This document shows, piece after piece, positions 1 to 64,000 of a stretch of DNA of 64,000 bases (position 1 is the stretch's first letter; each line of letters starts with the position of its first letter). The stretch comes from Erysipelotrichaceae bacterium (GTDB taxonomy: Bacteria > Bacillota_I > Bacilli_A > Erysipelotrichales > Erysipelotrichaceae). Location of the stretch: NCBI GenBank assembly GCA_017533785.1, contig JAFWII010000004.1:62001-126000 (forward strand), in the 5' to 3' direction. Both the position numbers and the translations under genes were made by a program. The notes beneath the pieces are model-generated. The model did no database searches and was not told the origin of the DNA. It was given only the letters and a program-made list of their open reading frames with translations.

Positions 1-651
1 GTCGCGGCGATCGATATCGAAATGACGCCCGAAGAGATCATCACAGTCATCAAGGGAGCCAACCATTCCCGCCTGCCGGTCTATCAGGACACGATCGACC
101 ATGTCGTCGGCATTCTTCATATCCGCAAATACATGAAGGCGTATCTCTCCGGCAAGGATATGCAGGACATCACACCCCTGCTCGATGAGCCGCTCTTCAT
201 CCACCAGTCCGCCAAGATCGACGATCTTTTGAAGATGATGTCCGCCAAGAAGACCAACGTCGCGATCGTAACCGACAACTACGGCGGCACGCTCGGCGTC
301 GTTTCCGTCGAAGACATTCTCGAAGAGCTCGTCGGCGAGATCTGGGACGAGGACGACAAGGCAGTCGAAAACATTACCAAGATCGACGATAACGTCTACA
401 GTATCAGCGCCGATGAACTGTTCATCAGCGTGCTCGATGAACTGGATATCGACTATTCCGAAGAGACCGGCGAGGAGCTGGAAAACAAACTGATCAGCGA
501 GCTTTGCTACGAGAACTTTGCGAAGATCCCGCAGGAAGGCGATCACTTTAAATATCTGAATACGGAGATCGAGATCGAGACGATGCAGCAGAACCGTATC
601 GTCCGGGTCAAACTTACGGTCCTTCCGGAAGAGAAAGGAGAACAGGCATGA
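1..651 (+). CDS. CNNM/CorC-type transporter, C-terminal part (5' end outside window)
   Basis: The reading frame is open from base 1, so the gene begins before the window; an ATG at 22 is internal and has no ribosome binding site. What is visible is a CBS pair (residues about 10-115 of the fragment, with the phrase TDNYGGTLGVVSVEDI) followed by a CorC/HlyC domain ending near PEEKGEQA. Proteins of this family are membrane-bound Mg2+/divalent cation exporters or regulators whose cytoplasmic CBS pair senses nucleotides. The stop codon overlaps the start of the next gene (ATGA), and the two proteins are clear paralogs, which suggests a translationally coupled tandem pair. The membrane part is not seen here. 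Confidence 0.88.
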   Translation, partial: VAAIDIEMTPEEIITVIKGANHSRLPVYQDTIDHVVGILHIRKYMKAYLSGKDMQDITPLLDEPLFIHQSAKIDDLLKMMSAKKTNVAIVTDNYGGTLGVVSVEDILEELVGEIWDEDDKAVENITKIDDNVYSISADELFISVLDELDIDYSEETGEELENKLISELCYENFAKIPQEGDHFKYLNTEIEIETMQQNRIVRVKLTVLPEEKGEQA

Positions 652-1922
652 ACGAGAATGAATTAATGCTGCCGATCCTTCTGATCGGTATCGTCGTCTG
701 TGTTGCCGGCTCCGCCTTCTTCTCCGCCAGCGAGATGTCCTTCTCCTCTGCCAATAAGATCCGTCTGGAAAACAGTGCGGATGAAGGTGATGAGAAAGCG
801 AAGAAAGCCTTCTGGATCACCGAGCACTTCGACGACGCTCTCTCCACGATCCTGGTCGGCAACAACCTGGTCAATATTGCCGCGTCTTCGATCGGCAGTA
901 TCATCATCCTGCTGACACTGGGTGAGAAATACGCCTGGGTATCCACGCTGGTCATTACGATTCTCGTCATCATCTTCGGCGAGACCATCCCGAAGATCAG
1001 CGCCAAGCGCAACGCCACTTCCAAGGCGATCGGCTTTGCCCCCTTTACCCGTTTCCTGATGTTCATCCTGCGTCCGGTCACCGCGCTCGTTGTCTTCCTG
1101 GTAAATCTCATTACCCGTTCCATGAAAGGCGAAGAGGAAGACGATGACGCGAAAGTCGACGAACTGCATTCGATCATTGACACCGCGGAAGATGAGAACG
1201 TTCTGGATGAGGATGAATCCGAGCTGATCAACGCCGCGATCGATTTCGGTGACATCTCTGTTTCCGAAGTCATGACGGCCCGTGTCGATCTCGTCGCGAT
1301 CGATATTGATGACGATCCTTCCGAGATCATGAGCACGGTTTTGGATTCCGGTTTCTCCCGTATCCCGGTCTATGAAGACAGTATCGACAACATCATCGGC
1401 GTCCTGTCCGTCAACCACTATCTGAAAGCTTCGCTCGACGATCCGAATGTCGATATCCGTTCCCTGATGATGCCCCCGATCTTCATCTACAAGACGATGA
1501 AACTTCCGGACGCACTGACATCCTTCCGTTCCAAACAGCAGCACCTGGCGATCGTTACCGATGAATACGGCGGCACCATGGGCGTTGTTTCCCTGGAAGA
1601 CATCATGGAAGAACTTGTCGGTGATATCTGGGATGAGACGGACGAAGTCGAGAACGAGATCGTAGCCCGCAGCGAAGACGAATTTGAAGTCGACGGCGAC
1701 ATGCTGCTGGAAGAGCTCTGGGATACCCTGGAACTGAATCTGGCAGACCTGGACGAGATCGAAAGCGAAACGGTCGGCGGCTGGTGCATCGAGACGCTGG
1801 ACTGCTTCCCGGAAAACGGACAGAGCTTTACCTACGATGACTATACGATCATCGTTCAGGAAGCGGATGACCGCCGGGTCAAGAAGGTCCTGATCAAGCG
1901 CACGACCCCTTCCGAGGATTAA
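648..1922 (+). CDS. CNNM/CorC-type transporter with CBS pair (second paralog)
   Basis: This 424-residue protein has the complete family layout. An N-terminal CNNM membrane domain (residues about 5-160) contains FFSASEMSF and the conserved FGETIPK near 110-116. An acidic linker (EEEDDD) follows, then two CBS motifs (about 205-325, with IVTDEYGGTMGVVSLEDI) and a C-terminal CorC/HlyC domain. The family exports or regulates Mg2+ and related cations. The start ATG overlaps the stop of the upstream paralog, and a GAAAGGAG ribosome site lies just before it. A terminator follows at 1966. The substrate cannot be told from sequence. Confidence 0.93.
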   Translation: MNENELMLPILLIGIVVCVAGSAFFSASEMSFSSANKIRLENSADEGDEKAKKAFWITEHFDDALSTILVGNNLVNIAASSIGSIIILLTLGEKYAWVSTLVITILVIIFGETIPKISAKRNATSKAIGFAPFTRFLMFILRPVTALVVFLVNLITRSMKGEEEDDDAKVDELHSIIDTAEDENVLDEDESELINAAIDFGDISVSEVMTARVDLVAIDIDDDPSEIMSTVLDSGFSRIPVYEDSIDNIIGVLSVNHYLKASLDDPNVDIRSLMMPPIFIYKTMKLPDALTSFRSKQQHLAIVTDEYGGTMGVVSLEDIMEELVGDIWDETDEVENEIVARSEDEFEVDGDMLLEELWDTLELNLADLDEIESETVGGWCIETLDCFPENGQSFTYDDYTIIVQEADDRRVKKVLIKRTTPSED

Positions 1923-1965
1923 CTGCCGCGAACCCCCTTCTGAACTTCAGAAAATATACATAATC

Positions 1966-2002
1966 AGATCCTGTTTCAAGACCGAAGCAGGATCTTTTCT
2001 TT
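1966..2002 (+). terminator. Rho-independent terminator after the CNNM pair
   Basis: An 8-bp stem AGATCCTG/CAGGATCT encloses a 14-nt loop and is followed by TTTCTTTT. It lies 44 bases after the stop of the second CNNM gene and before the promoter of the next gene. Confidence 0.8.
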
Positions 2003-2012
2003 TGGTCATGAG

Positions 2013-2041
2013 TTTTGCCGGAAGACGCAAAACTGTATAAT
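2013..2041 (+). promoter_or_regulatory. Probable sigma-A promoter of the orphan gene
   Basis: A perfect TATAAT lies at 2036-2041, with a weak TTTTGC-like -35 element 17 bases upstream. The expected transcript start is about 45-50 bases before the ribosome site of the gene starting at 2096. Confidence 0.55.
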
Positions 2042-2095
2042 GAAATCAGAAACATCTGTCCGCTCTTTTTGAATCATCATCTACAGGAGACCGAT

Positions 2096-2701
2096 ATGCG
2101 AGAATTAGTGAATGATCCTTTTTATGAAATGATAAGGAATTACAAAAACTGCGTCATCGACTACTGCCTTATCGAAGACGATACGCCGCATCAGGGATAC
2201 CGTTCTCATAAGGACGCGGTGCTGTTTGCGATGTGCAAGGTAATCGAACGATACATCGATGAGCAGTTAAGATCAGAGGTACTTTACGCCAGAAAAGTCC
2301 AGGACGAACCGTTCCTGTGGAATCTGGATATAGGGAAAGCAAAAGCGCATCGGATCGATCCGGAACAGCTGCTTCATGTACCGGTGATAGTGCGTACAGA
2401 CCGGATCGGCCAGCGCTTCTACGACTGCGGCTATCCGGATCACTTAAAAGGGGAACAGATACCCTACTGGTATGCATTCTGGGAGACTCCGCATACATCG
2501 GGATACGGACCGGATGAGTTCCGCAAGGTCAACTCCGTTTTATTCCCGAAAGGAACGGATGAGCTTGAAGTAAATGAATGGTCAACAGACTGGTCGAATT
2601 ATTTCGATGACGGCCATGAATGGTGGGGAGCCGCCTGCTGGAGCGTATACGACAAGCGCATGAACAGATACGTCGTCATCATGGCTGCTACAACCGACTG
2701 A
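2096..2701 (+). CDS. Hypothetical protein, 201 residues
   Basis: I do not recognise this family. The start at 2096 is chosen because AGGAGA lies five bases upstream; a TTG at 2015 is in frame but overlaps the promoter -35 region and has no ribosome site. The product is soluble, rich in aromatic residues and acidic, without signal peptide or membrane segment. Its C-terminal half has clusters such as YWYAFWETPH and a Trp-rich stretch around DDGHEWWGAACW. It stands alone between two terminators, so context gives no role. A function in stress, immunity to a toxin or carbohydrate binding would be guesswork. Confidence 0.8.
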   Translation: MRELVNDPFYEMIRNYKNCVIDYCLIEDDTPHQGYRSHKDAVLFAMCKVIERYIDEQLRSEVLYARKVQDEPFLWNLDIGKAKAHRIDPEQLLHVPVIVRTDRIGQRFYDCGYPDHLKGEQIPYWYAFWETPHTSGYGPDEFRKVNSVLFPKGTDELEVNEWSTDWSNYFDDGHEWWGAACWSVYDKRMNRYVVIMAATTD

Positions 2702-2736
2702 TAAACCGCAGTTCTCCAAAGAACGGAAGCATTTAG

Positions 2737-2760
2737 TAAAAAAGGAAGCATTAAGCTTCC
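2737..2760 (-). terminator. Terminator of the S9 peptidase gene
   Basis: Read on the minus strand, GGAAGC-TTAAT-GCTTCC is followed by six T residues. The hairpin overlaps the peptidase stop codon. On the plus strand the same hairpin has TTTGTGT after it and could also stop the 2096 gene. Confidence 0.7.
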
Positions 2761-4715
2761 TTTGTGTATTTATTGAACCAGTCAGTGATCTCCTGCAGTC
2801 TTCTGAGACGGTGCTGCGGCTTGCCGGAACGTGACAGTTCGTGGTTTTCCCCATGGAAGATGACCATTCGCGTATCTACTCCTCTTACCGCAAGCGCCTG
2901 CATCATCTGCATACCTTCCGGCAGCGGACAGCGGTAGTCCTGATCGGAATGGATAAAGAGCGTCGGCGTTTTCACATTGTCAGCGTACTTGAGCGGAGAA
3001 TGTTCCCAGAGGATATCCGTGTCTTTGAAAAGATCTTTGGCACCGCACTGATCCGGACCGAAATGCGGACCGATATCCGAGATAAAGGAGAAAGAGACCC
3101 AGTTGGAGATGGATCGCTGGCTGGCCGCGCAGCAGAAACGATCAGTATGTCCGATGATCCAGTTGGTCATGAATCCGCCGTAGGAGCCGCCGGTCTCACA
3201 GACACGCTTAGGATCGATCGCCGGGTATGCTTTAAGAACAGCATCCGTGAAATCCATCAGGTTCTGATAATCGGTATATCCGTAATCCCCGCGGATATCC
3301 GCGAAGGCATCACCGCGTCCGTCGGAACCTTTGATATTCGTAAAGAAGACAAAATAGCCTTCCGAAGCCCAGACCTGCATTTCATGGAAGAATGCTTCTC
3401 CGTAAACAGCTCTTGGACCGCCGTGAATATCCAGAACAGCCGGATACTTCTTTGATCCGTCATAGTCTTTCGGAAGCAGTACCCAGCCGTGCAGGGAAAA
3501 CTCGCCGGAAGCGTAATCGATCCTCTGCGGCCGGGCGATGTATTTCTCCTTTAAAAGTTCTTCATTGAAAGAAGTCTTCTGCACTGCGTTGCTGCCGTCC
3601 TTCTCCATGACCGAGATCTCTGCCGGACGATCCGCTTTCACAGAAACGAAAGCGATCTTTTCGCCGACATCGAAGAAAGAGAGTATGCCCGGCTGATCAT
3701 ATAAAACGGTCTTCTGCCAGTTTGCATCGAACTTCCAGAGCTCGGAATGATCTTCTCTGGTAGCGATCGTATACCAGGCGTCTTCTTTATGGACGCTCTG
3801 CTTCCCGCCGCCCAGCATGATATCGGTCGCTGCGGAATTGCGCAGACTGATCTCCGGCTTAAAGATGAACTCCAGTTTTTTCTCTTTTACACGGTAGACG
3901 GCATCCGTTTCATTGACGCCGTATTCCTTGCCCTGGGAAGCTCTCACATAGAGCTCTCCACCAAGGAAAAATTGATCCTGCACAGACCAGCCGTCTTCGC
4001 CGAAAAGGACTTTGGATTTTGATTCAGCGAGATCATATTCAAAGAGGCGGTTGTATAAGCCGCTGCATTCCCTGAATTCTTCACCGACATAGATGATCTT
4101 CTCCCCTTCCACGGTCCAGCCTTCGACATTGAAATACGGATCGGTCAGCCGGGTGATCTTCATCTCCGGTCCTGTCTCGATCGTAAACAGAGCGGTTCTG
4201 TTTCCGTTGGTAAAACCGGCGCCGTTGAACCAGTAAGGAACTTCATCGACGACCTGATAATCCGCGTTCTTTTTCTTTTCTTCCAGTTTCTTTTTCCGGT
4301 CTTCTTCGCTGTTGCAATACGCGTCCGGATCGTTCTTATCGATCGTGGCCGACGTCACATAAAGACCTTCTCGGACTTTCTCAAATTTCCCGGCAGCGAA
4401 AGGAAGTTTCAGCCAGAGCTGCGCTTCGCCGCCTTTTAATGAAAGCTTCCAGATCCCGTTCAGTCCTTCCTCCTCTTCAAGGGGGCGGGTGATCAAAAGC
4501 GTTTCCGCATCGTCCCAGCCCAGGAGCCGGCTCTTTCCGCCGGAAGTAAAGGGAACGGGTCCGTCTTCCTTCAGCAGCCAGACGTCCCTTTCATAATCAT
4601 TCTTTTCCTCGTTTGCTTTCGCAAGTACGAAAGCCGGTGTTTTCCCGTCCGGGGAATACTGCAGGTTTTCAATGAAACAGAGCTTCAGCAGATCTCTGAT
4701 CTCAATCTTTTCCAT
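2751..4715 (-). CDS. S9-family (prolyl oligopeptidase type) peptidase
   Basis: About 654 residues, the normal size for acylaminoacyl-peptidase/dipeptidyl-peptidase relatives. An N-terminal beta-propeller-like half is followed by an alpha/beta hydrolase half. The catalytic triad is visible: the nucleophile in GGSYGGFMTNW, the Asp in HSDQDYRCP and the His in GENHELS. These enzymes cut short peptides or remove blocked N-terminal residues in the cytoplasm; no signal peptide is seen. The ATG at 4715 is preferred over a GTG two codons upstream because AAGGAG lies at the right distance from the ATG only. A 44-codon open frame upstream overlaps this start. Confidence 0.92.
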   Translation of the reverse strand: MEKIEIRDLLKLCFIENLQYSPDGKTPAFVLAKANEEKNDYERDVWLLKEDGPVPFTSGGKSRLLGWDDAETLLITRPLEEEEGLNGIWKLSLKGGEAQLWLKLPFAAGKFEKVREGLYVTSATIDKNDPDAYCNSEEDRKKKLEEKKKNADYQVVDEVPYWFNGAGFTNGNRTALFTIETGPEMKITRLTDPYFNVEGWTVEGEKIIYVGEEFRECSGLYNRLFEYDLAESKSKVLFGEDGWSVQDQFFLGGELYVRASQGKEYGVNETDAVYRVKEKKLEFIFKPEISLRNSAATDIMLGGGKQSVHKEDAWYTIATREDHSELWKFDANWQKTVLYDQPGILSFFDVGEKIAFVSVKADRPAEISVMEKDGSNAVQKTSFNEELLKEKYIARPQRIDYASGEFSLHGWVLLPKDYDGSKKYPAVLDIHGGPRAVYGEAFFHEMQVWASEGYFVFFTNIKGSDGRGDAFADIRGDYGYTDYQNLMDFTDAVLKAYPAIDPKRVCETGGSYGGFMTNWIIGHTDRFCCAASQRSISNWVSFSFISDIGPHFGPDQCGAKDLFKDTDILWEHSPLKYADNVKTPTLFIHSDQDYRCPLPEGMQMMQALAVRGVDTRMVIFHGENHELSRSGKPQHRLRRLQEITDWFNKYTKEA

Positions 4716-4836
4716 ATGCACTCCTTATTGCGATCTGATAACTTAACTGCATTGTATCCCAATTGTCTTTCTGGAGACAATCTTTGTACTGATTCCAGGT
4801 CTTTTCAAGCATTCCTCTGGCTTCAGACATGGACAT
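4702..4836 (-). CDS. Possible small ORF or frameshifted tail upstream of the S9 peptidase
   Basis: An open frame of 44 codons (MSMSEARGMLEKTW... YGKD) fills the gap between the AT-rich relic gene and the peptidase, and its stop overlaps the peptidase start by 14 bases. The frame is open upstream to about 4920 without a start codon that has a ribosome site. This fits a C-terminal segment separated from the upstream gene by a frameshift as well as it fits a true small protein. The composition (charged helix with Trp and Tyr) looks protein-like. Low confidence as an expressed gene. Confidence 0.3.
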   Translation of the reverse strand: MSMSEARGMLEKTWNQYKDCLQKDNWDTMQLSYQIAIRSAYGKD

Positions 4837-4883
4837 GGAATTATAGATTTTGTTTTCTAATGTATCCTGTGCTTCAGCGGATT

Positions 4884-5627
4884 CTAATCCTGCGAATACT
4901 GCCGATTGACATTTCGGTCATCGTTTGATAATGTGGAGTTAGAAGAAGCAGGAGTGGAATGTCCAACCTGCTTTTCGTTTTCTCTTATTCTTTCAGTTAA
5001 TTCCTGATCGATACTAGACAGGAAGCTTTTTGAATACGCAACATTTCTTCCATCATTCAATTTGGCAATAGCGAAATCAAATAATCTTGCTCCATTTCCA
5101 TCGTATACAGGAATGGTTCTTCGTGAAAAATCAGTTATTCCGTATCTAATGTGCTCATTATTCGATATAAACGGATTCTTCAGTTTACTCTCTTTAATAA
5201 TGTCATCAAAGCTGTTATTAATGTTGTTGTTCAATTCATCTCTCTGTGAACGAGTGAGGTCTTGATCTTCAAATTTTGGATATTTTCGGAACAGCTCATC
5301 AATCATATCCTTATTAGTAATGTCTTTTACAATCTCGACTTCTTCGCCATCAAGTATGAATTTCTGTCCTATTAGCGAATCATAGATTTCCCTTTTAGAC
5401 ATTTGAGATCCGTCTTCTCTCAATCTTTTATTATCGAGTATTACATACGAATCTCCATTTGATAATTTACCAACAGAATACTGTAATCCCAATTCTCCCA
5501 GGTCATTCAGTTTTGCATAATCGATTCCTCTTTCAGGATTCAATTGAATATCCCTAAAGGCTTTCTCAAAGTTTCTTTCGATCTGCCTTGTGGCATCCCC
5601 TTCATCATGGCAAAGAGACTTTTGCAT
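4884..5627 (-). CDS. AT-rich hypothetical protein, probable mobile-element or phage relic
   Basis: A 247-codon frame clearly richer in A/T and in Asn/Lys/Ile than its neighbours. No ribosome site precedes the ATG at 5627, and a TAA lies eight codons upstream in frame, so the gene may have lost its 5' part. The segment LQYSVGKLSNGDSYVILD followed by an acidic helical stretch and TIPVYDGNGARLFDFAIAKL resembles, by eye only, the C-terminal nuclease-like or polyvalent-protein domains of phage and conjugative-element proteins. It sits between an S9 peptidase and ftsZ, an unusual place, which fits insertion and decay. No catalytic residues can be assigned. Confidence 0.5.
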   Translation of the reverse strand: MQKSLCHDEGDATRQIERNFEKAFRDIQLNPERGIDYAKLNDLGELGLQYSVGKLSNGDSYVILDNKRLREDGSQMSKREIYDSLIGQKFILDGEEVEIVKDITNKDMIDELFRKYPKFEDQDLTRSQRDELNNNINNSFDDIIKESKLKNPFISNNEHIRYGITDFSRRTIPVYDGNGARLFDFAIAKLNDGRNVAYSKSFLSSIDQELTERIRENEKQVGHSTPASSNSTLSNDDRNVNRQYSQD

Positions 5628-5703
5628 AACCCAAAGAAAGAGGACTGGTTATATCATGCTATCTAGAAAAAAAGTTCTTATAACTTCAAAAAACGAAGAA
5701 ATA

Positions 5704-5727
5704 AAAAGCTCCCTTGCGGGAGCTTTC
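5704..5727 (-). terminator. Terminator of ftsZ
   Basis: Minus strand: AAAGCTCCC, loop GCAA, GGGAGCTTTTT. It begins seven bases after the ftsZ stop codon and has a good U tract. Confidence 0.85.
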
Positions 5728-5733
5728 GTAATT

Positions 5734-6822
5734 CTATCTTGTCTTGAAGAAATCCGGGATGTCGTTGTCCTCGTTCTCTTTGGAGATGATGACTTCCGGT
5801 TTCAGGCGGTCGTTCTCTTCGACTTCACGCTGCTTTCTGGAAACAACGGTAGAAGTCTGCGGAGCGGAATGATCCGGGAGATCGAAGCCGGTCGCGATGA
5901 CGGTAACGATGATGTTTTCTCCGATATCGTCGTTGATGGCGACACCGTAGATGATATCGATATCGTTGCCTGCTGCTTCACGGATATAATCGACTGCGAT
6001 CGAGGAATCGTAGATCGTGATGTTCGGACCGCCGGTAACGTTGACGATCGCGGATTTTGCACCGGTGATCTGCGCTTCCAGAAGAGGAGACTGGATCGCT
6101 TTGGCGGCAGCTTCCTTCGCCTTGTTTTCACCCTGTGCCATACCGATACCGATCAATGCGGTTCCCTTGCCGGCCATGACTGTGCGGATATCCGCGAAGT
6201 CCAGGTTGATGAATGCCGGAACAGCGATCAGGTCAGTGATGGTCTGAACGCCCTGACGAAGGACATTGTCCGCTTCGCGGAAACTGTCCTGCATCGGGAT
6301 CTTGCCGATCACGCTTAACAGCTGGTTGTTGGAGACGATGATCAGAGAGTCAACGTATTCCTTTAACTGTTCAAGACCGACGTTTGCCTGGTCCATACGC
6401 TTGCGGCCTTCAAAGCTGAACGGCTTGGTAACGATACCGACCGTTAACGCACCGGATTCCTTCGCGATACGTGCGAAGATCGGAGCGGCGCCTGTACCTG
6501 TGCCGCCGCCCATACCGGCTGTGATGAAGACCATGTCCGCATCGTTCATCGCCTCGCGGATCTCATCCTCGGATTCTTCGGCAGCCTTGCGTCCGACTTC
6601 CGGATCCGCACCGGCGCCTAAACCTTTTGTTGTGGTTTTACCGAGAATGATCTTATTTTTACATGTCGAAGAATTCAGGCTCTGAACATCGGTGTTGCAG
6701 ATATAGAAATCAACGCCCTTAACACCGTCAGTGACCATGCGGTTGACTGCGTTGCAGCCGGCGCCGCCGATACCGAAGACCTTGATTCTGGCGACAGTTC
6801 TGAATTCGTATTTCTCGCTCAT
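5734..6822 (-). CDS. ftsZ: Cell division GTPase FtsZ
   Basis: The tubulin-like GTPase polymerises at midcell as the Z ring. The 362-residue product shows the G-box [11 protein letters not shown] (17-27), the tubulin signature GGGTGTG (105-111), the T7 synergy loop [11 protein letters not shown] (about 207-217) and a short linker ending in the conserved C-terminal peptide [11 protein letters not shown]. That peptide is the docking site for FtsA and other partners. GGAGGAG precedes the ATG. The gene lies three bases after ftsA, the usual ftsA-ftsZ pair, and is followed by a terminator. The rest of the division/cell wall cluster is not adjacent. Confidence 0.97.
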
Positions 6823-6825
6823 GGA

Positions 6826-8079
6826 TTACTCCTCCTCTTTCCTTTTGCTCATTTCGAACAGACCTCTTATCTTACTGGTCAGTGTTTCCGCTTCCACATC
6901 GTCGCTCTTGCTGCTGATCACTTTTTCCAGCTCCATGAGATCGACACTGCTCTTTTCCTCGCCCTTCAGCAACGCGGTGTCGCGGTATGCAAAGAAGGCG
7001 CCGTAGAGTGCGGTCAGTGCGGAATCACGCACACCGATCGTATCCGGGAAATAAGGTTTTACACTGATTTCAAGCTTATTCTGTAATTGCTGCAGCAGAG
7101 ACTGCATGGAAGCACCGTTTCCGGTAACGACGATCGAAGTCGGACCGCTCTTGAGGATCGGTTCGGACATCATCGCGATCTTGTCGATGTATTCGTTCAG
7201 TTTTGGCTCGATGCACTCGCTGAGATCCTTTTCGTTGATCGAATAGTTCTCCTTGCCGTTCTTGTTCCAGACATAGACTGCATCGTCGCGGTATTCGCCA
7301 CCGTAGGATGTGTTGTATTTGATCAGCCGTCTGACCGTCGGATACGGGAGACCGTATTTCTCGACGACCGCGCCGGCCATGCCGTTCAGACCCTCGAAGA
7401 CCGTCTCGCAGGAGATCAGCTTGCCCTTCGACAGAAGGCTCAGGACGGTGGATGTATCGTTGATGTTCAAGAGGATCAGATTGCGGTTCAGGGTGCGCTC
7501 GAACAGCGCCGCTTCCTTGCCGATCGCGTAGGAGTCGAGACAGACATCCATGATCTTCAGTTCGCATTCATCCAGCAGTGACGCATATTCGAAGGCGATC
7601 TTCTTGTCCGCGCAGAGCAGATCGATATCAACAGCGAATTCATCACAGACTTCCTTCTCCGGCAGTCTGCGGTAGGAGATGCCGTTGACGATATAGCGGA
7701 TGATGCTGGCATTGATGATCGTGACGTCGCTGTCGACCGGAGTCCGCATCGTCTGGGAGAGCGCATAGGCGATATCCTCTTTGGACAGGTAGCCGTGCTT
7801 CGTCGGCAGCGTGACTTTCAGCGGGTAGCGTCTCATATTGATCGAAGGGATCAGCAGGATGACCTGCTCGACCTTCGCTCCTAGCATCTTGGAAGTGTTA
7901 TCGAGAACCTTCTGCAGCGCTTCTTTGACTTTGTCATGATCGGTAATACGGCAATTGGTCAGGCCATCACATGTGACGCGTTCCAGCTTGATCACATTGA
8001 AACGAGTATTGAAGTACTCACCTACCAGTAATCTGATTTCGTTTTCTGAAAATTCCAGACTTGCGTATATTTGCTTCAT
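6826..8079 (-). CDS. ftsA: FtsA-like cell division protein, divergent
   Basis: Position directly upstream of ftsZ and the length (417 residues) identify an FtsA-type actin-fold protein that would tether the Z ring to the membrane. The sequence is very divergent. The N-terminus (MKQIYASLEFSENEIRLL) lacks the phosphate-1 motif GLDIGT. The second phosphate loop reads LNINDTSTVLSLL instead of DIGGGT. The adenosine motif is only partly kept (VVTGNGASM). The tail SKIRGLFEMSKRKEEE could be the amphipathic membrane-targeting helix. The ATG at 8079 is chosen because GGAG lies six bases upstream; a TTG four codons earlier overlaps that site. Confidence 0.85.
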   Translation of the reverse strand: MKQIYASLEFSENEIRLLVGEYFNTRFNVIKLERVTCDGLTNCRITDHDKVKEALQKVLDNTSKMLGAKVEQVILLIPSINMRRYPLKVTLPTKHGYLSKEDIAYALSQTMRTPVDSDVTIINASIIRYIVNGISYRRLPEKEVCDEFAVDIDLLCADKKIAFEYASLLDECELKIMDVCLDSYAIGKEAALFERTLNRNLILLNINDTSTVLSLLSKGKLISCETVFEGLNGMAGAVVEKYGLPYPTVRRLIKYNTSYGGEYRDDAVYVWNKNGKENYSINEKDLSECIEPKLNEYIDKIAMMSEPILKSGPTSIVVTGNGASMQSLLQQLQNKLEISVKPYFPDTIGVRDSALTALYGAFFAYRDTALLKGEEKSSVDLMELEKVISSKSDDVEAETLTSKIRGLFEMSKRKEEE

Positions 8080-8153
8080 ACCATTCTCCAAAACTTATAT
8101 AAATTTTAACATAATCTTTTATAAGAAACCACTTTCATTTATACTTCTTTTTC

Positions 8154-8182
8154 TTGCATTCGCACATCGATTATGCTAAAGT
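8154..8182 (+). promoter_or_regulatory. Probable promoter of rpmB
   Basis: TTGCAT (8154-8159), a 17-base spacer and TAAAGT (8177-8182) fit a sigma-A promoter with moderate match. The start would be near 8189, about 33 bases ahead of the rpmB start codon. Confidence 0.45.
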
Positions 8183-8221
8183 AATTAAGCGTAAATGACC
8201 GATTGAAAGGGGGTTTGGCGA

Positions 8222-8416
8222 ATGTCTAAAGTATGCATGATTACCGGTAAAGGACCTCTGTCCGGAAATAACCGTTCACATTCACTGCGCGCTACGCGCC
8301 GTAAATGGGATGTAAATCTTCAGAAGGTAACGTTAATGGTCGACGGTAAACCACAGAAGGTTCGTATTTCCACCCGCGCACTGAGAACATTAAAGAAGGC
8401 TGCGAAAGCGGCATAA
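8222..8416 (+). CDS. rpmB: 50S ribosomal protein L28
   Basis: The 64-residue basic protein is full length for bL28, with the family pattern [17 protein letters not shown] near the N-terminus and [12 protein letters not shown] near the C-terminus. The first region has only one Cys, so this appears to be a zinc-free form. The strong ribosome site AAAGGGGG precedes the ATG. The gene is a single transcription unit, divergent from ftsA. Its terminator, just after the stop codon, is split by the IS element. Confidence 0.97.
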
Positions 8417-8432
8417 AAAAGAGTCTGTGATC
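8415..8432 (+). terminator. Left half of the rpmB/rpe shared terminator, split by an IS
   Basis: The left half AAAAAAGAGTCTGTGATC and the right half ATCACAGACTTTCTTTTTTT (9764-9783) are complementary. With the IS and one ATC copy removed they rejoin as the perfect palindrome GTCTGTGATCACAGAC flanked by A and T runs, a two-way terminator between convergent rpmB and rpe. Confidence 0.75.
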
Positions 8433-8458
8433 TGAACTGCCCCACAAAAATGGGACAG

Positions 8459-9334
8459 TCATAAAAAAGACCGGGAAAGGTATGACATCCTGAAGTCAAC
8501 AGGAGTCATGCCTTTTAGTTTTCTTTGGGGTCTCGCATAGTTATAGAAATGAATGTAACGGTCAACCTTTTGTATCAGTTCATCATTTGTCTTCGGAAGG
8601 TCATACAATTCCAGGTATTCACTTTTCAGATGCCCGAAAAAGTTCTCGCAGCACGCATTGTCATAGCAGTTGGCTTTGCGGGAATGGGAGACAGTGATCC
8701 CTCTTTCATCCAGATAGCGGATATAGACAATGTTGGTATACTGATATCCCCGATCGGAATGAATCACACAGAACCGGGTTGGATCCCAGTTGTTCCCGAT
8801 CGCCTTATATACGTTGTTCATCACCAGTTTAAGGTCATTAAACTGTGAGATCTGATAGGCTATAATGGAATTGTCATAAAGGTCTTTGATCACACTAAGA
8901 TACATACGGCCTTCCTGACTGTAAATGTAACTGACATCCGTCACGAGCTTTTCCAGAGGACGTGAAGCGGTGAAGTTACGGGCGAGGAAGTTTTCGCAGA
9001 CGGTCCTCGCTTTTTCATTAGGCTCTTCCTTTGTACAGCACTGATACCGCTTCTTCCGGATCGGGGAGGATAATTCCAGTATTTTCATGTATTTATATAC
9101 TGTTTTATCGTTATATATCACTCCATATCGGCGTATGATTTCATCTCTTATGAATCTGTATCCCTTATATGTTTCATAGAAGATCTCTTCGATCATGTCC
9201 GCCAGTACCTCATCGAATGAATAGCGGATCGGTCTCCCAAGTTTCAGCCACCGGTAGTAGCCGCTCTTTGATACTTTCAGATAGCGGCACAGATGAGATA
9301 TCCTGTAATTCTCTTTCAGGTCGTAGATAATCAT
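8459..9334 (-). CDS. IS3 transposase OrfB (DDE integrase domain)
   Basis: This is the catalytic part of the transposase. The retroviral-integrase-like DDE triad is visible: Asp in KLVTDVSYIYS, Asp in IHSDRGYQYTN and Glu in NACCENFFGHLKSEY, with the usual D-35-E spacing region and a final NYARPQRKLKGMTPVDFR. An N-terminal HTH_21-like region (YKGYRFIRDEI) is present. The ATG at 9334 has no convincing ribosome site, and the frame is joined to orfA by a -1 shift, so the active protein is expected to be the OrfAB fusion. Confidence 0.93.
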   Translation of the reverse strand: MIIYDLKENYRISHLCRYLKVSKSGYYRWLKLGRPIRYSFDEVLADMIEEIFYETYKGYRFIRDEIIRRYGVIYNDKTVYKYMKILELSSPIRKKRYQCCTKEEPNEKARTVCENFLARNFTASRPLEKLVTDVSYIYSQEGRMYLSVIKDLYDNSIIAYQISQFNDLKLVMNNVYKAIGNNWDPTRFCVIHSDRGYQYTNIVYIRYLDERGITVSHSRKANCYDNACCENFFGHLKSEYLELYDLPKTNDELIQKVDRYIHFYNYARPQRKLKGMTPVDFRMSYLSRSFL

Positions 9335-9339
9335 ATACC

Positions 9340-9681
9340 TCAGTGCTCTCCGTAGTTTTTGCGGAGAGCCTTCGCTTTTTTTAGTATAGCGTTCTCCATC
9401 TTCAGATATTCGATTTGTTCATCTTTGGACAGTTCATCAAGTTTTTCTTTCCTGGGTCTGCCTTTATGGACTCCATCCTTCTTTCCGAGTCTACGTCCAT
9501 CCTGTTTCAGAAGTTCCGGATCTTGCCTGTACAGTTTTACCCAGTTTTTTAACTGTGTTGGTGATCGTAATCCCAAATCCCTTGACAGAATGTCGCATCC
9601 TCCATAACGTCCGCTAAGATATTTCTCCACTGCCTCTTTCTTGAATTCGTATGAATACTTATTGTTTGCTTTTCCTGCCAT
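9340..9681 (-). CDS. IS3 transposase OrfA (helix-turn-helix)
   Basis: The 113-residue basic protein has an N-terminal helix-turn-helix (YEFKKEAVEKYLSGRYG... SPTQLKNWVKLY) that binds the inverted repeats. A C-terminal leucine-zipper-like coiled coil follows (KDEQIEYLKMENAILKKAKAL). AGGAGG precedes the ATG. Near the end the codons CTA AAA AAA GCG form the frameshift site leading into orfB. OrfA alone usually represses or modulates transposition. Confidence 0.9.
   Translation of the reverse strand: MAGKANNKYSYEFKKEAVEKYLSGRYGGCDILSRDLGLRSPTQLKNWVKLYRQDPELLKQDGRRLGKKDGVHKGRPRKEKLDELSKDEQIEYLKMENAILKKAKALRKNYGEH
9345..9382 (-). promoter_or_regulatory. Programmed -1 frameshift signal of the IS
   Basis: Minus strand: a run of seven A (9382-9376) read as A-AAA-AAA in the orfA frame, then after six bases the hairpin GCTCTCCG/CGGAGAGC (9369-9345) with a 9-nt loop. 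A -1 slip gives KKSEGSPQKLRRALRY leading straight into the orfB frame. This is the classic IS3 arrangement. Confidence 0.85.
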
Positions 9682-9763
9682 AAAGAAAACACCTCCTATT
9701 TTTCATTGTATAGAAGGTGTTCCGTCTTTTTTGATTACTGTCCTTTTTCACTGGGGCAGTTCA

Positions 9764-9783
9764 ATCACAGACTTTCTTTTTTT
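9764..9783 (-). terminator. Right half of the shared rpmB/rpe terminator
   Basis: ATCACAGACTTTCTTTTTTT directly abuts the IS right end. On its own it cannot form the original hairpin, so rpe transcripts now run into the IS unless the IS supplies a terminator. Confidence 0.65.
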
Positions 9784-10429
9784 ATTCAGCTTCTTTCAGG
9801 CTGCGGATATTCGCTTCCATATCGCCCTTGAAGACGAAACTTCCGGCCACCAGCACATCGGTGCCGCAGGAAACGAGTTTACCGGCATTGGCGGAATTGA
9901 CGCCGCCGTCCACTTCGATCTTGTAAGCAAGATCTTTTTCTTTGCGCAGATCCGCGAGTTCACGGATCTTGTCATAGGAATGCTCGATGAAGGACTGTCC
10001 GCCGAAACCCGGTTCGACCGACATGACAAGCACGAGATCGACCTGGTCGAGATACGGCTCCAGGACGCTGACTTCGGTCTTCGGTTTGATGGAGATACCG
10101 CATTTGCAGCCGTTGGCATGGATCTTTTCGATCAGAGCCGGGATCTTTTCTTCCTCGACTGCTTCGTAGTGGAACGTGATCTGATCCGCCCCTGCCTTCA
10201 TGAAGACATCGGCAAAGAAATCGGGATCGGTCACCATCAGGTGCACGTCCATAAAGAGATCCGAAGAGCGGCGGTATGCCTTGAGGATGTCCGGTCCGAA
10301 TGTCAGGTTCGGAACGAAATGGCCGTCCATGACATCGAAATGGATCCATTCGACGCTGTTGTTGAGGATCTCCACCTGCTCGTTGAAACGGGTGTAATCC
10401 AGTGAGAGGATTGACGGTGCGATGATCAT
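9782..10429 (-). CDS. rpe: Ribulose-phosphate 3-epimerase
   Basis: This TIM-barrel enzyme of the pentose phosphate pathway interconverts ribulose-5-phosphate and xylulose-5-phosphate. The 215 residues carry the family signatures APSILSLDYTRF at the start, WIHFDVMDGHFVPNLTFGP (metal and catalytic His/Asp residues), VMSVEPGFGGQSF and EVDGGVNSANA. GGGAGAG lies before the ATG, three bases after the prkC stop, so it is the last gene of the stp-prkC-rpe run. The rsgA gene that usually lies between prkC and rpe is missing here. Confidence 0.97.
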   Translation of the reverse strand: MIIAPSILSLDYTRFNEQVEILNNSVEWIHFDVMDGHFVPNLTFGPDILKAYRRSSDLFMDVHLMVTDPDFFADVFMKAGADQITFHYEAVEEEKIPALIEKIHANGCKCGISIKPKTEVSVLEPYLDQVDLVLVMSVEPGFGGQSFIEHSYDKIRELADLRKEKDLAYKIEVDGGVNSANAGKLVSCGTDVLVAGSFVFKGDMEANIRSLKEAE

Positions 10430-10431
10430 AT

Positions 10432-12084
10432 TTACTCTCCCTCGTAATAATACAGATAGATCGCGGCATTGCCTTCCTGACGGAAATAGTTGCCTTCGTC
10501 GGGGTTGATGCGGACGACCCGGTTGGGTCCGTAGCTGCGCTCTTTCTCCGTCAGCGAATTCCTGTCGACGGAATTGGTATAAACGGTGAAGCCGGCATCG
10601 GTCAGTTCGTTATAGACCTCGTCGACGCTGCGGCCGACGGTGCCGAACTGGATCAGGATGGTCGGATACTCACTGTAGCTAAGAGTGATATAGTTGATCG
10701 TATTCGGGTTGTATTTCTCATTCGGGCGGACGCCTTCCTGCAGGACGATCGTGCCCGGAAGTTCATCGCTTTCGACCGGTTTGGCTTCGATGCGGAAGTT
10801 CTTTCCGGCGAGCTGTTCGCGGACGACTTCGATATTCTTCCCGGTCAGGTCCTCCATCGTTTCATAGATGCCCTCGGAGACGACGATCTCGATCTTGGTC
10901 CCCTTCTCAACTTCCGTATCCTTTTCCGGAGTGAAGCGGACGATCAGTCCCGCTTCGGTGCTTTCGGTCATTTCACGGACGATGTTGGAATAATCGACAG
11001 ACAGGCCGAATTCATCCAGGCAGTCCTGGGCTTCGATGACCGTCATTCCGGCGATATCCGGCACCTGGACGAGCTTGCTCTTGCCGCCGATGATCCCGGA
11101 CAGGAACAGTACCGCCAGGACGAGCAGTACCGATACGACTGAGATGATGCCGACGAGAACAGTGTAGTTCAGCGGCTGCTTCTCATCATTGTCCCCTTCC
11201 TCTTCCTGCTTTTTCTTTTCTTTTTCGAGTTCGGGCTCGCGGACGATGACTTTCGGATCGTTCTTGTGTTCTTCCTTGAGACAGCTGTTGAGATCGCTGA
11301 TCATCTCGGAGATATTCTTATAGCGTTCGCTGAGGACCTTGGCAGTTGCTTTGATGATGATGTTCTCGACAGACTGCGGAACATCGTCTCGGTAAGCGCG
11401 TACGGAAGGAAGCACTTCCTTGATATGCTTCATGGCGATCTTGACCGCCTGGTCTCCCTTGAACGGTACATCACCGGTAAGGACTTCATAGAAAACGATG
11501 CCGAGCGAGTAGATATCGCTCTGAACGCTTGCCTGACCGCCCTTGACGCATTCCGGCGCCAGATAATGTACCGAACCGATGACAGCATCTTCGCCGGTGA
11601 TCTGCATCGCGTCGTTCGCCAGCGCGATACCGAAGTCCGAAAGCTTGACGGTGCCGTCCGGCTTGATCAGAACGTTCTGGGATTTGACATCACGGTGGAT
11701 GATCCCGTTGCGGTGCGCTTCCGCCAGCGCCGAGGCCAGCTGGCCCATCAGCCAGACGGCTTCCCGGGTCGGCAGCGGACCGCGTTTCTGTATGAGTTTC
11801 TTCAGGGTAAAGCCCTGGACATATTCCATGACGATGTAATAACGTCCCTCATCCTCACCGACATCATAGATATCGACGATATTAGGATGGGAAAGACTGG
11901 TCGACGCATGCGCTTCACGGCGGAAACGCTCGACCGAGACTGGATCGCCGGAGAGATCTCCGTGCATGATCTTGACCGCGACATCCCGTCCGAGGATCGT
12001 ATCACGCGCAAGAAAGACGTCCGCCATGCCGCCTTTACCGATCAGTTTGATGATCTGATATCTTTTTCCGATAATATCTGCCAT
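10432..12084 (-). CDS. prkC: PASTA-domain Ser/Thr protein kinase (PrkC/StkP type)
   Basis: This membrane kinase senses cell wall fragments and phosphorylates division, wall and translation proteins. The cytoplasmic kinase domain (about 1-270) is complete: glycine loop GKGGMADV (17-24), Lys38 in VAVK, HRDVKSQN (130-137), DFG (150-152) and SDIYSLG. A Glu/Lys-rich linker precedes one membrane helix (about 307-328). The outer part holds PASTA repeats starting VPDIAGMTVIEAQDCL and MEDLTGKNIEVVREQL, with a third more divergent one near FGTVGRSVDEVYNEL. The phosphatase gene is immediately upstream. Confidence 0.96.
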   Translation of the reverse strand: MADIIGKRYQIIKLIGKGGMADVFLARDTILGRDVAVKIMHGDLSGDPVSVERFRREAHASTSLSHPNIVDIYDVGEDEGRYYIVMEYVQGFTLKKLIQKRGPLPTREAVWLMGQLASALAEAHRNGIIHRDVKSQNVLIKPDGTVKLSDFGIALANDAMQITGEDAVIGSVHYLAPECVKGGQASVQSDIYSLGIVFYEVLTGDVPFKGDQAVKIAMKHIKEVLPSVRAYRDDVPQSVENIIIKATAKVLSERYKNISEMISDLNSCLKEEHKNDPKVIVREPELEKEKKKQEEEGDNDEKQPLNYTVLVGIISVVSVLLVLAVLFLSGIIGGKSKLVQVPDIAGMTVIEAQDCLDEFGLSVDYSNIVREMTESTEAGLIVRFTPEKDTEVEKGTKIEIVVSEGIYETMEDLTGKNIEVVREQLAGKNFRIEAKPVESDELPGTIVLQEGVRPNEKYNPNTINYITLSYSEYPTILIQFGTVGRSVDEVYNELTDAGFTVYTNSVDRNSLTEKERSYGPNRVVRINPDEGNYFRQEGNAAIYLYYYEGE

Positions 12085-12089
12085 ATCTG

Positions 12090-12809
12090 TTATCTCTCAA
12101 TCAAAACAATGGTTATGTTGTCATAGCCGCCCGAAGCGAGCGCAAGCCCGCACAGGGCATCGGTCTTCTGCTGAAGGGTCTGGTCACTGAGGATGGTTTT
12201 GGCGATCGCCTCCTCACCGACGTACCCGTGCAGACCGTCGCTGCAGCATAGATAATAATCCATCTTGCCGATCTCTTTCACGTAACCGGCCAGAGCGTCC
12301 CAGACACCGATCGCCTTGGTCAGGTAATGGCGCTTGGGATGGGTAAGACTTTCCTCGTAGGTGATCTCGCCGGCACGGACCATTTCCGCGACCAGGGAGT
12401 CATCCTCGCTCAACTGTTTCATTTCCCCGTTCAGGACGCCGTAGGTGCGGCTGTCGCCGACGTTGAAGATATAATCGCCGTAATGCGTAAACAGGATCCC
12501 GGTGACCGTCGTGCCCATGCCTTCATATTCCTTATGGGTGACGGCAAGGTCCAGGATGTACTTGTTGACTTCGCTGATCTCGTTCAAAAGGAAGACAGGG
12601 ACCTGCTCCTTGCGGCTGAACTTCTGCTGCTGGAAGGCACGCTCAAAATGCTTGATCGTTTCGACCGAAGCCACTTCCCCCGCCTTATTGCCGCCGATAC
12701 CGTCGCAGACGATGATGAGGACATCATCGGAGCTGTTCTTGACGACGCTGTAGGCATCCTGGTTTTTTGCGCGTACATATCCGATATTTGTTATTGCAGC
12801 GATCTTCAT
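12090..12809 (-). CDS. stp: PP2C-type protein phosphatase
   Basis: The 239-residue metal-dependent phosphatase reverses PrkC phosphorylation. Metal-binding motifs are visible: the start AAITNIGYVRAKNQDAY (Asp at the usual RxxNQD position), VCDGIGGNKAGE, NVGDSRTYGV, CCSDGLHGY and the closing GGYDNITIVLI. It overlaps the rlmN stop by four bases and is followed at five bases by prkC, the common Firmicutes phosphatase-kinase pair, so coordinated expression is expected. Confidence 0.96.
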   Translation of the reverse strand: MKIAAITNIGYVRAKNQDAYSVVKNSSDDVLIIVCDGIGGNKAGEVASVETIKHFERAFQQQKFSRKEQVPVFLLNEISEVNKYILDLAVTHKEYEGMGTTVTGILFTHYGDYIFNVGDSRTYGVLNGEMKQLSEDDSLVAEMVRAGEITYEESLTHPKRHYLTKAIGVWDALAGYVKEIGKMDYYLCCSDGLHGYVGEEAIAKTILSDQTLQQKTDALCGLALASGGYDNITIVLIER

Positions 12810-13840
12810 TGAACGTTCTTCGCGCGCAGCTGGCCGCAGGCAGCGTCGATGTCATCGCCTTTTTTCTGCCTGAGAGTCACTGCGATTCCTCTCTTTTTCA
12901 ACATATCATAAAAACGCAGCGTGCGTTCCGGAGACGAACTGCGGAAGTCCATTTCCTTCACTTCGTTGTAAGGGATCAGATTGATATAGGCATTGCGCCC
13001 TCTTAAAAGCTCTTTCAGTTCATCGGCATTCTTTTCGTTGTCGTTGATCCCGGAAAGAAGCAGATATTCAAATGTCAGACGGCGGTTATTGGTCTCCGCG
13101 TAAACATCCAGCGCCTGCATCAGCTGTTCAAGCGGATAGGCGCGGTTGACCGGCATCAGTTTCGAACGCAGCTCGTCGTTGGAAGCATGCAGGGAGATGG
13201 CCAGATTGTACTGGACCCCTTCCTTGGCAAAACGCAGGATCTTCGGAACGAGACCGCTCGTGGAGACGGAGATATGACGGGCGCCGATCGCCAGACCGAA
13301 CGGATGGTTCAGCACGGACAATGCCTTCATCACGTTCTCGTAGTTGTCGAACGGCTCGCCGGTCCCCATGATGACGAGATTCGAAAGACGCTCTTCGTTT
13401 GCGTCCAGCTGTTTCTGGATAAAGAGCGCCTGGGTAATGATCTCGCCCGGCGTCAGGTCTCTCTGTTTCTTCAAAAGGCCGCTGGCGCAGAAGGCACAGC
13501 CCATATTGCAGCCGACCTGGGTCGTCAGACAGGCGCTGTAGCCGTAGTCGAAGACCATCAAAACGCTCTCGATCAGAGAGCCGTCTTCCAGTTCGAACAG
13601 ATATTTGACAGTGCCGTCGGAAGACTCCTGTTTGGTCTTTACCGCCGGCATCTTCAGCGGATACTTTTCTTTCAGCGTTTCCCGCAGGGCAAGCGACAGG
13701 TCACTCATCTCGTCGATCGAGCTGACCCGCTTTTCATAGAGCCACTTAAAGATCTGCTTGGCATGGAACGGCTTTTCGCCCAGTTCCTTTAAAGCAGACT
13801 GTAAATCTTCGTAGCTCAGATCATACAGGGAAACGGTCAT
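12806..13840 (-). CDS. rlmN: 23S rRNA/tRNA adenine C2-methyltransferase RlmN
   Basis: This radical-SAM enzyme methylates A2503 of 23S rRNA and A37 of some tRNAs. The radical cluster motif CNMGCAFCASG is visible, as are the GTGEPFDNYENV and HASNDELRSKLMPVN phrases. Methylating Cys residues are also present (CLTTQVG region and the C-terminal GDDIDAACGQL). I choose the ATG at 13840 (344 residues); a TTG five codons upstream is also in frame and neither has a clear ribosome site. It lies in the run priA-rsmB-rlmN-stp-prkC-rpe, typical of Firmicutes. Confidence 0.96.
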   Translation of the reverse strand: MTVSLYDLSYEDLQSALKELGEKPFHAKQIFKWLYEKRVSSIDEMSDLSLALRETLKEKYPLKMPAVKTKQESSDGTVKYLFELEDGSLIESVLMVFDYGYSACLTTQVGCNMGCAFCASGLLKKQRDLTPGEIITQALFIQKQLDANEERLSNLVIMGTGEPFDNYENVMKALSVLNHPFGLAIGARHISVSTSGLVPKILRFAKEGVQYNLAISLHASNDELRSKLMPVNRAYPLEQLMQALDVYAETNNRRLTFEYLLLSGINDNEKNADELKELLRGRNAYINLIPYNEVKEMDFRSSSPERTLRFYDMLKKRGIAVTLRQKKGDDIDAACGQLRAKNVQ

Positions 13841-13857
13841 GGTGTTATTATACAACT

Positions 13858-15054
13858 TTATTGTCCTTTTTTCAGTTTTGCAAGATAAAAGTGGTCGCCT
13901 TCCTCGTGCAGGAAGGTATGCTCATATTCCAGAACGAGATCAGGGTGCCGTTTGAGGAATGCGGCGACCTGTTTTTCGTTTTCTTTTTTATTCAAAGTGC
14001 AAGTCGAATAGACGAGGATCCCCTCTTCCTTCAGCATGCCGTAAAGCGCCTCCAGGATCTCCGCCTGGGTCTTCTGCAGATCGTCCAGATCTTCCGGCTG
14101 AATGTTGTAGCGCAGGTCCGGCTTGCGTTTTAAAACGCCCAGTCCCGAACAGGGAGCATCCAGCATGATCCGGTCAAATCTGAAGTCATAGACCTCCGGC
14201 AGTTTACGGGCATCGAGGGAAGTGATCTTCACCTCGTAGCCGAGCTGTTTCAGGCGTTCCTTCAGCTGTTCCGCCTTGGAAGGATGCAGTTCATTGCCGT
14301 AACAGTTCTCCTCGCTGACGGTCTCCAAGGCGTTAAAGAGCTTGCCTCCCGGCGCCGAGCAGGCATCCAGGAATACGGAATCCGGCTGCAGATCCAGCGA
14401 TTTCACCGCCTGCTGGGCATTGCGGTCCTGGACATAGAACCAGCCTTCGCGGAAAGCGTCACTGTCGAGCAGATTGTACGAAGAGGTGAACCCGTATTCA
14501 TCAAAGAATTCCGCGCCATCGAAAAGCGGAGCGTTTCTGTCCGCCTTCTTCGGATTCAGGCGGTAAGCGACCGGAGAGCGTTTCCCGGCGTCTTCCATCA
14601 GATACAGCAGATCTTCCGGATACTGGCTCTTCCACATCCGGACGAGCCATTCGGGAAGCGAATAACGGACTGCCAGATCTTTCGGGTCTTCCCCTTCCGG
14701 CACCTTCAGCTGCTTCACGCTGCGCAGCATCGCGTTGATGAAGCCGCGGTCATTCTCTGCAAGCTTCACGTATTCGTTGTTGACGGCGTATTCTTTCTCA
14801 TTCATGAAAAAGCGCTCATAGGCCGCCATCGAAAGCAGCAGCAGATCGCTTTCCTTCGTTTTATTCTTTGCATTTTTCTGAAACTGGTATTTCAGCAGCG
14901 CGTAGTTGCGCAAGACGCCGTTCACCAGTTCAGTGACGAAAGGACGCCTGTCCGCCGGCAGGCTGTTGAGCGCCTTCTGCATCAGCAGATTGGCATACTG
15001 TTTCTGAAGGATGACCTTCTTTAAGACATCGTAAGCGAGTTTACGCTGGTTCAT
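13858..15054 (-). CDS. rsmB: 16S rRNA cytosine-967 C5-methyltransferase
   Basis: An N-terminal NusB-like RNA-binding domain (about 1-125) is followed by a SAM-dependent m5C methyltransferase domain. Visible motifs are FLDACSAPGGK (SAM binding), LDAPCSGLGVLKRKPD (conserved Cys) and VYSTCTLNKKENE (catalytic Cys). The 398 residues are slightly short compared with about 430-450 for many homologs. It starts directly after priA; the def and fmt genes that often lie between the two are absent. Confidence 0.94.
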   Translation of the reverse strand: MNQRKLAYDVLKKVILQKQYANLLMQKALNSLPADRRPFVTELVNGVLRNYALLKYQFQKNAKNKTKESDLLLLSMAAYERFFMNEKEYAVNNEYVKLAENDRGFINAMLRSVKQLKVPEGEDPKDLAVRYSLPEWLVRMWKSQYPEDLLYLMEDAGKRSPVAYRLNPKKADRNAPLFDGAEFFDEYGFTSSYNLLDSDAFREGWFYVQDRNAQQAVKSLDLQPDSVFLDACSAPGGKLFNALETVSEENCYGNELHPSKAEQLKERLKQLGYEVKITSLDARKLPEVYDFRFDRIMLDAPCSGLGVLKRKPDLRYNIQPEDLDDLQKTQAEILEALYGMLKEEGILVYSTCTLNKKENEKQVAAFLKRHPDLVLEYEHTFLHEEGDHFYLAKLKKGQ

Positions 15055-15056
15055 GG

Positions 15057-17222
15057 CTACTCCAGATAAAGCGGATCGATCTCAACTTTGATCCGCGAGA
15101 AGTTCCCCTTTTCGCTCAGTCCGCGGACGACCGGCTGCAGGGCATCGAGCATCTTGCGCAGGCTGACATCCGTGAACAGGATACGGAAACGGCGTTCCCC
15201 GGCACGTTTGGCGACTTCCAGCGGCCGGTAGTGTTTGATATCAAGACCCGCGATCTTCTCCTCCAGCAGCGCCAGCGAGCGCTCCAGACGGGTATCGCTG
15301 CGGTCGGTCAGGAATAAGGCCAGGAAATGCGTATACGGCGGGTATTTGCTGAGATAGCGGTATTTCATCTCGGTATTGTAAAAGGACGGATAATCCTGGT
15401 TCAAAACGGCTTTGATGACATAGTGGTCGACGTCGAACGCCTGGATGATCACCTTTCCGCTGTCTGCCGCTCGGCCGCTGCGCCCGGAAGCCTGCATCAA
15501 TAGATCGAAGGTCGTCTTGGAAGAGTTGTAGTCCTGGTGCATCAGCCCGGCGTCGGCGTTCAGGATACCGACCAGGGTGACATCCGGATAGTCCAGTCCC
15601 TTGGCGATCATTTGGGTGCCGATCAGAACATCGATCTCCTTGCGGGCGAAACGCTCGAGGATGCTCTGATGAGCGCCTCTCCTGGAGGTCGAGTCGCGGT
15701 CCATGCGCTGTACTCTGGCAGCCGGGAAACAGTAGCGGATCTCTTCTTCGACCCGCTTGGTCCCGAAGCCGTAATAGACTAAAGTATTCTTTCCACAGTG
15801 CGGGCAGACTTTGGGCATCGGGTAGATGCGTCCGCACTGATGACATTTCAGAATGCGTTCGTCGTTATGATAGTTCAGCGCCGTATCGCAGTCCTCGCAC
15901 ATCAAGGTCTCCTTGCAGCTGCTGCACTTGATGATCGGGGCATAGCCCCGGCGGTTCAGCAGAATGATCGTCTGCTTGTTCTGCTCGAGGGCTTTCTGCA
16001 TCTCCTGTTTTAAAAGTGAGGAAAGGATCGGCGAATAGCCTCTACGGACTTCCCGGTTCAGGTCGACCGGAATGATCTCGGGAAGCGTATGGTTGATTCT
16101 GTCCGGCAATGTCAATAATTGATATTCCCCTTTTAAAGCCCTCGTATAGAGCTCCAGGGACGGCGTGGCACTGGCATAGAGAAGATCCGCCTTGAAGTCC
16201 AGAGCACGCTTTAAAGCGGCTTTGCGGGCGTCGTAGCAAGGCACGTTATCCTGGACGTAGGAAGAATCATGTTCCTCGTCCATGATGATCAGACCGAGAT
16301 CGGAGAACGGTAAAAAGACGGAGGAACGGGTGCCGACGACGATGTCAGTCTCCCTGTCCGCGACTCTGCGGTACTGCTCGTATCTCTGCTGGTCATTCAG
16401 TTCGGAATGGTAGAATGCGACGTTGTTGAAGCGTTCCCTGACCCGTTCGATCATCTGCGGGGTAAGCGCGATCTCCGGCACCAGGATCAGGACCTGCTTC
16501 TTCCGTTTCAGGTATTCCCTGGTCAGATGAAGATAGAGCTCGGTCTTGCCGCTGCCGGTCACACCGAAAAGATAATGGGTCTTCTTTTCGGAAGAAAGGA
16601 ACTGCTCATAGGCTTCTTCTTGGGAAGAAGTCAGCTGTTTGAAGGCGCTGTCACGGATCTCTGTAAAAGTCTTCGCAAAGGTCTTCTGCCGGGTGTAGAG
16701 CTCGATATAGCCTTTGTCGATCAGGGCTTTAGTCATCGAGACCGAGATCTTGCGTGCTTCGCTCACCGGCTGGTCTTCATGCAGCGAATCGTACAGTGCT
16801 TCCTGCTTTGGCGTCAGTTTGACGCCTTCGGGCTTATGCAGACGGATCAGCGTTTCCTCATTCGGCCTTCCGCTGTTCTTATCGGTCTTCAGGTATTTCG
16901 GCAGCATGACGTTCAGGCAGGCGACCAGCGGACTGATCGTCGTCTTGGAGAGCCATTCCGCCAGTTCAAAAAGATCCTGCGTCAGCACCGGCTGCTCATC
17001 AAGGATCCTTTCGATCCATAGAAGCTTATATCCGTATTCCGCTTCAAGCTCTTCCTCACTCCTCTCCGTTTCCGCGATGCCGGTGATCAGGCCGACGTTG
17101 CGGCTGTTGGCGAAAGAGACTTCCACACGCTCAAAACGCTGCGGTTCTTCTTCGCAGAGATAGGTAAAGGGATGATCGATCGCCAGAGCGGAATTGGTGA
17201 CGTAGATCTCTAAAAGATACAT
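15057..17222 (-). CDS. priA: Primosomal replication-restart helicase PriA
   Basis: The superfamily 2 helicase reloads DnaB at stalled forks. The 721 residues contain an N-terminal 3'-binding domain, Walker A GVTGSGKTELY, the DEEH box and two zinc-binding Cys groups (CSSCKETLMCEDC and CHQCGRIYPMPKVCPHC) inserted in the second helicase lobe. The helicase motif VI region reads MQASGRSGRA. The size is a little below the E. coli protein, as usual for Firmicutes. No strong promoter was recognised in the short region upstream. Confidence 0.96.
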   Translation of the reverse strand: MYLLEIYVTNSALAIDHPFTYLCEEEPQRFERVEVSFANSRNVGLITGIAETERSEEELEAEYGYKLLWIERILDEQPVLTQDLFELAEWLSKTTISPLVACLNVMLPKYLKTDKNSGRPNEETLIRLHKPEGVKLTPKQEALYDSLHEDQPVSEARKISVSMTKALIDKGYIELYTRQKTFAKTFTEIRDSAFKQLTSSQEEAYEQFLSSEKKTHYLFGVTGSGKTELYLHLTREYLKRKKQVLILVPEIALTPQMIERVRERFNNVAFYHSELNDQQRYEQYRRVADRETDIVVGTRSSVFLPFSDLGLIIMDEEHDSSYVQDNVPCYDARKAALKRALDFKADLLYASATPSLELYTRALKGEYQLLTLPDRINHTLPEIIPVDLNREVRRGYSPILSSLLKQEMQKALEQNKQTIILLNRRGYAPIIKCSSCKETLMCEDCDTALNYHNDERILKCHQCGRIYPMPKVCPHCGKNTLVYYGFGTKRVEEEIRYCFPAARVQRMDRDSTSRRGAHQSILERFARKEIDVLIGTQMIAKGLDYPDVTLVGILNADAGLMHQDYNSSKTTFDLLMQASGRSGRAADSGKVIIQAFDVDHYVIKAVLNQDYPSFYNTEMKYRYLSKYPPYTHFLALFLTDRSDTRLERSLALLEEKIAGLDIKHYRPLEVAKRAGERRFRILFTDVSLRKMLDALQPVVRGLSEKGNFSRIKVEIDPLYLE

Positions 17223-17269
17223 ACCCCTATTATACCCGATTCACAGTCCTTTTACTTTCGGCATAAGAA

Positions 17270-17293
17270 AAGAACAACATTACTGCTGTTCTT
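17270..17293 (-). terminator. Terminator of the valS-hydrolase operon
   Basis: Minus strand: AGAACAGCA, loop GTAA, TGTTGTTCT, then TTTCTTA. It overlaps the stop codon of the hydrolase gene. Confidence 0.6.
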
Positions 17294-18233
17294 CGATTCC
17301 TTTGATGAACTGTTCGATATTATCGAAATAATGCGGATCCTGGTAACATCCGAACACGTGTTCGCAGTTCTTCAGCGGATAGAATTTCTTGTATCCGGCA
17401 TTGGCGTTGAACAGGTCGATGCCCATCTGGTACGGGATCGTCTTGTCGGTGTTGCTGTGAATGAACAGGACCGGGATCTTATTCCGGCTGACCGCCCGCA
17501 GGCAGTCGACGTCTTCCATCTTAAAGCCGAGCTTATCCTTCAGGATACGGTTCATATAGAAGGCATAGACCGGATAGCCGGTCGGCGCCTGTTTGCCGTA
17601 CAGAAAGCCGGTCTCATCGTAAAGATTGGTGAATGCGGAATCCGAGACCGCAAAGCGGACGTTTTCCGGCAGGGTCATGCCTAAAGCCATCAGGACAGAG
17701 GCGGCGCCCATGGAGACGCCGTACAGGCCGATCTCCGCTTCCGGATCGAGCTTGACCAAGTGGTTGATCCACTGGGCGACGTCGAGGCTCTCCTTCAGAC
17801 CAAAGGTCGTGTATTCGCCTTCAGAGTGGCCGTAGCCGCGCTGATCGATCAGAAGGATGTTGTAGCCGCGCTTGGACATCTCATACGCCTGTTTCAGCAG
17901 CAGATAGCGGTCGGTGCGGTAGCCGTGCGCCATGAGGATATAGCGGTGTCCTTCGTTCTCGCGGATCAGCACCGCGTCAAGTTTGAGACCGTCAAATGAG
18001 GTGATCGTCTGATTCTCGGTCTTTACGGAACGGAACCAGTCGACATGCTTGTCGACTTCCGCGAAATAGAGATTGCGCAGTTCTTCGGTCGTCAGGACGT
18101 CGTTGATGTCCATCTCGTCGAGATCCGGATCAGCCCGGAAGTATTTCTCGAAACCGGCTTCAACGCCCTTGCTGGCGGCCACATGGGCTGCCGCGGCGCT
18201 GAGACCGGCGAGCAGAAACAGTTTCTTTTTCAT
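17280..18233 (-). CDS. Alpha/beta hydrolase (YqkD/BAAT-like), probably membrane-anchored
   Basis: The 317-residue serine hydrolase shows the nucleophile elbow GVSMGAA, the oxyanion region MAHGYRTDRY, the strand-helix phrase LIDQRGYGHSEG and the C-terminal Asp and His (HSNTDKTIPY and CEHVFG). An uncleaved N-terminal hydrophobic stretch (LFLLAGLSAAAAHVAAS) may anchor it outside the membrane or simply be an unusual N-terminus. It directly follows valS with no gap (TAA then ATG), so it is transcribed under the valS T-box, although its substrate is unknown. Confidence 0.85.
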   Translation of the reverse strand: MKKKLFLLAGLSAAAAHVAASKGVEAGFEKYFRADPDLDEMDINDVLTTEELRNLYFAEVDKHVDWFRSVKTENQTITSFDGLKLDAVLIRENEGHRYILMAHGYRTDRYLLLKQAYEMSKRGYNILLIDQRGYGHSEGEYTTFGLKESLDVAQWINHLVKLDPEAEIGLYGVSMGAASVLMALGMTLPENVRFAVSDSAFTNLYDETGFLYGKQAPTGYPVYAFYMNRILKDKLGFKMEDVDCLRAVSRNKIPVLFIHSNTDKTIPYQMGIDLFNANAGYKKFYPLKNCEHVFGCYQDPHYFDNIEQFIKGIEEQQ

Positions 18234-20813
18234 TTAGCCCACCAGTTCTTTCTTCTTCGCTTCCAGCGTAGCCGCTGCTTCCTGGTAGCTCTTCAGCTTC
18301 GCCTTCTCTTCCTCGATCTTGGCAGCCGGGGCTTTGGCCAGGAATCCGGCATTGGAAAGGATGCCTTCGGAACGCTTGACTTCTTTGGCGAGACGTTCAA
18401 GTTCCTTGTTGATCTTCTGGATCTCGGCTTCCTTGTCGACGATCTTGTTGAGGTCGAAGATCAGTTTGCCTTCGCTCAGCGGACGGACCAGGGTCTCCCC
18501 TTCGATCTTTTCGCAGAGCGTCAGACGGCACATCTTCTCCAGCAGCGAGCGCAGCGCGTCACTGAAGGCCAGCGGGCCTTCATAGACTGCGGTCAGCGCC
18601 AGTGACGGCTTCAGGTTGTTCTCCGCCTTCAGGACACGGGTCTCCTTGATGATCTCGATCAGCTTGTCGATCGCCAGCGCGTTCTCGCGGATCTGCGGCA
18701 GTTCGATATCGAATGCCGGGTCAGCCTGCGGATACGGCGCGATCATGATCGACTCCGCGTCTTTCAGCGGCATCTTCTGGTAGATCTCCTCGGTCACGAA
18801 CGGCATGAACGGGTGCAGCATCTTCAGGATGCCGGTCAGGACGGTGTAGAGGACGGAGGCAGTCGCCTTATCCTGCAGGGAGTCTTTGGCCAGTTCGATG
18901 TAGGTGTCGCAGAAGGAGTTCCAGGTGAATTCATAGAGTTCGGTGCTCGCCAGGTTGAATTCATACTTGTTCATATGTTCGCTGACGGAGCGGACGACTT
19001 TGTTGTATTTCGCGAGGATCCAGATATCTTCCGCCTTGAGGTTCTCGAGCGAGATCTCCTTCAGGTCTTCGATATTCATCAGAACGAAGCGGGAAGCGTT
19101 CCAGATCTTGTTGATGTAGTTCCAGGTGCTGGCGATCTTGATCTCGTCGAAGCGCAGGTCGGTGCCCAGCGCGACGTCAGTCGTCAGATAGTAGCGCAGC
19201 GAGTCAGCACCGTATTTCTCGACCATGTCGAACGGATCGATGCCGTTGCCCAGGGACTTGGAGAACTTGCGGCCGAGCTTGTCACGGATCAGACCGTGGA
19301 TGACACAGTCTTTGAACGGACGCTTGCCGGTCAGCTCGAGAGCCTGGAAGGTCATACGGTTGACCCAGAACGGGATGATATCGTACCCGGTAACCAGACA
19401 GTCATTCGGGAAGTAAGCTTCCATATCGGCGGTTTTTTCCGGCCAGCCCAGCGTGGAGAACGGCCATAAGGCGCTGGAGAACCAGGTGTCGAGAACGTCT
19501 TCGTCCTGGACCCAGCCTTCTCCCTCCGGTGCTTCCATGCCGACATAGACTTCTTCACCTCTGTACCAGGCCGGGATGCGGTGACCCCACCAGAGCTGAC
19601 GGGAGATGCACCAGTCGTAGGTGATCTCCATCCAGTGGTTCATGATCTTTTCGTATCTTTCCGGAACGAAGTTGACCTTGGTATCGGCATTCTTCTGGTT
19701 CTCGAGAACGGCATCCGCGAGCGGACGCATCTTTACGAACCACTGTTTGGACAGATAGGGCTCGACCATAACGCCGGTACGCTCACTGTGGCCGACGTTG
19801 TGGGTGATCTTTTCGATGCGGATCAGAATCCCGTCTTTTTCGAGATCTTCCAGCAGTTTTTCACGGCAGGCTTCCCTGCTCATGCCGACGTACGGTCCGG
19901 CATTCTCGTTCATCGTCGCATCCGGGTTCATGACGACCACGCGCTCCAGGTTGTGGCGGTTGCCGACTTCGAAGTCGTTGGGGTCATGGGCCGGGGTGAT
20001 CTTGACGACGCCGGTGCCGAATTCCGGATCGGCATGTTCGTCGGCAATGATCGGGATCTTTCTTCCCAGGACCGGCAGGACCGCGTATTTGCCGATCAGA
20101 TGCTGGTAGCGTTCATCTTTCGGATTGACGGCAACGGCGGTATCGCCGAACAGCGTCTCCGGACGGGTGGTCGCAACATCGAGATACTGGTCTGTTCCGT
20201 CGATGAAGTATTTCAGGTGATAGAAAGCACCTTCGACATCCTTGTAGATGACTTCCTCGTTGGAAAGCGCGGTCTGGGCAGCCGGGTCCCAGTTGATGAT
20301 GCGCTCGCCGCGGTAGATCAGACCGCGGTTATAGTAATCGACGAAGACTCTCTTGACAGCGTTGTTGAGGCCTTCATCGAGGGTAAAGCGTTCCTTTTCA
20401 TAATCGACCGAAAGACCGAGTCCCGCCCACTGATCACGGATCGTATGGGCGTATTCATGGGTCCAGTCCCAGCAGGCACCTAAGAAGTTCTCACGGCCGT
20501 AGCTGTACTTGTCGATGCCCTGGTCTTTCAGCTTCTTGACGACTTTCGCCTCGGTGGCGATGGCCGCATGGTCCATGCCGGGCAGCCAGAGCACATCAAA
20601 GCCTTGCATTCTCTTATATCGAATGATGATATCCTGTATCGCGGTATCATACGCATGGCCGAGATGCAGTTTTCCGGTAACATTCGGCGGCGGGATCACG
20701 ATACAGTAGTGCGGTTTCCCGGACTGGTTATCGCTCTTGAAATAACCCTTTTCCTTCCAAATATCGTATTTCCCCTTTTCTGTCTGTAAATGGTCGTATT
20801 TATTCTCCAGCAT
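18234..20813 (-). CDS. valS: Valyl-tRNA synthetase
   Basis: This class I synthetase charges tRNA-Val. The 859 residues include the HIGH-type motif PPPNVTGKLHLGHAYD near the N-terminus, the editing domain in the middle and the KFSKSLGNG (KMSKS) loop. A C-terminal coiled-coil arm begins about 790 (EIQKINKELERLAKEV). GGAGG lies before the start. A T-box leader precedes the gene and a hydrolase gene follows without gap. Confidence 0.98.
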   Translation of the reverse strand: MLENKYDHLQTEKGKYDIWKEKGYFKSDNQSGKPHYCIVIPPPNVTGKLHLGHAYDTAIQDIIIRYKRMQGFDVLWLPGMDHAAIATEAKVVKKLKDQGIDKYSYGRENFLGACWDWTHEYAHTIRDQWAGLGLSVDYEKERFTLDEGLNNAVKRVFVDYYNRGLIYRGERIINWDPAAQTALSNEEVIYKDVEGAFYHLKYFIDGTDQYLDVATTRPETLFGDTAVAVNPKDERYQHLIGKYAVLPVLGRKIPIIADEHADPEFGTGVVKITPAHDPNDFEVGNRHNLERVVVMNPDATMNENAGPYVGMSREACREKLLEDLEKDGILIRIEKITHNVGHSERTGVMVEPYLSKQWFVKMRPLADAVLENQKNADTKVNFVPERYEKIMNHWMEITYDWCISRQLWWGHRIPAWYRGEEVYVGMEAPEGEGWVQDEDVLDTWFSSALWPFSTLGWPEKTADMEAYFPNDCLVTGYDIIPFWVNRMTFQALELTGKRPFKDCVIHGLIRDKLGRKFSKSLGNGIDPFDMVEKYGADSLRYYLTTDVALGTDLRFDEIKIASTWNYINKIWNASRFVLMNIEDLKEISLENLKAEDIWILAKYNKVVRSVSEHMNKYEFNLASTELYEFTWNSFCDTYIELAKDSLQDKATASVLYTVLTGILKMLHPFMPFVTEEIYQKMPLKDAESIMIAPYPQADPAFDIELPQIRENALAIDKLIEIIKETRVLKAENNLKPSLALTAVYEGPLAFSDALRSLLEKMCRLTLCEKIEGETLVRPLSEGKLIFDLNKIVDKEAEIQKINKELERLAKEVKRSEGILSNAGFLAKAPAAKIEEEKAKLKSYQEAAATLEAKKKELVG

Positions 20814-20829
20814 CTTACGAGATCCTCCT

Positions 20830-21046
20830 TAAATTGAAAAAACGTCCCTAAGGACGTTTTGAACGTGGTACCACCTTAATTCGCATTGCTGCCTTGATTC
20901 CTTAACGCGGAATACGGAAGGACTTACTGGAATTCGGTCCTTCAGCTCCAAGACGACTTTTCTTCCGCTGTGCGTATCCGTTTCACCTTCCCGGATATCT
21001 CTTGGTGTCACCACCGGAATACTTCCTTCTTTTCAGTGCTATGAAA
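20830..21046 (-). promoter_or_regulatory. T-box riboswitch of valS
   Basis: On the minus strand the leader has a long stem I domain and then the T-box sequence AAGGTGGTACCACG (20877-20864), which pairs with the NCCA end of uncharged tRNA. A strong terminator follows. In stem I the specifier is most likely GUC (valine) at 20957-20955, with a second GUC right behind it. Uncharged tRNA-Val should favour the antiterminator and raise valS expression. Confidence 0.92.
20837..20860 (-). terminator. T-box terminator
   Basis: AAAACGTCC, loop TTAG, GGACGTTTTTT on the minus strand. The 5' arm overlaps the antiterminator region just after the T-box sequence. Confidence 0.9.
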
Positions 21047-21048
21047 AA

Positions 21049-21077
21049 ATTATAAGGGATAGCGTTTTGTTTTACAA
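21049..21077 (-). promoter_or_regulatory. Promoter of valS
   Basis: Minus strand: TTGTAA (21077-21072), 17-base spacer, perfect TATAAT (21054-21049). It overlaps the last codons of engB, and transcription would start just before the T-box stem I. Confidence 0.7.
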
Positions 21078-21638
21078 GTCTTCCCCTGCTCCGGAAAGCT
21101 GCTTCAGAAGCTCCTGGTAGACGTCTTTCCGGCGGATATCCGTCAGGATGAAGTCTGCCTTGTCTTCTTCCAGTTCAGCAGCGATCTTGTTGACTGCCTG
21201 GATGTTCTGGTTTCTCGACTGCTTGTCCATCTTAGTGATAACGATCCTGTACGGTGTGCCCGTCTGCCGGACATAGTCCAGCATTATCCGGTCGTCCTCA
21301 CTGGGGATGCGGCGCACATCAAGCAGCAGCAGCACTTCCTTCAAAGCTTTGCGGCGCTCGAAGTACTCATTCATCATCCGCCGGTACTGCAGCTGTTCCT
21401 TCTGGGTCCGTTTGGCATAGCCGTAGCCGGGCGCGTCGACCAGCGTGAATCCTTCCGCCTGGTAGAAATTCAGCATCCGGGTCTTGCCCGGGGTCTTGCC
21501 GACATAGGCGACCTTCTGGCCGAACAGGCAGTTGATGAACGTCGATTTGCCGACGTTGCTGCGTCCGACCAGAAGATATTCCTTTTCGCTTTCCGGCCAC
21601 TGGGCTGCGCTGACAGCGCTTGTCAGAAAGCGTGTCAT
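21072..21638 (-). CDS. engB: Ribosome biogenesis GTPase EngB/YsxC
   Basis: The 188-residue small GTPase is needed for late 50S subunit assembly. G motifs are visible: G1 GRSNVGKST, G3 DAPGYGYAKR and G4 TKMDK. The gene overlaps the lon stop by four bases, the standard lon-engB order of Firmicutes, so the two are probably cotranscribed and coupled. Confidence 0.96.
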   Translation of the reverse strand: MTRFLTSAVSAAQWPESEKEYLLVGRSNVGKSTFINCLFGQKVAYVGKTPGKTRMLNFYQAEGFTLVDAPGYGYAKRTQKEQLQYRRMMNEYFERRKALKEVLLLLDVRRIPSEDDRIMLDYVRQTGTPYRIVITKMDKQSRNQNIQAVNKIAAELEEDKADFILTDIRRKDVYQELLKQLSGAGEDL

Positions 21639-23941
21639 TCGTTTACCAGGGCCTCTTTGATGATCTGATCGACTTTCTCCGCCGGTACGTAGCGGACGGT
21701 GTCCTTGACGGCCTGCGGGATATCGTCGAGATCCTTGACGTTGCCTTTCGGGATGAAGATCGTGCTGATGCCGGAACGGTGGGCTGCCAGAGATTCCTCC
21801 TTCAGTCCGCCGATCGGCAGCACATTGCCGCGCAGCGTGACTTCGCCGGTCATCGCGATATCGCTTCTGACTGCTTTGCCGGTTATCGCGGAGACCAGCG
21901 CGGTCGTGATCGTAACGCCTGCGGAAGGTCCGTCTTTCGGAACTGCGCCTTCCGGCACGTGGATATGGATATCGTTCTCTTCAAAGAACTTCATATCGAT
22001 CTTGAACTTGGATGCGTTGGCCTTGATATAGTCGAGAGCGATCTCGGTCGATTCCTTCATGACATCGCCGAGCTGACCGGTGACGACCAGTCTGCCCTTT
22101 CCCTTGAAGTAGTTGACTTCGATCGGAAGGATGTCGCCACCGAAGGAGGTGTAGGCAAGACCGGTGACGACACCGACCTGGTTCTTCTTTTCCTTGGAAC
22201 CGTAGTCGTAGATCTCGTGGCCGAGCCATTCGTTGACCAGCTTGCGGCTGACGCGGACGTTCTTCTTGCTGTCCTTGAGGATCGCCAGGACGCTCTTGCG
22301 GCACAGCGTTCCGATGACTCTTTCGAGCTGACGGACGCCGGCTTCACGGGTGTAGTGGCGGATCAGATAGGTCAGGACATCTTCCGGAAGCGTGAACTGG
22401 GAAGCTTTCAGACCGTTGGCTTCCAGCTGCTTCTTGATCAGATGGTTCTTGGCGATATTCAGTTTTTCGATCTCGGTGTAGGAACTGAGCTCGATGATCT
22501 CGAGACGGTCTCTGAGTTCGTTCGGGATATTGTCCATGTAGTTCGCAGTCGCGATGAACAGGACATCAGAAAGATCATAGGGTTCTTCGAGATAATGATC
22601 GGAGAACGCAAAGTTCTGCTCCGGGTCGAGGACTTCCAGCATGGCGCTCGAAGGATCACCCTTGTAGTCGGAGGACATCTTGTCGATCTCATCGATCAGG
22701 AAGACCGGGTTGAGCGTTCCCGCTCTCTTCATGCCCTGGATGATACGGCCCGGCATGGAGCCGAGATAGGTACGGCGGTGACCGCGGATCTCCGCTTCGT
22801 CACGCACGCCGCCCAGGGAGATCTTGACGAATTTCCGGTCAAGCGCTCTGGCAACGGATTTCGCGAGCGACGTTTTACCGACGCCCGGCGGACCGACAAG
22901 ACAGATGATCGGGCTCTTCAGGCTGTTAGTCATCTGCTTGACAGCCAGGTATTCCAGGATCCTCTCCTTGACTTTCTTCAGACCGTAGTGGTCTTCGTCC
23001 AGGATGGCGGCCGCTTTCTCGAGGTCGTCGTTGTCTTCGGAACGCTGATACCACGGGATATAGAGCAGCCATTCGAGGTAGCCGCGGATGACGCCGGCTT
23101 CCCCGCTGGCCGGGGGCAGCATCTCATAGCGGCGGAATTCCTCGTTCGCCTTCTTGACGACGGCTTCCGGATAGGGATTGTTGGCGAGCAGCTCGCGCAG
23201 ATCGTCGAGATCGCCGGCTCCGCCGTCATCGTTCAGCTCTTCCTTGATCGCCTTCAGCTTCTCACGGAGATAGTAGTCCTTCTGGCTCTCTTCGATATTG
23301 GTCTTGACCTTGGTGTTGATCTCTTCCTCGATGCGCTGGACTTCCTTCTCCTGGTTCATGATCTGGAGCATCATTTCCAGACGCTTGATGACATCCGGCT
23401 CCGCCAAGAACTTCTGCTTGTCCGCCAGTTCCACGACATGGACCTGAGCGTAGGCATCAGTCAGTTCGGAAGCGGTCAGACCGGCTTTGAAATGATCGAC
23501 CATCCGCATCGAGACGCCGCTGCGGATAAAGGACTGGGCCAGATCGTTCATCTCGCTCAGGATACGGTTGAATAAGACCGACATGCGTTTTTCATCGGAG
23601 ATCACATCGTGCAGGACTTCGATATCGGCGAACTGTACGCCGTCGACCGTCTGCAGTTCTGTCAGTTTTGCCCGTTCGAGACCGGTGAAGATCACGCGCA
23701 GATGGCTGTCGCGGCGGCGGTAGCTCTTGATGTCGCACAGCGTACCGTATTCATAGATATTGCTGCGTTCCGGGTATTCCGCTTCCAGGTCGATCTGGCT
23801 GACCACGAAGACTTTCGTGTTTTCTCTGATCGCGTGATTCACGGCGTTGACGCTGACCTCACGGCCGACTTCGACCGTTAGTTCCTGTCCGGGAAAGATC
23901 AGCGCGCCTCTTGTGCAAAGCAATGGGATATTTTTTTCCAT
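21635..23941 (-). CDS. lon: ATP-dependent protease Lon (LonA type)
   Basis: The soluble AAA+ protease degrades damaged and regulatory proteins. The 768 residues show the N-terminal substrate domain (PLLCTRGALIFPGQELTV), a coiled coil and Walker A GPPGVGKTS. The arm LDPEQNFAFSDHYLE comes next. The protease domain has the catalytic Ser in PKDGPSAG and the Lys in the IGGLKEES region. AGGGAGG lies ahead of the start. It heads the lon-engB unit. Confidence 0.98.
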   Translation of the reverse strand: MEKNIPLLCTRGALIFPGQELTVEVGREVSVNAVNHAIRENTKVFVVSQIDLEAEYPERSNIYEYGTLCDIKSYRRRDSHLRVIFTGLERAKLTELQTVDGVQFADIEVLHDVISDEKRMSVLFNRILSEMNDLAQSFIRSGVSMRMVDHFKAGLTASELTDAYAQVHVVELADKQKFLAEPDVIKRLEMMLQIMNQEKEVQRIEEEINTKVKTNIEESQKDYYLREKLKAIKEELNDDGGAGDLDDLRELLANNPYPEAVVKKANEEFRRYEMLPPASGEAGVIRGYLEWLLYIPWYQRSEDNDDLEKAAAILDEDHYGLKKVKERILEYLAVKQMTNSLKSPIICLVGPPGVGKTSLAKSVARALDRKFVKISLGGVRDEAEIRGHRRTYLGSMPGRIIQGMKRAGTLNPVFLIDEIDKMSSDYKGDPSSAMLEVLDPEQNFAFSDHYLEEPYDLSDVLFIATANYMDNIPNELRDRLEIIELSSYTEIEKLNIAKNHLIKKQLEANGLKASQFTLPEDVLTYLIRHYTREAGVRQLERVIGTLCRKSVLAILKDSKKNVRVSRKLVNEWLGHEIYDYGSKEKKNQVGVVTGLAYTSFGGDILPIEVNYFKGKGRLVVTGQLGDVMKESTEIALDYIKANASKFKIDMKFFEENDIHIHVPEGAVPKDGPSAGVTITTALVSAITGKAVRSDIAMTGEVTLRGNVLPIGGLKEESLAAHRSGISTIFIPKGNVKDLDDIPQAVKDTVRYVPAEKVDQIIKEALVNE

Positions 23942-23962
23942 AACAAATACCTCCCTTCGATG

Positions 23963-23987
23963 ATAAAAGACGCAGAGCGTCTTTTAT
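23963..23987 (-). terminator. Terminator between tig and lon
   Basis: ATAAAAGACGC, loop TCT, GCGTCTTTTAT on the minus strand. The stem is flanked by A and T runs and lies seven bases after the tig stop. Confidence 0.7.
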
Positions 23988-23993
23988 GTTTTT

Positions 23994-25298
23994 TTATTCT
24001 GTTTCTTCTTCTTCTTCTTTCTTCTCGGCTTTCTTGGCCTTGGTGCCCTTGAGGACATCCAGCGTCTTCTTGTCGCGAAGATCGCTTGTCAGGAACTCAG
24101 CCGGGAGCATGCGCTTGACGTCTTCGACGTCCATCTTGTACTGCTCCGCGAGTCTCTTGTATTCCTCATCGAGTTCAGCTTCGGTGACTTCGATATTCTC
24201 ACGGCGGCCGATCTCTTCGAGGATCAGGGACTGACGTACGCGCTTGACTGCTTCGTCATGAAGCTGGCCGCGCAGCATGTCACGGAATTTCTCATCAAAT
24301 TTGAATCCCGGAGCACTGTTCATCTGGTATGTAAACTGACGCTCATATTCGTTTACCATACCGTCCAGCTCCTGCTTGATCATGACTTCCGGAACGTCGA
24401 TGACAGCCTTTTCGTTCAGCTTGTCAAGGAGTTCATTTCTGGCCTTCATCTCGGCATCGCGCTTGCGCTGCTGGGTCAGGCCGTTTTTGATGTACTTCTT
24501 GAGTTCCTCGACGGTCGCGACTTCCGGGATGTTGAGCTCTTCGATGATCGTTTCATCGATCTCCGGCAGGACCTTGTGCTTGACTTCGTGGACCTTGACC
24601 TTGAAGACCGCGTCCTTGCCCTTTAATTCCTCGGCGTGGTAGTCTTCCGGGAATTTGACGTTGATCTCTTTTTCCTCTTCCGGGTTCATGCCGATCAGCT
24701 GTTCTTCGAAGCCCGGGATGAAGCTTCCGGAACCGATCTCCAGTTCATGGTTCTCAGCCTTGCCGCCTTCGAACGGAACACCGTCGATGGAACCTTCGTA
24801 ATCGATGACAGCGACGTCGCCGTTCTCGACTGCGCCTTCCTTGAATTCGAGTTCAGCCTTGCTTTCTCTTACTTTATCGATCTCTGCCTGGATCTCCTTT
24901 TCGGTAACGCGTACTCTGTCTTCCTTGTAGCCGAGATCCTTGTAGTCTTCGATCTGGACATCCGGCTTGACCGGGCAGATGAAGCTTAAGACCAGCTGTT
25001 CGGGATCGATCGCGTCGATGCGCAGTTCCGGACGGTCGATCAGTTCGACCTTGTGTTCTGCGACTGCGGCTTCCAGTTCACCCTGAGCGAGGTCTTCAGC
25101 GGCTTCGATCAGGATCTGTCCTTCCGGGATCTGCTTGCGGATCAGATGCTCCGGAGCCTGTCCCTTACGGAATCCTTTGACAGTGACTTTTCTTGCGAGT
25201 TTGCGGAAAGCCTTCTTCTGGGCTTCCTTCCAGGTTTCTGTATCAACCGTTGCCGTCAGCTCTGCTTTGGCATTTTCAATCTTTTTATACTCTGACAT
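23994..25298 (-). CDS. tig: Trigger factor (ribosome-associated chaperone)
   Basis: This peptidyl-prolyl isomerase and chaperone binds at the ribosome exit tunnel. The 434 residues show the N-terminal ribosome-binding domain with the signature KVTVKGFRKGQAPEHLI. The FKBP-type isomerase domain is about 150-245 (GDVAVIDYEGSIDGVPFEG), and the helical C-terminal chaperone arms close the protein. The C-terminal tail is Lys/Glu-rich. AGGAGG precedes the ATG. The tig-lon neighbourhood is common, here without clpX. Confidence 0.97.
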   Translation of the reverse strand: MSEYKKIENAKAELTATVDTETWKEAQKKAFRKLARKVTVKGFRKGQAPEHLIRKQIPEGQILIEAAEDLAQGELEAAVAEHKVELIDRPELRIDAIDPEQLVLSFICPVKPDVQIEDYKDLGYKEDRVRVTEKEIQAEIDKVRESKAELEFKEGAVENGDVAVIDYEGSIDGVPFEGGKAENHELEIGSGSFIPGFEEQLIGMNPEEEKEINVKFPEDYHAEELKGKDAVFKVKVHEVKHKVLPEIDETIIEELNIPEVATVEELKKYIKNGLTQQRKRDAEMKARNELLDKLNEKAVIDVPEVMIKQELDGMVNEYERQFTYQMNSAPGFKFDEKFRDMLRGQLHDEAVKRVRQSLILEEIGRRENIEVTEAELDEEYKRLAEQYKMDVEDVKRMLPAEFLTSDLRDKKTLDVLKGTKAKKAEKKEEEEETE

Positions 25299-25349
25299 AT
25301 AGTCCTCCTACTAACTGATTTATTATACAAGATTTATTCTTGACTGTCA

Positions 25350-25991
25350 TTATTTAATCTCTGTGCCGAACATTTTCGCGAGTTCGCCTGTGATCGCTCC
25401 GACGAGCTGGCCGCTCTCCTCCGCCTCGTAGCTGAGCGGCAGATGGGAGAAACACTTCTCCTGCAGAAGATCGATCGCGAACTGGTAGAGCGAAGGCTCG
25501 TGGAGATAGATCTCCTTCAGCTGCTTTACCGCTTCCTGATAGCCGTCGCTTTCTTCCGGCAATAGACAATAGCGGGGCACGAAACGATACTCCAGTCCGT
25601 TTTTGTTCAGCGTGAACTCCTCCGAGATCTCCTGCTCGATCAAGGCGTAGATCAGGATGTCCTTTGCCTGGGGAAGGACATCGGAAGAGAATACGTCGTC
25701 GATCAGGACCTTATGCTTGCGCAGGTTCTGGTTCGTCAGGGAATACACGGCATACATCTGGCTCTCCGCATCCCCTTTCAGCAGTTCCCGGATCTTATCT
25801 TCGTCCGGGACCTTTAAGGTGTGCTCATCATTGCTGGGGATCCGTCTTTCCATCTCTTCGAGCTTCTCTTTGAAATCCGGCGGCACATAGGGCATGCGCA
25901 GTTCGCTGCGGATCATGAACAGCGCGTCGTCGTACTGTTCATCGGCCAGCAGCTTTTCGAGATCGTTGAGTATTTCGGTGTAATAATCCAT
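25350..25991 (-). CDS. Helical protein of unknown function (DUF3196-like)
   Basis: The 213-residue acidic protein begins with paired helices (YYTEILNDLEKLLADEQYDDALFMIRSEL) that look like a tetratricopeptide unit. A strongly helical body follows, with KDILIYALIEQEI and the PLSYEAEESGQLV region near the end. The layout resembles DUF3196 proteins of Mollicutes and Erysipelotrichia, a judgement from memory. It lies upstream of tig on the same strand. No enzymatic motif is visible. Confidence 0.7.
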   Translation of the reverse strand: MDYYTEILNDLEKLLADEQYDDALFMIRSELRMPYVPPDFKEKLEEMERRIPSNDEHTLKVPDEDKIRELLKGDAESQMYAVYSLTNQNLRKHKVLIDDVFSSDVLPQAKDILIYALIEQEISEEFTLNKNGLEYRFVPRYCLLPEESDGYQEAVKQLKEIYLHEPSLYQFAIDLLQEKCFSHLPLSYEAEESGQLVGAITGELAKMFGTEIK

Positions 25992-26031
25992 GGATATATC
26001 TTAACACAAAGCGTTATTCTTTTTTCTTTTG

Positions 26032-26040
26032 TGGTAAAAT
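26032..26040 (+). promoter_or_regulatory. Extended -10 promoter of the F420-ligase-like gene
   Basis: TGGTAAAAT matches the extended -10 pattern TGnTATAAT with one mismatch and lies 18 bases ahead of the start codon at 26058, so the 5' leader would be very short. Confidence 0.5.
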
Positions 26041-26057
26041 AAGCAACGGTGATAAAT

Positions 26058-26744
26058 ATGGCAAAAGTTAAAGAAAAAGACATTTCCGTTAACGGATCAA
26101 ACTACGAGCGTCTCCCGATCAAGACCAAGGTCTTCAAGGAAGGCGATGATCTGGTCAACGATATCTACGGATATACGAAAGACCTGCTTCAGGAAGGCGA
26201 CATGTTCTTCATTTCCGAAAAGTGCGTCGCCTGCACCCAGGGACGCGCGATCCCGATGGAGAGCATCAAACCGAGCGGTCTGGCGAAGTTCCTGTCCCGC
26301 TTCGTGACCAAGACGCCGGCCGGCATCGGCCTGGGCATCCCGGAAACGATGCACTATGCGATCAAGGAATGCGGTACCGTCCGGATCCTGGCCGCCGCGG
26401 CTGCCGGCGCGATCGGCAAGCTCATCGGCAAAAAAGGCTGGTTCTACATCGTAGCCGGTCCGAAGGCCTCTTCGATCGACGGTCCGACTCCCAATACCCT
26501 GCCGCCCTACAACCATTACGTCGTTCTCGGTCCGGCTGAGCCGAACAAGGTCGCCAAGGCGATCTCCGACAAGATCGGTGTTCCGGCTTTCGTCGTCGAC
26601 ATCAACGACCTCGGCGGAAACATCCTCGGTTCCTCCGATCCTTCGATCGACAACGCGACGATCGTCAAGATCCTCAAAGACAACCCGCTGGGTCAGGATC
26701 ACGAGCAGACCCCGATGGGCATAATTCGGAAAATTAATAACTAG
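26058..26744 (+). CDS. Coenzyme F420:gamma-glutamyl ligase-like protein
   Basis: The 228-residue protein has the CofE/FbiB-type fold signature. The opening NYERLPIKTKVFKEGDDL, the phrase FFISEKCVACTQGRAIP and the GPGD-like loop regions resemble F420-0:gamma-glutamyl ligases. The long Ala/Gly stretch in the middle (AAAAAGAIGKLIGKKG) is part of the domain, not a membrane segment. These bacteria are not known to make F420, so the real role of this branch is open. The ATG at 26058 is preferred to a GTG three codons earlier. It stands with the DUF1846 gene on the + strand. Confidence 0.8.
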   Translation: MAKVKEKDISVNGSNYERLPIKTKVFKEGDDLVNDIYGYTKDLLQEGDMFFISEKCVACTQGRAIPMESIKPSGLAKFLSRFVTKTPAGIGLGIPETMHYAIKECGTVRILAAAAAGAIGKLIGKKGWFYIVAGPKASSIDGPTPNTLPPYNHYVVLGPAEPNKVAKAISDKIGVPAFVVDINDLGGNILGSSDPSIDNATIVKILKDNPLGQDHEQTPMGIIRKINN

Positions 26745-26753
26745 CAAACAGCA

Positions 26754-26787
26754 CCTCCTCTGCTATAATGGCAGAGGAGGTTTTTTT
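26754..26787 (+). terminator. Terminator between the F420-ligase-like and DUF1846 genes
   Basis: CCTCCTCTGC, loop TATAATG, GCAGAGGAGG, then seven T: a 10-bp perfect stem. The 3' arm also contains the GAGGAGG ribosome site of the next gene, and the loop contains a -10 box. Confidence 0.9.
26761..26769 (+). promoter_or_regulatory. Extended -10 promoter inside the terminator loop
   Basis: TGCTATAAT is a perfect TGnTATAAT element. Transcription would begin near 26776, giving a leader of about 15 bases that starts with the GGAGG ribosome site of the DUF1846 gene. No good -35 was found, as is usual for extended -10 promoters. Confidence 0.6.
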
Positions 26788-26790
26788 CTT

Positions 26791-28272
26791 ATGGGACACA
26801 AATTGGGATTCGATAACGAGAAATACATTGAACTTCAGTCGGCGAATATCGAGAAGCGCATCGAACGCTTTTCCAAACTGTACGTGGAATTCGGCGGCAA
26901 GCTCTTTGATGACTACCACGCCTCCAGAGTCCTTCCGGGATTCGAACCGGACTCCAAGATCAAGATGCTGCTGTCCATGAAGGACCGCGTCGAGATGATG
27001 ATCGTCATCAACGCGGATGACATCGAAAAGAACAAGATCCGCGGCGACCTCGGCATCACCTATTCCCAGGATATGTTCCGTCTGATCGACGCTTTCCAGG
27101 AAGTCGGCCTATATGTCGGCAGCGTCGTCATCACCCGCTACATGAAGCAGCCGGCAGCCCAGAAACTGCGCAAGCAGCTGGAAAAGAACGGTATCAATGT
27201 CGCCTATCATTATCCGATCCAGAACTATCCCAATGATATCGAACTGATCCTTTCCAAAGACGGTTTCGGAAAGAACGAATATATCAAGACCTCCAAGGAG
27301 ATCGTCGTGATCACCGCACCCGGCCCGGGCAGCGGCAAGATGGCGACCTGTCTCTCTCAGATGTATCACGACTACACCAACAACATAAAAGCAGGCTATG
27401 CAAAGTTCGAGACCTTCCCGATCTGGAACATCTCGCTGAACCATCCGGTCAACCTGGCGTACGAAGCGGCGACCGCCGACCTCAATGACGTCAACATGAT
27501 CGACCCCTTCCATCTCGAGGCCTACAACGAGATTGCCGTCAACTACAACCGTGACGTCGAGGCCTTCCCGGTCCTGAACAACCTGCTGCGCAAGATCACC
27601 GGCAAGACGATCTACAAGTCCCCGACGGACATGGGCGTCAACATGGTCGGTTTCTGCATCTCCGATGACAAAGTCTGCCAGGACGCGGCCAAGAAAGAGA
27701 TCGTCCGCCGTTACTACAAGGAACTCACTTCCTTACGCAAAGACGAAAGCAATGAGGAGACCGTTGCCAAACTCGAGATGATCATGGCCAAGGCCGGCAT
27801 CGACAAGAACTACCGCAATGTCGTCGAGGAAGCCGAAAAGGTCCACAAGAAGACCGATGAACCGGCTGTTGCGATTGAACTTGCCAGCGGCAAGATGATC
27901 ACCGGCAAGACCTCCAAGCTGATGGGTGCTTCCAGCGCCTGCCTGCTGAACTGTTTGAAAGAGATCGCCGGCATCCCGGATATCAATCTGCTTTCCCAGA
28001 ACATCATCGAACCGGTCCAGAAATTAAAAACGGATTATCTCAAGGGACATAATCCGCGTCTGCATACTGATGAAGTCCTGATCGCGCTGGCGATCGAATC
28101 GATCACTTCCGACGTCTGCCGCATGGCGCTGGACGCGCTGCCGCAGCTTGAGAACTGCGAAGCTCATTCCACCGTCATTCTTTCAGAAGTCGACCGCCGG
28201 ACCTTCGCCAAACTCGGCGTCCGTCTGACGGAAAGCCCGGTCTACCAGACCAAGCGTCTCTATCACAGATAA
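26791..28272 (+). CDS. DUF1846 (UPF0371) family protein
   Basis: The 493-residue cytoplasmic protein is full length for this conserved but uncharacterised family. Recognisable phrases are KLGFDNEKYIELQSANIEKR at the start, VVITAPGPGSGKMATCLSQ (a P-loop-like stretch) in the middle and LHTDEVLIALAIESITSD near the end. The P-loop-like segment suggests nucleotide binding, but no reaction can be named. The ribosome site GGAGG lies in the arm of the upstream terminator. The 3' end overlaps the convergent nth gene by ten bases with no terminator between. Confidence 0.93.
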   Translation: MGHKLGFDNEKYIELQSANIEKRIERFSKLYVEFGGKLFDDYHASRVLPGFEPDSKIKMLLSMKDRVEMMIVINADDIEKNKIRGDLGITYSQDMFRLIDAFQEVGLYVGSVVITRYMKQPAAQKLRKQLEKNGINVAYHYPIQNYPNDIELILSKDGFGKNEYIKTSKEIVVITAPGPGSGKMATCLSQMYHDYTNNIKAGYAKFETFPIWNISLNHPVNLAYEAATADLNDVNMIDPFHLEAYNEIAVNYNRDVEAFPVLNNLLRKITGKTIYKSPTDMGVNMVGFCISDDKVCQDAAKKEIVRRYYKELTSLRKDESNEETVAKLEMIMAKAGIDKNYRNVVEEAEKVHKKTDEPAVAIELASGKMITGKTSKLMGASSACLLNCLKEIAGIPDINLLSQNIIEPVQKLKTDYLKGHNPRLHTDEVLIALAIESITSDVCRMALDALPQLENCEAHSTVILSEVDRRTFAKLGVRLTESPVYQTKRLYHR

Positions 28273-28886
28273 TCCCGGCAGAACTGTTTCAGCGGGCAGC
28301 CCTCACATGCGGGCTTGCGCGCCTTGCAGGTATATCTTCCGAAAAACAGCAGCTGATGGTGCAGCTTCCCCCACTTATTCTCCGGGAAGAAAGCCATCAG
28401 CTTTTCTTCTGTCTTCAGCACATCGTCACTGGGTTCGGCGATGCAAAGGCGTTTGGATACGCGTTCAACGTGGGTATCGACCGCGATCGCGTTTTTATGG
28501 AAACCGACCGCCATGACGACATTGGCCGTCTTGCGTCCAACGCCCGGCAGGGTCGTCAGTTCTTCCCTGGTGCTTGGCACTTCCCCGTTAAAACGGCTGA
28601 CCAGCTCATTGGAAAGACGGATGATATTGGCGGCTTTGTTGCGGTAAAGGCCCAGGGAACGGATGCAGTCCATTACATCCTGCGGATCCGCAGCAGCCAG
28701 AGAAGCCGGATCGGGATAGCGTCTGAAAAGCTCTGGGGTGACCCGGTTCACATTGACGTCGGTTGTCTGGGCACTGAGCGTGACCGCGATCAGAAGTTCA
28801 AAGACATTTTTAAAATGCAGTTCGCATTCGGCGTCCGGATAGAGCGCGTCGAGCGTCTGCATGATCGTTTCTGCTTTACTGTTCAT
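28263..28886 (-). CDS. nth: Endonuclease III (base excision repair glycosylase/lyase)
   Basis: The enzyme removes oxidised pyrimidines and cuts the abasic site. The 207 residues show the helix-hairpin-helix LTTLPGVGRKTANVVM with the catalytic Lys, the catalytic Asp in AVDTHVERVSKRL and the 4Fe-4S cluster Cys pattern CKARKPACEGCPLKQFC at the C-terminus. The start overlaps the dnaD end by 11 bases, which is the usual dnaD-nth pairing of Firmicutes. Confidence 0.97.
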   Translation of the reverse strand: MNSKAETIMQTLDALYPDAECELHFKNVFELLIAVTLSAQTTDVNVNRVTPELFRRYPDPASLAAADPQDVMDCIRSLGLYRNKAANIIRLSNELVSRFNGEVPSTREELTTLPGVGRKTANVVMAVGFHKNAIAVDTHVERVSKRLCIAEPSDDVLKTEEKLMAFFPENKWGKLHHQLLFFGRYTCKARKPACEGCPLKQFCRDYL

Positions 28887-29385
28887 AGTTCTGACGGTTC
28901 CGCAGGATCGTTTCGATATAGGCCAGGGAACGTTTCTGGTAGCCGTCTGCTAAACGCAGCGCCTGCACGATCTCTTCTTCCTTGAATTCACGGAGAAGGT
29001 CTGCCAGCTTGGTCAGCTCGGTCGCGGTCAAAGGACGGGCAAAAACTTCCTCAAAGGCGCCGAAAAGATCCTCGTTCTTCACGAATTCATATTCTTCGGT
29101 ATCCGTTTTGAAAAGTCCTTCAAGATCGAACTGCAGACGGTTGTCGACCAGAGAAATGACGAGCTTCTTCTTCTGGACCAGGCTCTTCAGGGCACGGTTG
29201 ACCTTTTCGACCTTCAGTCCGAGCTTTTCTGCGAGGATGCTCTGATCGATCACGATCCCCTTCTCGTTGGCAAAATCGATGTAGAGGCATAACAGCAGCT
29301 CATCGGTGCCGAGCGAAAGACTGGAGGCATTGGTCAGGATCCAGTCGCGGTGACTGAAATACGGCTCTTTGTACCACTCTTTCAT
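28876..29385 (-). CDS. dnaD: DnaD-family replication initiation protein
   Basis: DnaD takes part in loading the replicative helicase with DnaB/DnaI. The start at 29385 is chosen because AGGAG lies six bases upstream; the frame is open for 50 more codons, but those overlap mtnN and look random. The 169-residue product has an N-terminal winged-helix region (GTDELLLCLYIDFANEKG... LAEKLGLKVEKVNRALKSL) and the DnaD/DnaB2 domain with the phrase KEEEIVQALRLADGYQKRS. Confidence 0.92.
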   Translation of the reverse strand: MKEWYKEPYFSHRDWILTNASSLSLGTDELLLCLYIDFANEKGIVIDQSILAEKLGLKVEKVNRALKSLVQKKKLVISLVDNRLQFDLEGLFKTDTEEYEFVKNEDLFGAFEEVFARPLTATELTKLADLLREFKEEEIVQALRLADGYQKRSLAYIETILRNRQNYEQ

Positions 29386-29387
29386 AT

Positions 29388-30065
29388 TCAGCTCCTGAGG
29401 AGAACTTCGGTCAGGACCGCGGCGTTCTCGCAGGCTTTCGCCAGATTGAAATCGAAGTTTTTGTAGTCTCCCTGGACCAGGGTCGCATCGGAGATCGAAC
29501 GGATGATGTTGAATGGAACTTTGAAGTTCGCGCACACACGGCCGATGGAACTTCCTTCCATCTCACCGCACTGGGTGCCCGGATAGTATTTCAGGATCGT
29601 ATTGACCTGGGACTTCTTATAGATAAAGGAATCTCCGGAAACGATCGGTCCGAAATGCACGTTGTATTCTGCCGGAATATCCCTGCGGATATCTTCACTG
29701 ACTTCGGCACAGCGGAAGCTGAGATTCGCGCACTCGAAGCCTCTTATCCAGTTGTCGCTCGGAATGTCCATGTCCCAGTCGGCAACGACCGTACCGATAA
29801 CGATATCGCCAACGTTAACATCCTTGCTCAAAGAACCGGCACAGCCGATATTGATCACGAGTTCCGGATGATATTTCAGGATAAGCAAAGCTGCGGTCAT
29901 CGCCGCGTTGGCCTTGCCGATGCCGCACTTTGTCAGGACGACGTCTTTGCCGCCGATCTGTCCGCGGTAAAATAGAACGCCACTGCGCTTTTCTGTTTTC
30001 CAGCCGCTGCTGCGGGAAAGGAACGCATCTCTTTCTTCGTCCATGGCTGCAATGATACCGATCAT
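29388..30065 (-). CDS. mtnN: 5'-methylthioadenosine/S-adenosylhomocysteine nucleosidase
   Basis: The enzyme hydrolyses methylthioadenosine and S-adenosylhomocysteine in the recycling of SAM by-products. The 225 residues begin IGIIAAMDEERDAF, contain LVINIGCAGSLSKDV, the substrate-binding EMEGSSIGRVC and the catalytic Asp in IRSISDATLV. AGGAGG precedes the ATG. It sits in a long minus-strand run from yqeG to nth, next to a SAM-dependent methyltransferase gene, which fits product clearance. Confidence 0.96.
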   Translation of the reverse strand: MIGIIAAMDEERDAFLSRSSGWKTEKRSGVLFYRGQIGGKDVVLTKCGIGKANAAMTAALLILKYHPELVINIGCAGSLSKDVNVGDIVIGTVVADWDMDIPSDNWIRGFECANLSFRCAEVSEDIRRDIPAEYNVHFGPIVSGDSFIYKKSQVNTILKYYPGTQCGEMEGSSIGRVCANFKVPFNIIRSISDATLVQGDYKNFDFNLAKACENAAVLTEVLLRS

Positions 30066-30066
30066 A

Positions 30067-30759
30067 TTAACGTCCTCCTGTAAACAAGATCTTTTCTTCC
30101 GGGATGAAGTCCTTTACGACCCGGACTTTGAAGCCGGCGGCTTCCATTTTCTTTTTCAGCAGTTCAGGCTGGTAGACCGTCTGCTGATGATGTTCGATGA
30201 TCGTCCCTTCCTCAGTGAAGAAAACAAAGTTCTCCATCAGCGTGGATGCATAGGGATCGCTTAATATCGTCCATTGATATCCTGTCTGATCGCTCAGCAG
30301 GCCTTCTTCGATGTACTCTTCCTCGAATTCCCTGATCCGGACCGGGTCATGGACGTCAAAGACCAGCCGGCCGCCCTCGTTGAGATGGGCGTAGCAGCTG
30401 GCGAAGAAATCGTCCAGTTCGTCCTCTTCGAGATAGTTGATGCTGTCGAGTGTGGACAGGATGCAGTCGAATTTCCTTCCGAGATCAAAATGGCTCATGT
30501 CGAGTTTGAGATACTCGCCGGTAAAGCCGTTCTCGCGGGCGATCTCCTGCATATGGACCGACAGGTCGCTGGCAGTGACTTCGTAGCCCTTCTCGCTGAG
30601 CAGTTTGGCAAGATTGCCTGAGCCCGAAGCAAGTTCCAGGATCGTATGCGGCTTGCCTTCCTCGATATAGGGAAGCCAAAGCGCGTACTGAGCCGGGTCG
30701 ATCAGAAGCTCATCGTAGTATTTGGCCAGCAGGCTGTAGTTATCTAGTTTTCTCTGCAT
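30067..30759 (-). CDS. yqeM: SAM-dependent methyltransferase (YqeM type)
   Basis: The 230-residue class I methyltransferase has motif I ILELASGSGNLAKLL, an acidic motif II VTASDLSVHM and a C-terminal cap with FTEEGTIIEHHQQTVYQ. The start at 30759 is chosen because GGAAGGA lies seven bases upstream; a further 32 codons overlap rsfS. The place after rsfS matches B. subtilis yqeM. The substrate is unknown. Confidence 0.87.
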   Translation of the reverse strand: MQRKLDNYSLLAKYYDELLIDPAQYALWLPYIEEGKPHTILELASGSGNLAKLLSEKGYEVTASDLSVHMQEIARENGFTGEYLKLDMSHFDLGRKFDCILSTLDSINYLEEDELDDFFASCYAHLNEGGRLVFDVHDPVRIREFEEEYIEEGLLSDQTGYQWTILSDPYASTLMENFVFFTEEGTIIEHHQQTVYQPELLKKKMEAAGFKVRVVKDFIPEEKILFTGGR

Positions 30760-31079
30760 AGGAGATCCTTCCAGAGTTCCTCGAGGGCATAGTAATCTCT
30801 GGCTGCGCCCCAGAAGACATGAACCAGGATCTCGTCGATCTGAATGAGATACCATTCGGAGTCCTTATGACGGTCGATGAGACGGATATCGTGTTCCGCC
30901 GCGCATTTCTCTTCCAGATCGTCAATGATCGAAGAAGCATGCGCCTCGTTGCGGGCGCTGCAGATCACCGCGTAATCGTAAAAGGGATTCTGATTGCGGA
31001 AATCCAGGACCGTGATGTCCTCGCCGATCTTTTCATCGATTCTTGTTTTTATAAACTCCAGTAACTCCATATTTTTCAA
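30744..31079 (-). CDS. rsfS: Ribosomal silencing factor RsfS
   Basis: RsfS binds ribosomal protein L14 and blocks subunit joining during starvation. The 111 residues show the family phrases ITVLDFRNQNPFYDYAVI and a C-terminal ILVHVFWGAARDYYALEELW. The TTG at 31079 is kept as start because GAAAGG lies seven bases upstream; an ATG three codons later lacks such a site. It overlaps yqeK by 47 bases, as in many Firmicutes. Confidence 0.95.
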   Translation of the reverse strand: MKNMELLEFIKTRIDEKIGEDITVLDFRNQNPFYDYAVICSARNEAHASSIIDDLEEKCAAEHDIRLIDRHKDSEWYLIQIDEILVHVFWGAARDYYALEELWKDLLCREN

Positions 31080-31821
31080 TTAAATACCTTTCTACATTCT
31101 TTTCGAGCAGGGCGTAGCCTTTCTCCAGGTCGACCATTGCGGTCTCGAGGATCCCGTCGTCGATCTTTCTTAACGGTTCCCGTTTGTCGGCGATATAGAG
31201 GATCCTCGCCAGGATGTCTTCGCTTTCCCCGTCACTGTGATGATAGATTGCATTCAGGATCTCTTCGTCATCGAAGTGACAGACTTCTCTTAGGAAATAC
31301 GGGGCGGTATAGGCGTGTTTGATCTGCGCCGGCGCGGACAGGTGGCTGTCGTTGTATCTGCGAAGCAGTTCATCATTCTCCTCTTCGCTGTACTTCTTCA
31401 GGATATCGTGCAGAAGACCGGCACGATAGGCTCTTTTCGGATCGTAGCCGTGGCTTTCCGCCAGCTTTTTCGCCGTTTCAGCGACGCTGAGGGAATGCAG
31501 GTAGCGTTTCTCGTTCATCATCGGCTGGATCAGCTTCTTCAGCAGCCGGTTGTTTTTCATGATCGCCGCCAGCGAGGCTTCCCTGGTGTCCTTGAGGTCG
31601 AAAAGCGAAGCGGCCGGCGCATCCGACAGCAGCGTCCCTTTCGGTTTCTTTCCGGTCTCAAGCTTGACCGGCAGACCCATCAGTTCCTTCTGCAGAAGTT
31701 TGATAAAAAAGACTTTCGGCTCCAGAACCAGGATCGTGACGTTCTTTTCGTTCGCGCAGGCCCTGGCGATGAACTCGTACTCTTCATTTTTCAGCGGTGC
31801 GAAATAACCGGAGATCGTCAT
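31033..31821 (-). CDS. yqeK: YqeK-type HD phosphohydrolase with degenerate N-terminal nucleotidyltransferase-like segment
   Basis: Residues about 100-262 form the YqeK HD domain, a diadenosine tetraphosphate hydrolase: RYLHSLSVAETAKKLAE, GLLHDILKK (the HD pair), and the downstream His and Asp in HHSDGESEDILAR and YIADKREP. Residues 1-95 resemble a shortened, decayed NadD/cytidylyltransferase fold: TISGYFAPLKNEEYEFIARA lies where GGSFDPIHxGH would be, but the catalytic HxGH is missing. In B. subtilis the nadD gene lies directly before yqeK; here it seems to be fused and inactivated. Confidence 0.88.
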   Translation of the reverse strand: MTISGYFAPLKNEEYEFIARACANEKNVTILVLEPKVFFIKLLQKELMGLPVKLETGKKPKGTLLSDAPAASLFDLKDTREASLAAIMKNNRLLKKLIQPMMNEKRYLHSLSVAETAKKLAESHGYDPKRAYRAGLLHDILKKYSEEENDELLRRYNDSHLSAPAQIKHAYTAPYFLREVCHFDDEEILNAIYHHSDGESEDILARILYIADKREPLRKIDDGILETAMVDLEKGYALLEKNVERYLIEKYGVTGVYKNKNR

Positions 31822-32108
31822 GGCAGCTTGATCACCCTTTCCTTAAAGGGTTTATAAAGCAGCAGCGTGTGACCGATCTCCTGTACGATCGAGGCGCCGG
31901 TGGCGGCGCTCAGTTCGATCGCGGCTTCGTGGACGGTGATCTCACAGCTCTTCAGCAGCGAGACTTTCAGCAGTTCATGGGTGTTGAAGGCATGCTGGAC
32001 GGATTCGATCAGGGTATCGCTGATGTTTTCCTTGCCGATCATGATGATCGCCTTTTCCTTTGAACCCAGTGCCCGCAGATATCTTTTTTGTTTTCCGCTC
32101 AAAATCAT
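31818..32108 (-). CDS. yhbY: YhbY-type RNA-binding protein (CRM domain)
   Basis: The 96-residue protein binds pre-50S particles through a CRM fold. Family phrases are LSGKQKRYLRALGSKEKAII, IGKENISDTLIESV and the GxxG-like loop region LSAATGASIVQEIGHTLLLYK. Four-base overlaps join it to yqeH upstream and yqeK downstream. Confidence 0.95.
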   Translation of the reverse strand: MILSGKQKRYLRALGSKEKAIIMIGKENISDTLIESVQHAFNTHELLKVSLLKSCEITVHEAAIELSAATGASIVQEIGHTLLLYKPFKERVIKLP

Positions 32109-33151
32109 AATATCGTTCCTCTTAACGTGACGGCTGTGTTCTCCGGAACAAAGACCGTCGCCTTTTTAACATTCTTTAAAGTGATGAAACCGAATCCGTT
32201 GATCTCCACATCGCTCCGGCGGATATTGCCGAAGGTGCGGACGTCATGAACGCCCTTAAACAGGAAATCCTTCCGGTTGTTTTCCGTGTAGCGCTCCGCG
32301 TTCTCCGTCTTGGTGCGGTGGATATCCAGACGGTTGTTGAGATAGAAGATCACGCTGCAGTTCTCCTGCGGCACGATATCGAGACGGACCAGACCTTCCA
32401 CGAAATAGGACTGCGGACTGTAGATCTGGTAGACCGCCGGTTTCAGCGCGGTCGTAAAGGTCAGGGAATGGTGCAGTTCCTGCGGGATATTCATCAGCAG
32501 GTTGTGCGCCGATAAAGATCCAGGACCGTCATAGAGCTTATAGTCCCCGTACGGGATCTCCTGGAATCCGAGCGTCGTGCAGGGATAGGAAGAGACCGTC
32601 AGCCTCTGATCGCCCAGAAGCTTGTTGATGAGCGAGGATTTGCCGGTATTGAAGTTGCCGACGAAGACGATCCTGTCGGCGACGCCGTGCACGCACTCCT
32701 CGAAGAGCTCGCGGAAATGGTCGTCCTTCGCGTGGGTCAGCAGGATATCGAAATAGCGGAACTTCAGATCCTTGATGACAGAGAGTTCCTTGCTGATATT
32801 CCTGGCGACCTTATCCAGATTGGCGTTCTTCGGCAGCAGGTCGATCTTGTTTATCAGAAGCAGGACTTTGCGGTCCTGGAAGCTCTTCAGCGTCCCCTCT
32901 TTCAGGAAGCCGCTGAAGGAAAGGATATCCGTAACGACGACAAACAGCGCGTCCGCGTAGTTCTGCAGTTCTTTTTCGATCGCCTCGTTGGTGATCTCAT
33001 CAAGCATATTGATCGTCAGATCGTTGTAGTGACGGATACGAAAACAGCGCTGGCATAATTCCTGCTCCGCTTTCATCACATAACCGGCTTTGCCGGGGAA
33101 TTCGTTCTGCAGCACCGCGCCGCAGCCTTTGCATATCTTAGTTTCGTTCAT
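32105..33151 (-). CDS. yqeH: Ribosome biogenesis GTPase YqeH
   Basis: This circularly permuted GTPase is needed for 30S assembly. The 348 residues begin with a zinc-finger Cys set (CKGCGAVLQNE... ELCQRCFRIRH). G4 (INKIDLLP) comes before G1 (VGNFNTGKSSLIN), the mark of the permuted family. G3 is DGPG. It overlaps yqeG by 14 bases. The aroE gene common at this point in B. subtilis is missing. Confidence 0.96.
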   Translation of the reverse strand: MNETKICKGCGAVLQNEFPGKAGYVMKAEQELCQRCFRIRHYNDLTINMLDEITNEAIEKELQNYADALFVVVTDILSFSGFLKEGTLKSFQDRKVLLLINKIDLLPKNANLDKVARNISKELSVIKDLKFRYFDILLTHAKDDHFRELFEECVHGVADRIVFVGNFNTGKSSLINKLLGDQRLTVSSYPCTTLGFQEIPYGDYKLYDGPGSLSAHNLLMNIPQELHHSLTFTTALKPAVYQIYSPQSYFVEGLVRLDIVPQENCSVIFYLNNRLDIHRTKTENAERYTENNRKDFLFKGVHDVRTFGNIRRSDVEINGFGFITLKNVKKATVFVPENTAVTLRGTIL

Positions 33152-33626
33152 GTTTCAAAAATGGTTCTTCGATTCTTCGGAGCACTCTTGTCGTGATCCG
33201 GTCTTTCGTTCCGATCGGTTCGCAGTAGATCGTATAGATCCCCAGGGCATTCGCACCGATGATGTCCGTGAACAGCTGGTCGCCCAGTGCAGCCGCCTGT
33301 TCCACAGGACACTTCTTTTGCGTCAAGATACGGAGATACTGGTGAAAGAACGGTTTCAGGGCAAAGGAGATGAACTCAACTCCCAGCTTGCGCGCGAACG
33401 GTTCGACCCGCGAGCGCTTGTTGTTGGAGAGGATGATGACTTCGATCCCCTGCTCTTTCAGTTCCCGGATCTTACTGGCCTCCTTCGCTCCGATATAGGG
33501 AGAACCAAGCGGGACGATCGTGTTATCGAAATCCACCAGCAAAAGACGGATATTCCGTTTCACGAGTTCGTTCACATCCAGAAGCGCAAAGCGTTTCAGA
33601 TACAGATCCGGCTTAAAAACAGACAC
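33138..33626 (-). CDS. yqeG: YqeG-family HAD IIIA phosphatase
   Basis: The 162-residue HAD-superfamily protein has motif I VDFDNTIVP with the nucleophile Asp, motif II ILSNNK and motif III/IV ALGDQLFTDIIGAN. The family acts on phosphate esters; in some bacteria a relative is a phosphatidylglycerophosphate phosphatase. It heads the minus-strand run yqeG to nth. Confidence 0.94.
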   Translation of the reverse strand: MSVFKPDLYLKRFALLDVNELVKRNIRLLLVDFDNTIVPLGSPYIGAKEASKIRELKEQGIEVIILSNNKRSRVEPFARKLGVEFISFALKPFFHQYLRILTQKKCPVEQAAALGDQLFTDIIGANALGIYTIYCEPIGTKDRITTRVLRRIEEPFLKHERN

Positions 33627-33666
33627 GCCTTATTATAACATGCCTTTCTTTTTCCTTCCGCAAAAT

Positions 33667-33693
33667 AAAAGGCATAACCGGAGTTATGCCTTT
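33667..33693 (-). terminator. Terminator after the 66-residue protein gene
   Basis: Minus strand: AAAGGCATAAC, loop TCCG, GTTATGCCTTTTATTTT. It lies just downstream of the gene ending at 33699. Confidence 0.85.
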
Positions 33694-33698
33694 CAGCA

Positions 33699-33899
33699 TT
33701 AAAGCTTGAATTCGACTTCGCCGTCGGCTTTTTCAGCGACAACGTAAGTTTCCTGTTCGTTCGGCTTGAAATAAACGTGCAGTGTATTGATATCCTTCTG
33801 CTTTAAACCCTTTTCGGTTAAAGCGGACTTGATCTCTTTTTCGAGTTCATTCAGAGAAGTATCAACGCCGTTCGCCTGAACAGTATATACGATCTTCAT
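33699..33899 (-). CDS. Small conserved protein, 66 residues
   Basis: The protein reads as a beta-alpha-beta unit (KIVYTVQANGVDTSLNELEKEI... INTLHVYFKPNEQETYVVAE). The style resembles small Firmicutes families such as DUF6465, which is a weak recollection. GGAGG (in GGAGGTAAAAAACG) precedes the ATG, and a clear terminator follows, so expression is likely. It is 34 bases downstream of parC on the same strand and could share its transcript. No function can be named. Confidence 0.75.
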   Translation of the reverse strand: MKIVYTVQANGVDTSLNELEKEIKSALTEKGLKQKDINTLHVYFKPNEQETYVVAEKADGEVEFKL

Positions 33900-33933
33900 A
33901 CGTTTTTTACCTCCAAACGTCTATTCTACTCTT

Positions 33934-36498
33934 TTATTTTTCTTTGTCCACTCCGAACAGGTCTCCGAAGAGATCCAACTCTTCAACAAGCTTATCGATG
34001 TTTTCCGTTTCTTCCTGCGGTTCTGCCGGTCTGACGGTGCTTTCTTCCGGCGGCAGATCGATGATCAGAACCTCTTCGATATCGTTCTGATCCGCTCTTA
34101 ACAGGAAGTATTCGTCAGTCGTCAGCAGCGGTTTACCGAAGGTGCTTTCACGGTCCATCAGTGATACATCCTTAGCGTCCACCACGAGTTCCTGGCCTCT
34201 GGCATAGAGACGGAAACTGTCGAGCGGTTTGACCGCGATCGCATAACGGACACAGTACGGGGAGCTCTTGCGCTGTTTGAAGAGACGGAATCCCTTGGTC
34301 GCCCTCGAGGTCAGCGCACAGTCGCTGAGACGGATACGCTTGTTGTTGGTCTCTTCGGTCAGCAGCATTACGGAAGAAGCGTTCTCACGCAGTACGCAGA
34401 TATCGGCAAGCTCATCGCCCTTGACGTTCATCGCCGCCACGCCCATGGCGCGTACGGAGATCGGGTTCAGGACATCGGAACTGTAGCGGTTGTAGTAGCC
34501 GTCTTTCGAAACGAGGAAGATCTCTTCGCCCGGATAGACGGTGCAGGCTTTGATCAGTTCGTCCCCTGCCTTCAGTTTCATCGCCGTAGACAGACGGTTG
34601 GTCCTCTGCAGCATGAATTCCTTTACCGGAGATTTCTTGATCATACCGTTTTTTGAAGCGGTCAGGATATAGGCATTGGTCTCGAAATTGTGAACCAATA
34701 ATGCGGAAACGATCTTCTCGCCGCCCTGCATCTTCACATAATGGGAGACGTGGGTGCCGAGATCCTTCCACTTCGTATCCGCGATCGTGTAGATCGGAAT
34801 CTGGGCATAATCACCGAGATTGGTAAAGATGAGCAGCTGGTCAAGCGTCTCGCAGTTGCGGATACCCAGGAGGATATCGCCGTCCTTGAATTCCGGCAGC
34901 GTCGTGTTGGAATCGTAGGACTTCTTGGAATAGCGGCGCAGATAACCGTCTCTTGTCAGCGAGATATAGACGTTCTCGTTGGTAATCATGTCTTCCTTAG
35001 TGATGACGATCTCCTGGACTTCGTCTTCGATCGTCGTCTTTCTGGGAGTCGGGTACTTCTGTTTGATCTCGCGCAGTTCTTTGACGATGACGCTCTTCAG
35101 TACAGCTTCGCTCGAAAGAATGCTCTTGAGCTCGCCTGTTTCCTTGATCAATGAACCGTATTCCTCACGCAGCAATGTGATGTCCGTTGAAGACAAGCGG
35201 TAAAGGCGCATCGTAACGATGGCTTCTGCCTGTTCCTCGGTAAATCCGAAAGCTTCGATCAGGTTCTTCTTGGAGTCTGTCTTGTCCTTGCTTCGGCGGA
35301 TGATCGCAATGATTTCATCGAGTATCGATATCGCCTTCATCAGACCTTCGAGGATATGCATCCGCTTCTCTTTCTGGTCTAGAAGGTATTTCGAACGGTT
35401 GAGAACGACTTCCTTACGGAAATCGATAAAGGTATCCAAAGCCCTCTCCAACGACATCATGACCGGACGGTGATCGACGATCGCGATCATGTTGTAGGAG
35501 AAGTTCACCTGCAGGTCAGTTGTTTTGAAGAGATAATTGAGGATAAGTTTCTCGTTGGCATCTTTCTTCAGATCGATGACGATCCTCAGACCGTTACGGC
35601 CGGAATCGTCGCGGACATCGGTGATGCCATCTAAATCTTTATTGATCCGGACATCGGTGATCTGACGTACAAGTTCGGATTTGACGACTTCATACGGGAT
35701 CTCTGTGATCACGATCTGTTTTCCGGTCCTGGTCTCTACGATCTCGGTGCGAGAACGCAACACGACCTTCGCCCTGCCGGTGCTGAAGGCTTCCTTGATC
35801 TTATCGATGCCCTGCACGATACCTCCGGTCGGGAAATCCGGTCCTTTGATATACTGCATCAGATCATCCAGCGAACATCCCGGATGATGCAGACGGTAGA
35901 TCGTCGCGTCGATGACTTCATTCAGGTTATGCGGTGCGATCTTGGTCGCATAGCCTTCGGCGATACCGGTCGCTCCGTTGACCAAAAGCAGCGGGAAAGA
36001 AGCCGGCAGAACCGTCGGTTCCAGTACGGTATCATCGTAGTTATTGGTCATTTTGACCGTGTCTTTATCGATATCGTTCAACAATAACGAAGAGAACGGC
36101 GACATTCTGACTTCGGTATAACGGTAGGCAGCCGGCGGATCGTCGTCGATCGAGCCGTTGTTACCGTGAAAGTCGATCAGCGGTACATTGACCTTCCAGT
36201 CCTGAGACAGACGGACCATTGCTTCATAGACGCTGGTGTCGCCGTGAGGATGGAACGTACCGATAACAAGACCGACGACCTTCGCTGATTTACGGTGCGG
36301 TTTCTCGGCGGTGTTGCCGTCATAGTCCATGGCGTAGAGAATACGGCGCTGGACCGGTTTCAGACCGTCACGCGCATCCGGGAGCGCACGCTCCTGAATT
36401 ACGTATTTGGAATACCGGCTGAAACGGTCGGACATGATGCCTTCAAGTTCCCAGTCTACCGGGGGATTGTAGATGATCTCTTTTTCCTTTTTAGCCAT
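33934..36498 (-). CDS. parC: DNA topoisomerase IV subunit A
   Basis: The breakage-reunion subunit of topoisomerase IV decatenates daughter chromosomes. The 854 residues show the region DARDGLKPVQRRILYAM with the quinolone-target neighbourhood (GDTSVYEAM), the active-site Tyr in AAYRYTEVRMS and C-terminal beta-pinwheel repeats. An acidic tail (EETENIDKLVEELDLFGDLF) closes the protein. It overlaps parE by eight bases. The choice of ParC over GyrA rests on pairing with a ParE-like neighbour and the lack of a GyrA-box seen by eye. Confidence 0.95.
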   Translation of the reverse strand: MAKKEKEIIYNPPVDWELEGIMSDRFSRYSKYVIQERALPDARDGLKPVQRRILYAMDYDGNTAEKPHRKSAKVVGLVIGTFHPHGDTSVYEAMVRLSQDWKVNVPLIDFHGNNGSIDDDPPAAYRYTEVRMSPFSSLLLNDIDKDTVKMTNNYDDTVLEPTVLPASFPLLLVNGATGIAEGYATKIAPHNLNEVIDATIYRLHHPGCSLDDLMQYIKGPDFPTGGIVQGIDKIKEAFSTGRAKVVLRSRTEIVETRTGKQIVITEIPYEVVKSELVRQITDVRINKDLDGITDVRDDSGRNGLRIVIDLKKDANEKLILNYLFKTTDLQVNFSYNMIAIVDHRPVMMSLERALDTFIDFRKEVVLNRSKYLLDQKEKRMHILEGLMKAISILDEIIAIIRRSKDKTDSKKNLIEAFGFTEEQAEAIVTMRLYRLSSTDITLLREEYGSLIKETGELKSILSSEAVLKSVIVKELREIKQKYPTPRKTTIEDEVQEIVITKEDMITNENVYISLTRDGYLRRYSKKSYDSNTTLPEFKDGDILLGIRNCETLDQLLIFTNLGDYAQIPIYTIADTKWKDLGTHVSHYVKMQGGEKIVSALLVHNFETNAYILTASKNGMIKKSPVKEFMLQRTNRLSTAMKLKAGDELIKACTVYPGEEIFLVSKDGYYNRYSSDVLNPISVRAMGVAAMNVKGDELADICVLRENASSVMLLTEETNNKRIRLSDCALTSRATKGFRLFKQRKSSPYCVRYAIAVKPLDSFRLYARGQELVVDAKDVSLMDRESTFGKPLLTTDEYFLLRADQNDIEEVLIIDLPPEESTVRPAEPQEETENIDKLVEELDLFGDLFGVDKEK

Positions 36499-38407
36499 GT
36501 CTCTCCACCTTGAAATCCTCTTCTAATGTGAAGTCGATATTGTCTTCGATCCACTTCTTGCGCAGATCCGGCTTGTTGCCCATCAAAACGGAAACACGGC
36601 GTTCCGCCAGTGCCGCGTCTTCAATGGTGACCCGGATCAGCGTGCGTTTTTCCGGATCCATGGTCGTATCCCAAAGCTGGTCAGCATCCATCTCGCCCAG
36701 ACCTTTATAACGCTGGATATCGATCTTGCCGCCTTTCGCGCGGATCGCATTCAGTTCTTCATCGCTGTAGCAGTATGTCATCTCCTTACCGCGTACAGCA
36801 CGATAAAGCGGCGGCATCGCGATATACACATGTCCTGTATCGATCAGTTCCTTCATGAAGCGGTAGAAGAACGTCAGCAGCAGGATCTGGATATGCGCAC
36901 CGTCGGTATCGGCATCTGTCATGATGATGACCTTATCGTATTTGATATCTTCGACGTTGAAATCCTTGCCGACACCGGCACCTAAGGCATGAACGATGGT
37001 ATTGAGTTCTTCGTTCTTTTCGATGTCAGCCAGATAGGCTTTCTCTGTATTCAAAACCTTGCCTCGCAGCGGCAGGATCGCCTGGAATTTGGAATCACGG
37101 CATTTCTTGGCGGAACCGCCCGCTGAATCACCCTCGACCAAGAACAGTTCAAGGCGTTTGTAGTCGCGTGTCTGCGCCGGAGCCAGTTTACCGGAGAGGA
37201 CCTTCTCCGTCTTGAAGTTGTCTTTCTTCCCTTTTCTGGCTTCATCTTTTGCCTTACGGGCTGCTTCTCTGGCAACGGCCGCCTTCTGCATCTTCTTAAT
37301 GAGGAAGTCCGCGTTCTCACGGTTCTCGTTCAGATAGTAAAGCAGCTGTTCAGAAACGATCGTCTCGACAGCATTCTTGGCCTGCGGCGTGCCCAGACGC
37401 CCTTTCGTCTGTCCTTCGAACTGCAGGATATCTTCCGGGATCGTCAGTGACAGGATCGTCGTCAGACCCTCACGGATATCCGTTCCTTCAAAGTTCTTAT
37501 CCTTTTCCTTCAGGAGATTATGCGAACGGGCATAATCGTTGAAAGTCTTGGTAAAAGCAGTCTTGTAGCCGACTTCGTGGCTGCCGCCGTCGGAAGTACG
37601 GACAAGGTTGACAAAGGAGAAGGTGTTCTCTTGATAGGTATCGGTATACTGGAACGCGACATCGACGATGATGCCGTTGGATTTACCGCTGAAGGTCACG
37701 ATCGGTGACAGAGCATCCTTATCCTCGTTGATGAACTCAACAAAAGCGCGCAGACCATCATCGTATTTGAAGGACTGCGTTTCATTATGGATATGATCCT
37801 TTACGACCAACTCCACATCCTTCAGAAGGAACGCTTCCTCCTGGGCGCGGGTGCAGATCGTTGAGAATACGAAGTTTGTCGTGGAGAAGATCTTTGGGTC
37901 CGGTTTGAAAGTGACTTTGGAACCGGTCGTTGTGCTGGTTCCGATTTCCTTCAGATCCCCCTTCTTCTTGCCGTGCTCAAAGCGCATCGCGTATCTTTTC
38001 TTATCGCGGCAGACCTCGACATCGACCCATTCGCTCAGCGCGTTTACGACGCTGGCGCCGACACCGTGCAGACCGCCGGAGCTCTTATATCCGCCCTGGC
38101 CGAACTTGCCGCCGGCATGCAGGACAGTGAAGATGACTTCCAATGCGGATTTTCCGGATTTATGCTTATCGATCGGCATACCGCGACCGAAATCGGTTAC
38201 CGTACAGGAACCGTCTTTATTCAATTCGATGATGATCTGTTTGCCGTAACCGTTCAGGGCTTCGTCGATCGAGTTGTCGACGATCTCCCAAACCAGGTGA
38301 TGAAGACCGCGACCGTCAACCGATCCGATGTACATACCCGGTCTTTTTCTTACGGCTTCCAGACCTTCCAGAATCTGGATAGATTCAGCGTTGTATTTGT
38401 TTGTCAT
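36491..38407 (-). CDS. parE: DNA topoisomerase IV subunit B
   Basis: This is the ATPase subunit of topoisomerase IV. The 638 residues contain the GHKL fold motifs VDNSIDEALNGYG, DFGRGMPID and GLHGVGASVVNAL. The TOPRIM box EGDSAGGSAKKCRDSKF and DADTDGAHI, and the C-terminal RYKGLGEMDADQLWDTTMDP, follow. It heads the parE-parC pair and is divergent from plsY. Confidence 0.97.
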   Translation of the reverse strand: MTNKYNAESIQILEGLEAVRKRPGMYIGSVDGRGLHHLVWEIVDNSIDEALNGYGKQIIIELNKDGSCTVTDFGRGMPIDKHKSGKSALEVIFTVLHAGGKFGQGGYKSSGGLHGVGASVVNALSEWVDVEVCRDKKRYAMRFEHGKKKGDLKEIGTSTTTGSKVTFKPDPKIFSTTNFVFSTICTRAQEEAFLLKDVELVVKDHIHNETQSFKYDDGLRAFVEFINEDKDALSPIVTFSGKSNGIIVDVAFQYTDTYQENTFSFVNLVRTSDGGSHEVGYKTAFTKTFNDYARSHNLLKEKDKNFEGTDIREGLTTILSLTIPEDILQFEGQTKGRLGTPQAKNAVETIVSEQLLYYLNENRENADFLIKKMQKAAVAREAARKAKDEARKGKKDNFKTEKVLSGKLAPAQTRDYKRLELFLVEGDSAGGSAKKCRDSKFQAILPLRGKVLNTEKAYLADIEKNEELNTIVHALGAGVGKDFNVEDIKYDKVIIMTDADTDGAHIQILLLTFFYRFMKELIDTGHVYIAMPPLYRAVRGKEMTYCYSDEELNAIRAKGGKIDIQRYKGLGEMDADQLWDTTMDPEKRTLIRVTIEDAALAERRVSVLMGNKPDLRKKWIEDNIDFTLEEDFKVERHG

Positions 38408-38478
38408 AGCACCTCTCTCAACTATTTATTATACCATTTTGAGCATGTTACTTCCAGTCACAGCGGACTTGCAAAGTA

Positions 38479-38487
38479 TGCTAGAAT
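38479..38487 (+). promoter_or_regulatory. Extended -10 promoter of plsY
   Basis: TGCTAGAAT fits the extended -10 element with one mismatch, 21 bases ahead of the plsY start codon. Confidence 0.45.
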
Positions 38488-38508
38488 AAAGCCAAGAGGT
38501 AATTGTGT

Positions 38509-39123
38509 ATGTTACGTTTTTTAGGAATTGTATTGTGGAGCATTATCGGTTATCTGTTCGGCTCCGTTCCGTGGGCTCTGGTGATCGGCAAAGTCTTCTT
38601 CCATAAAGATGTCCGCCAGTACGGTTCACACAACCTCGGCGGAACCAATGCCGGGCGTGTATTAGGCAAGCCGATCGGCGCTTTAGTTATCGTTCTGGAT
38701 GCGTTAAAAGCATTCGTCGCGATGGCGATTGCCAATAAGATCATGCCGGACGCGGCAATCTATACAGGTTTCTTCGCGATCATCGGTCATTGTTTCCCGG
38801 TCTTCGCACAGTTCCGCGGCGGCAAGGGCGTTGCCAGCACCTTCGGCTATCTGCTCGGTATCGGACTCTTCGTGATCAAGGATCCGGTCTTCGCGTTCGT
38901 CTATCCGGTCCTAGTCTTCTTCCTGGTCTTGGGCCTTTCAAGAATGGTATCCCTCTCCAGCATGATCGCACTGGTAGCTGCATCAGTGATCATGTTCCTG
39001 ATTGCACCAAAGAGCGTCTTCGTCTGCACCCTGCTGATCACCCTGCTCGTGATCGTCCGCCATATCAATAACATCCAGCGGATCATTCAGGGACGCGAAA
39101 GCAAAGTCAGTTTCCTGAAATAA
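38509..39123 (+). CDS. plsY: Acyl-phosphate glycerol-3-phosphate acyltransferase PlsY
   Basis: This integral membrane enzyme makes lysophosphatidic acid from acyl-phosphate and glycerol-3-phosphate. The 204 residues have about five membrane helices and the three conserved loops: GSVPWALVIGK, GSHNLGGTNAGRVLG and FRGGKGVASTFG. The ATG at 38509 has AGAGG nine bases upstream; a TTG two codons earlier is less likely. It stands opposite parE, as often in Firmicutes. Confidence 0.97.
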   Translation: MLRFLGIVLWSIIGYLFGSVPWALVIGKVFFHKDVRQYGSHNLGGTNAGRVLGKPIGALVIVLDALKAFVAMAIANKIMPDAAIYTGFFAIIGHCFPVFAQFRGGKGVASTFGYLLGIGLFVIKDPVFAFVYPVLVFFLVLGLSRMVSLSSMIALVAASVIMFLIAPKSVFVCTLLITLLVIVRHINNIQRIIQGRESKVSFLK

Positions 39124-39143
39124 CCATTTACTATTCAAAAGTC

Positions 39144-39166
39144 AAGGCGTCTAATGACGCCTTTTT
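39144..39166 (+). terminator. Terminator of plsY
   Basis: AAGGCGTC, loop TAAT, GACGCC, then TTTTT. It marks the border between housekeeping sequence and the defence-type island. Confidence 0.85.
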
Positions 39167-39212
39167 AAATACAATAATACTTGTTCTTAATTGCTAATAA
39201 AAGAGTCCAAAA

Positions 39213-39866
39213 CTATTTATCAAAATCTCCAAGCCTTCTCCTAATATCATTAATCCATTCACCGTTATATTTGAAATAATCTGGTCCCGGAACGCTCTTA
39301 ATTCCTGTTATTTGCTTAGCAACACCGGTTAAGCTGGTTATCTCGTTATTATACTTTACTCTCCAGTCATCCACAACTTCACATCTTGCTTTGCATTGTC
39401 CTCTATGCCACATCTCAACAATTGCACCAACGGGGATGCCAATTCTTTTAAAATTCATCGCCTTTGCATGCTTTTTTGCTTCTGTCGCAACCCTTTGGTC
39501 CTCGGCTTCGTGTTTTGTTTCTCTCCACTTCTTAAGATTGTTACCTGTTCCGCTTATTTTTGCAATGCTGTCCAACAATGCATAAGCATCTTCTGGATCC
39601 ATAGCATAAAACTCACGAACTCTCTTTTTACCGTCAAACTCCTCGATGGACCGAAGATCCGGATTTAATTTATCAATGATTTTATGAACTTCTTTATCCG
39701 AAAGATCGCTGCTTGTTTCGTATGTTGCATAAACTCTGAATGCAAACGGAAGACTCTCACTTCTATTCAACTCGCTCAGTCTTCGTTCAACATCGCTTGC
39801 ATAGCCAATTTTGATCCATTCCTTAAAAGATGGGTTTGTCAGAATGTATATATATCCTTTTGCCAT
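39213..39866 (-). CDS. GIY-YIG nuclease with C-terminal RAMA domain
   Basis: The 217-residue protein joins two domains. Residues 1-107 form a GIY-YIG/T5orf172-like nuclease: GYIYILT (4-10), KIGYASDVERRLSELNRSE (19-37) and a conserved Glu and Asn further on. A Lys/Arg/Glu helix links to residues 138-212. That segment matches the RAMA (restriction adenine methylase-associated) pattern: GIPVGAIVEMWH, CEVVDDWRVKYNNEITSLTG and YFKYNGEWINDIR. RAMA domains are predicted to read modified DNA, so a modification-dependent nuclease is likely. It lies at the end of the type I restriction island, and its AT-rich composition suggests transfer. Confidence 0.82.
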   Translation of the reverse strand: MAKGYIYILTNPSFKEWIKIGYASDVERRLSELNRSESLPFAFRVYATYETSSDLSDKEVHKIIDKLNPDLRSIEEFDGKKRVREFYAMDPEDAYALLDSIAKISGTGNNLKKWRETKHEAEDQRVATEAKKHAKAMNFKRIGIPVGAIVEMWHRGQCKARCEVVDDWRVKYNNEITSLTGVAKQITGIKSVPGPDYFKYNGEWINDIRRRLGDFDK

Positions 39867-39950
39867 ATTAGCCCTCCAAAACCTCTAATTCAAAACACTG
39901 TCTCTAAAGAACAAAAAAGACTCTTCTATTTCAATTGATTTCTACACAAC

Positions 39951-40022
39951 TCATTTTACTTTGTCAACTCGATTTGCGAATGATCGAAACAATTCCAGCA
40001 TATCAATAAATGAAAATTCGAA
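39951..40022 (-). pseudogene. Probable 3' fragment of a third hsdS gene
   Basis: In a frame different from the upstream hsdS, codons read FSFIDMLELFRSFANRVDKVK then TGA. The spacing F..F....VDK.K copies the C-terminal helix motif of both intact HsdS proteins (FVAQVDKSK and FVAQIDKSK). There is no start codon. It is best read as a leftover from recombination between specificity genes. The match is short, so the call is tentative. Confidence 0.35.
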
Positions 40023-40023
40023 A

Positions 40024-41139
40024 TCAAATCGGCAATAACACGAACAATTTTGATTTGTCGACCTGGGCGACGAATTCCACAAAATCATTTTGTTCGTCCA
40101 TAGGCGGCACCATCAACCGCAAAGAGTTGATGGAATTAAAATTCAACCCTGCCTTTACTGCGCTCTGGTTTTTTGATTCGAATTGTTCTTTTCCCGCAGG
40201 ACTTTCCATGAAATACGCAACGTACAGCGGGTTAAGAGTATTTCGATTTAGACGAATACAAGTTAGGTGCTGGTTGATGTAGGCGCCGTGTTCTGCGATT
40301 TCTCTTGTAACAACACCAGTTCGCCCCAAATCTGCCGTGATACTAATCAGTAAGTCACCTTCTTGCACTTTCGTTCGCTTTGCCTCAGCATTATCGGGAG
40401 CATTGACAGGTTGCATATTATCAATCGAAATGCGGCATTCTTTAACATTCTTTATAGTAATAAACCATTCTACTCCATCATCCACACAATACTGTGCCCA
40501 ACCGCGAGAGCCGGATGTAAGGAAAGCGATATGTTCCGAGAGCTGACAAACAGGATAGTTGTTAGGGTTAATTCTTGGATCTCCAAACATCTCGACAAAT
40601 CGGGCTTTGATTAAGTCATCAAGAGCGGCCAATTCCTGCCGACGGGCATCAATGATTCTCTGCACTGTATCCAGTCGAACAACTATCTCTGCCTGCGTCT
40701 GAGCAGGATATACTGGGATCTCATATGCAATCCATCTGCTCAAATCGATGGATTTGCCTTGTCGACTTCCGCGTTTCATGTACCGCGCAAACATGTCCAT
40801 ATTGCGACAATGCAAACAATAACGCAGATAGTCATAATCAATTCCGGCTATCCTATATGTGTGGTACGCAGGAGACACAGAATATACCGTATCATCAGAT
40901 AGAATTCCTATGTCCATTTGGACAGACCCCATCCCCACCGTCAGCGTCCCTTTGTAGATTAGCTTGTTTTTCGAATAGTCCTTCGCAAGTTCCTTAGAAT
41001 AAATGCTTTCCCTAGTTCGAATTCCATAACGTCCAACTGCAACGGGGCGATACTTGTTATCAGTATTTAGCTCTTTGTATTCCGTTAGGTATTCACTCAA
41101 CGGATGCAAAGTAATTGCGGATCTATTGATTATGCTCAT
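40024..41139 (-). CDS. hsdS: Type I restriction specificity subunit HsdS, second copy, C-terminally shortened
   Basis: HsdS sets the DNA target of the type I complex. The 371 residues carry two target-recognition domains separated by the conserved helix region RLDTVQRIIDARRQELAALDDLIKARFVEMFGDP. The second one ends at FVAQVDKSK and then runs into LFVLLPI and a stop, lacking about 20 residues present in the other copy. The ATG at 41139 is chosen: TTGAGG lies nine bases upstream, and that whole block is shared with the other hsdS as a perfect 23-bp repeat. It follows the recombinase gene closely on the same strand, so it may be expressed or act as a cassette store. Confidence 0.85.
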   Translation of the reverse strand: MSIINRSAITLHPLSEYLTEYKELNTDNKYRPVAVGRYGIRTRESIYSKELAKDYSKNKLIYKGTLTVGMGSVQMDIGILSDDTVYSVSPAYHTYRIAGIDYDYLRYCLHCRNMDMFARYMKRGSRQGKSIDLSRWIAYEIPVYPAQTQAEIVVRLDTVQRIIDARRQELAALDDLIKARFVEMFGDPRINPNNYPVCQLSEHIAFLTSGSRGWAQYCVDDGVEWFITIKNVKECRISIDNMQPVNAPDNAEAKRTKVQEGDLLISITADLGRTGVVTREIAEHGAYINQHLTCIRLNRNTLNPLYVAYFMESPAGKEQFESKNQSAVKAGLNFNSINSLRLMVPPMDEQNDFVEFVAQVDKSKLFVLLPI

Positions 41140-41155
41140 CCCTACAAACCTCAAT
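41133..41155. repeat. 23-bp direct repeat, copy at hsdS2 start
   Basis: TGCTCATCCCTACAAACCTC plus AAT, identical to 43319-43341 and in the same orientation. The repeat spans the ribosome binding site and start codon of hsdS. Confidence 0.9.
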
Positions 41156-41164
41156 CTGTAGGGC

Positions 41165-42133
41165 CTATGCTATATACCTCCTATGAGATGTTTTAACGTT
41201 ATTTTGATTTACGATAGCATATTGCATCGTCGTATCAATCTGCGAATGTCCAAGGATCTTTTGGACCTGTTCTATAGGCATTCCCTTGTCAATTGCCCTT
41301 GTTGCCATTGTGCGGCGAAACTTGTGCGGGTGAATCCGTTCAATTGAAAGCCGCCTGCCCAGTTTCCTCAGACGTATCTCTACGCCGCTGATCTTCAAAC
41401 GGTCATATGGAGCGTCCAATGTTACAAAAAGCGCTGGATTATCATCGCTGCGGCTTTCAAGATACTCTGACAGATGGACCTTTGCCTTCGCGTCAAAATA
41501 AACGCGCCGTTCCTTTTCGCCTTTTCCGAAGACAATGCATTCACGCTGTTCCAAATCAACATCAGAGATGTTAAGCTGAACGAGTTCTCCGACTCTGATA
41601 CCGGTGGAGTACAGGAGATCTATAATCGCCAGATCCCTAAGCTCCGTGCAGGCATCCCGCATACGCTCCATACTTTCGTCGGAAATCACTTCCTTCACAA
41701 CGGTCTTAGTTTTGATCTTGTGAATCCGCCTCATAGGGCTTTTCAGAATATAATCCTCTTCTTCAAGCCAAGAGAAGAAACTGGATATATTCCTGCGGAT
41801 ATTGTCCACCGTTACCTTGCTGCAGCGCCCATTCTGCTGATACTCTACCAAGTAGGTACGTATCTCGTCAGTCGTCATTTTTCGGATCGGTGTTTTGACC
41901 CGATTCAGCAAATGTTCTGCTGTAGTCCTGTAATACTGAATTGTCCGCTCTGAGCAACCCTCGATCCTTTTTGCATCCAAGAACAACTTCAAATACTCTT
42001 CGTTAGTTGTTTCTATCTGCTTGACAGGATTAGGCACAAGATTTTTCAGTAACACCTCTTGCAGTTTTTTCATCTGAGCAATGCTCAGATACTCCGCCAT
42101 TTCATTTAAGATACTAACCAGTTTTTCTTCCAT
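41165..42133 (-). CDS. Tyrosine recombinase (XerC/integrase type) between the two hsdS genes
   Basis: A 322-residue site-specific recombinase. The N-terminal SAM-like core-binding domain (EEYLKLFLDAKRIEGCSERT) precedes the catalytic domain with Arg in LYSTGIRVGELVQLN, HPHKFRRTMATRA (HxxR), LGHSQIDTTMQYA (His and Tyr). All active-site residues are present. The ATG at 42133 has AAGGAGTG upstream; 22 extra codons overlap the hsdS end. Such genes linked to hsdS usually rearrange specificity domains by inversion; here both hsdS genes point the same way, which changes what it could do. Confidence 0.92.
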   Translation of the reverse strand: MEEKLVSILNEMAEYLSIAQMKKLQEVLLKNLVPNPVKQIETTNEEYLKLFLDAKRIEGCSERTIQYYRTTAEHLLNRVKTPIRKMTTDEIRTYLVEYQQNGRCSKVTVDNIRRNISSFFSWLEEEDYILKSPMRRIHKIKTKTVVKEVISDESMERMRDACTELRDLAIIDLLYSTGIRVGELVQLNISDVDLEQRECIVFGKGEKERRVYFDAKAKVHLSEYLESRSDDNPALFVTLDAPYDRLKISGVEIRLRKLGRRLSIERIHPHKFRRTMATRAIDKGMPIEQVQKILGHSQIDTTMQYAIVNQNNVKTSHRRYIA

Positions 42134-42191
42134 GTTGATACACTCCTTTTTTATGATGTACCAACATCCTGCACCGGCTAGGCCAATCTTT

Positions 42192-43325
42192 TCATCCAAA
42201 GTATTGCTGCATCAAGCTATCGAATAGCAGCTGTGCTTCATCGAGCGCTTTTTGTACGACAACTTTTGATTTGTCGATTTGGGCTACAAAAGTGGAAAAC
42301 GCTTCTTGTTGTGCGATAGGCGGCAGAATCATCTTAAATGCTTTTATATCCCCAACATTTATGTGGGGTGAAGCAGACCCACTCATTTCTTTCAGCGCAT
42401 TGTCCAAGAAGGAATCAAAGTTCATCGCAACTGAGATGAATTCCGGCGTACAGAAGGCTCTATCAGGAGACAGCAACATGGATCGTTGGCCAAGAGCCAC
42501 ATTACAATCTCTATCAAGTACAGCAGCTATACCCAAAATCGCACCTTCACGCGTATAAATAACGTCACCTTTCTCTGGCTTTTTCCTCTGAATTCTCTGT
42601 ATATACTCTTCCTCCGGAATATACTCTATATCTTCCCACATAATCCTGTTCTTTTTGACTATAGAGGTCCGTATGCACATAAACCCAGTGTCCTCTAAGG
42701 TATAACTCGGAGTAGAATGCGGACAGTCTACGATGGATTTACAAGCATCTTCTAATGCTTTTGTTTGCCATTCCATTTCGTTCCGAACAGGATCTCCAAA
42801 CATCTCGATAAATCGGGCTTTGATAAGTTCATCAAGGGTAGATAGTTCCTGCTGGCGTTTTATTATTATACTCGAGACAGTATCGAGCCTATTTATAATC
42901 TCAGCCTGTGCACTTAATTCGGCAACCTTAAACTCATAGTCCAAAACATCGTCTTTTGAACAAGTAGGGTACGTGGCTCCTTTTGAATTTGCTCCGAGAT
43001 ATTGTAAAAACGGCTTACTGCAAAGACAATAGAACAAATATCTTGGCATGCAAAGTCTTTCATCTGGCTTCAGCACAGCGAACGCAGAAGACACAGCAGG
43101 AGATTTTTCTTTGACAGTTGTTATTGCGCCTCTTGTCGGTCGTACGGTAGAAACAAGAATTTCACCTTGATATGCCAAAACAGCCCCAGGAACAGAGCCT
43201 TTGTCTTTTAAAGAATAATCTTTAGTGTTTGTATCAATATCACCTATCTCAATGTAAGGAAAAGAGCCCTCAGATGCTTTGGCTGTTTTTCTCTTTTCGA
43301 CTATTTCTCGTATTCTCTTGCTCAT
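42192..43325 (-). CDS. hsdS: Type I restriction specificity subunit HsdS, main copy
   Basis: The 377-residue protein is full length with two target-recognition domains. The central conserved region is RLDTVSSIIIKRQQELSTLDELIKARFIEMFGDP, and the C-terminal one starts FVAQIDKSKVVVQKALDEAQ and ends SLMQQYFG. Start at 43325: TTGAGG lies nine bases upstream, right behind the hsdM stop. The DNA around the central region (42790-42818) is nearly identical to 40577-40605 in the second copy, giving a further place for exchange. Confidence 0.92.
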   Translation of the reverse strand: MSKRIREIVEKRKTAKASEGSFPYIEIGDIDTNTKDYSLKDKGSVPGAVLAYQGEILVSTVRPTRGAITTVKEKSPAVSSAFAVLKPDERLCMPRYLFYCLCSKPFLQYLGANSKGATYPTCSKDDVLDYEFKVAELSAQAEIINRLDTVSSIIIKRQQELSTLDELIKARFIEMFGDPVRNEMEWQTKALEDACKSIVDCPHSTPSYTLEDTGFMCIRTSIVKKNRIMWEDIEYIPEEEYIQRIQRKKPEKGDVIYTREGAILGIAAVLDRDCNVALGQRSMLLSPDRAFCTPEFISVAMNFDSFLDNALKEMSGSASPHINVGDIKAFKMILPPIAQQEAFSTFVAQIDKSKVVVQKALDEAQLLFDSLMQQYFG

Positions 43326-43341
43326 CCCTACAAACCTCAAT
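43319..43341. repeat. 23-bp direct repeat, copy at hsdS1 start
   Basis: Identical to 41133-41155. Recombination between the two copies would delete hsdS1 and the recombinase and place hsdS2 directly behind hsdM with its ribosome site intact. Confidence 0.9.
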
Positions 43342-44841
43342 TTATAACCCTAAGAGGCTTCTAAGAGCTTCCATCTCGGTGCCAATTTCCAGTTCAATCT
43401 TATCCAACTCAGCCATTATTTCAGCTGTGCTTGGATATTTGACCGGTAAATACTCTGTCTGCTTATATTTGTTAATCGAAAGATCATAACCATTCTCGAC
43501 TATTTCTTTCTTTGGAACAAAGAATGATTGGTCTTTTCGAGTTCTTGTTTCTTCCTTTTCCAAATCATGATATCTTCTTAGAATATCAGGTATATCATTA
43601 GTCTCTACTTCTGAACGCTTATCGTCCAACGAGAATCCATCGGATTTCATATCATAGAACCAGACTTTATCTGTACCGCTAGGATCTTTTGTAAAAAGCA
43701 AAATGGCCGTAGAAACTCCAGCATATGGTTTGAACACGCCAGAAGGCATCGAAATCACAGCTTGCAAACGATTGTTATCCACCAGCTCCTGGCGAATTGC
43801 CTTATGTGCCTTTGATGATCCAAACAAAACACCGTCCGGAACGATGCATGCACATCTACCACCCAGTTTTAAAGACTTAGCGAATAATGCAAGAAAAAGA
43901 AGCTCCGTCTTTTTTGTATTACATAATGCAAGCAAATCCTTGGAGATATCCTCTTGAAAAACACTTCCTGCAAACGGTGGATTTGCCATGATCAGAGAAT
44001 ACGCACTTCGGACGGTATTATCATCAGAGAGAGAATCCTGTCTAGCAATATGTGGTTCTTCTACATCATGCAGCAACATATTCATAGCACCGATTCTAAG
44101 CATTGATGGATCTGTATCAAAACCGGTAAACATCGTGGAAGAATAGTGCTTCATATTCTCTTTTTTTAGCAATTCAGTTGCGTATTTTTCTTTCACATAC
44201 TGAGCTGAGCTGAGAAGGAAGCCTGCAGAACCCATTGCTGGATCCAGAATAGTATCCTTCAAATTCGGTTCAACCAGATTAACCATCACGTTGATAATGT
44301 GCCGAGGAGTCCTAAACTGTCCCAACTGACCGGCAGACGACATCTTACCTAGGCAGTATTCGTATACATCACCCATGATATCTTTGTCACTGGTATCAAT
44401 TTCGCTCAGCGTATCAACGCACACTCCTAAAACCTTTGCAGTAGGGATTAGAAATACTGCATCGCCCATGAAACGAGAGAAAGCGGTCTCTTTGCTGTCA
44501 CCATTAGCAGTTTTGATAAACGGAAAGACATAGTTTCTTACCAAATCGAACATTTGAGCTGGTGATTTATGTTTGAAGTTGTTCCAGCGCAATTCACTAT
44601 ACGGCACAGAATGACTATTATCATCATCAACAACATAGTTCCCCTGCTTGAATACCTTGCTCTGGTATGAAAAACCAAGCGCAGCAGCATTTCCTTCTTT
44701 TTTAATCTCAACATCATCCAGCAATTTCATGAATAACAGATAAGTGATCTGTTCCAGTACTGTAATTGGACTTGAAATACCGCCGGTCCAAATCGTGTCC
44801 CAGATTTTATCAATCTTTGACTTCAATTCGCCTGTAACCAT
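43342..44841 (-). CDS. hsdM: Type I restriction-modification DNA methyltransferase HsdM
   Basis: The N6-adenine methyltransferase subunit has 499 residues. An N-terminal helical domain (KIDKIWDTIWTGGISSPITV) precedes the SAM-binding domain with motif I DPAMGSAGFLLSSA and the catalytic motif NPPFAGSVF. The GQFRTPRHIINVMV phrase is typical of HsdM. GGGAGG lies five bases before the ATG. It forms the modification enzyme with HsdS and the full nuclease with HsdR, whose gene ends 12 bases upstream. Confidence 0.96.
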   Translation of the reverse strand: MVTGELKSKIDKIWDTIWTGGISSPITVLEQITYLLFMKLLDDVEIKKEGNAAALGFSYQSKVFKQGNYVVDDDNSHSVPYSELRWNNFKHKSPAQMFDLVRNYVFPFIKTANGDSKETAFSRFMGDAVFLIPTAKVLGVCVDTLSEIDTSDKDIMGDVYEYCLGKMSSAGQLGQFRTPRHIINVMVNLVEPNLKDTILDPAMGSAGFLLSSAQYVKEKYATELLKKENMKHYSSTMFTGFDTDPSMLRIGAMNMLLHDVEEPHIARQDSLSDDNTVRSAYSLIMANPPFAGSVFQEDISKDLLALCNTKKTELLFLALFAKSLKLGGRCACIVPDGVLFGSSKAHKAIRQELVDNNRLQAVISMPSGVFKPYAGVSTAILLFTKDPSGTDKVWFYDMKSDGFSLDDKRSEVETNDIPDILRRYHDLEKEETRTRKDQSFFVPKKEIVENGYDLSINKYKQTEYLPVKYPSTAEIMAELDKIELEIGTEMEALRSLLGL

Positions 44842-44853
44842 GTATACCTCCCA

Positions 44854-47800
44854 TTAACTATATGCTATGCAATTGTGCAAAGTGCTGACTACATTATTAA
44901 CTATCGGAATATTATTGCCAAACAAGCTGAGAATATCAAAGTGATCAAACGGCGATTCTTCAATCAATACCTGTGGCTCCACATCTCCGTTTTCCCGAAC
45001 GTAGTTGATGATGGAGTATATGAACTCCTGTTGTTCCGGACTAAGATAGTTTTCACTTAAATACTCGCTAAACGCTTTGTTTACAGCCTCTTGTTCAATG
45101 CCTACTATTGATCGGATGAATGCTGCTAGGTTATCAATCTTGGAAATAGAGTAATAATCTTCTTTGCTTCCCAGTTGAACCCAGAGAATGTCTTCCAGGT
45201 AATCGAAGTCATCGGTTCCAAGTGGTTCGAGATTCTTGATCTTTAAAATCGTTGGATTATTTGAGTTTTCCAGCAAGTAATCAAGAACTCTTTCTTTATA
45301 AGTTCTGATATCTATAAACGGGCTTTCAATCGGATCGCCAATAATCGTTTCATCTTCATGATCAATCATTACACCAGCAACCTTTTCCTCGCGCAAATAC
45401 TTCATAAGGTGCCGAATCTCTTTCCTATAATGCTCCATATCGTCAAGTTTTGCATTCTTCCAGAAGTCTTCGGAGTAAACAACTTGAAGTTCTGTAATCT
45501 TTTCGCTTATTTCCATAATTGACGCCTTATCGAGTAATGTTCTTGCGATTGTTCGAATGGCTTTTATAATGTTTCCTATTTTGGACAAGTCTCCCTCTTT
45601 TATGAAGGAAAGCTCAATCTTCAACATTTTATTGTCAAAAGAAAGACACAGATATTCTTCACTAATATCACTCTCGATAATAGGAACAATCCTACATGTA
45701 AGTTCTTTTTCTTCTAAGGAAGAAATATACTCCCACTTTTGATCGTCACAGTACTTGTCAATTGCATCCATTTCTTCCCGAACAGCGATTCTCCCGGATC
45801 CGTTTGCTTTCAAGTATTTCACGGATTTAATAAGTAGATTCTTCAACTCTTCGTGATACTGCTTTTGTTCAGGAATCAATTGGTGTTCGCTCTTTTGCAA
45901 TAAGCACAACATTTCTAAACGAATCGTGAAGAGTTTCTGCGCGATCGTCGTTTGTGGCGCGATAGAATCATCCGGCTTTTCCTTAAAATTATTAAAATAA
46001 TCAAAGATAAAAAAGCACTGCTTATCTTTTCCGTCGATCAAGCCTTCACACAATCTGGTTCCTCTTCCTATCATCTGAACTAATTTGATTTCCGAGTTGA
46101 TCTTCTTAAAGAATACAAGATTCAACACTTCTGGAATATCAATGCCGGTGTCTAACATGTCTACAGATACAGCTATACGAAATTTTGGATCTGTCTCAAA
46201 TTCATCAATAAGGTCCTCGCTGTTTTTCACTCTGTTATCTATCAGCTTACAGTATTCTGGGAACATGGGATACATTTCGTTGAAAGTGTTTACAATCATT
46301 TCTGCATGGAAGTGATTCACCGCAAAAATAATAGTCTTGCCAATCACTTGCCCTTGTTCGATACGTAAGCCCATCGTCATCAAATCATCTAAGACTTTTC
46401 TACAAGAATCAATGTTGTAAATCTTCTTAAATAGCTCTGTTTTGATAACGGTATCGTCGTCATAATCCGAATCTGTAAGCAACGCGAGAGTGGCCTTATC
46501 TCGATCTGACAGATCTTTATATAAGATTCCGCTTTTTAGAGACTTTACTTTACGATTAATCAGCTTATATGAAACCAAATAGTGATCGCGTACTGCTTCT
46601 TCCAAAGAGTAAGAGAAATTCGGTATCCCACTTTCGCAATTGAATAAAGCGTAAGTGTTGGCATCCACTTCTTCTTTTGGAGTAGCTGTCAAACCAACAA
46701 GAAGACAATCAAAATAACTAAAAATGGCTCCAAACTTGTTGAAGATCGATCTATGCGCTTCATCGATAATGATGAGATCAAACCTTCCAACTGTGAACTC
46801 CTTCTCCTCGCTATCAATACAATTAATCATTGTTTGATGCGTAGAGAAAGTGACTCTGGCATTGGCATCGTTTGCCAGTCTTTGATCCGACACAACATTG
46901 TATGTATAATCCGGCAAGAGCTTCTTGAAGTTCTTGAACGCCTGTTTTACCAAGCTTGTTCGATCAGCCAAAAACAGAACATTCTTTATCCATTTATTAC
47001 GGAAAAGGAGCTCCACTAAAGCAATGGCTGTTCTTGTTTTTCCTGTTCCGGTAGCCATTACAAGCAGACTTCTTCTATACATGTTGTTGAATCGATCACA
47101 AATGGCAGTAATTGCCATATTTTGATATGGGCGGCCAGCGATATTTGTATCTATCGTTGTATCTATAATACGAGTGGTGCTTCTCTTTTGAATCAAGTAT
47201 TCAAGTTCATCCAGAGTATGGAAAGCAGCTATTTTTCTGGGCGCGTATTTTCCATCAATGATGAAGATATCATAGCCGTTAGTATAATAGAGTACTGGAA
47301 CATATCCGTATTGTGTCTTCATGCAGTTACCGTATTGCCTAACCTGCTGTTGACCTTTTAAAGCCTGCTCACTAGTTCTTTTGGCTTCAACAATTGCAAG
47401 AGGTTTTCCATTGCGCCCATACAATACATAATCGCAGAATCCTATACCTGTTCCGTGTGGCAATCCATCCACCATTATTTCAGAACAGGCTTTACCCGGC
47501 ATGATACTGCCGCTAGCGACTTCTTTGCCATTTGGCAGTTTTGTTTTTTGTGTTGGCGGAACAACTTCCCATCCAGCTTCATTTAGATACAAATCGATGT
47601 ATACTTTCCGTGTTTCAAACTCCGTCATCGATGCTGGAACAGAGAGACTTTCGACTTTTTGATCAGAAAGAACAGAAACGTCGGCAAAGATTCCTTTAGA
47701 AGGACTAATTTTGCTTTTTACGGTAGCCAATAAATACTCAGTGTTATCTATAGCGACTTTTGCTTGGCTTCGTTTGATGTGTTTTCCGTGCAACGCATTA

Positions 47801-48054
47801 ATGCCTACGATCCTTACAAAATGAAGTGCGTCAACGAGGATATCATTTCCTAAAAAATCTTGAACTGTCTCGTGGTTTATCAATTCTAATAATTGAGCAC
47901 TAGTTGGTTTTGATATACCTTGAATATCAAAAATCAAGTCGATTGTTTTTTCTAGCGCACTTCTGCATATTAAGACTGTATCGCCAGGATCCTTATTATC
48001 GATAGCCAATTCAAACATTTGCTCAATAGAAGCAAATCTATCTTCAAATCTCAT
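44854..48054 (-). CDS. hsdR: Type I restriction endonuclease subunit HsdR
   Basis: The motor and nuclease subunit has 1066 residues. Order of domains: an N-terminal DUF4145-like helical domain (1-120), the PD-(D/E)XK nuclease (FCDYVLYGRNGKPLAIVEAKR), the SF2 translocase with ATGTGKTRTA, DEAHRS and the arginine-finger motif QMIGRGTRL, and an EcoEI-type C-terminal domain. The ATG at 48054 is preferred over one two codons upstream because GGAG is spaced seven bases from it. It is the first structural gene behind the XRE regulator and is AT-rich compared with the flanks. Confidence 0.95.
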   Translation of the reverse strand: MRFEDRFASIEQMFELAIDNKDPGDTVLICRSALEKTIDLIFDIQGISKPTSAQLLELINHETVQDFLGNDILVDALHFVRIVGINALHGKHIKRSQAKVAIDNTEYLLATVKSKISPSKGIFADVSVLSDQKVESLSVPASMTEFETRKVYIDLYLNEAGWEVVPPTQKTKLPNGKEVASGSIMPGKACSEIMVDGLPHGTGIGFCDYVLYGRNGKPLAIVEAKRTSEQALKGQQQVRQYGNCMKTQYGYVPVLYYTNGYDIFIIDGKYAPRKIAAFHTLDELEYLIQKRSTTRIIDTTIDTNIAGRPYQNMAITAICDRFNNMYRRSLLVMATGTGKTRTAIALVELLFRNKWIKNVLFLADRTSLVKQAFKNFKKLLPDYTYNVVSDQRLANDANARVTFSTHQTMINCIDSEEKEFTVGRFDLIIIDEAHRSIFNKFGAIFSYFDCLLVGLTATPKEEVDANTYALFNCESGIPNFSYSLEEAVRDHYLVSYKLINRKVKSLKSGILYKDLSDRDKATLALLTDSDYDDDTVIKTELFKKIYNIDSCRKVLDDLMTMGLRIEQGQVIGKTIIFAVNHFHAEMIVNTFNEMYPMFPEYCKLIDNRVKNSEDLIDEFETDPKFRIAVSVDMLDTGIDIPEVLNLVFFKKINSEIKLVQMIGRGTRLCEGLIDGKDKQCFFIFDYFNNFKEKPDDSIAPQTTIAQKLFTIRLEMLCLLQKSEHQLIPEQKQYHEELKNLLIKSVKYLKANGSGRIAVREEMDAIDKYCDDQKWEYISSLEEKELTCRIVPIIESDISEEYLCLSFDNKMLKIELSFIKEGDLSKIGNIIKAIRTIARTLLDKASIMEISEKITELQVVYSEDFWKNAKLDDMEHYRKEIRHLMKYLREEKVAGVMIDHEDETIIGDPIESPFIDIRTYKERVLDYLLENSNNPTILKIKNLEPLGTDDFDYLEDILWVQLGSKEDYYSISKIDNLAAFIRSIVGIEQEAVNKAFSEYLSENYLSPEQQEFIYSIINYVRENGDVEPQVLIEESPFDHFDILSLFGNNIPIVNNVVSTLHNCIAYS

Positions 48055-48129
48055 ATTCATTCTCCGTTTAAAGTCATAATGAACTATTAGGCGTTCAAAA
48101 AATCTGCCAAACGTGTATTAAAAAACGTC

Positions 48130-48330
48130 TCAAGATACAATCTCGACAATATCATCAAATGTACAATTTAGACTCTTGCAAATCCGAACTAGGACTTCCA
48201 TAGATACAAATCGTCCTTTTCCCATTTTCGCAAGAGTGTTCATTCCGATGCCGACTTCTTTTGCAAATTCGACCTTTTTTAGATCTCGGTCTATGAGCAG
48301 CTTGAATAACTTCTTGTATGATACTTCCAT
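48130..48330 (-). CDS. XRE-family transcriptional regulator
   Basis: The 66-residue protein is a single Cro/C1-type helix-turn-helix (DLKKVEFAKEVGIGMNTLAKMGKGRFVSMEVLVRICKSL). Its position before hsdR with 75 bases between, all on one strand, makes it the likely controller of the restriction operon, in the manner of small C-type regulators. The ribosome site GGGGAA precedes the ATG. Confidence 0.88.
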   Translation of the reverse strand: MEVSYKKLFKLLIDRDLKKVEFAKEVGIGMNTLAKMGKGRFVSMEVLVRICKSLNCTFDDIVEIVS

Positions 48331-48354
48331 AGTGTTTCCCCGATTACTTATTTT

Positions 48355-48360
48355 ATTATA
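48355..48360 (-). promoter_or_regulatory. Likely -10 box of the regulator/restriction operon
   Basis: A perfect TATAAT on the minus strand lies 24 bases ahead of the XRE start codon. No clear -35 element was found. The region 48361-48575 upstream is AT-rich and holds no gene. Confidence 0.45.
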
Positions 48361-48575
48361 CTATGATTAATTGATTTAGTATGGAAAGAATGTTTTCAAT
48401 TCGCAAAACTAATTTTGTATATTTAATAAAAGCAAACTAATGGTTAACAAATATTATTAGTCAGTTGTTGGATCAATCCAAGAATCCAAATTTATTACAT
48501 GTGACTATGGCATTCTAATGGACAAAACAAAAACCACAATAATGTGGTTTTGTAAATGTTGTTTTATGAAAGTGA

Positions 48576-50831
48576 CTAATGGAGTGTTTCTTGATTAGGG
48601 AGAAACCTTTTCCAGGTGTTCACTCGTTTCTTCATTCCTTCTATATCAAGTGCTCCGTTTGCAAACCCTTTCCGGACAAGTTCTTCCGGAACATACTCAT
48701 CGTATTTCTCGAAAACGGGATTCTCTTTTGGATAAACGAGTTCAAGCGGATCAAAATCAACGGAAGCTTCTTTGCTCACGATCTCATAGAACTTTTCTTC
48801 TGTCACATTCATCGTAAACTGCATGTAGTAAGGTCTTGAAGAACTGAGCCCCTTCAGACCGAGTTTCTCTCCGCAGCGAAGCTTCAGGAAACGCTCCAGC
48901 GCAAGGAACGCGTAACTTCCCAGCCATGGGAAAAGAGCCCACATCCTGCCACCCAGATGAACGAGCGGACGTTCGGACATAAGCGATTTCCTGAATGTAT
49001 CTCTTGCTGTTGCGAGGCGCGCAACTGCGTGACGCATCAGATATGGATACTGTTTATCCTCGGATAAAACACCATACATACGTTCCAAGATCCGGGTATG
49101 GATATCCCCTGCCACATCACCAAAATACGCCGGGATATTGCCCTTAACTAGTGTGCAGTATAATTCGCGACGTTTATGATCCACTTCCTCGACGACCCAG
49201 ACTCTGCCGGCGATCGCGATCTTATCTCCTACCGGCGGAGGCTTGACGATCGTACCAAGCTGTTCGGAACCGGAATGAACGGTATATTCGATATTCTCTT
49301 GGAATACCGCATAAAACTTATAGCTGTTGGTGATCCTCTCTCCAGTCAGACCAACGATCAGTCCTCCGTTTTCGGTACGATTGATATGGTCTGTTTTTAT
49401 TAAATGTCGAAGAAGGATCTTATAGTCTTCCTGTGTGATCCTGTGGAAACAGCTCAATGATAATACACGCGAAGCCAGTTCTGCCGGTGTCATTTCTCCG
49501 CAGGATGCCAGTGTACTCATCGTCTGATGATACAGCAGACTGTAAGGCAGCCTATCGGTTCGCGGCGGTTCGACAAAGCGTTCTTCAATATATAACTGAA
49601 CTAACGCAATTCCCTGGATTAAATACCACGGGATGCTGTCTGGCAGCATGGCTCTTGCTTCCTGATGCTCCTCGCGCATGACGAACCACATTTCCGAAGG
49701 ATCTCCCCTTCTGCCTGTTCTGCCCATTCGCTGCAGGAATCCCGAAACGGTAAACGGCGCGTCGATCTGGAAAGCGCGTTCGAGACGCCCTATATCGATG
49801 CCGAGTTCCAGTGTTGCGGTCGCGCAGACGGACATTAAAGAATCATCATCCTTCATATCCGCTTCTGCACTCTCTCTGTAGGAAGCAGAAAGATTGCCGT
49901 GGTGGATCAGGAAACGCTCCGGCTCATGATTGACTTCGCAGTACTGACGAAGGCTCTGGCAGACACTTTCGCATTCCTCACGGGAATTGGTAAAGATCAG
50001 ACATTTCTTGCCGCGGGTATGATCAAAGATATAGCCGAGACCCGGATCTGCCGCAAAGGGCGCCTGATCCGTGGCCTGTTCCAATACCGGAGTAACGACT
50101 TCGATATCTTTTCCTTCATCGGCCTGCGGAGCACTGTTGTAGAAGTGTTCCATGCTGAGACGCCAGACTTCTTTCCCACCGTCAAAGCGCGGGATCACCG
50201 TCCCTCTTTTGCTTCCGGAAGCCAGAAACTCCCCTGCCGCTTCGGGATCACCGATCGTGGCGGATAAACCGATCCTGCGCGGATCACAACCTGCTAGTTT
50301 ACAGAGACGTTCGATCAGACAGAAAGTCTGCAGACCGCGGTCTGCACGCAATAAGGAATGGATCTCATCGATCACGATGAAACGGAGGTCCCCAAACAAA
50401 GACGGGATCTCCATATGTTTATTGATCAGTAAGGATTCCAAAGACTCCGGGGTGATCTGCAGGATCCCGGAGGGTTTTTTCAGCAGTTTCCTTTTCTGGC
50501 TCTGGGCGACATCTCCATGCCAGCGTCTGACCGGGATATCCGCTTCCTCGCACAGTTCATTCAGTCTGCCGAACTGATCGTTGATCAATGCTTTTAATGG
50601 CGCGATATAAAGGACGCCGACAGTCTTAGAGGGATCTTCCTCGAGCAGTGTCAGGATCGGAAAGAAAGCTGCTTCTGTTTTGCCGGAAGCTGTCGAAGCT
50701 GTTAACAGGACATTCTCATCGGTATTGAAGATCGCGTCCCCGGCTGCGTTCTGCACGCTGCGCAGACTCTGCCAGCCGGAACGGTAGATATAGTCCTGGA
50801 TAAACGGCGCATAACGTTCAAAGACATTCAT
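48576..50831 (-). CDS. Lhr/BrxHI-like superfamily 2 helicase
   Basis: The 751-residue DEAH-type helicase has Walker A ASTASGKTEAA, VIDEIHSLL, LSATIG and motif VI QRMGRTGRRGD. A winged-helix and extended C-terminal region (AIAGRVWVVEEVDHKRREL) follows, as in Lhr-type helicases and in BrxHI of BREX type 2 and BrxHII of type 3. It overlaps the ATPase gene by four bases (ATGA), so the three genes 54000-48576 form a coupled operon. No nuclease motif is seen. A role in antiviral defence or stress response is inferred from context. Confidence 0.87.
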   Translation of the reverse strand: MNVFERYAPFIQDYIYRSGWQSLRSVQNAAGDAIFNTDENVLLTASTASGKTEAAFFPILTLLEEDPSKTVGVLYIAPLKALINDQFGRLNELCEEADIPVRRWHGDVAQSQKRKLLKKPSGILQITPESLESLLINKHMEIPSLFGDLRFIVIDEIHSLLRADRGLQTFCLIERLCKLAGCDPRRIGLSATIGDPEAAGEFLASGSKRGTVIPRFDGGKEVWRLSMEHFYNSAPQADEGKDIEVVTPVLEQATDQAPFAADPGLGYIFDHTRGKKCLIFTNSREECESVCQSLRQYCEVNHEPERFLIHHGNLSASYRESAEADMKDDDSLMSVCATATLELGIDIGRLERAFQIDAPFTVSGFLQRMGRTGRRGDPSEMWFVMREEHQEARAMLPDSIPWYLIQGIALVQLYIEERFVEPPRTDRLPYSLLYHQTMSTLASCGEMTPAELASRVLSLSCFHRITQEDYKILLRHLIKTDHINRTENGGLIVGLTGERITNSYKFYAVFQENIEYTVHSGSEQLGTIVKPPPVGDKIAIAGRVWVVEEVDHKRRELYCTLVKGNIPAYFGDVAGDIHTRILERMYGVLSEDKQYPYLMRHAVARLATARDTFRKSLMSERPLVHLGGRMWALFPWLGSYAFLALERFLKLRCGEKLGLKGLSSSRPYYMQFTMNVTEEKFYEIVSKEASVDFDPLELVYPKENPVFEKYDEYVPEELVRKGFANGALDIEGMKKRVNTWKRFLPNQETLH

Positions 50832-52156
50832 ATGGTGAACTCCGTATAGCCCGGATCTGCTTCGTCAGATACAGCGTCCGATTTGGCATAGGAAAACTCT
50901 TCAGACTCGAGAAGCTCTTCGATCTTCATTCCCGAGTTCTGGTAAAGCAGATCCAGGAGTTCGATGAAATCACGGATCACCTCACGCGGGGTGATATTCT
51001 GGTCGGCGCCGATACGGCTGTATTCGATACGGATGAATCCGGCAAGATCTTCGGTATTCAGAGTGCGTTCATAACCGTAAAGCCCGGCATGCATATCCGC
51101 CAGTTTCTCGCACAATACCAGCATCTCTTCCGCTGACAGCGGTTCAAGACGGATGACCGGTGCCAACAGATCGCGTGCTCCCGGACGGGAGAAACGCCCT
51201 TCCGCCAGACGGGAACGAAGCGCTTCATAACTGTAGATGCCTCTTCTTTTATCTTCCAGCGCCTGCGGGGTCGCACCCATGATGATGCCGAGATAACGGG
51301 CTTTGCCCTGAAGGGTATCGTTATACATCGTCAGGATCTTTTCATAGTTGTACTGACGGGTGATCGAATTCGGGATCTTGTAGATATTGACCAGTTCGTC
51401 GATCATGATCATCATGCCGGAGTATCCGGCAAGACGGAAGAAGGTCGCGAACAGTTTCAGATAGTCATACCAGTCATCATCGGTAATGATCATATTGACG
51501 CCAAGGGCTTCCCTGGCTTCGCTTTTCAGATTGTATTCCGCGCGGAACCAGCGAACGACTTTTGCCTTGGTCTCGTCGTCTCCGTTGACATATGCACGGT
51601 AATATGCAGAAAGTAATTTCGCGAACTCAAAACCGTGGACCAGTTCGCTGACGGAGGATGTCACTTCATAGATCTTTCGGTCGGTCGCTTCCGCAAGTCC
51701 CGGATCTCCGGGCAGAAGACCGGTCGTCGCAGCAGTCTCGCTCTGTACCGTCGAGATCCATCGATCGAGAACCAAGGTAAGAGCTCCACCCTCCGGTTTT
51801 GTCTTGGTAGAGAGATTTCCGATCAGTTCACGGTAGGTAGCCAGACCCTGGCCGCGGGTACCCTGCAGCCTACGTTCTGGGGAAAGGTCAGCATCGGCGA
51901 CGATAAAACCGCGGTCCATGACATAATTGCGGATCGTCTGCAGCAAAAAGCTCTTTCCTGAGCCATATCGTCCAACGATAAAGCGGAAGGATGCCCCTCC
52001 TTCGGAAATGATATCGACATCGTGCAGCAAAGCTTCGATCTCGTTTTTCCGTCCTACTGTGATATACGGCAGACCGATACGCGGAACGACGCCGCCCTTC
52101 AGGGAATTCAATACCGTCTGGGCGATCCGCTTCGGCACTTTTGTTTTGTTTGTCAT
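50828..52156 (-). CDS. BrxD-like P-loop ATPase (DUF2791 type)
   Basis: The 442-residue ATPase has Walker A GRYGSGKSFLL, a hydrophobic Walker B MMIMIDELVNIY and a long insertion after strand 2 (LSPERRLQGTRGQGLATYREL). These match BrxD-type proteins that pair with an Lhr-like helicase in BREX systems. The C-terminal part (ITPREVIRDFIELLDLLYQ) resembles the lid and winged-helix of STAND/ORC-like ATPases. It overlaps both neighbours by four bases, so the stoichiometry of the three products is probably linked by translational coupling. Confidence 0.86.
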   Translation of the reverse strand: MTNKTKVPKRIAQTVLNSLKGGVVPRIGLPYITVGRKNEIEALLHDVDIISEGGASFRFIVGRYGSGKSFLLQTIRNYVMDRGFIVADADLSPERRLQGTRGQGLATYRELIGNLSTKTKPEGGALTLVLDRWISTVQSETAATTGLLPGDPGLAEATDRKIYEVTSSVSELVHGFEFAKLLSAYYRAYVNGDDETKAKVVRWFRAEYNLKSEAREALGVNMIITDDDWYDYLKLFATFFRLAGYSGMMIMIDELVNIYKIPNSITRQYNYEKILTMYNDTLQGKARYLGIIMGATPQALEDKRRGIYSYEALRSRLAEGRFSRPGARDLLAPVIRLEPLSAEEMLVLCEKLADMHAGLYGYERTLNTEDLAGFIRIEYSRIGADQNITPREVIRDFIELLDLLYQNSGMKIEELLESEEFSYAKSDAVSDEADPGYTEFTI

Positions 52157-54000
52157 ACGATGTCACCTCCTAGCAGTTCTCTCACTTCTTCTGTATAGTC
52201 CTCAACCAGTGACAGATCATCTTCTTTACAGTCCAGGACCGTATCGCCGATCTCATCGAATAACGCGCCGTTGATCGAATCGGCGACGATCGACGGCATA
52301 AGATGTTCGTTTTTCAGCAATTCCTTTACCGGATGCCCTGCAAGGAGTTCGCGCAGGACGCGGACCTCCAGCGGGGATAAAGGAAGATCGAAACGCCCTT
52401 CCTCCGGTATTTCGGTTTCCGGAACAGCTTCCTCCGGTTCAAAGACTACTGTATCCTCCGACTCCTCGTCGATCAGAAGACTGTTCTGGGTCTGCCAGGC
52501 ATCCTGACGGATCCTGTCAAGTCCGGAAAGATCGATGCGGATCTCTTTTCTTGCCGCTTTCTTAACGGCGATCTTATCCTCGCTGATCGCAGCTTCGATA
52601 TAGGGAACCGCCCATTGTTCGTCTTCCTTAAGACGGAGATAATGTCCCGTCTTCAGATAATGGCGGAACTGACAGTCACAGGCGTGCAGGAAACCCTGCA
52701 ACTTCTTCAGATCGAAGTTGATCCTGGAATAGGACTCCATCGTCCAGTTTCCGTCTTCCAGACGGCAGCAGCGGCATTCGTCGATCTCGCATACCCGGTC
52801 TTCCTCTTTCTCGTTACGAAGATAAACGGTATTGGATAAAGGGAACCAGCGACGGATCGCCTTCCTGCCGAACAGCAGGGTAAAGAAATCATACCCATCC
52901 TGATTATAATCCTTTGAGACTCTCCGGAACGCGGTGCAGAACAGGCGTTTTGCCTCTTCGGGATGTTTTTGCACGAACAGCGAACCTGTCAGCGTCTTTC
53001 CGGCTGTCCGCTTCAGCATATCGAACAGTTCTTCGTCCGATGCGTCTTCGGGAAAACGCAGGATCCGCATCGCGGCGTCACTTTTTAAGAGTTCCGGATC
53101 GACATAGCGAAGGACCGTTTCTTTCGGCAGATCTTTCAGGACGGCGTATTCCAGCATCCAGCGGCGCAGATTGACCTGCATATAGCGATCATTCGGTGCA
53201 TGTTCAAACCAGAGCCTGCGGAATTCTTCCATCTTTTCAAGCGTTTCTTCCGGCGAAGAGACACCAATGCCGTTCAAGAGTTCATAGATATAGATATAGG
53301 CAGCGGAAGCCGGTACGGAGGACCATCTCCCCTTTCGCAGATCTGTCCGCCAGGAGAAATAGCCGCGCAGCTGTTCGATGCCGAGATCATGATACGTCGG
53401 ATAATAACAGGAGAAATAACCGGTCCAGGGATAGTTGTCTTCATAATCCTGCATGAATCGTGCCTGCCGGACGAAGTTTTCCGCTTTTTCCTGCTGAGAT
53501 TCCCTGCCGTATACAAAGAGCTTCCGCATCTGGCGGATCTTTTCCGGAACGATCACTTTCTGCGGACGGTAGGAGCTTCCCGAAAACGGAAGAGCGATAT
53601 CCTGATAGACACTGGTGGTGGTACGCACCTTCTTCTCCTCAAGGACCATGGTATAGCCGCGCTGTTCACCGGACGTGAGAGCACGATCAAAGAGTTTATA
53701 TACGACATCCTTTTCCGTATTGTCATCGAAGAAAACGCTGATCCATTTATCTCCGTGCATGCGCACCGGAACGTTCAGATAAGACTTCGGGAATTCGACG
53801 AGACTCTGCCTTCCGCACTTGAGGTCGCAGATCTCGATCACTTCCCCGCTTTCCTCGTCCCACTGGCGCATCAGCAGAGCGACCCATTTGTTCGTATCCG
53901 GATGAACGAGCACGGAAAAACCCGGGAAATCAGCCCATTTATGCTGTTCCTGGATCTGATATTTCTCCTGTGCGTAGGACGTCAGTTCTGAAAGCTCCAC
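52153..54000 (-). CDS. TerB-N/TerB-C domain protein with N-terminal YjbR-like domain
   Basis: The 615-residue protein heads the cassette. Residues about 1-110 look like a MmcQ/YjbR domain (FPGFSVLVHPDTNKWVAL... GDKWISVFFDD). Residues about 155-330 form TerB-N, with YPTYHDLGIEQLRGYFSWRT and YIYIYELLNGIGV. About 480-560 carry TerB-C (IDLSGLDRIRQDAW, SLLIDEE), and a helical tail follows. TerB-N proteins are linked to tellurite-type stress and phage defence networks, though their biochemical role is unproven. GTG start with AAGGAG eight bases upstream. The CxxxCRCC cluster (CEIDECRCCRLED) might bind metal. Confidence 0.85.
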   Translation of the reverse strand: MELSELTSYAQEKYQIQEQHKWADFPGFSVLVHPDTNKWVALLMRQWDEESGEVIEICDLKCGRQSLVEFPKSYLNVPVRMHGDKWISVFFDDNTEKDVVYKLFDRALTSGEQRGYTMVLEEKKVRTTTSVYQDIALPFSGSSYRPQKVIVPEKIRQMRKLFVYGRESQQEKAENFVRQARFMQDYEDNYPWTGYFSCYYPTYHDLGIEQLRGYFSWRTDLRKGRWSSVPASAAYIYIYELLNGIGVSSPEETLEKMEEFRRLWFEHAPNDRYMQVNLRRWMLEYAVLKDLPKETVLRYVDPELLKSDAAMRILRFPEDASDEELFDMLKRTAGKTLTGSLFVQKHPEEAKRLFCTAFRRVSKDYNQDGYDFFTLLFGRKAIRRWFPLSNTVYLRNEKEEDRVCEIDECRCCRLEDGNWTMESYSRINFDLKKLQGFLHACDCQFRHYLKTGHYLRLKEDEQWAVPYIEAAISEDKIAVKKAARKEIRIDLSGLDRIRQDAWQTQNSLLIDEESEDTVVFEPEEAVPETEIPEEGRFDLPLSPLEVRVLRELLAGHPVKELLKNEHLMPSIVADSINGALFDEIGDTVLDCKEDDLSLVEDYTEEVRELLGGDIV

Positions 54001-54103
54001 GCTCTTTTCTCCTTATTGTTATTCCCTTTTACAGTTGAAGTAGTCTATTTATACCTTAACAGTTTTTCGCCTAGAATACGCGGTTTCTACAGCGTTTCAG
54101 GTA

Positions 54104-54125
54104 AGAAAAAAGGCCTTCCGGCCAA
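54104..54125 (-). terminator. Terminator of yneF
   Basis: Minus strand: TTGGCC, GGAA loop, GGCC followed by TTTTTTC. It lies 37 bases behind the yneF stop. Confidence 0.6.
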
Positions 54126-54161
54126 CATCGTCTGGATGCTGCAAAAGACCCTGAAAGAAAC

Positions 54162-54398
54162 TTATTTCTTGTCTGCTTTCTTGGTTGTGTCCTGACCCAT
54201 GGTCTTCATGATCGCACGGATCTGGGCTTCCGACGGTTTTCTGCCCATCTGGAGGAACATTGCGCGGATCATCTTTTCTGTGACCGGCGGGTTCTTTTCC
54301 ATTTCTCTCTTGGTTACATAACGGGAGATGAAGAAACCGAGGACAGCACCGATCAGGATGCCGAGAACCAAATATAATACCATCTGCTGCCAATTCAT
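54162..54398 (-). CDS. yneF: YneF-family (UPF0154) membrane protein
   Basis: The 78-residue protein has one N-terminal membrane helix (VLYLVLGILIGAVLGFFISRYV) and a conserved basic tail with NPPVTEKMIRAMFLQMGRKPSEAQI. The function is unknown, but the family is widespread in Bacillota. The ATG at 54398 has AAAGGTGG eight bases upstream; a GTG four codons earlier lies inside that ribosome site. It is a core gene inside the island. Confidence 0.93.
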   Translation of the reverse strand: MNWQQMVLYLVLGILIGAVLGFFISRYVTKREMEKNPPVTEKMIRAMFLQMGRKPSEAQIRAIMKTMGQDTTKKADKK

Positions 54399-54410
54399 AA
54401 TTGTTACCAC

Positions 54411-54893
54411 CTTTACTCTGTTACCTATTCTACTTAAACAAGCAGAATTTGTAAATCAAAAGCCCAATAGGCGCAAATTTCCTGGCAACTCCCAGGTGGG
54501 TCATCTCGCTGATTCTTTAGGAGTCTCACTCGTAGGCAAGCTTTCAACACCAAATCACGACTTGATTAAGACCCGAATTCAAAATGTAGGAATTTATCAT
54601 ACCTATCAGGCAATTTCATTATATTGGGTATATTCCTATATGAATAGTCTTGACTTTTATCGATTTCTCTGCGTGGTGCAAATATACTCGTTTTAACACA
54701 TATCGGCAGTGATTTTCAGCATTGATTCGTGAATGATACGAACGGCGATACCGGTTTGAATTTTCGGCACGGTTTAGATAAAAAGCTCTGCCAGATCCTT
54801 TTGCTCATAGCAGATAAGGCAGAGCTTTTTATCATCAGCATCCCTCTATGGGGATTCAGCCATCGAATACCGGATTACAGTTCATAGACGCAT
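54411..54893. other. Non-coding stretch, 483 bases, no gene recognised
   Basis: Apart from a long-loop hairpin at its right end, this AT-rich piece shows no gene with a start, ribosome site and plausible protein. An open frame on the + strand continues through 54696 (phrases GNSQVGHLADSLGVSLVG), but it begins inside yneF on the other strand and has no start signal. I saw no tRNA cloverleaf. It may be a decayed integration border. Confidence 0.5.
54779..54831 (-). terminator. Terminator of the pseudokinase/CFI-box operon
   Basis: AAAAAGCTCTGCC pairs with GGCAGAGCTTTTT around a 25-nt loop, with T runs on both strands. It lies 60 bases behind the last gene of the operon. Confidence 0.7.
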
Positions 54894-55469
54894 TTATCCT
54901 CCGTATACTTCTTTCAGACGCATACAGCCTTCCGCATAGATCCGATAGGCTTCCTCGTAATCCCTCCTTTCAATTGCACTGACCGAGGGCAGGATCATAT
55001 TCGCATAGATGTTCCTGTAGATTTGATCGCAGTCCTCCAGTGAATCGATGCGCTCAACGATCTGCGGTGCGGTGGCGTAATAGATTTCGATATCTTTGGG
55101 GTGATGTTCTTTCAGATAGCCGTCACGGTAATCCCTCAGAGTCTTAAGCTCATAGCACTCATCATCGAACACCTCCTGCATATGCGCCATGCAGGCAGAA
55201 GTGATAAAGCAGCCTCCTGAGTCAATTGTGTTGGTTCCGATACTGGCGTAAAAGTCTTCTCTGCCGGTATCCCGGCTTCTAACGTTCTTGAAAGGATCCC
55301 AGTTCTGGTTGGTAATACGATATTTCGCGTTGGCAAATGCGTTTCTTGCCTTCTGCGACTCCGGAATATCGTACTGCGCTATTCGCATCAGTTCGTGCTA
55401 TTCGTAATCGGAGACATAACTCCCGTATTCGGAGGCATGTTCGAATGCCTGATTCAGCAGATCTTCCAT
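54894..55469 (-). pseudogene. CFI-box protein with an in-frame amber codon
   Basis: From the ATG at 55469, which has the strong site GGGGAG seven bases upstream and follows the previous stop by two bases, the frame runs 23 codons to TAG (55400-55398) and then goes on open for 167 codons. The main part carries the CFI-box pattern: GGCFITSACMAHM, LKTLRDYRDGYL and IEIYYATAPQIVERID, with conserved Cys, Arg, Asp and Tyr residues. This motif is found as a C-terminal module in many bacterial proteins of unknown function. Translation could restart at the ATG 55388, without a good ribosome site. Whether the stop is real, an error or read through is unknown. Confidence 0.72.
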
Positions 55470-55471
55470 GC

Positions 55472-55810
55472 TTATCTCCCCATCGGGTAGAGCAGATCCC
55501 GATACTCGCTGAAAATATGCTCAATATCTTCCCTGTTGTTTTCGATGAATTCTTCTTTGCTGAAGCTCTGGGCACACTGGTCGATCAGATACTGAACAGT
55601 GCTGACGTCTTCCTTAAGTTTTGTAAAGCGTTTGCCGGCGCCATAAATGTCCGCTGCAAACTGCTCTTTCTTCTTCTCGTTGACCAGATAGCGGTACAGA
55701 TTCACCAGCTGTCTCTGATATCTGGACAGTTCCATTCTTCTTTCGATATCGGCGATCTCTCTGTCTCTTCTACCGTCAAAATAATCCGTCACCTTCGTGA
55801 ATAATCCCAT
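55472..55810 (-). CDS. Small helical protein, 112 residues
   Basis: I do not recognise the family. The protein is charged and helical (RRDREIADIERRMELSRYQRQLVNLYRYLVNEKKKEQF) and probably coiled-coil. GLFTKVTDYFDG at the N-terminus could be an amphipathic helix. The ATG at 55810 has GGAGG nine bases upstream; the longer frame upstream overlaps the previous gene. The gene lies two bases after the preceding stop and two bases before the CFI-box gene, so it belongs to the operon. Confidence 0.78.
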   Translation of the reverse strand: MGLFTKVTDYFDGRRDREIADIERRMELSRYQRQLVNLYRYLVNEKKKEQFAADIYGAGKRFTKLKEDVSTVQYLIDQCAQSFSKEEFIENNREDIEHIFSEYRDLLYPMGR

Positions 55811-55812
55811 AA

Positions 55813-56121
55813 TTACTTTTCCTCCTTTATGGCTTGAGCTTTGATATAGCGCCTCATTTTTTCCGAGATGCCGTCTTTTTTCCGCAGAGTCATCTCGATT
55901 CCTTCTTTCCCTTTCCGCAGGCGGGCATAATACTCGATCTCCTTTTCTAAGAGCAATCCGTTCAGTCTGCATTCAGTTTCCCACCGGATCTCTTTGCTGA
56001 CAGTCAGAACAGGATTGAACATGCTGACTCTTACCTCCTTTCCTTCTCTGATATAAGGCTCGGCCATTTCATACAGTTTCTCTGCCATGATCCTGCTTTC
56101 TGTTTCGTGCTTCATTTTCAA
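55813..56121 (-). CDS. Small protein of unknown function, 102 residues
   Basis: No family recognised. The protein is basic at the end (ISEKMRRYIKAQAIKEEK) and has a beta-rich middle (KEVRVSMFNPVLTVSKEIRWETECRLNG). The TTG at 56121 overlaps the pseudokinase stop (TTGA) with GAGG about ten bases upstream; an ATG two codons later is the alternative. Tight packing with both neighbours implies coupled translation. Confidence 0.72.
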   Translation of the reverse strand: MKMKHETESRIMAEKLYEMAEPYIREGKEVRVSMFNPVLTVSKEIRWETECRLNGLLLEKEIEYYARLRKGKEGIEMTLRKKDGISEKMRRYIKAQAIKEEK

Positions 56122-56942
56122 AACGGAACATCCTCCTCGCAGATATAAGAAGTTTCTTTCTGGTTCGTTTCTTTCTGCAGTATCTCTTCAAAATCCATGC
56201 TGTCTTCCGCGTAGATGAAGAAGTGTCTGTCGATAGGGAGATACCCATCCGCGAAAATACTGATCCAGCATTCTCCGGAAGAGATGATCAGCTCCGCTTC
56301 CCCGTTCGCATCGCTTGCTGCGTCAAAGAACTCCTCTTTTCTGAAGATATGCATGATGCTGATCATTGCGCCGCTGACCGGCTCGTTTTCCTCATTCCGC
56401 AGGCGGACGCTGACATAGGCGGAGCCGTCGCGGTCTCTTCTGTACCGCCTGGCGCATTTGCCCGCTTCTAGGCTTGCTGCCAGTTCCTGATATGTGATCC
56501 GTTGCTCCGGCTCTTTTTCCAGCATTCCGGAGATCAGGTTGAAATGCACATCATCAAGAAGATCACTGACCTCCACCTTCTCTTCTGCCAGCAGCGCTTC
56601 TCTTACGGTGTCTTTCTCCCCTTTACAGAAGGGAAGCATCTCGCTGAGCATCTCGTGCATCAACAGTCCGAGTGAGAAGATATCGCTGGCAGGTGTCTTT
56701 TCACTCTCCGGACAGTCGTATTCCGGATTGGAAAACATCGTATTCAGATCCACCTCCGCATACAGCCGGTGGTCTTTCTGGATCAGGGTGATGTTCTCCG
56801 GGCAGAGACAGCCGTAAGCTTTTCCTTTCTTCCAGAGCGGCATGAGCTGCCGTATGATGCTTTTGAACGCTCCGTCTAGCTCTGCAGTGTCATAGACATA
56901 ACTGAGATACTCGGGTTCATACTCTACTGTCATTCGTTTCAC
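56118..56942 (-). CDS. Pseudokinase C-lobe fused to a carboxypeptidase-regulatory-like domain
   Basis: Residues about 20-165 match the C-lobe of a protein kinase: AYGCLCPENI (42-51) in the catalytic-loop position but without His-Arg-Asp, VDLN where DFG should be, PASDIFSLGLLMHEML (84-99) and EPEQRITYQEL (144-154). The N-lobe with glycine loop and ATP-binding Lys is absent, so it cannot be an active kinase. Residues about 173-250 look like a beta-sandwich (AYVSVRLRNEENEPVSGAMI... ASDANGEAELII) of the carboxypeptidase-regulatory type. GTG start. First gene of a four-gene operon, divergent from a STAND NTPase. Confidence 0.78.
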   Translation of the reverse strand: MKRMTVEYEPEYLSYVYDTAELDGAFKSIIRQLMPLWKKGKAYGCLCPENITLIQKDHRLYAEVDLNTMFSNPEYDCPESEKTPASDIFSLGLLMHEMLSEMLPFCKGEKDTVREALLAEEKVEVSDLLDDVHFNLISGMLEKEPEQRITYQELAASLEAGKCARRYRRDRDGSAYVSVRLRNEENEPVSGAMISIMHIFRKEEFFDAASDANGEAELIISSGECWISIFADGYLPIDRHFFIYAEDSMDFEEILQKETNQKETSYICEEDVPF

Positions 56943-56965
56943 ATTTCTTCCCTTTTCCTCCTTGA

Positions 56966-56994
56966 TTGAAAGAGCTTCGGCAAGGCCTTATAAT
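56966..56994 (+). promoter_or_regulatory. Promoter of the STAND NTPase gene
   Basis: TTGAAA (56966-56971), 17-base spacer, perfect TATAAT (56989-56994). The leader would be about 100 bases, room for control. Confidence 0.7.
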
Positions 56995-57102
56995 GATTTC
57001 ATTACCTGGCTTTCCTTGCTCTCGCAGCTTAATCATATCGGATAGTATGCGAAACCCAATTGGCAGCCATTGGCATGAAAATGATAGGAACTGGAGGCAG
57101 TT

Positions 57103-59211
57103 TTGAAGCTTAATTACGGGTCTTTTGAAGCCATCTTTACGAAATACTTTTCCTACAGCAGCGAACTGGATTATCTTTACGATGCCCTGGTGGAATACAG
57201 CGATGTCGATAAGACAACGATCGTTCTTTTAGCGTCGGTCAGAGGAAACGAAAGCGAGATCGAAGACGCTTTGAGCATCAACAGCACCACCCTTTCCAAA
57301 TTCCGTACTTCGGAAAGAGACATCAATAAGAAACTGAAAGATATGGCAAAGAGGTGCGAAGAAAGTTATACGGAGGATTTCTTCGAATACAATCTGCTGG
57401 AATACGTTCCCTGCCATCTGTATCCGGCACTCATTCTGGATTATCTGAAACTGATCGACTACGATCATACGATCTCTCCGAAAAACAAAGCGCAGTTCCA
57501 CTCCCTGGTCCGTGAAGGACTTCAGAAGCAAAGTGTTGCCCGCTTTCTGAGCAGCGTCTTTCGCTATGCACTGATACAGGACAACACATGGCACGAAAAC
57601 ACGATCATCCATGCCCCGCATGGACGCAACCCCTTCTTTACCGGAAGAAAAGAAGAACTCCACCGGATGCGGGATGCTCTGCATAAAAGCGACATGGTGA
57701 CCCTCAGCGGGATGCCGGGGTGCGGAAAAAGCGAACTTGCTCTGGCTTACGTAAACGCGCTGCCGGACGCGCAATGGACCGTTCTCTTTGTGGATGCGGA
57801 AACGGCAGAAGGTATCATCAACTCCTACAGAGAACTGATCAGCTTTCTTTCTCTAAAAGAAGATATCCGGGAAATGCAGGAAGATACAGTTATCTCCGAA
57901 GTAAAACGTTGGGCAGACAGTGAAAAATGTTTGTTTATTTTTGACAACGTCGATTATGCCGACAGGAAAAAACGTCATTCTTTGCAGAAATACCTGCCCG
58001 AGCCGAAAAACAGCACAAAGATCATCTTCACCACCCGGAATAAGAAACCTTACCTCGAGGAGATGGTGATCTCTCTTTCCGGTTTTTCCGAAGAAGAAAG
58101 CGTAGAGTATATCATGCACCGCGCAAACCGGACCAAAAACAAAAAAGGCGCTGCCGCCATTGCGGAACGTCTCGCCTATTACCCGCTGGCCCTTAGCCAG
58201 GCGGCTTCCTTTCTTAACATCTATCAGGGGATCTCTTTTGAGAATTATCTTGACAGGCTGAAAGGCGGATTGGAGATTCTGGAAAAATACGCGGAATACT
58301 CTGATGCGGAAAGAAGCCTCAGAGAAACTATGCAGATCACATTCAGCACCTTATCACGATCGGAAAGAGATCTGCTTCAGCTCGCTTCCTATTTCAGCGA
58401 AGACGGTATGCACCTGCATATTCTGAACCGCCTTTTCTATCAGATGTATGTTTACAGAGGCAAAGAAGCTTCGTCTTATCTTGCAAAGCTGGAAAAAGAC
58501 ACGGAACTTCGCTGCACAATGGCAGCCCGCTTATTCCCCTTCGGTTATATCGGATACTACTATGCTGACTGTACAGATGAGATGGCGCAGAAAATCGATA
58601 TCTCCCTGTATTCCCACTATTCTTTGGGAAAAAGCAAGAGAAAAGATCTTCCCGCATTCCTTCAAAATGAGGAAATAAGCTCACTCGCGGAAGAGGATCG
58701 TTTTCTGAAGGATTCACAGGGTATCACACAAAAATCTCTGGCGGATTTTATTCTCTCCTCCAGGAACTATGACGATCTCGCTTATTTCAACAACACCAGC
58801 GTCATGAAGATGCATCGTCTGGTCATGGAAGCACTAAGGGAAATGGACAACGATCTGCATTATCTGAAGCTGGCGATCGATATCATGTACGACGTGACCC
58901 CGAACGTGAGACATGGTGTCATCTCCGTATATGAGGATAACGATATACTCGAAGTACAGGCCAGAGCGCTGTGCAGGCATGCTTTCGATCATTTTGCGGA
59001 ATTACCGGACACCTATAAAGACAAAATTGCTGATATCGCCAGATATGTCGTGCATTGGATGGATTTTGAAGAAGATATCGATCTCGGCGAATACGGAAAT
59101 CCGGAATTTGAATATGTTGCCTCCAGCGATGAAGAATGCGACGCGGAACATATGAAAGCTTTGCGGGATATGAAGATGGATTCTTTCATTCCGACTACCC
59201 GCTGGTATTAG
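57103..59211 (+). CDS. STAND (NB-ARC-type) NTPase with N-terminal helix-turn-helix-like region
   Basis: The 702-residue protein has an ATPase core: Walker A GMPGCGKS (203-210), Walker B CLFIFDNVD (276-284), sensor arginine IIFTTR (307-312) and the GLPL-like YYPLALSQAA (about 362-371). Residues 50-82 resemble a helix-turn-helix (SINSTTLSKFRTSERDI). Residues 95-160 are a helical unit (EYVPCHLYPALILDYLKLID). The C-terminal 250 residues are helical but without clear repeats. STAND proteins switch on when they sense a trigger and often act in antiphage abortive defence. TTG start with GGAGG five bases upstream. Promoter divergent from the pseudokinase operon. Confidence 0.85.
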   Translation: MKLNYGSFEAIFTKYFSYSSELDYLYDALVEYSDVDKTTIVLLASVRGNESEIEDALSINSTTLSKFRTSERDINKKLKDMAKRCEESYTEDFFEYNLLEYVPCHLYPALILDYLKLIDYDHTISPKNKAQFHSLVREGLQKQSVARFLSSVFRYALIQDNTWHENTIIHAPHGRNPFFTGRKEELHRMRDALHKSDMVTLSGMPGCGKSELALAYVNALPDAQWTVLFVDAETAEGIINSYRELISFLSLKEDIREMQEDTVISEVKRWADSEKCLFIFDNVDYADRKKRHSLQKYLPEPKNSTKIIFTTRNKKPYLEEMVISLSGFSEEESVEYIMHRANRTKNKKGAAAIAERLAYYPLALSQAASFLNIYQGISFENYLDRLKGGLEILEKYAEYSDAERSLRETMQITFSTLSRSERDLLQLASYFSEDGMHLHILNRLFYQMYVYRGKEASSYLAKLEKDTELRCTMAARLFPFGYIGYYYADCTDEMAQKIDISLYSHYSLGKSKRKDLPAFLQNEEISSLAEEDRFLKDSQGITQKSLADFILSSRNYDDLAYFNNTSVMKMHRLVMEALREMDNDLHYLKLAIDIMYDVTPNVRHGVISVYEDNDILEVQARALCRHAFDHFAELPDTYKDKIADIARYVVHWMDFEEDIDLGEYGNPEFEYVASSDEECDAEHMKALRDMKMDSFIPTTRWY

Positions 59212-59414
59212 GAAGATCGTTGTTTCCGTTGTGTTCTATGAAAACAAAAGAGTCATCATGATGGCTTCACGAAGGCCGATACTTATGCGTCACCTGTTCA
59301 AACGGCTTTTCGAAGACCTTAACAGGCGCAGCATTATCGACCCTTGACCGGTCTATTCTTCATTCAGGTCTGCATTTATGCGGCCTTATACACATTTTCG
59401 ATACACAAGATATC

Positions 59415-59445
59415 AAAAGCCGGATCTTCGTAGATCCGGCTTTTT
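59415..59445. terminator. Two-way terminator between the STAND gene and the S1 protein gene
   Basis: AAAAGCCGGATCT, loop TCGT, AGATCCGGCTTTTT: a 12- to 13-bp stem with A and T runs on both sides between convergent genes. The remaining 200 bases of the gap hold nothing I recognise. Confidence 0.9.
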
Positions 59446-59448
59446 AAA

Positions 59449-59805
59449 TCATTTTTCCTTCAGCCACTGCGGCATTTTTTCCGATAATGTGCGGAATCCG
59501 ATCTTGTTTTCGGGAACACCCAAAAACGGGACGCGGTCATAGCGGTCCCGGCGGTTGCGTTTCAGGGCTTTATAAGACAGTCGTAACTGACGGTGGTCAT
59601 AATCGATGTCGATGATCTTGCATAATACAAAATCACCGATGTTCATGAAATGGCCGATGTTCTTCACAAAACCGTTGCTCAGCTCACTGATGTGGATCAG
59701 GCCGCTGTAGCCGTCTTCGAACTGAACGAAGGCGCCATAGGGTTTCAGGCCTGATACCTGACCGTAAACTGTCATGCCGATCTGATAGGTTTTTATTTCG
59801 TCCAT
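59449..59805 (-). CDS. S1-domain RNA-binding protein (CvfD/GSP13 type)
   Basis: The 118-residue protein has one S1 domain (YQIGMTVYGQVSGLKPYGAF... GLIHISELS) and a short basic tail. The family (B. subtilis YugI/GSP13, Streptococcus CvfD) acts as a translation-linked regulator of stress and virulence genes. It is divergent from the YuiD-like gene. Confidence 0.9.
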   Translation of the reverse strand: MDEIKTYQIGMTVYGQVSGLKPYGAFVQFEDGYSGLIHISELSNGFVKNIGHFMNIGDFVLCKIIDIDYDHRQLRLSYKALKRNRRDRYDRVPFLGVPENKIGFRTLSEKMPQWLKEK

Positions 59806-59849
59806 AAGAAGATTATAACACCAAATTAAGGAACTATTTTCGCTTCTTA

Positions 59850-59858
59850 TGGTATACT
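59850..59858 (+). promoter_or_regulatory. Extended -10 promoter of the YuiD-like gene
   Basis: TGGTATACT is an almost perfect extended -10 and lies only ten bases before the ATG at 59868. Transcription from it would give a leaderless or nearly leaderless message. Confidence 0.55.
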
Positions 59859-59867
59859 AACCATGTT

Positions 59868-60323
59868 ATGATTAGCAGAATGTATCCCTTCTGGTCCTTC
59901 CTGACGGCGCTTGTTCTGGCACAGCTGATGAAACCCTTCATCGCCAAGATGCAGGGTGATAAGTTCTCCTGGAAGATCGCTCTTGCATCCGGCGGTTTCC
60001 CGAGCTCACATTCATCTTCTGTCTCAGCGCTCTGCTTTTCGGTCGGGATCCTGGAGCATTTTGATTCGACGATCTTCGCTGTCACCCTGGCGCTCGCGGT
60101 GATCGTTTGTTATGACGCGATGAACGTGCGTTATTACGCAGGCAGAAATATCTATATCACCCGGCAGCTGATCCACGACCTTCAGGAAAAGGATGTCATC
60201 GACATGGATGACCCGGTCTATGAAGAAAAGGTCAAGGAAGTCCTCGGCCATAAGCGCAGTGAAGTGTTCGGCGGGTGCATATTAGGTGTATTGATCGCGA
60301 TCCTGTTGTATTATATGCAGTGA
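59868..60323 (+). CDS. Divergent PAP2-family membrane protein (YuiD type)
   Basis: The 151-residue protein has several membrane helices and the PAP2-like motif GGFPSSHSSSVSAL with conserved Ser and His, plus MNVRYYAG. The family is related to lipid phosphatases, but its substrate is unknown. No ribosome site precedes the ATG at 59868, and an in-frame ATG at 59880 is the alternative. The stop is followed by nifU-like at 11 bases, so the two are cotranscribed. Confidence 0.9.
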   Translation: MISRMYPFWSFLTALVLAQLMKPFIAKMQGDKFSWKIALASGGFPSSHSSSVSALCFSVGILEHFDSTIFAVTLALAVIVCYDAMNVRYYAGRNIYITRQLIHDLQEKDVIDMDDPVYEEKVKEVLGHKRSEVFGGCILGVLIAILLYYMQ

Positions 60324-60334
60324 AAAGAGGCAAT

Positions 60335-60619
60335 ATGAAAGAATACAGTGATACAGAGATCAAGATCATCCAGTGTCTGGAACGGCTCAGACCTTATATC
60401 CAGCATGACGGCGGTGATCTTGAATATATCGGTTTTGAAGACGGGATCGTCCACATCAAACTCTGGGGCGCCTGCGTCGGCTGCGGCATGGTGGACATGA
60501 CCCTGAAAGACGGGATCGAAGCCTACATCAAGGACGAAGTCGACGGCGTGGAAGCTGTTGTCCTGGATAACCCCTTCACCCCCTTCGAAGTACCGGAAGA
60601 AGAAAACGGACTGGATTGA
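60335..60619 (+). CDS. NifU-like C-terminal domain Fe-S scaffold protein
   Basis: The 94-residue protein is the NifU C-terminal domain on its own (Nfu type). The opening ERLRPYIQHDGGDLEYIGF and the cluster motif CVGC in LWGACVGCGMVDMTL are clear. It carries Fe-S clusters to apo-proteins. The ATG at 60335 has AGAGG at the right distance. A terminator overlaps its stop codon. Confidence 0.95.
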   Translation: MKEYSDTEIKIIQCLERLRPYIQHDGGDLEYIGFEDGIVHIKLWGACVGCGMVDMTLKDGIEAYIKDEVDGVEAVVLDNPFTPFEVPEEENGLD

Positions 60620-60634
60620 CCAGTCCGTTTTATT
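60603..60634. terminator. Two-way terminator between nifU-like and the AI-2E-type transporter
   Basis: AAAACGGACTGG, loop ATTGA, CCAGTCCGTTTTATTT: a 12-bp stem that contains the nifU stop codon in the loop, between convergent genes. Confidence 0.9.
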
Positions 60635-61785
60635 TACGCGTTGTTTGTGCCGGATTCCTTTTGTTTCAGGCGGTTGCTGACGAATTCCTTCATCAGGAAG
60701 TAGAATACCGCGAAGAACGGAACGCCGAGGATCAGGCCGGTGAAACCGAAGAAGCTGCCGCCCAGGATCGTCGCAAACATGATCCAGAGGCTGGAAAGAC
60801 CGACGGATTCGCCGACGACACGCGGTCCGATGACGTTGCTGTCGAGGAACTGGACGACCAGGATGATACCCAGAAGATACAGCGACTGGATCGGGTCGGA
60901 GATCAGGAGGATAAAGAGACACGGGATCGAGCCGATCCACGGTCCGAAGATCGGGATGATATTGGTAATACCGATCACAAATGCGATCAGGACAGAATAA
61001 TTCATCTGCAGGAAGTTCATCAGGAAGAAGCAGATCAGACCGATGATCGCCGAAGAGATCACCTTGCCGGAAATGAAGCTGCCGAGCTTGGTGTCAGTAA
61101 GATGGATGACCTTGTTCAGGCTGTTGAAGTGTTTTTCCGGAAGGATCGCTTTGGAAAGGCGCTTGATCTGGTCGATCAGGATCTCACGGTCGATCAGTAC
61201 ATAGATTGCCACGACAATACCGATGACAAAGTTCACGACGGAACGCACGCCTGTGATCGTGGAAGCGATGATATTCGGGATCTGTTCACGGGTAAAGGTA
61301 ATGATCGTATTGATCGAATTGCGGAACAATTCGTATAATGTCTGCTCGATGTTCGGATTCAGATTCAGGTTTTCGGTCAAATGTTCGAAAGTGCCGCTCA
61401 TATCGCTCGCGATACGGTTGACCAGATCGATCAGCTGTGTTACGGAAGCGGTGATCGGCGGGATCAGAACGATGACGAACAAGGCAACGATGACCGCGAA
61501 CAGCAGGATCGCGATTAACGAGGAATAGACCCGTTTATTCTTATTCGTCATTGCTTCCGGGAAAAGTTTTTCGACCGGATTGGCGATCAAAGACATGATG
61601 TACGCCAGAGCAACGCCGAGAATGAACGGCGAAAGAATATCGATGAATTTCTTCAGGCCGATAAAGATCTGGGTAAAATGCGTCAGGATCACGTAAAAGA
61701 GGACGATGATCATGCCGGAGATGGCGAACAGCGCCGTTTTTGCCTGGAATTCCGGATCTTTAAGCAGTTTTTTCATACTACTCAT
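60634..61785 (-). CDS. AI-2E family transporter (PerM/YdiK type)
   Basis: The 383-residue membrane protein has about eight membrane helices in the family arrangement: paired helices at the N-terminus (FAISGMIIVLFYVILTHF), a long cytoplasmic or coiled middle, and the conserved C-terminal set with IIPIFGPWIGSIPC and GSFFGFTGLILGVPFFAV. Relatives export small molecules such as autoinducer 2, or exchange Na+/H+; the substrate here cannot be told. The ATG overlaps the stop of the glycerophosphodiesterase gene by one base. Confidence 0.92.
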   Translation of the reverse strand: MSSMKKLLKDPEFQAKTALFAISGMIIVLFYVILTHFTQIFIGLKKFIDILSPFILGVALAYIMSLIANPVEKLFPEAMTNKNKRVYSSLIAILLFAVIVALFVIVLIPPITASVTQLIDLVNRIASDMSGTFEHLTENLNLNPNIEQTLYELFRNSINTIITFTREQIPNIIASTITGVRSVVNFVIGIVVAIYVLIDREILIDQIKRLSKAILPEKHFNSLNKVIHLTDTKLGSFISGKVISSAIIGLICFFLMNFLQMNYSVLIAFVIGITNIIPIFGPWIGSIPCLFILLISDPIQSLYLLGIILVVQFLDSNVIGPRVVGESVGLSSLWIMFATILGGSFFGFTGLILGVPFFAVFYFLMKEFVSNRLKQKESGTNNA

Positions 61786-62603
61786 TATAACATCTTTCCC
61801 TCCTCATCAGGGATAAAGCTGTCGAAGATCTTCACATCGAACGTCTCAGCCGCACGGCGGAGATCGGAGAAGCTTTTGAATGTATAACCAACACAGACCG
61901 GATGATAAAGCGCCCGGCAGACCTTAAAGGAGAACTGATCGGCATACTCGTGATTATAGGCCACGAAATCCGGGTCTATGATGAGATTCGTCAGCAGGTT
62001 GCTGGAAATGACGGCCACCGGCAGACTGACTTTCGTATCCTCACGGAAGAAATCCGATGCCAGCTGGCCGCGCAGGACTTCCGGATGATTCAGACGGTAC
62101 CAGAACACCGCCAGCGGATGGAAGGATTCGATGCAGTACTCTCCCGGATAGTCTTTCAGCAGCCTTGCAGCTTCGCGGCAGGTCGCAAGCACGGAGCCGT
62201 GCGGTTTGATCTCGATGATCAGCGGTACCCTTCCGTTCACGAGTTTCAGAACATCTTCAAAAAGCGGGATCGTTTCCGTAGAATTGCCTAACGGCATCGA
62301 TCTCAGTTCCTCATAGGTGCACGTATAAAGATCGCGGTCGACACCGGTCATACGTTTCAGATTCTTGTCATGCAGAAGAACGGCTTTCCCGTCGCTCGTC
62401 AGCTGCACATCCATCTCGATCCCGTAACCGGCTTCCACGGCAGCCCGGTAAGCTGCCATCGAATTCTCAGGACGGTCTTCCCGGTTGAAAAGTCCGCGGT
62501 GCGCAAAATACTGCTTCTTGTACGGGGCAAAGCGTTCTTTCCTGCTCAGTTTCGGTTTCAGCGCCAGCAGATAGGCTGCCAGCAGCATAGGTAGTTTTTT
62601 CAC
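61785..62603 (-). CDS. Glycerophosphodiester phosphodiesterase
   Basis: The enzyme splits glycerophosphodiesters to glycerol-3-phosphate and alcohol. The 272 residues show the active-site pattern FAHRGLFNREDRPENSMAAY (His and Arg), EMDVQLTSDGKAVLLHD (Glu, Asp, His) and the metal ligand region LIIEIKPHG. A short hydrophobic N-terminus (LPMLLAAYLLAL) may be a membrane anchor. It is upstream of the transporter gene with one-base overlap. Confidence 0.93.
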   Translation of the reverse strand: MKKLPMLLAAYLLALKPKLSRKERFAPYKKQYFAHRGLFNREDRPENSMAAYRAAVEAGYGIEMDVQLTSDGKAVLLHDKNLKRMTGVDRDLYTCTYEELRSMPLGNSTETIPLFEDVLKLVNGRVPLIIEIKPHGSVLATCREAARLLKDYPGEYCIESFHPLAVFWYRLNHPEVLRGQLASDFFREDTKVSLPVAVISSNLLTNLIIDPDFVAYNHEYADQFSFKVCRALYHPVCVGYTFKSFSDLRRAAETFDVKIFDSFIPDEEGKML

Positions 62604-62735
62604 ACCCTCATTGTAAGACCGCGAAAAAGAAAAAAGAAGATTTCTCTTCTTAATTTCCGTTTAACAAACTGTCAGCATTCTCTTCCGGAAACGACCCCGG
62701 AGGAGTCTGCTGTGAGAATCCGCTCTGATTTCGGT

Positions 62736-63284
62736 TCAGTCCAGAACGGAGGGATCATACAGCAGGATGGTGATCTCCTTTTCCTTATCCGGATAGATGC
62801 CGTAAACGCTGTAGGTGACGGAAGGATCTTTCTCCAGCACCGGTGTTTCATCAACAGCATAATCCTTCGTATAGATCTCTTCATCATCCTTTCTGGCAGT
62901 CACTTTTATGCCTTCGGGCTTCCCCGGAAGATATACCGCAACATTCACGCTGTCCTTCTCGGTGAAAAGATAATACTCATCTCTCTCCTGGTTATATCCA
63001 ACCTTGTACTCAACGCTCTCCAAAGGCCGCATTTCACTGCCTTTGTTTGTTCCAGTAACGATCCCGACAAAGATCAGGGCCGCCAAAAAGAGGACCCTGA
63101 ATACAGGATGGGACGTAATGGTTTCGAAAGTGATATAGCCTTTGGCTTGCTTCAGTTTATCCAGCTTTCCCCACACCGTACTGTCATATGCCGCCTGGCG
63201 CTCCTCATCCGAAAACGCGAATCCGCAGGAGGAACAGTATTTTGCTTTTAAAAGATTTTCTTTACCGCAGTGATTGCACTTCAT
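62736..63284 (-). CDS. Zinc-ribbon membrane protein of unknown function
   Basis: The 182-residue protein opens with a zinc ribbon (CNHCGKENLLKAKYCSSCGFAF). A soluble stretch and one membrane helix (VLFLAALIFVGIVTG, about 66-80) come next. The outer domain is predicted to be beta-rich (YYLFTEKDSVNVAVYLPG... VTYSVYGIYPDKEKEITI). ATG at 63284 has GGAGGG seven bases upstream. It lies 11 bases after the next protein, so they probably form an envelope pair. No function known. Confidence 0.83.
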   Translation of the reverse strand: MKCNHCGKENLLKAKYCSSCGFAFSDEERQAAYDSTVWGKLDKLKQAKGYITFETITSHPVFRVLFLAALIFVGIVTGTNKGSEMRPLESVEYKVGYNQERDEYYLFTEKDSVNVAVYLPGKPEGIKVTARKDDEEIYTKDYAVDETPVLEKDPSVTYSVYGIYPDKEKEITILLYDPSVLD

Positions 63285-63294
63285 GTTGGCCCTC

Positions 63295-64000
63295 CTACTC
63301 AATGGGTTTGGTTTCCGCTATATACCATTCGCCGTCCATTTTTACCAGAACGAACAGGAAACGGTCGGTCCTGACTGCGGGAGCATCCCTGTCTCCGCTG
63401 TCTCTGTATATATTATCCACTTCGAGCTCGGCGATCGTAAAACCGTCTGCCTTCAGTGTCTTTCCGAGTTCCGTCGTAGGCTCATTCATCTGCAGCCAGT
63501 CGGATCCGTGCGTCTCGATAGAATGATAACTGACATCGACGAAATAGTAGGATGAGACAGGATATTTGTCATAGGTCTTAGGGATATAGAAAGCTTCCGG
63601 CGGCGGCGGAGGACCGTCTTTGAACTTGGAGATCTGGACATCTTTTCGACCGTTATCCGTGATCGTGTAATAGAATACGGAATCTGTGAATCCATGTGCC
63701 AGATCCGAGGCCGCGGAAGCATCTCCGGAATGCGATTCTCTCTCCTCTGTCTGCGCTGTCTGCTCCGTCTGAGCACTTGATACATCTGCAGGACGGGAAG
63801 AAGAATTCATTTTGCTGATGTAAGACGGAAGCTGCGGAGAGACGAGATTGATCCCCACCAGACCGATCAGCACGATCGACACGACCATGCCGTAAAGATG
63901 GGATATCAGCCAGTTTTTGATGATATTGAATAAGGTGTCATCCACCTTTTCTTTCAGCGATTCCTTTGTGTTTCTGTACAGATATTCCTTAAAAAGGTTT
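63295..64000 (-). CDS. Membrane-anchored protein of unknown function, 5' end outside the window
   Basis: The frame is open to the window edge; a GTG at 63945 is in frame but lacks a good ribosome site, so the gene probably starts outside. The visible part has a membrane helix (MVVSIVLIGLVGINLV). A Ser/Thr/Glu-rich linker follows, then a C-terminal domain with a proline run (GPPPPPEAF), YPVSSYYFVDVSYHS and FLFVLVKMDGEWYIAETKP. The end resembles small beta-barrel, DUF4878-like lumazine/NTF2-type folds, a weak guess. It pairs with the zinc-ribbon gene downstream. Confidence 0.7.
   Translation of the reverse strand, partial: NLFKEYLYRNTKESLKEKVDDTLFNIIKNWLISHLYGMVVSIVLIGLVGINLVSPQLPSYISKMNSSSRPADVSSAQTEQTAQTEERESHSGDASAASDLAHGFTDSVFYYTITDNGRKDVQISKFKDGPPPPPEAFYIPKTYDKYPVSSYYFVDVSYHSIETHGSDWLQMNEPTTELGKTLKADGFTIAELEVDNIYRDSGDRDAPAVRTDRFLFVLVKMDGEWYIAETKPIE

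Follow-up and report, generated by a model that had tools for sequence, protein, structure and literature searches.

Conflict systems that contain STAND ATPases also use S/T/Y kinase domains with disrupted catalytic residues, which are thought to be non-enzymatic (Kaur et al. 2020, PMC7159879). Those systems are ternary and vWA-MoxR-centred. Kinase folds also occur in the KKP defence module, which needs active Ser/Thr kinases and a PP2C phosphatase (PMC11341870), and in TerY-P-type kinase/VWA/PP2C operons; a Lysinibacillus plasmid (L032) carries an operon of this type in which a CFI-box is fused to the kinase, with VWA and PP2C neighbours. In the window, the whole 64,000-nucleotide stretch of DNA analysed here (source assembly 1.8 Mb, 88% complete), we followed up a locus of five genes in which a STAND ATPase faces an operon with a kinase-like first gene. 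Like the systems of Kaur et al., this locus combines a STAND NTPase with an inactive kinase domain; however, it lacks vWA and MoxR, and its kinase is without the whole N-lobe. With the TerY-P-type operon of L032 it shares a kinase fold and a CFI-box in one operon, but a small protein of its own carries the CFI-box, there is no active kinase, and, with neither VWA nor PP2C in the unit, we rejected membership of the TerY-P triad. It also resembles KKP in having a kinase-fold protein in a phage-defence setting, although a single catalytically dead kinase fragment with no phosphatase does not qualify as that module. We tentatively favor, at somewhat less than even confidence, the view that the five genes are a laterally acquired, self-contained conflict system, probably anti-phage, with two divergent arms: a STAND switch and an operon that would serve as a non-catalytic sensor/adaptor.

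The minus-strand operon (56942-54894) consists of four ORFs with intergenic gaps of 2 nt, and its genes have purine-rich upstream sites that are mostly GGAGG-like (Table 1). The four operon ORFs score +0.31 to +0.49 bits/codon in frame, with the other five frames at about zero or negative, and the STAND ORF is also coding by codon usage, which marks all five genes (5/5) as real coding sequences. The initial annotation described the same arrangement, a tightly packed operon faced by a STAND gene with a strong promoter, and this layout stands, as does the promoter-like match (11/12), but such sites are not more numerous in the region than in shuffles. The span it gave, 56118-59211, was too short, because the operon extends further, to 54894. 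Past this end lies an inverted repeat that is probably the transcription terminator of the operon. No effector domain was recognised in any of the five proteins.

Table 1. Features of the five-gene locus and its nearest defence neighbour (window positions).
Feature	Position	Strand	Size or basis
P0001, kinase C-lobe + CarboxypepD_reg-like beta-sandwich	56118..56942	-	274 aa
P0002, no homologues detected	55813..56115	-	100 aa from its ATG; codon usage
P0003, helical, no homologues detected	55472..55810	-	112 aa; codon usage
CFI-box protein gene	54894..55469	-	192 codons, TAG at codon 24
P0004, STAND ATPase, NB-ARC / FxsT-like core (residues 175-442)	57103..59211	+	702 aa
Promoter-like site TTGAAA-17-TATAAT, reads towards STAND gene	56966..56994	+	consensus match only, 11/12
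Inverted repeat, 21-nt arms, 15-nt loop, T-rich end; operon end	54777..54833		repeat search
Gain/loss unit, 4,776 bp, all five genes	54676..59451		blastn + local alignment vs G001:C7
SngA, SngB, SngC (Shango), neighbour outside unit	48576..54000	-	PADLOC E 4e-70, 5e-191, 9e-287

The strongest evidence that the two arms belong together came from a congener, G001, which has ~84% nucleotide identity over 17-39 kb and which we compared by blastn and local alignment. Window segments 48618-54675 and 59452-61238 are syntenic in G001 and lie 171 bp apart there, and the 4,776 bp missing between them correspond precisely to the five genes plus the signals that flank them. Since both arms are absent together at one spot, the five genes form one gain/loss block in this single comparison, which establishes co-occupancy as opposed to joint function. 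The insert has a GC of 0.47 and host-like codon usage, in contrast to the type I restriction genes of the region (GC 0.40, codon usage unlike the host), and it contains no integrase or transposase. The main rival explanation, which we consider somewhat unlikely, is that two independent loci were stacked at a hotspot: a STAND defence ATPase working by itself and a small signalling or stress operon with no relation to it. STAND ATPases often work alone, each arm here has its own promoter region and the opposite orientation, and adjoining island slots also vary between congeners, as the type I restriction genes do, all of which would fit stacking. Against it, one pair of breakpoints removes both arms, and no mobility gene, repeat or housekeeping gene lies between them.

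The locus lies in a defence island, so that its context is stronger than the initial annotation stated: it had placed the locus beside a restriction island, and a type I restriction system is indeed present, but this description omitted Shango, which lies on the operon strand ~0.9 kb from the five genes. Shango (SngABC) inhibits phages in P. aeruginosa, where it operates with three genes (PMC10250203). Beyond it are the type I restriction system and then a PDC-S57 GIY-YIG protein. As SngA is close by and shares the strand of the operon, the five genes could be an accessory module of Shango, a reading that is highly improbable and the least likely of those considered, because G001 carries Shango without them. 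In addition, a YneF-like housekeeping gene (54410-54162) and the terminator-like repeat separate the operon from Shango, whose proteins differ from those of our locus. The two share an island as next neighbours and are separable by gain/loss. Membership of the MADS system was also considered for the region and rejected: MAD6 scored 35 bits against a cut-off of 460, MAD8 reached only E 7e-4, and hsdM and hsdS are much better explained as type I restriction genes.

P0001 matches Pkinase (PF00069) only over the C-lobe (positions 154-258, E 4.9e-9), and solved kinases align to it from residue 65 onward. Its C-terminal 100 residues resemble the CarboxypepD_reg beta-sandwich (PF13620; the domain by itself gives E 1.6e-4, under the curated cut-off), in agreement with the fusion of a kinase C-lobe to a beta-sandwich that had been proposed. 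The start codon is GTG and the open frame (289 aa) begins just 15 codons upstream, so the N-lobe is not encoded in P0001. We read the catalytic residues by alignment to the nearest full-length kinases (L152, L161, L164, L165 and L035). HxD is replaced by YGC, KPxN by CPEN and DFD by DLN; the metal-binding Asp and Asn positions are kept, the catalytic Asp and Lys are lost, and the activation segment is shortened. The earlier description of a kinase lacking the N-lobe, HRD and DFG was therefore correct for the first two and inaccurate for the third, as the DFG Asp is retained in DLN along with the Asn of CPEN. Read from its sequence, P0001 is a catalytically dead, C-lobe-only kinase: a kinase fold without the catalytic HRD Asp and without the complete bilobal domain that would include an ATP-binding N-lobe. 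A single-sequence model of the protein was unusable (pLDDT 37), and its secondary structure fits C-lobe helices followed by strands. Among the nearest Clostridial S/T kinases (L152:1387-2385, L161, L164 and L165), as well as in zinc-ribbon or membrane-type proteins encoded next to some of them, we observed a common C-terminal tail ending in AGDL (WFxxAGDL-like), possibly a tag shared across different folds within one operon.

The initial annotation noted that P0001 might be part of an active kinase through a second chain. We found no N-lobe in the P0001 ORF or in the adjoining small proteins, and P0002 and P0003 gave no kinase signal, which makes a split active kinase within the unit unlikely. 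A further possibility is that the operon is a decaying remnant of a once-active kinase operon of the kinase/PP2C/VWA type, in which the N-lobe and catalytic residues were lost and the CFI gene is now broken too. The in-frame TAG in the CFI gene agrees with decay; the nearest kinases are full-length and can adjoin PP2C genes (L152), and the same truncated form is present in no relative. However, P0001 has a start codon and ribosome site of its own, as well as an added beta-sandwich and a shortened activation segment; its coding bias is host-like across its full length, and recent decay would be expected to leave frameshifts and fragments. On balance we regard decay as quite unlikely.

At the other end of the locus, P0004 matches NB-ARC (PF00931) above the cut-off with an E of 8.6e-9. 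The P-loop core carries intact motifs (Walker A GMPGCGKS, Walker B LFIFDNVD, followed by TTR and MHR), as required of a STAND / NB-ARC protein and as claimed for the gene facing the operon. The core is related to that of FxsT, the TPR protein of the FxSxx-COOH system (NF040586; E 1e-41). P0004 differs from FxsT in lacking a detectable TPR region, in its N-terminal domain and in having no FxSxx partner that we could see, and its match of 143 bits against a cut-off of 300 covers the ATPase core alone, on which grounds we rejected its assignment as FxsT. No repeat family, such as the superstructure-forming C-terminal sensor repeats of STAND proteins, was detected in residues 440-702, and no solved structure matched P0004 by sequence.

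The operon ends, as described initially, with a CFI-box protein, although its gene is not intact. The protein carries the GC[FY][IL]T box and helical C-terminal domain of CFI-box-CTERM (NF041770), scoring 40.2 bits in the genome search and 38.7 bits by hmmscan against a cut-off of 40, and has the invariant residues common to 57 homologues. Its frame is interrupted by a TAG at codon 24 (55400-55398). In L054 and L057, the nearest relatives that we examined, the alignment continues through this stop with Tyr at its position, so the longer frame is the ancestral one. A restart at the ATG at 55388 would give 164 aa including the whole CFI-box domain, and this ATG has no good ribosome site. We conclude from the sequence that the stop may have broken the CFI gene.

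An alignment of 58 sequences yielded a confident all-helical model of the CFI-box domain (pLDDT ~97 over the domain), in which the invariant Cys is predicted to begin the first helix, which follows a flexible linker. By Foldseek the model had no significant match in solved structures or viral models; a Bcl-2-like fold was considered and dropped, since the top matches at E ~1 are no evidence for it. A search of a literature library found no paper on the domain. It is widespread, often in conflict-type settings, and is the only part of the unit with a wide distribution. Besides its fusion to the L032 kinase, it occurs at the C-terminus of dynamin-like or immune-type GTPases that resemble the IIGP/AIG1/dynamin families (L101 and L103, the former in runs of several such genes), is encoded after dynamin genes on E. 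coli plasmids, and in L057, a Streptococcaceae relative, lies ~3 kb from a Tmn-like gene. It looks like a module that could be recruited.

In Bacilli MAGs, a small helical ORF of ~95-150 aa often overlaps or adjoins the small CFI-box gene on its upstream side (L059-L062, L067-L071, L074-L076, L078 and L089); the proteins encoded by these ORFs fall into at least three sequence groups. P0003 does not belong to these proteins, the hhalign probability being at most 0.8%. The neighbours of the small CFI-box proteins of the phylum (L023-L029) include no kinase, STAND, P0002 or P0003 gene. Three MAG contigs assigned to different taxa (L054-L056) share a near-identical CFI-box gene in a similar gene order, with a reverse-transcriptase-like ORF after it in two of them; a shared mobile element is likely.

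We searched for the same genes elsewhere, in part with single-protein pattern scans that reach close relatives only, and in genomes that are a small share of known species. No dedicated relative of P0001 was detected in 60 relatives, 315 other genomes of the order or 391 Clostridia, where the matches recovered, ordinary kinases and other beta-sandwich proteins only, had E values of 1.4e-6 or weaker. P0003 was missing from the 391 other genomes searched in the phylum, and a genome-wide pattern scan of genome contigs gave no homologue; a second P0003-like match in its own genome (L004) was judged spurious, since the match and the end of an unrelated ORF overlap. None of 310 other genomes searched in the order had the P0004 STAND protein. 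Viral contigs contained no homologues of P0001, P0002, P0003 or P0004, no relatives of these four were found beside 96 CFI-box loci (54 genome, 42 viral), and tblastn against plasmids and phages recovered nothing beyond generic kinases, CFI-box proteins and NB-ARC proteins of the FxsT type. The five genes were thus found together in no other genome within this limited reach, the outcome that the initial annotation had named as counting against a system. Because the samples were small and the scans find close relatives only, this absence is not proof. As far as these limited searches go, the lack of recurrence appears to reflect the absence of detectable homologues of four genes, as opposed to their dispersal. 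The distribution of P0001, P0003 and the STAND protein, unseen in other genomes of the order or phylum samples, is as expected of an acquired unit.

Together, the observation behind the initial annotation is sound and the unit is better supported than could be known at the time; the claim of a system did not pass its test of recurrence in these limited searches. Several features argue for a two-arm conflict system: the joint absence in G001; the adjoining Shango, type I restriction and PDC-S57 genes; the intact STAND motifs; the five frames kept in host-like codon usage; and the recurrence of CFI-box domains with kinase/VWA/PP2C genes, with dynamin-like GTPases and near Tmn. The lack of a second genome with the gene set, the in-frame stop in CFI and the lack of a recognised effector domain argue against it. 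A new defence cassette is accordingly to be called plausible but unproven. We infer that the two arms could act jointly and that they might take sensor and effector roles, as first proposed.

A STAND switch with a non-catalytic operon is reasonable, because conflict systems with STAND proteins also have inactive kinases (PMC7159879). We speculate that the STAND ATPase would be the switch and that a trigger would be detected by its C-terminal part or by the operon proteins. The pseudokinase could serve without catalysis, as a scaffold or decoy that binds a partner through its beta-sandwich and kinase surface, with P0002, P0003 and the CFI-box helical domain as adaptors. Upon infection the scaffold would release or engage the STAND protein, which would then bind ATP and oligomerise, and its N-terminal domain would act to stop the phage or the cell. 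We consider doubtful a more specific version, in which the STAND protein is licensed by a non-enzymatic sensor scaffold made up of the N-lobe-less pseudokinase and small adaptors, and the CFI-box helical domain is a module for recruitment. If the arms do cooperate, a kinase C-lobe without the ATP-binding lobe would be a pure scaffold for an immune switch. This would set what kinases do as scaffolds in bacterial immunity apart from their catalysis, and would offer a tractable system in which to study the widespread CFI-box domain.

Two further observations concern the restriction part of the island. The GIY-YIG (T5orf172) protein at 39213-39866, which adjoins the type I restriction genes, matches the candidate defence family PDC-S57 with an E of 1.6e-86. 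At 40024-43340, a tyrosine recombinase is flanked by two same-strand hsdS-type genes, and direct repeats of 68 nt and 28 nt lie ~2.2 kb apart, an arrangement that may allow specificity switching by recombination.
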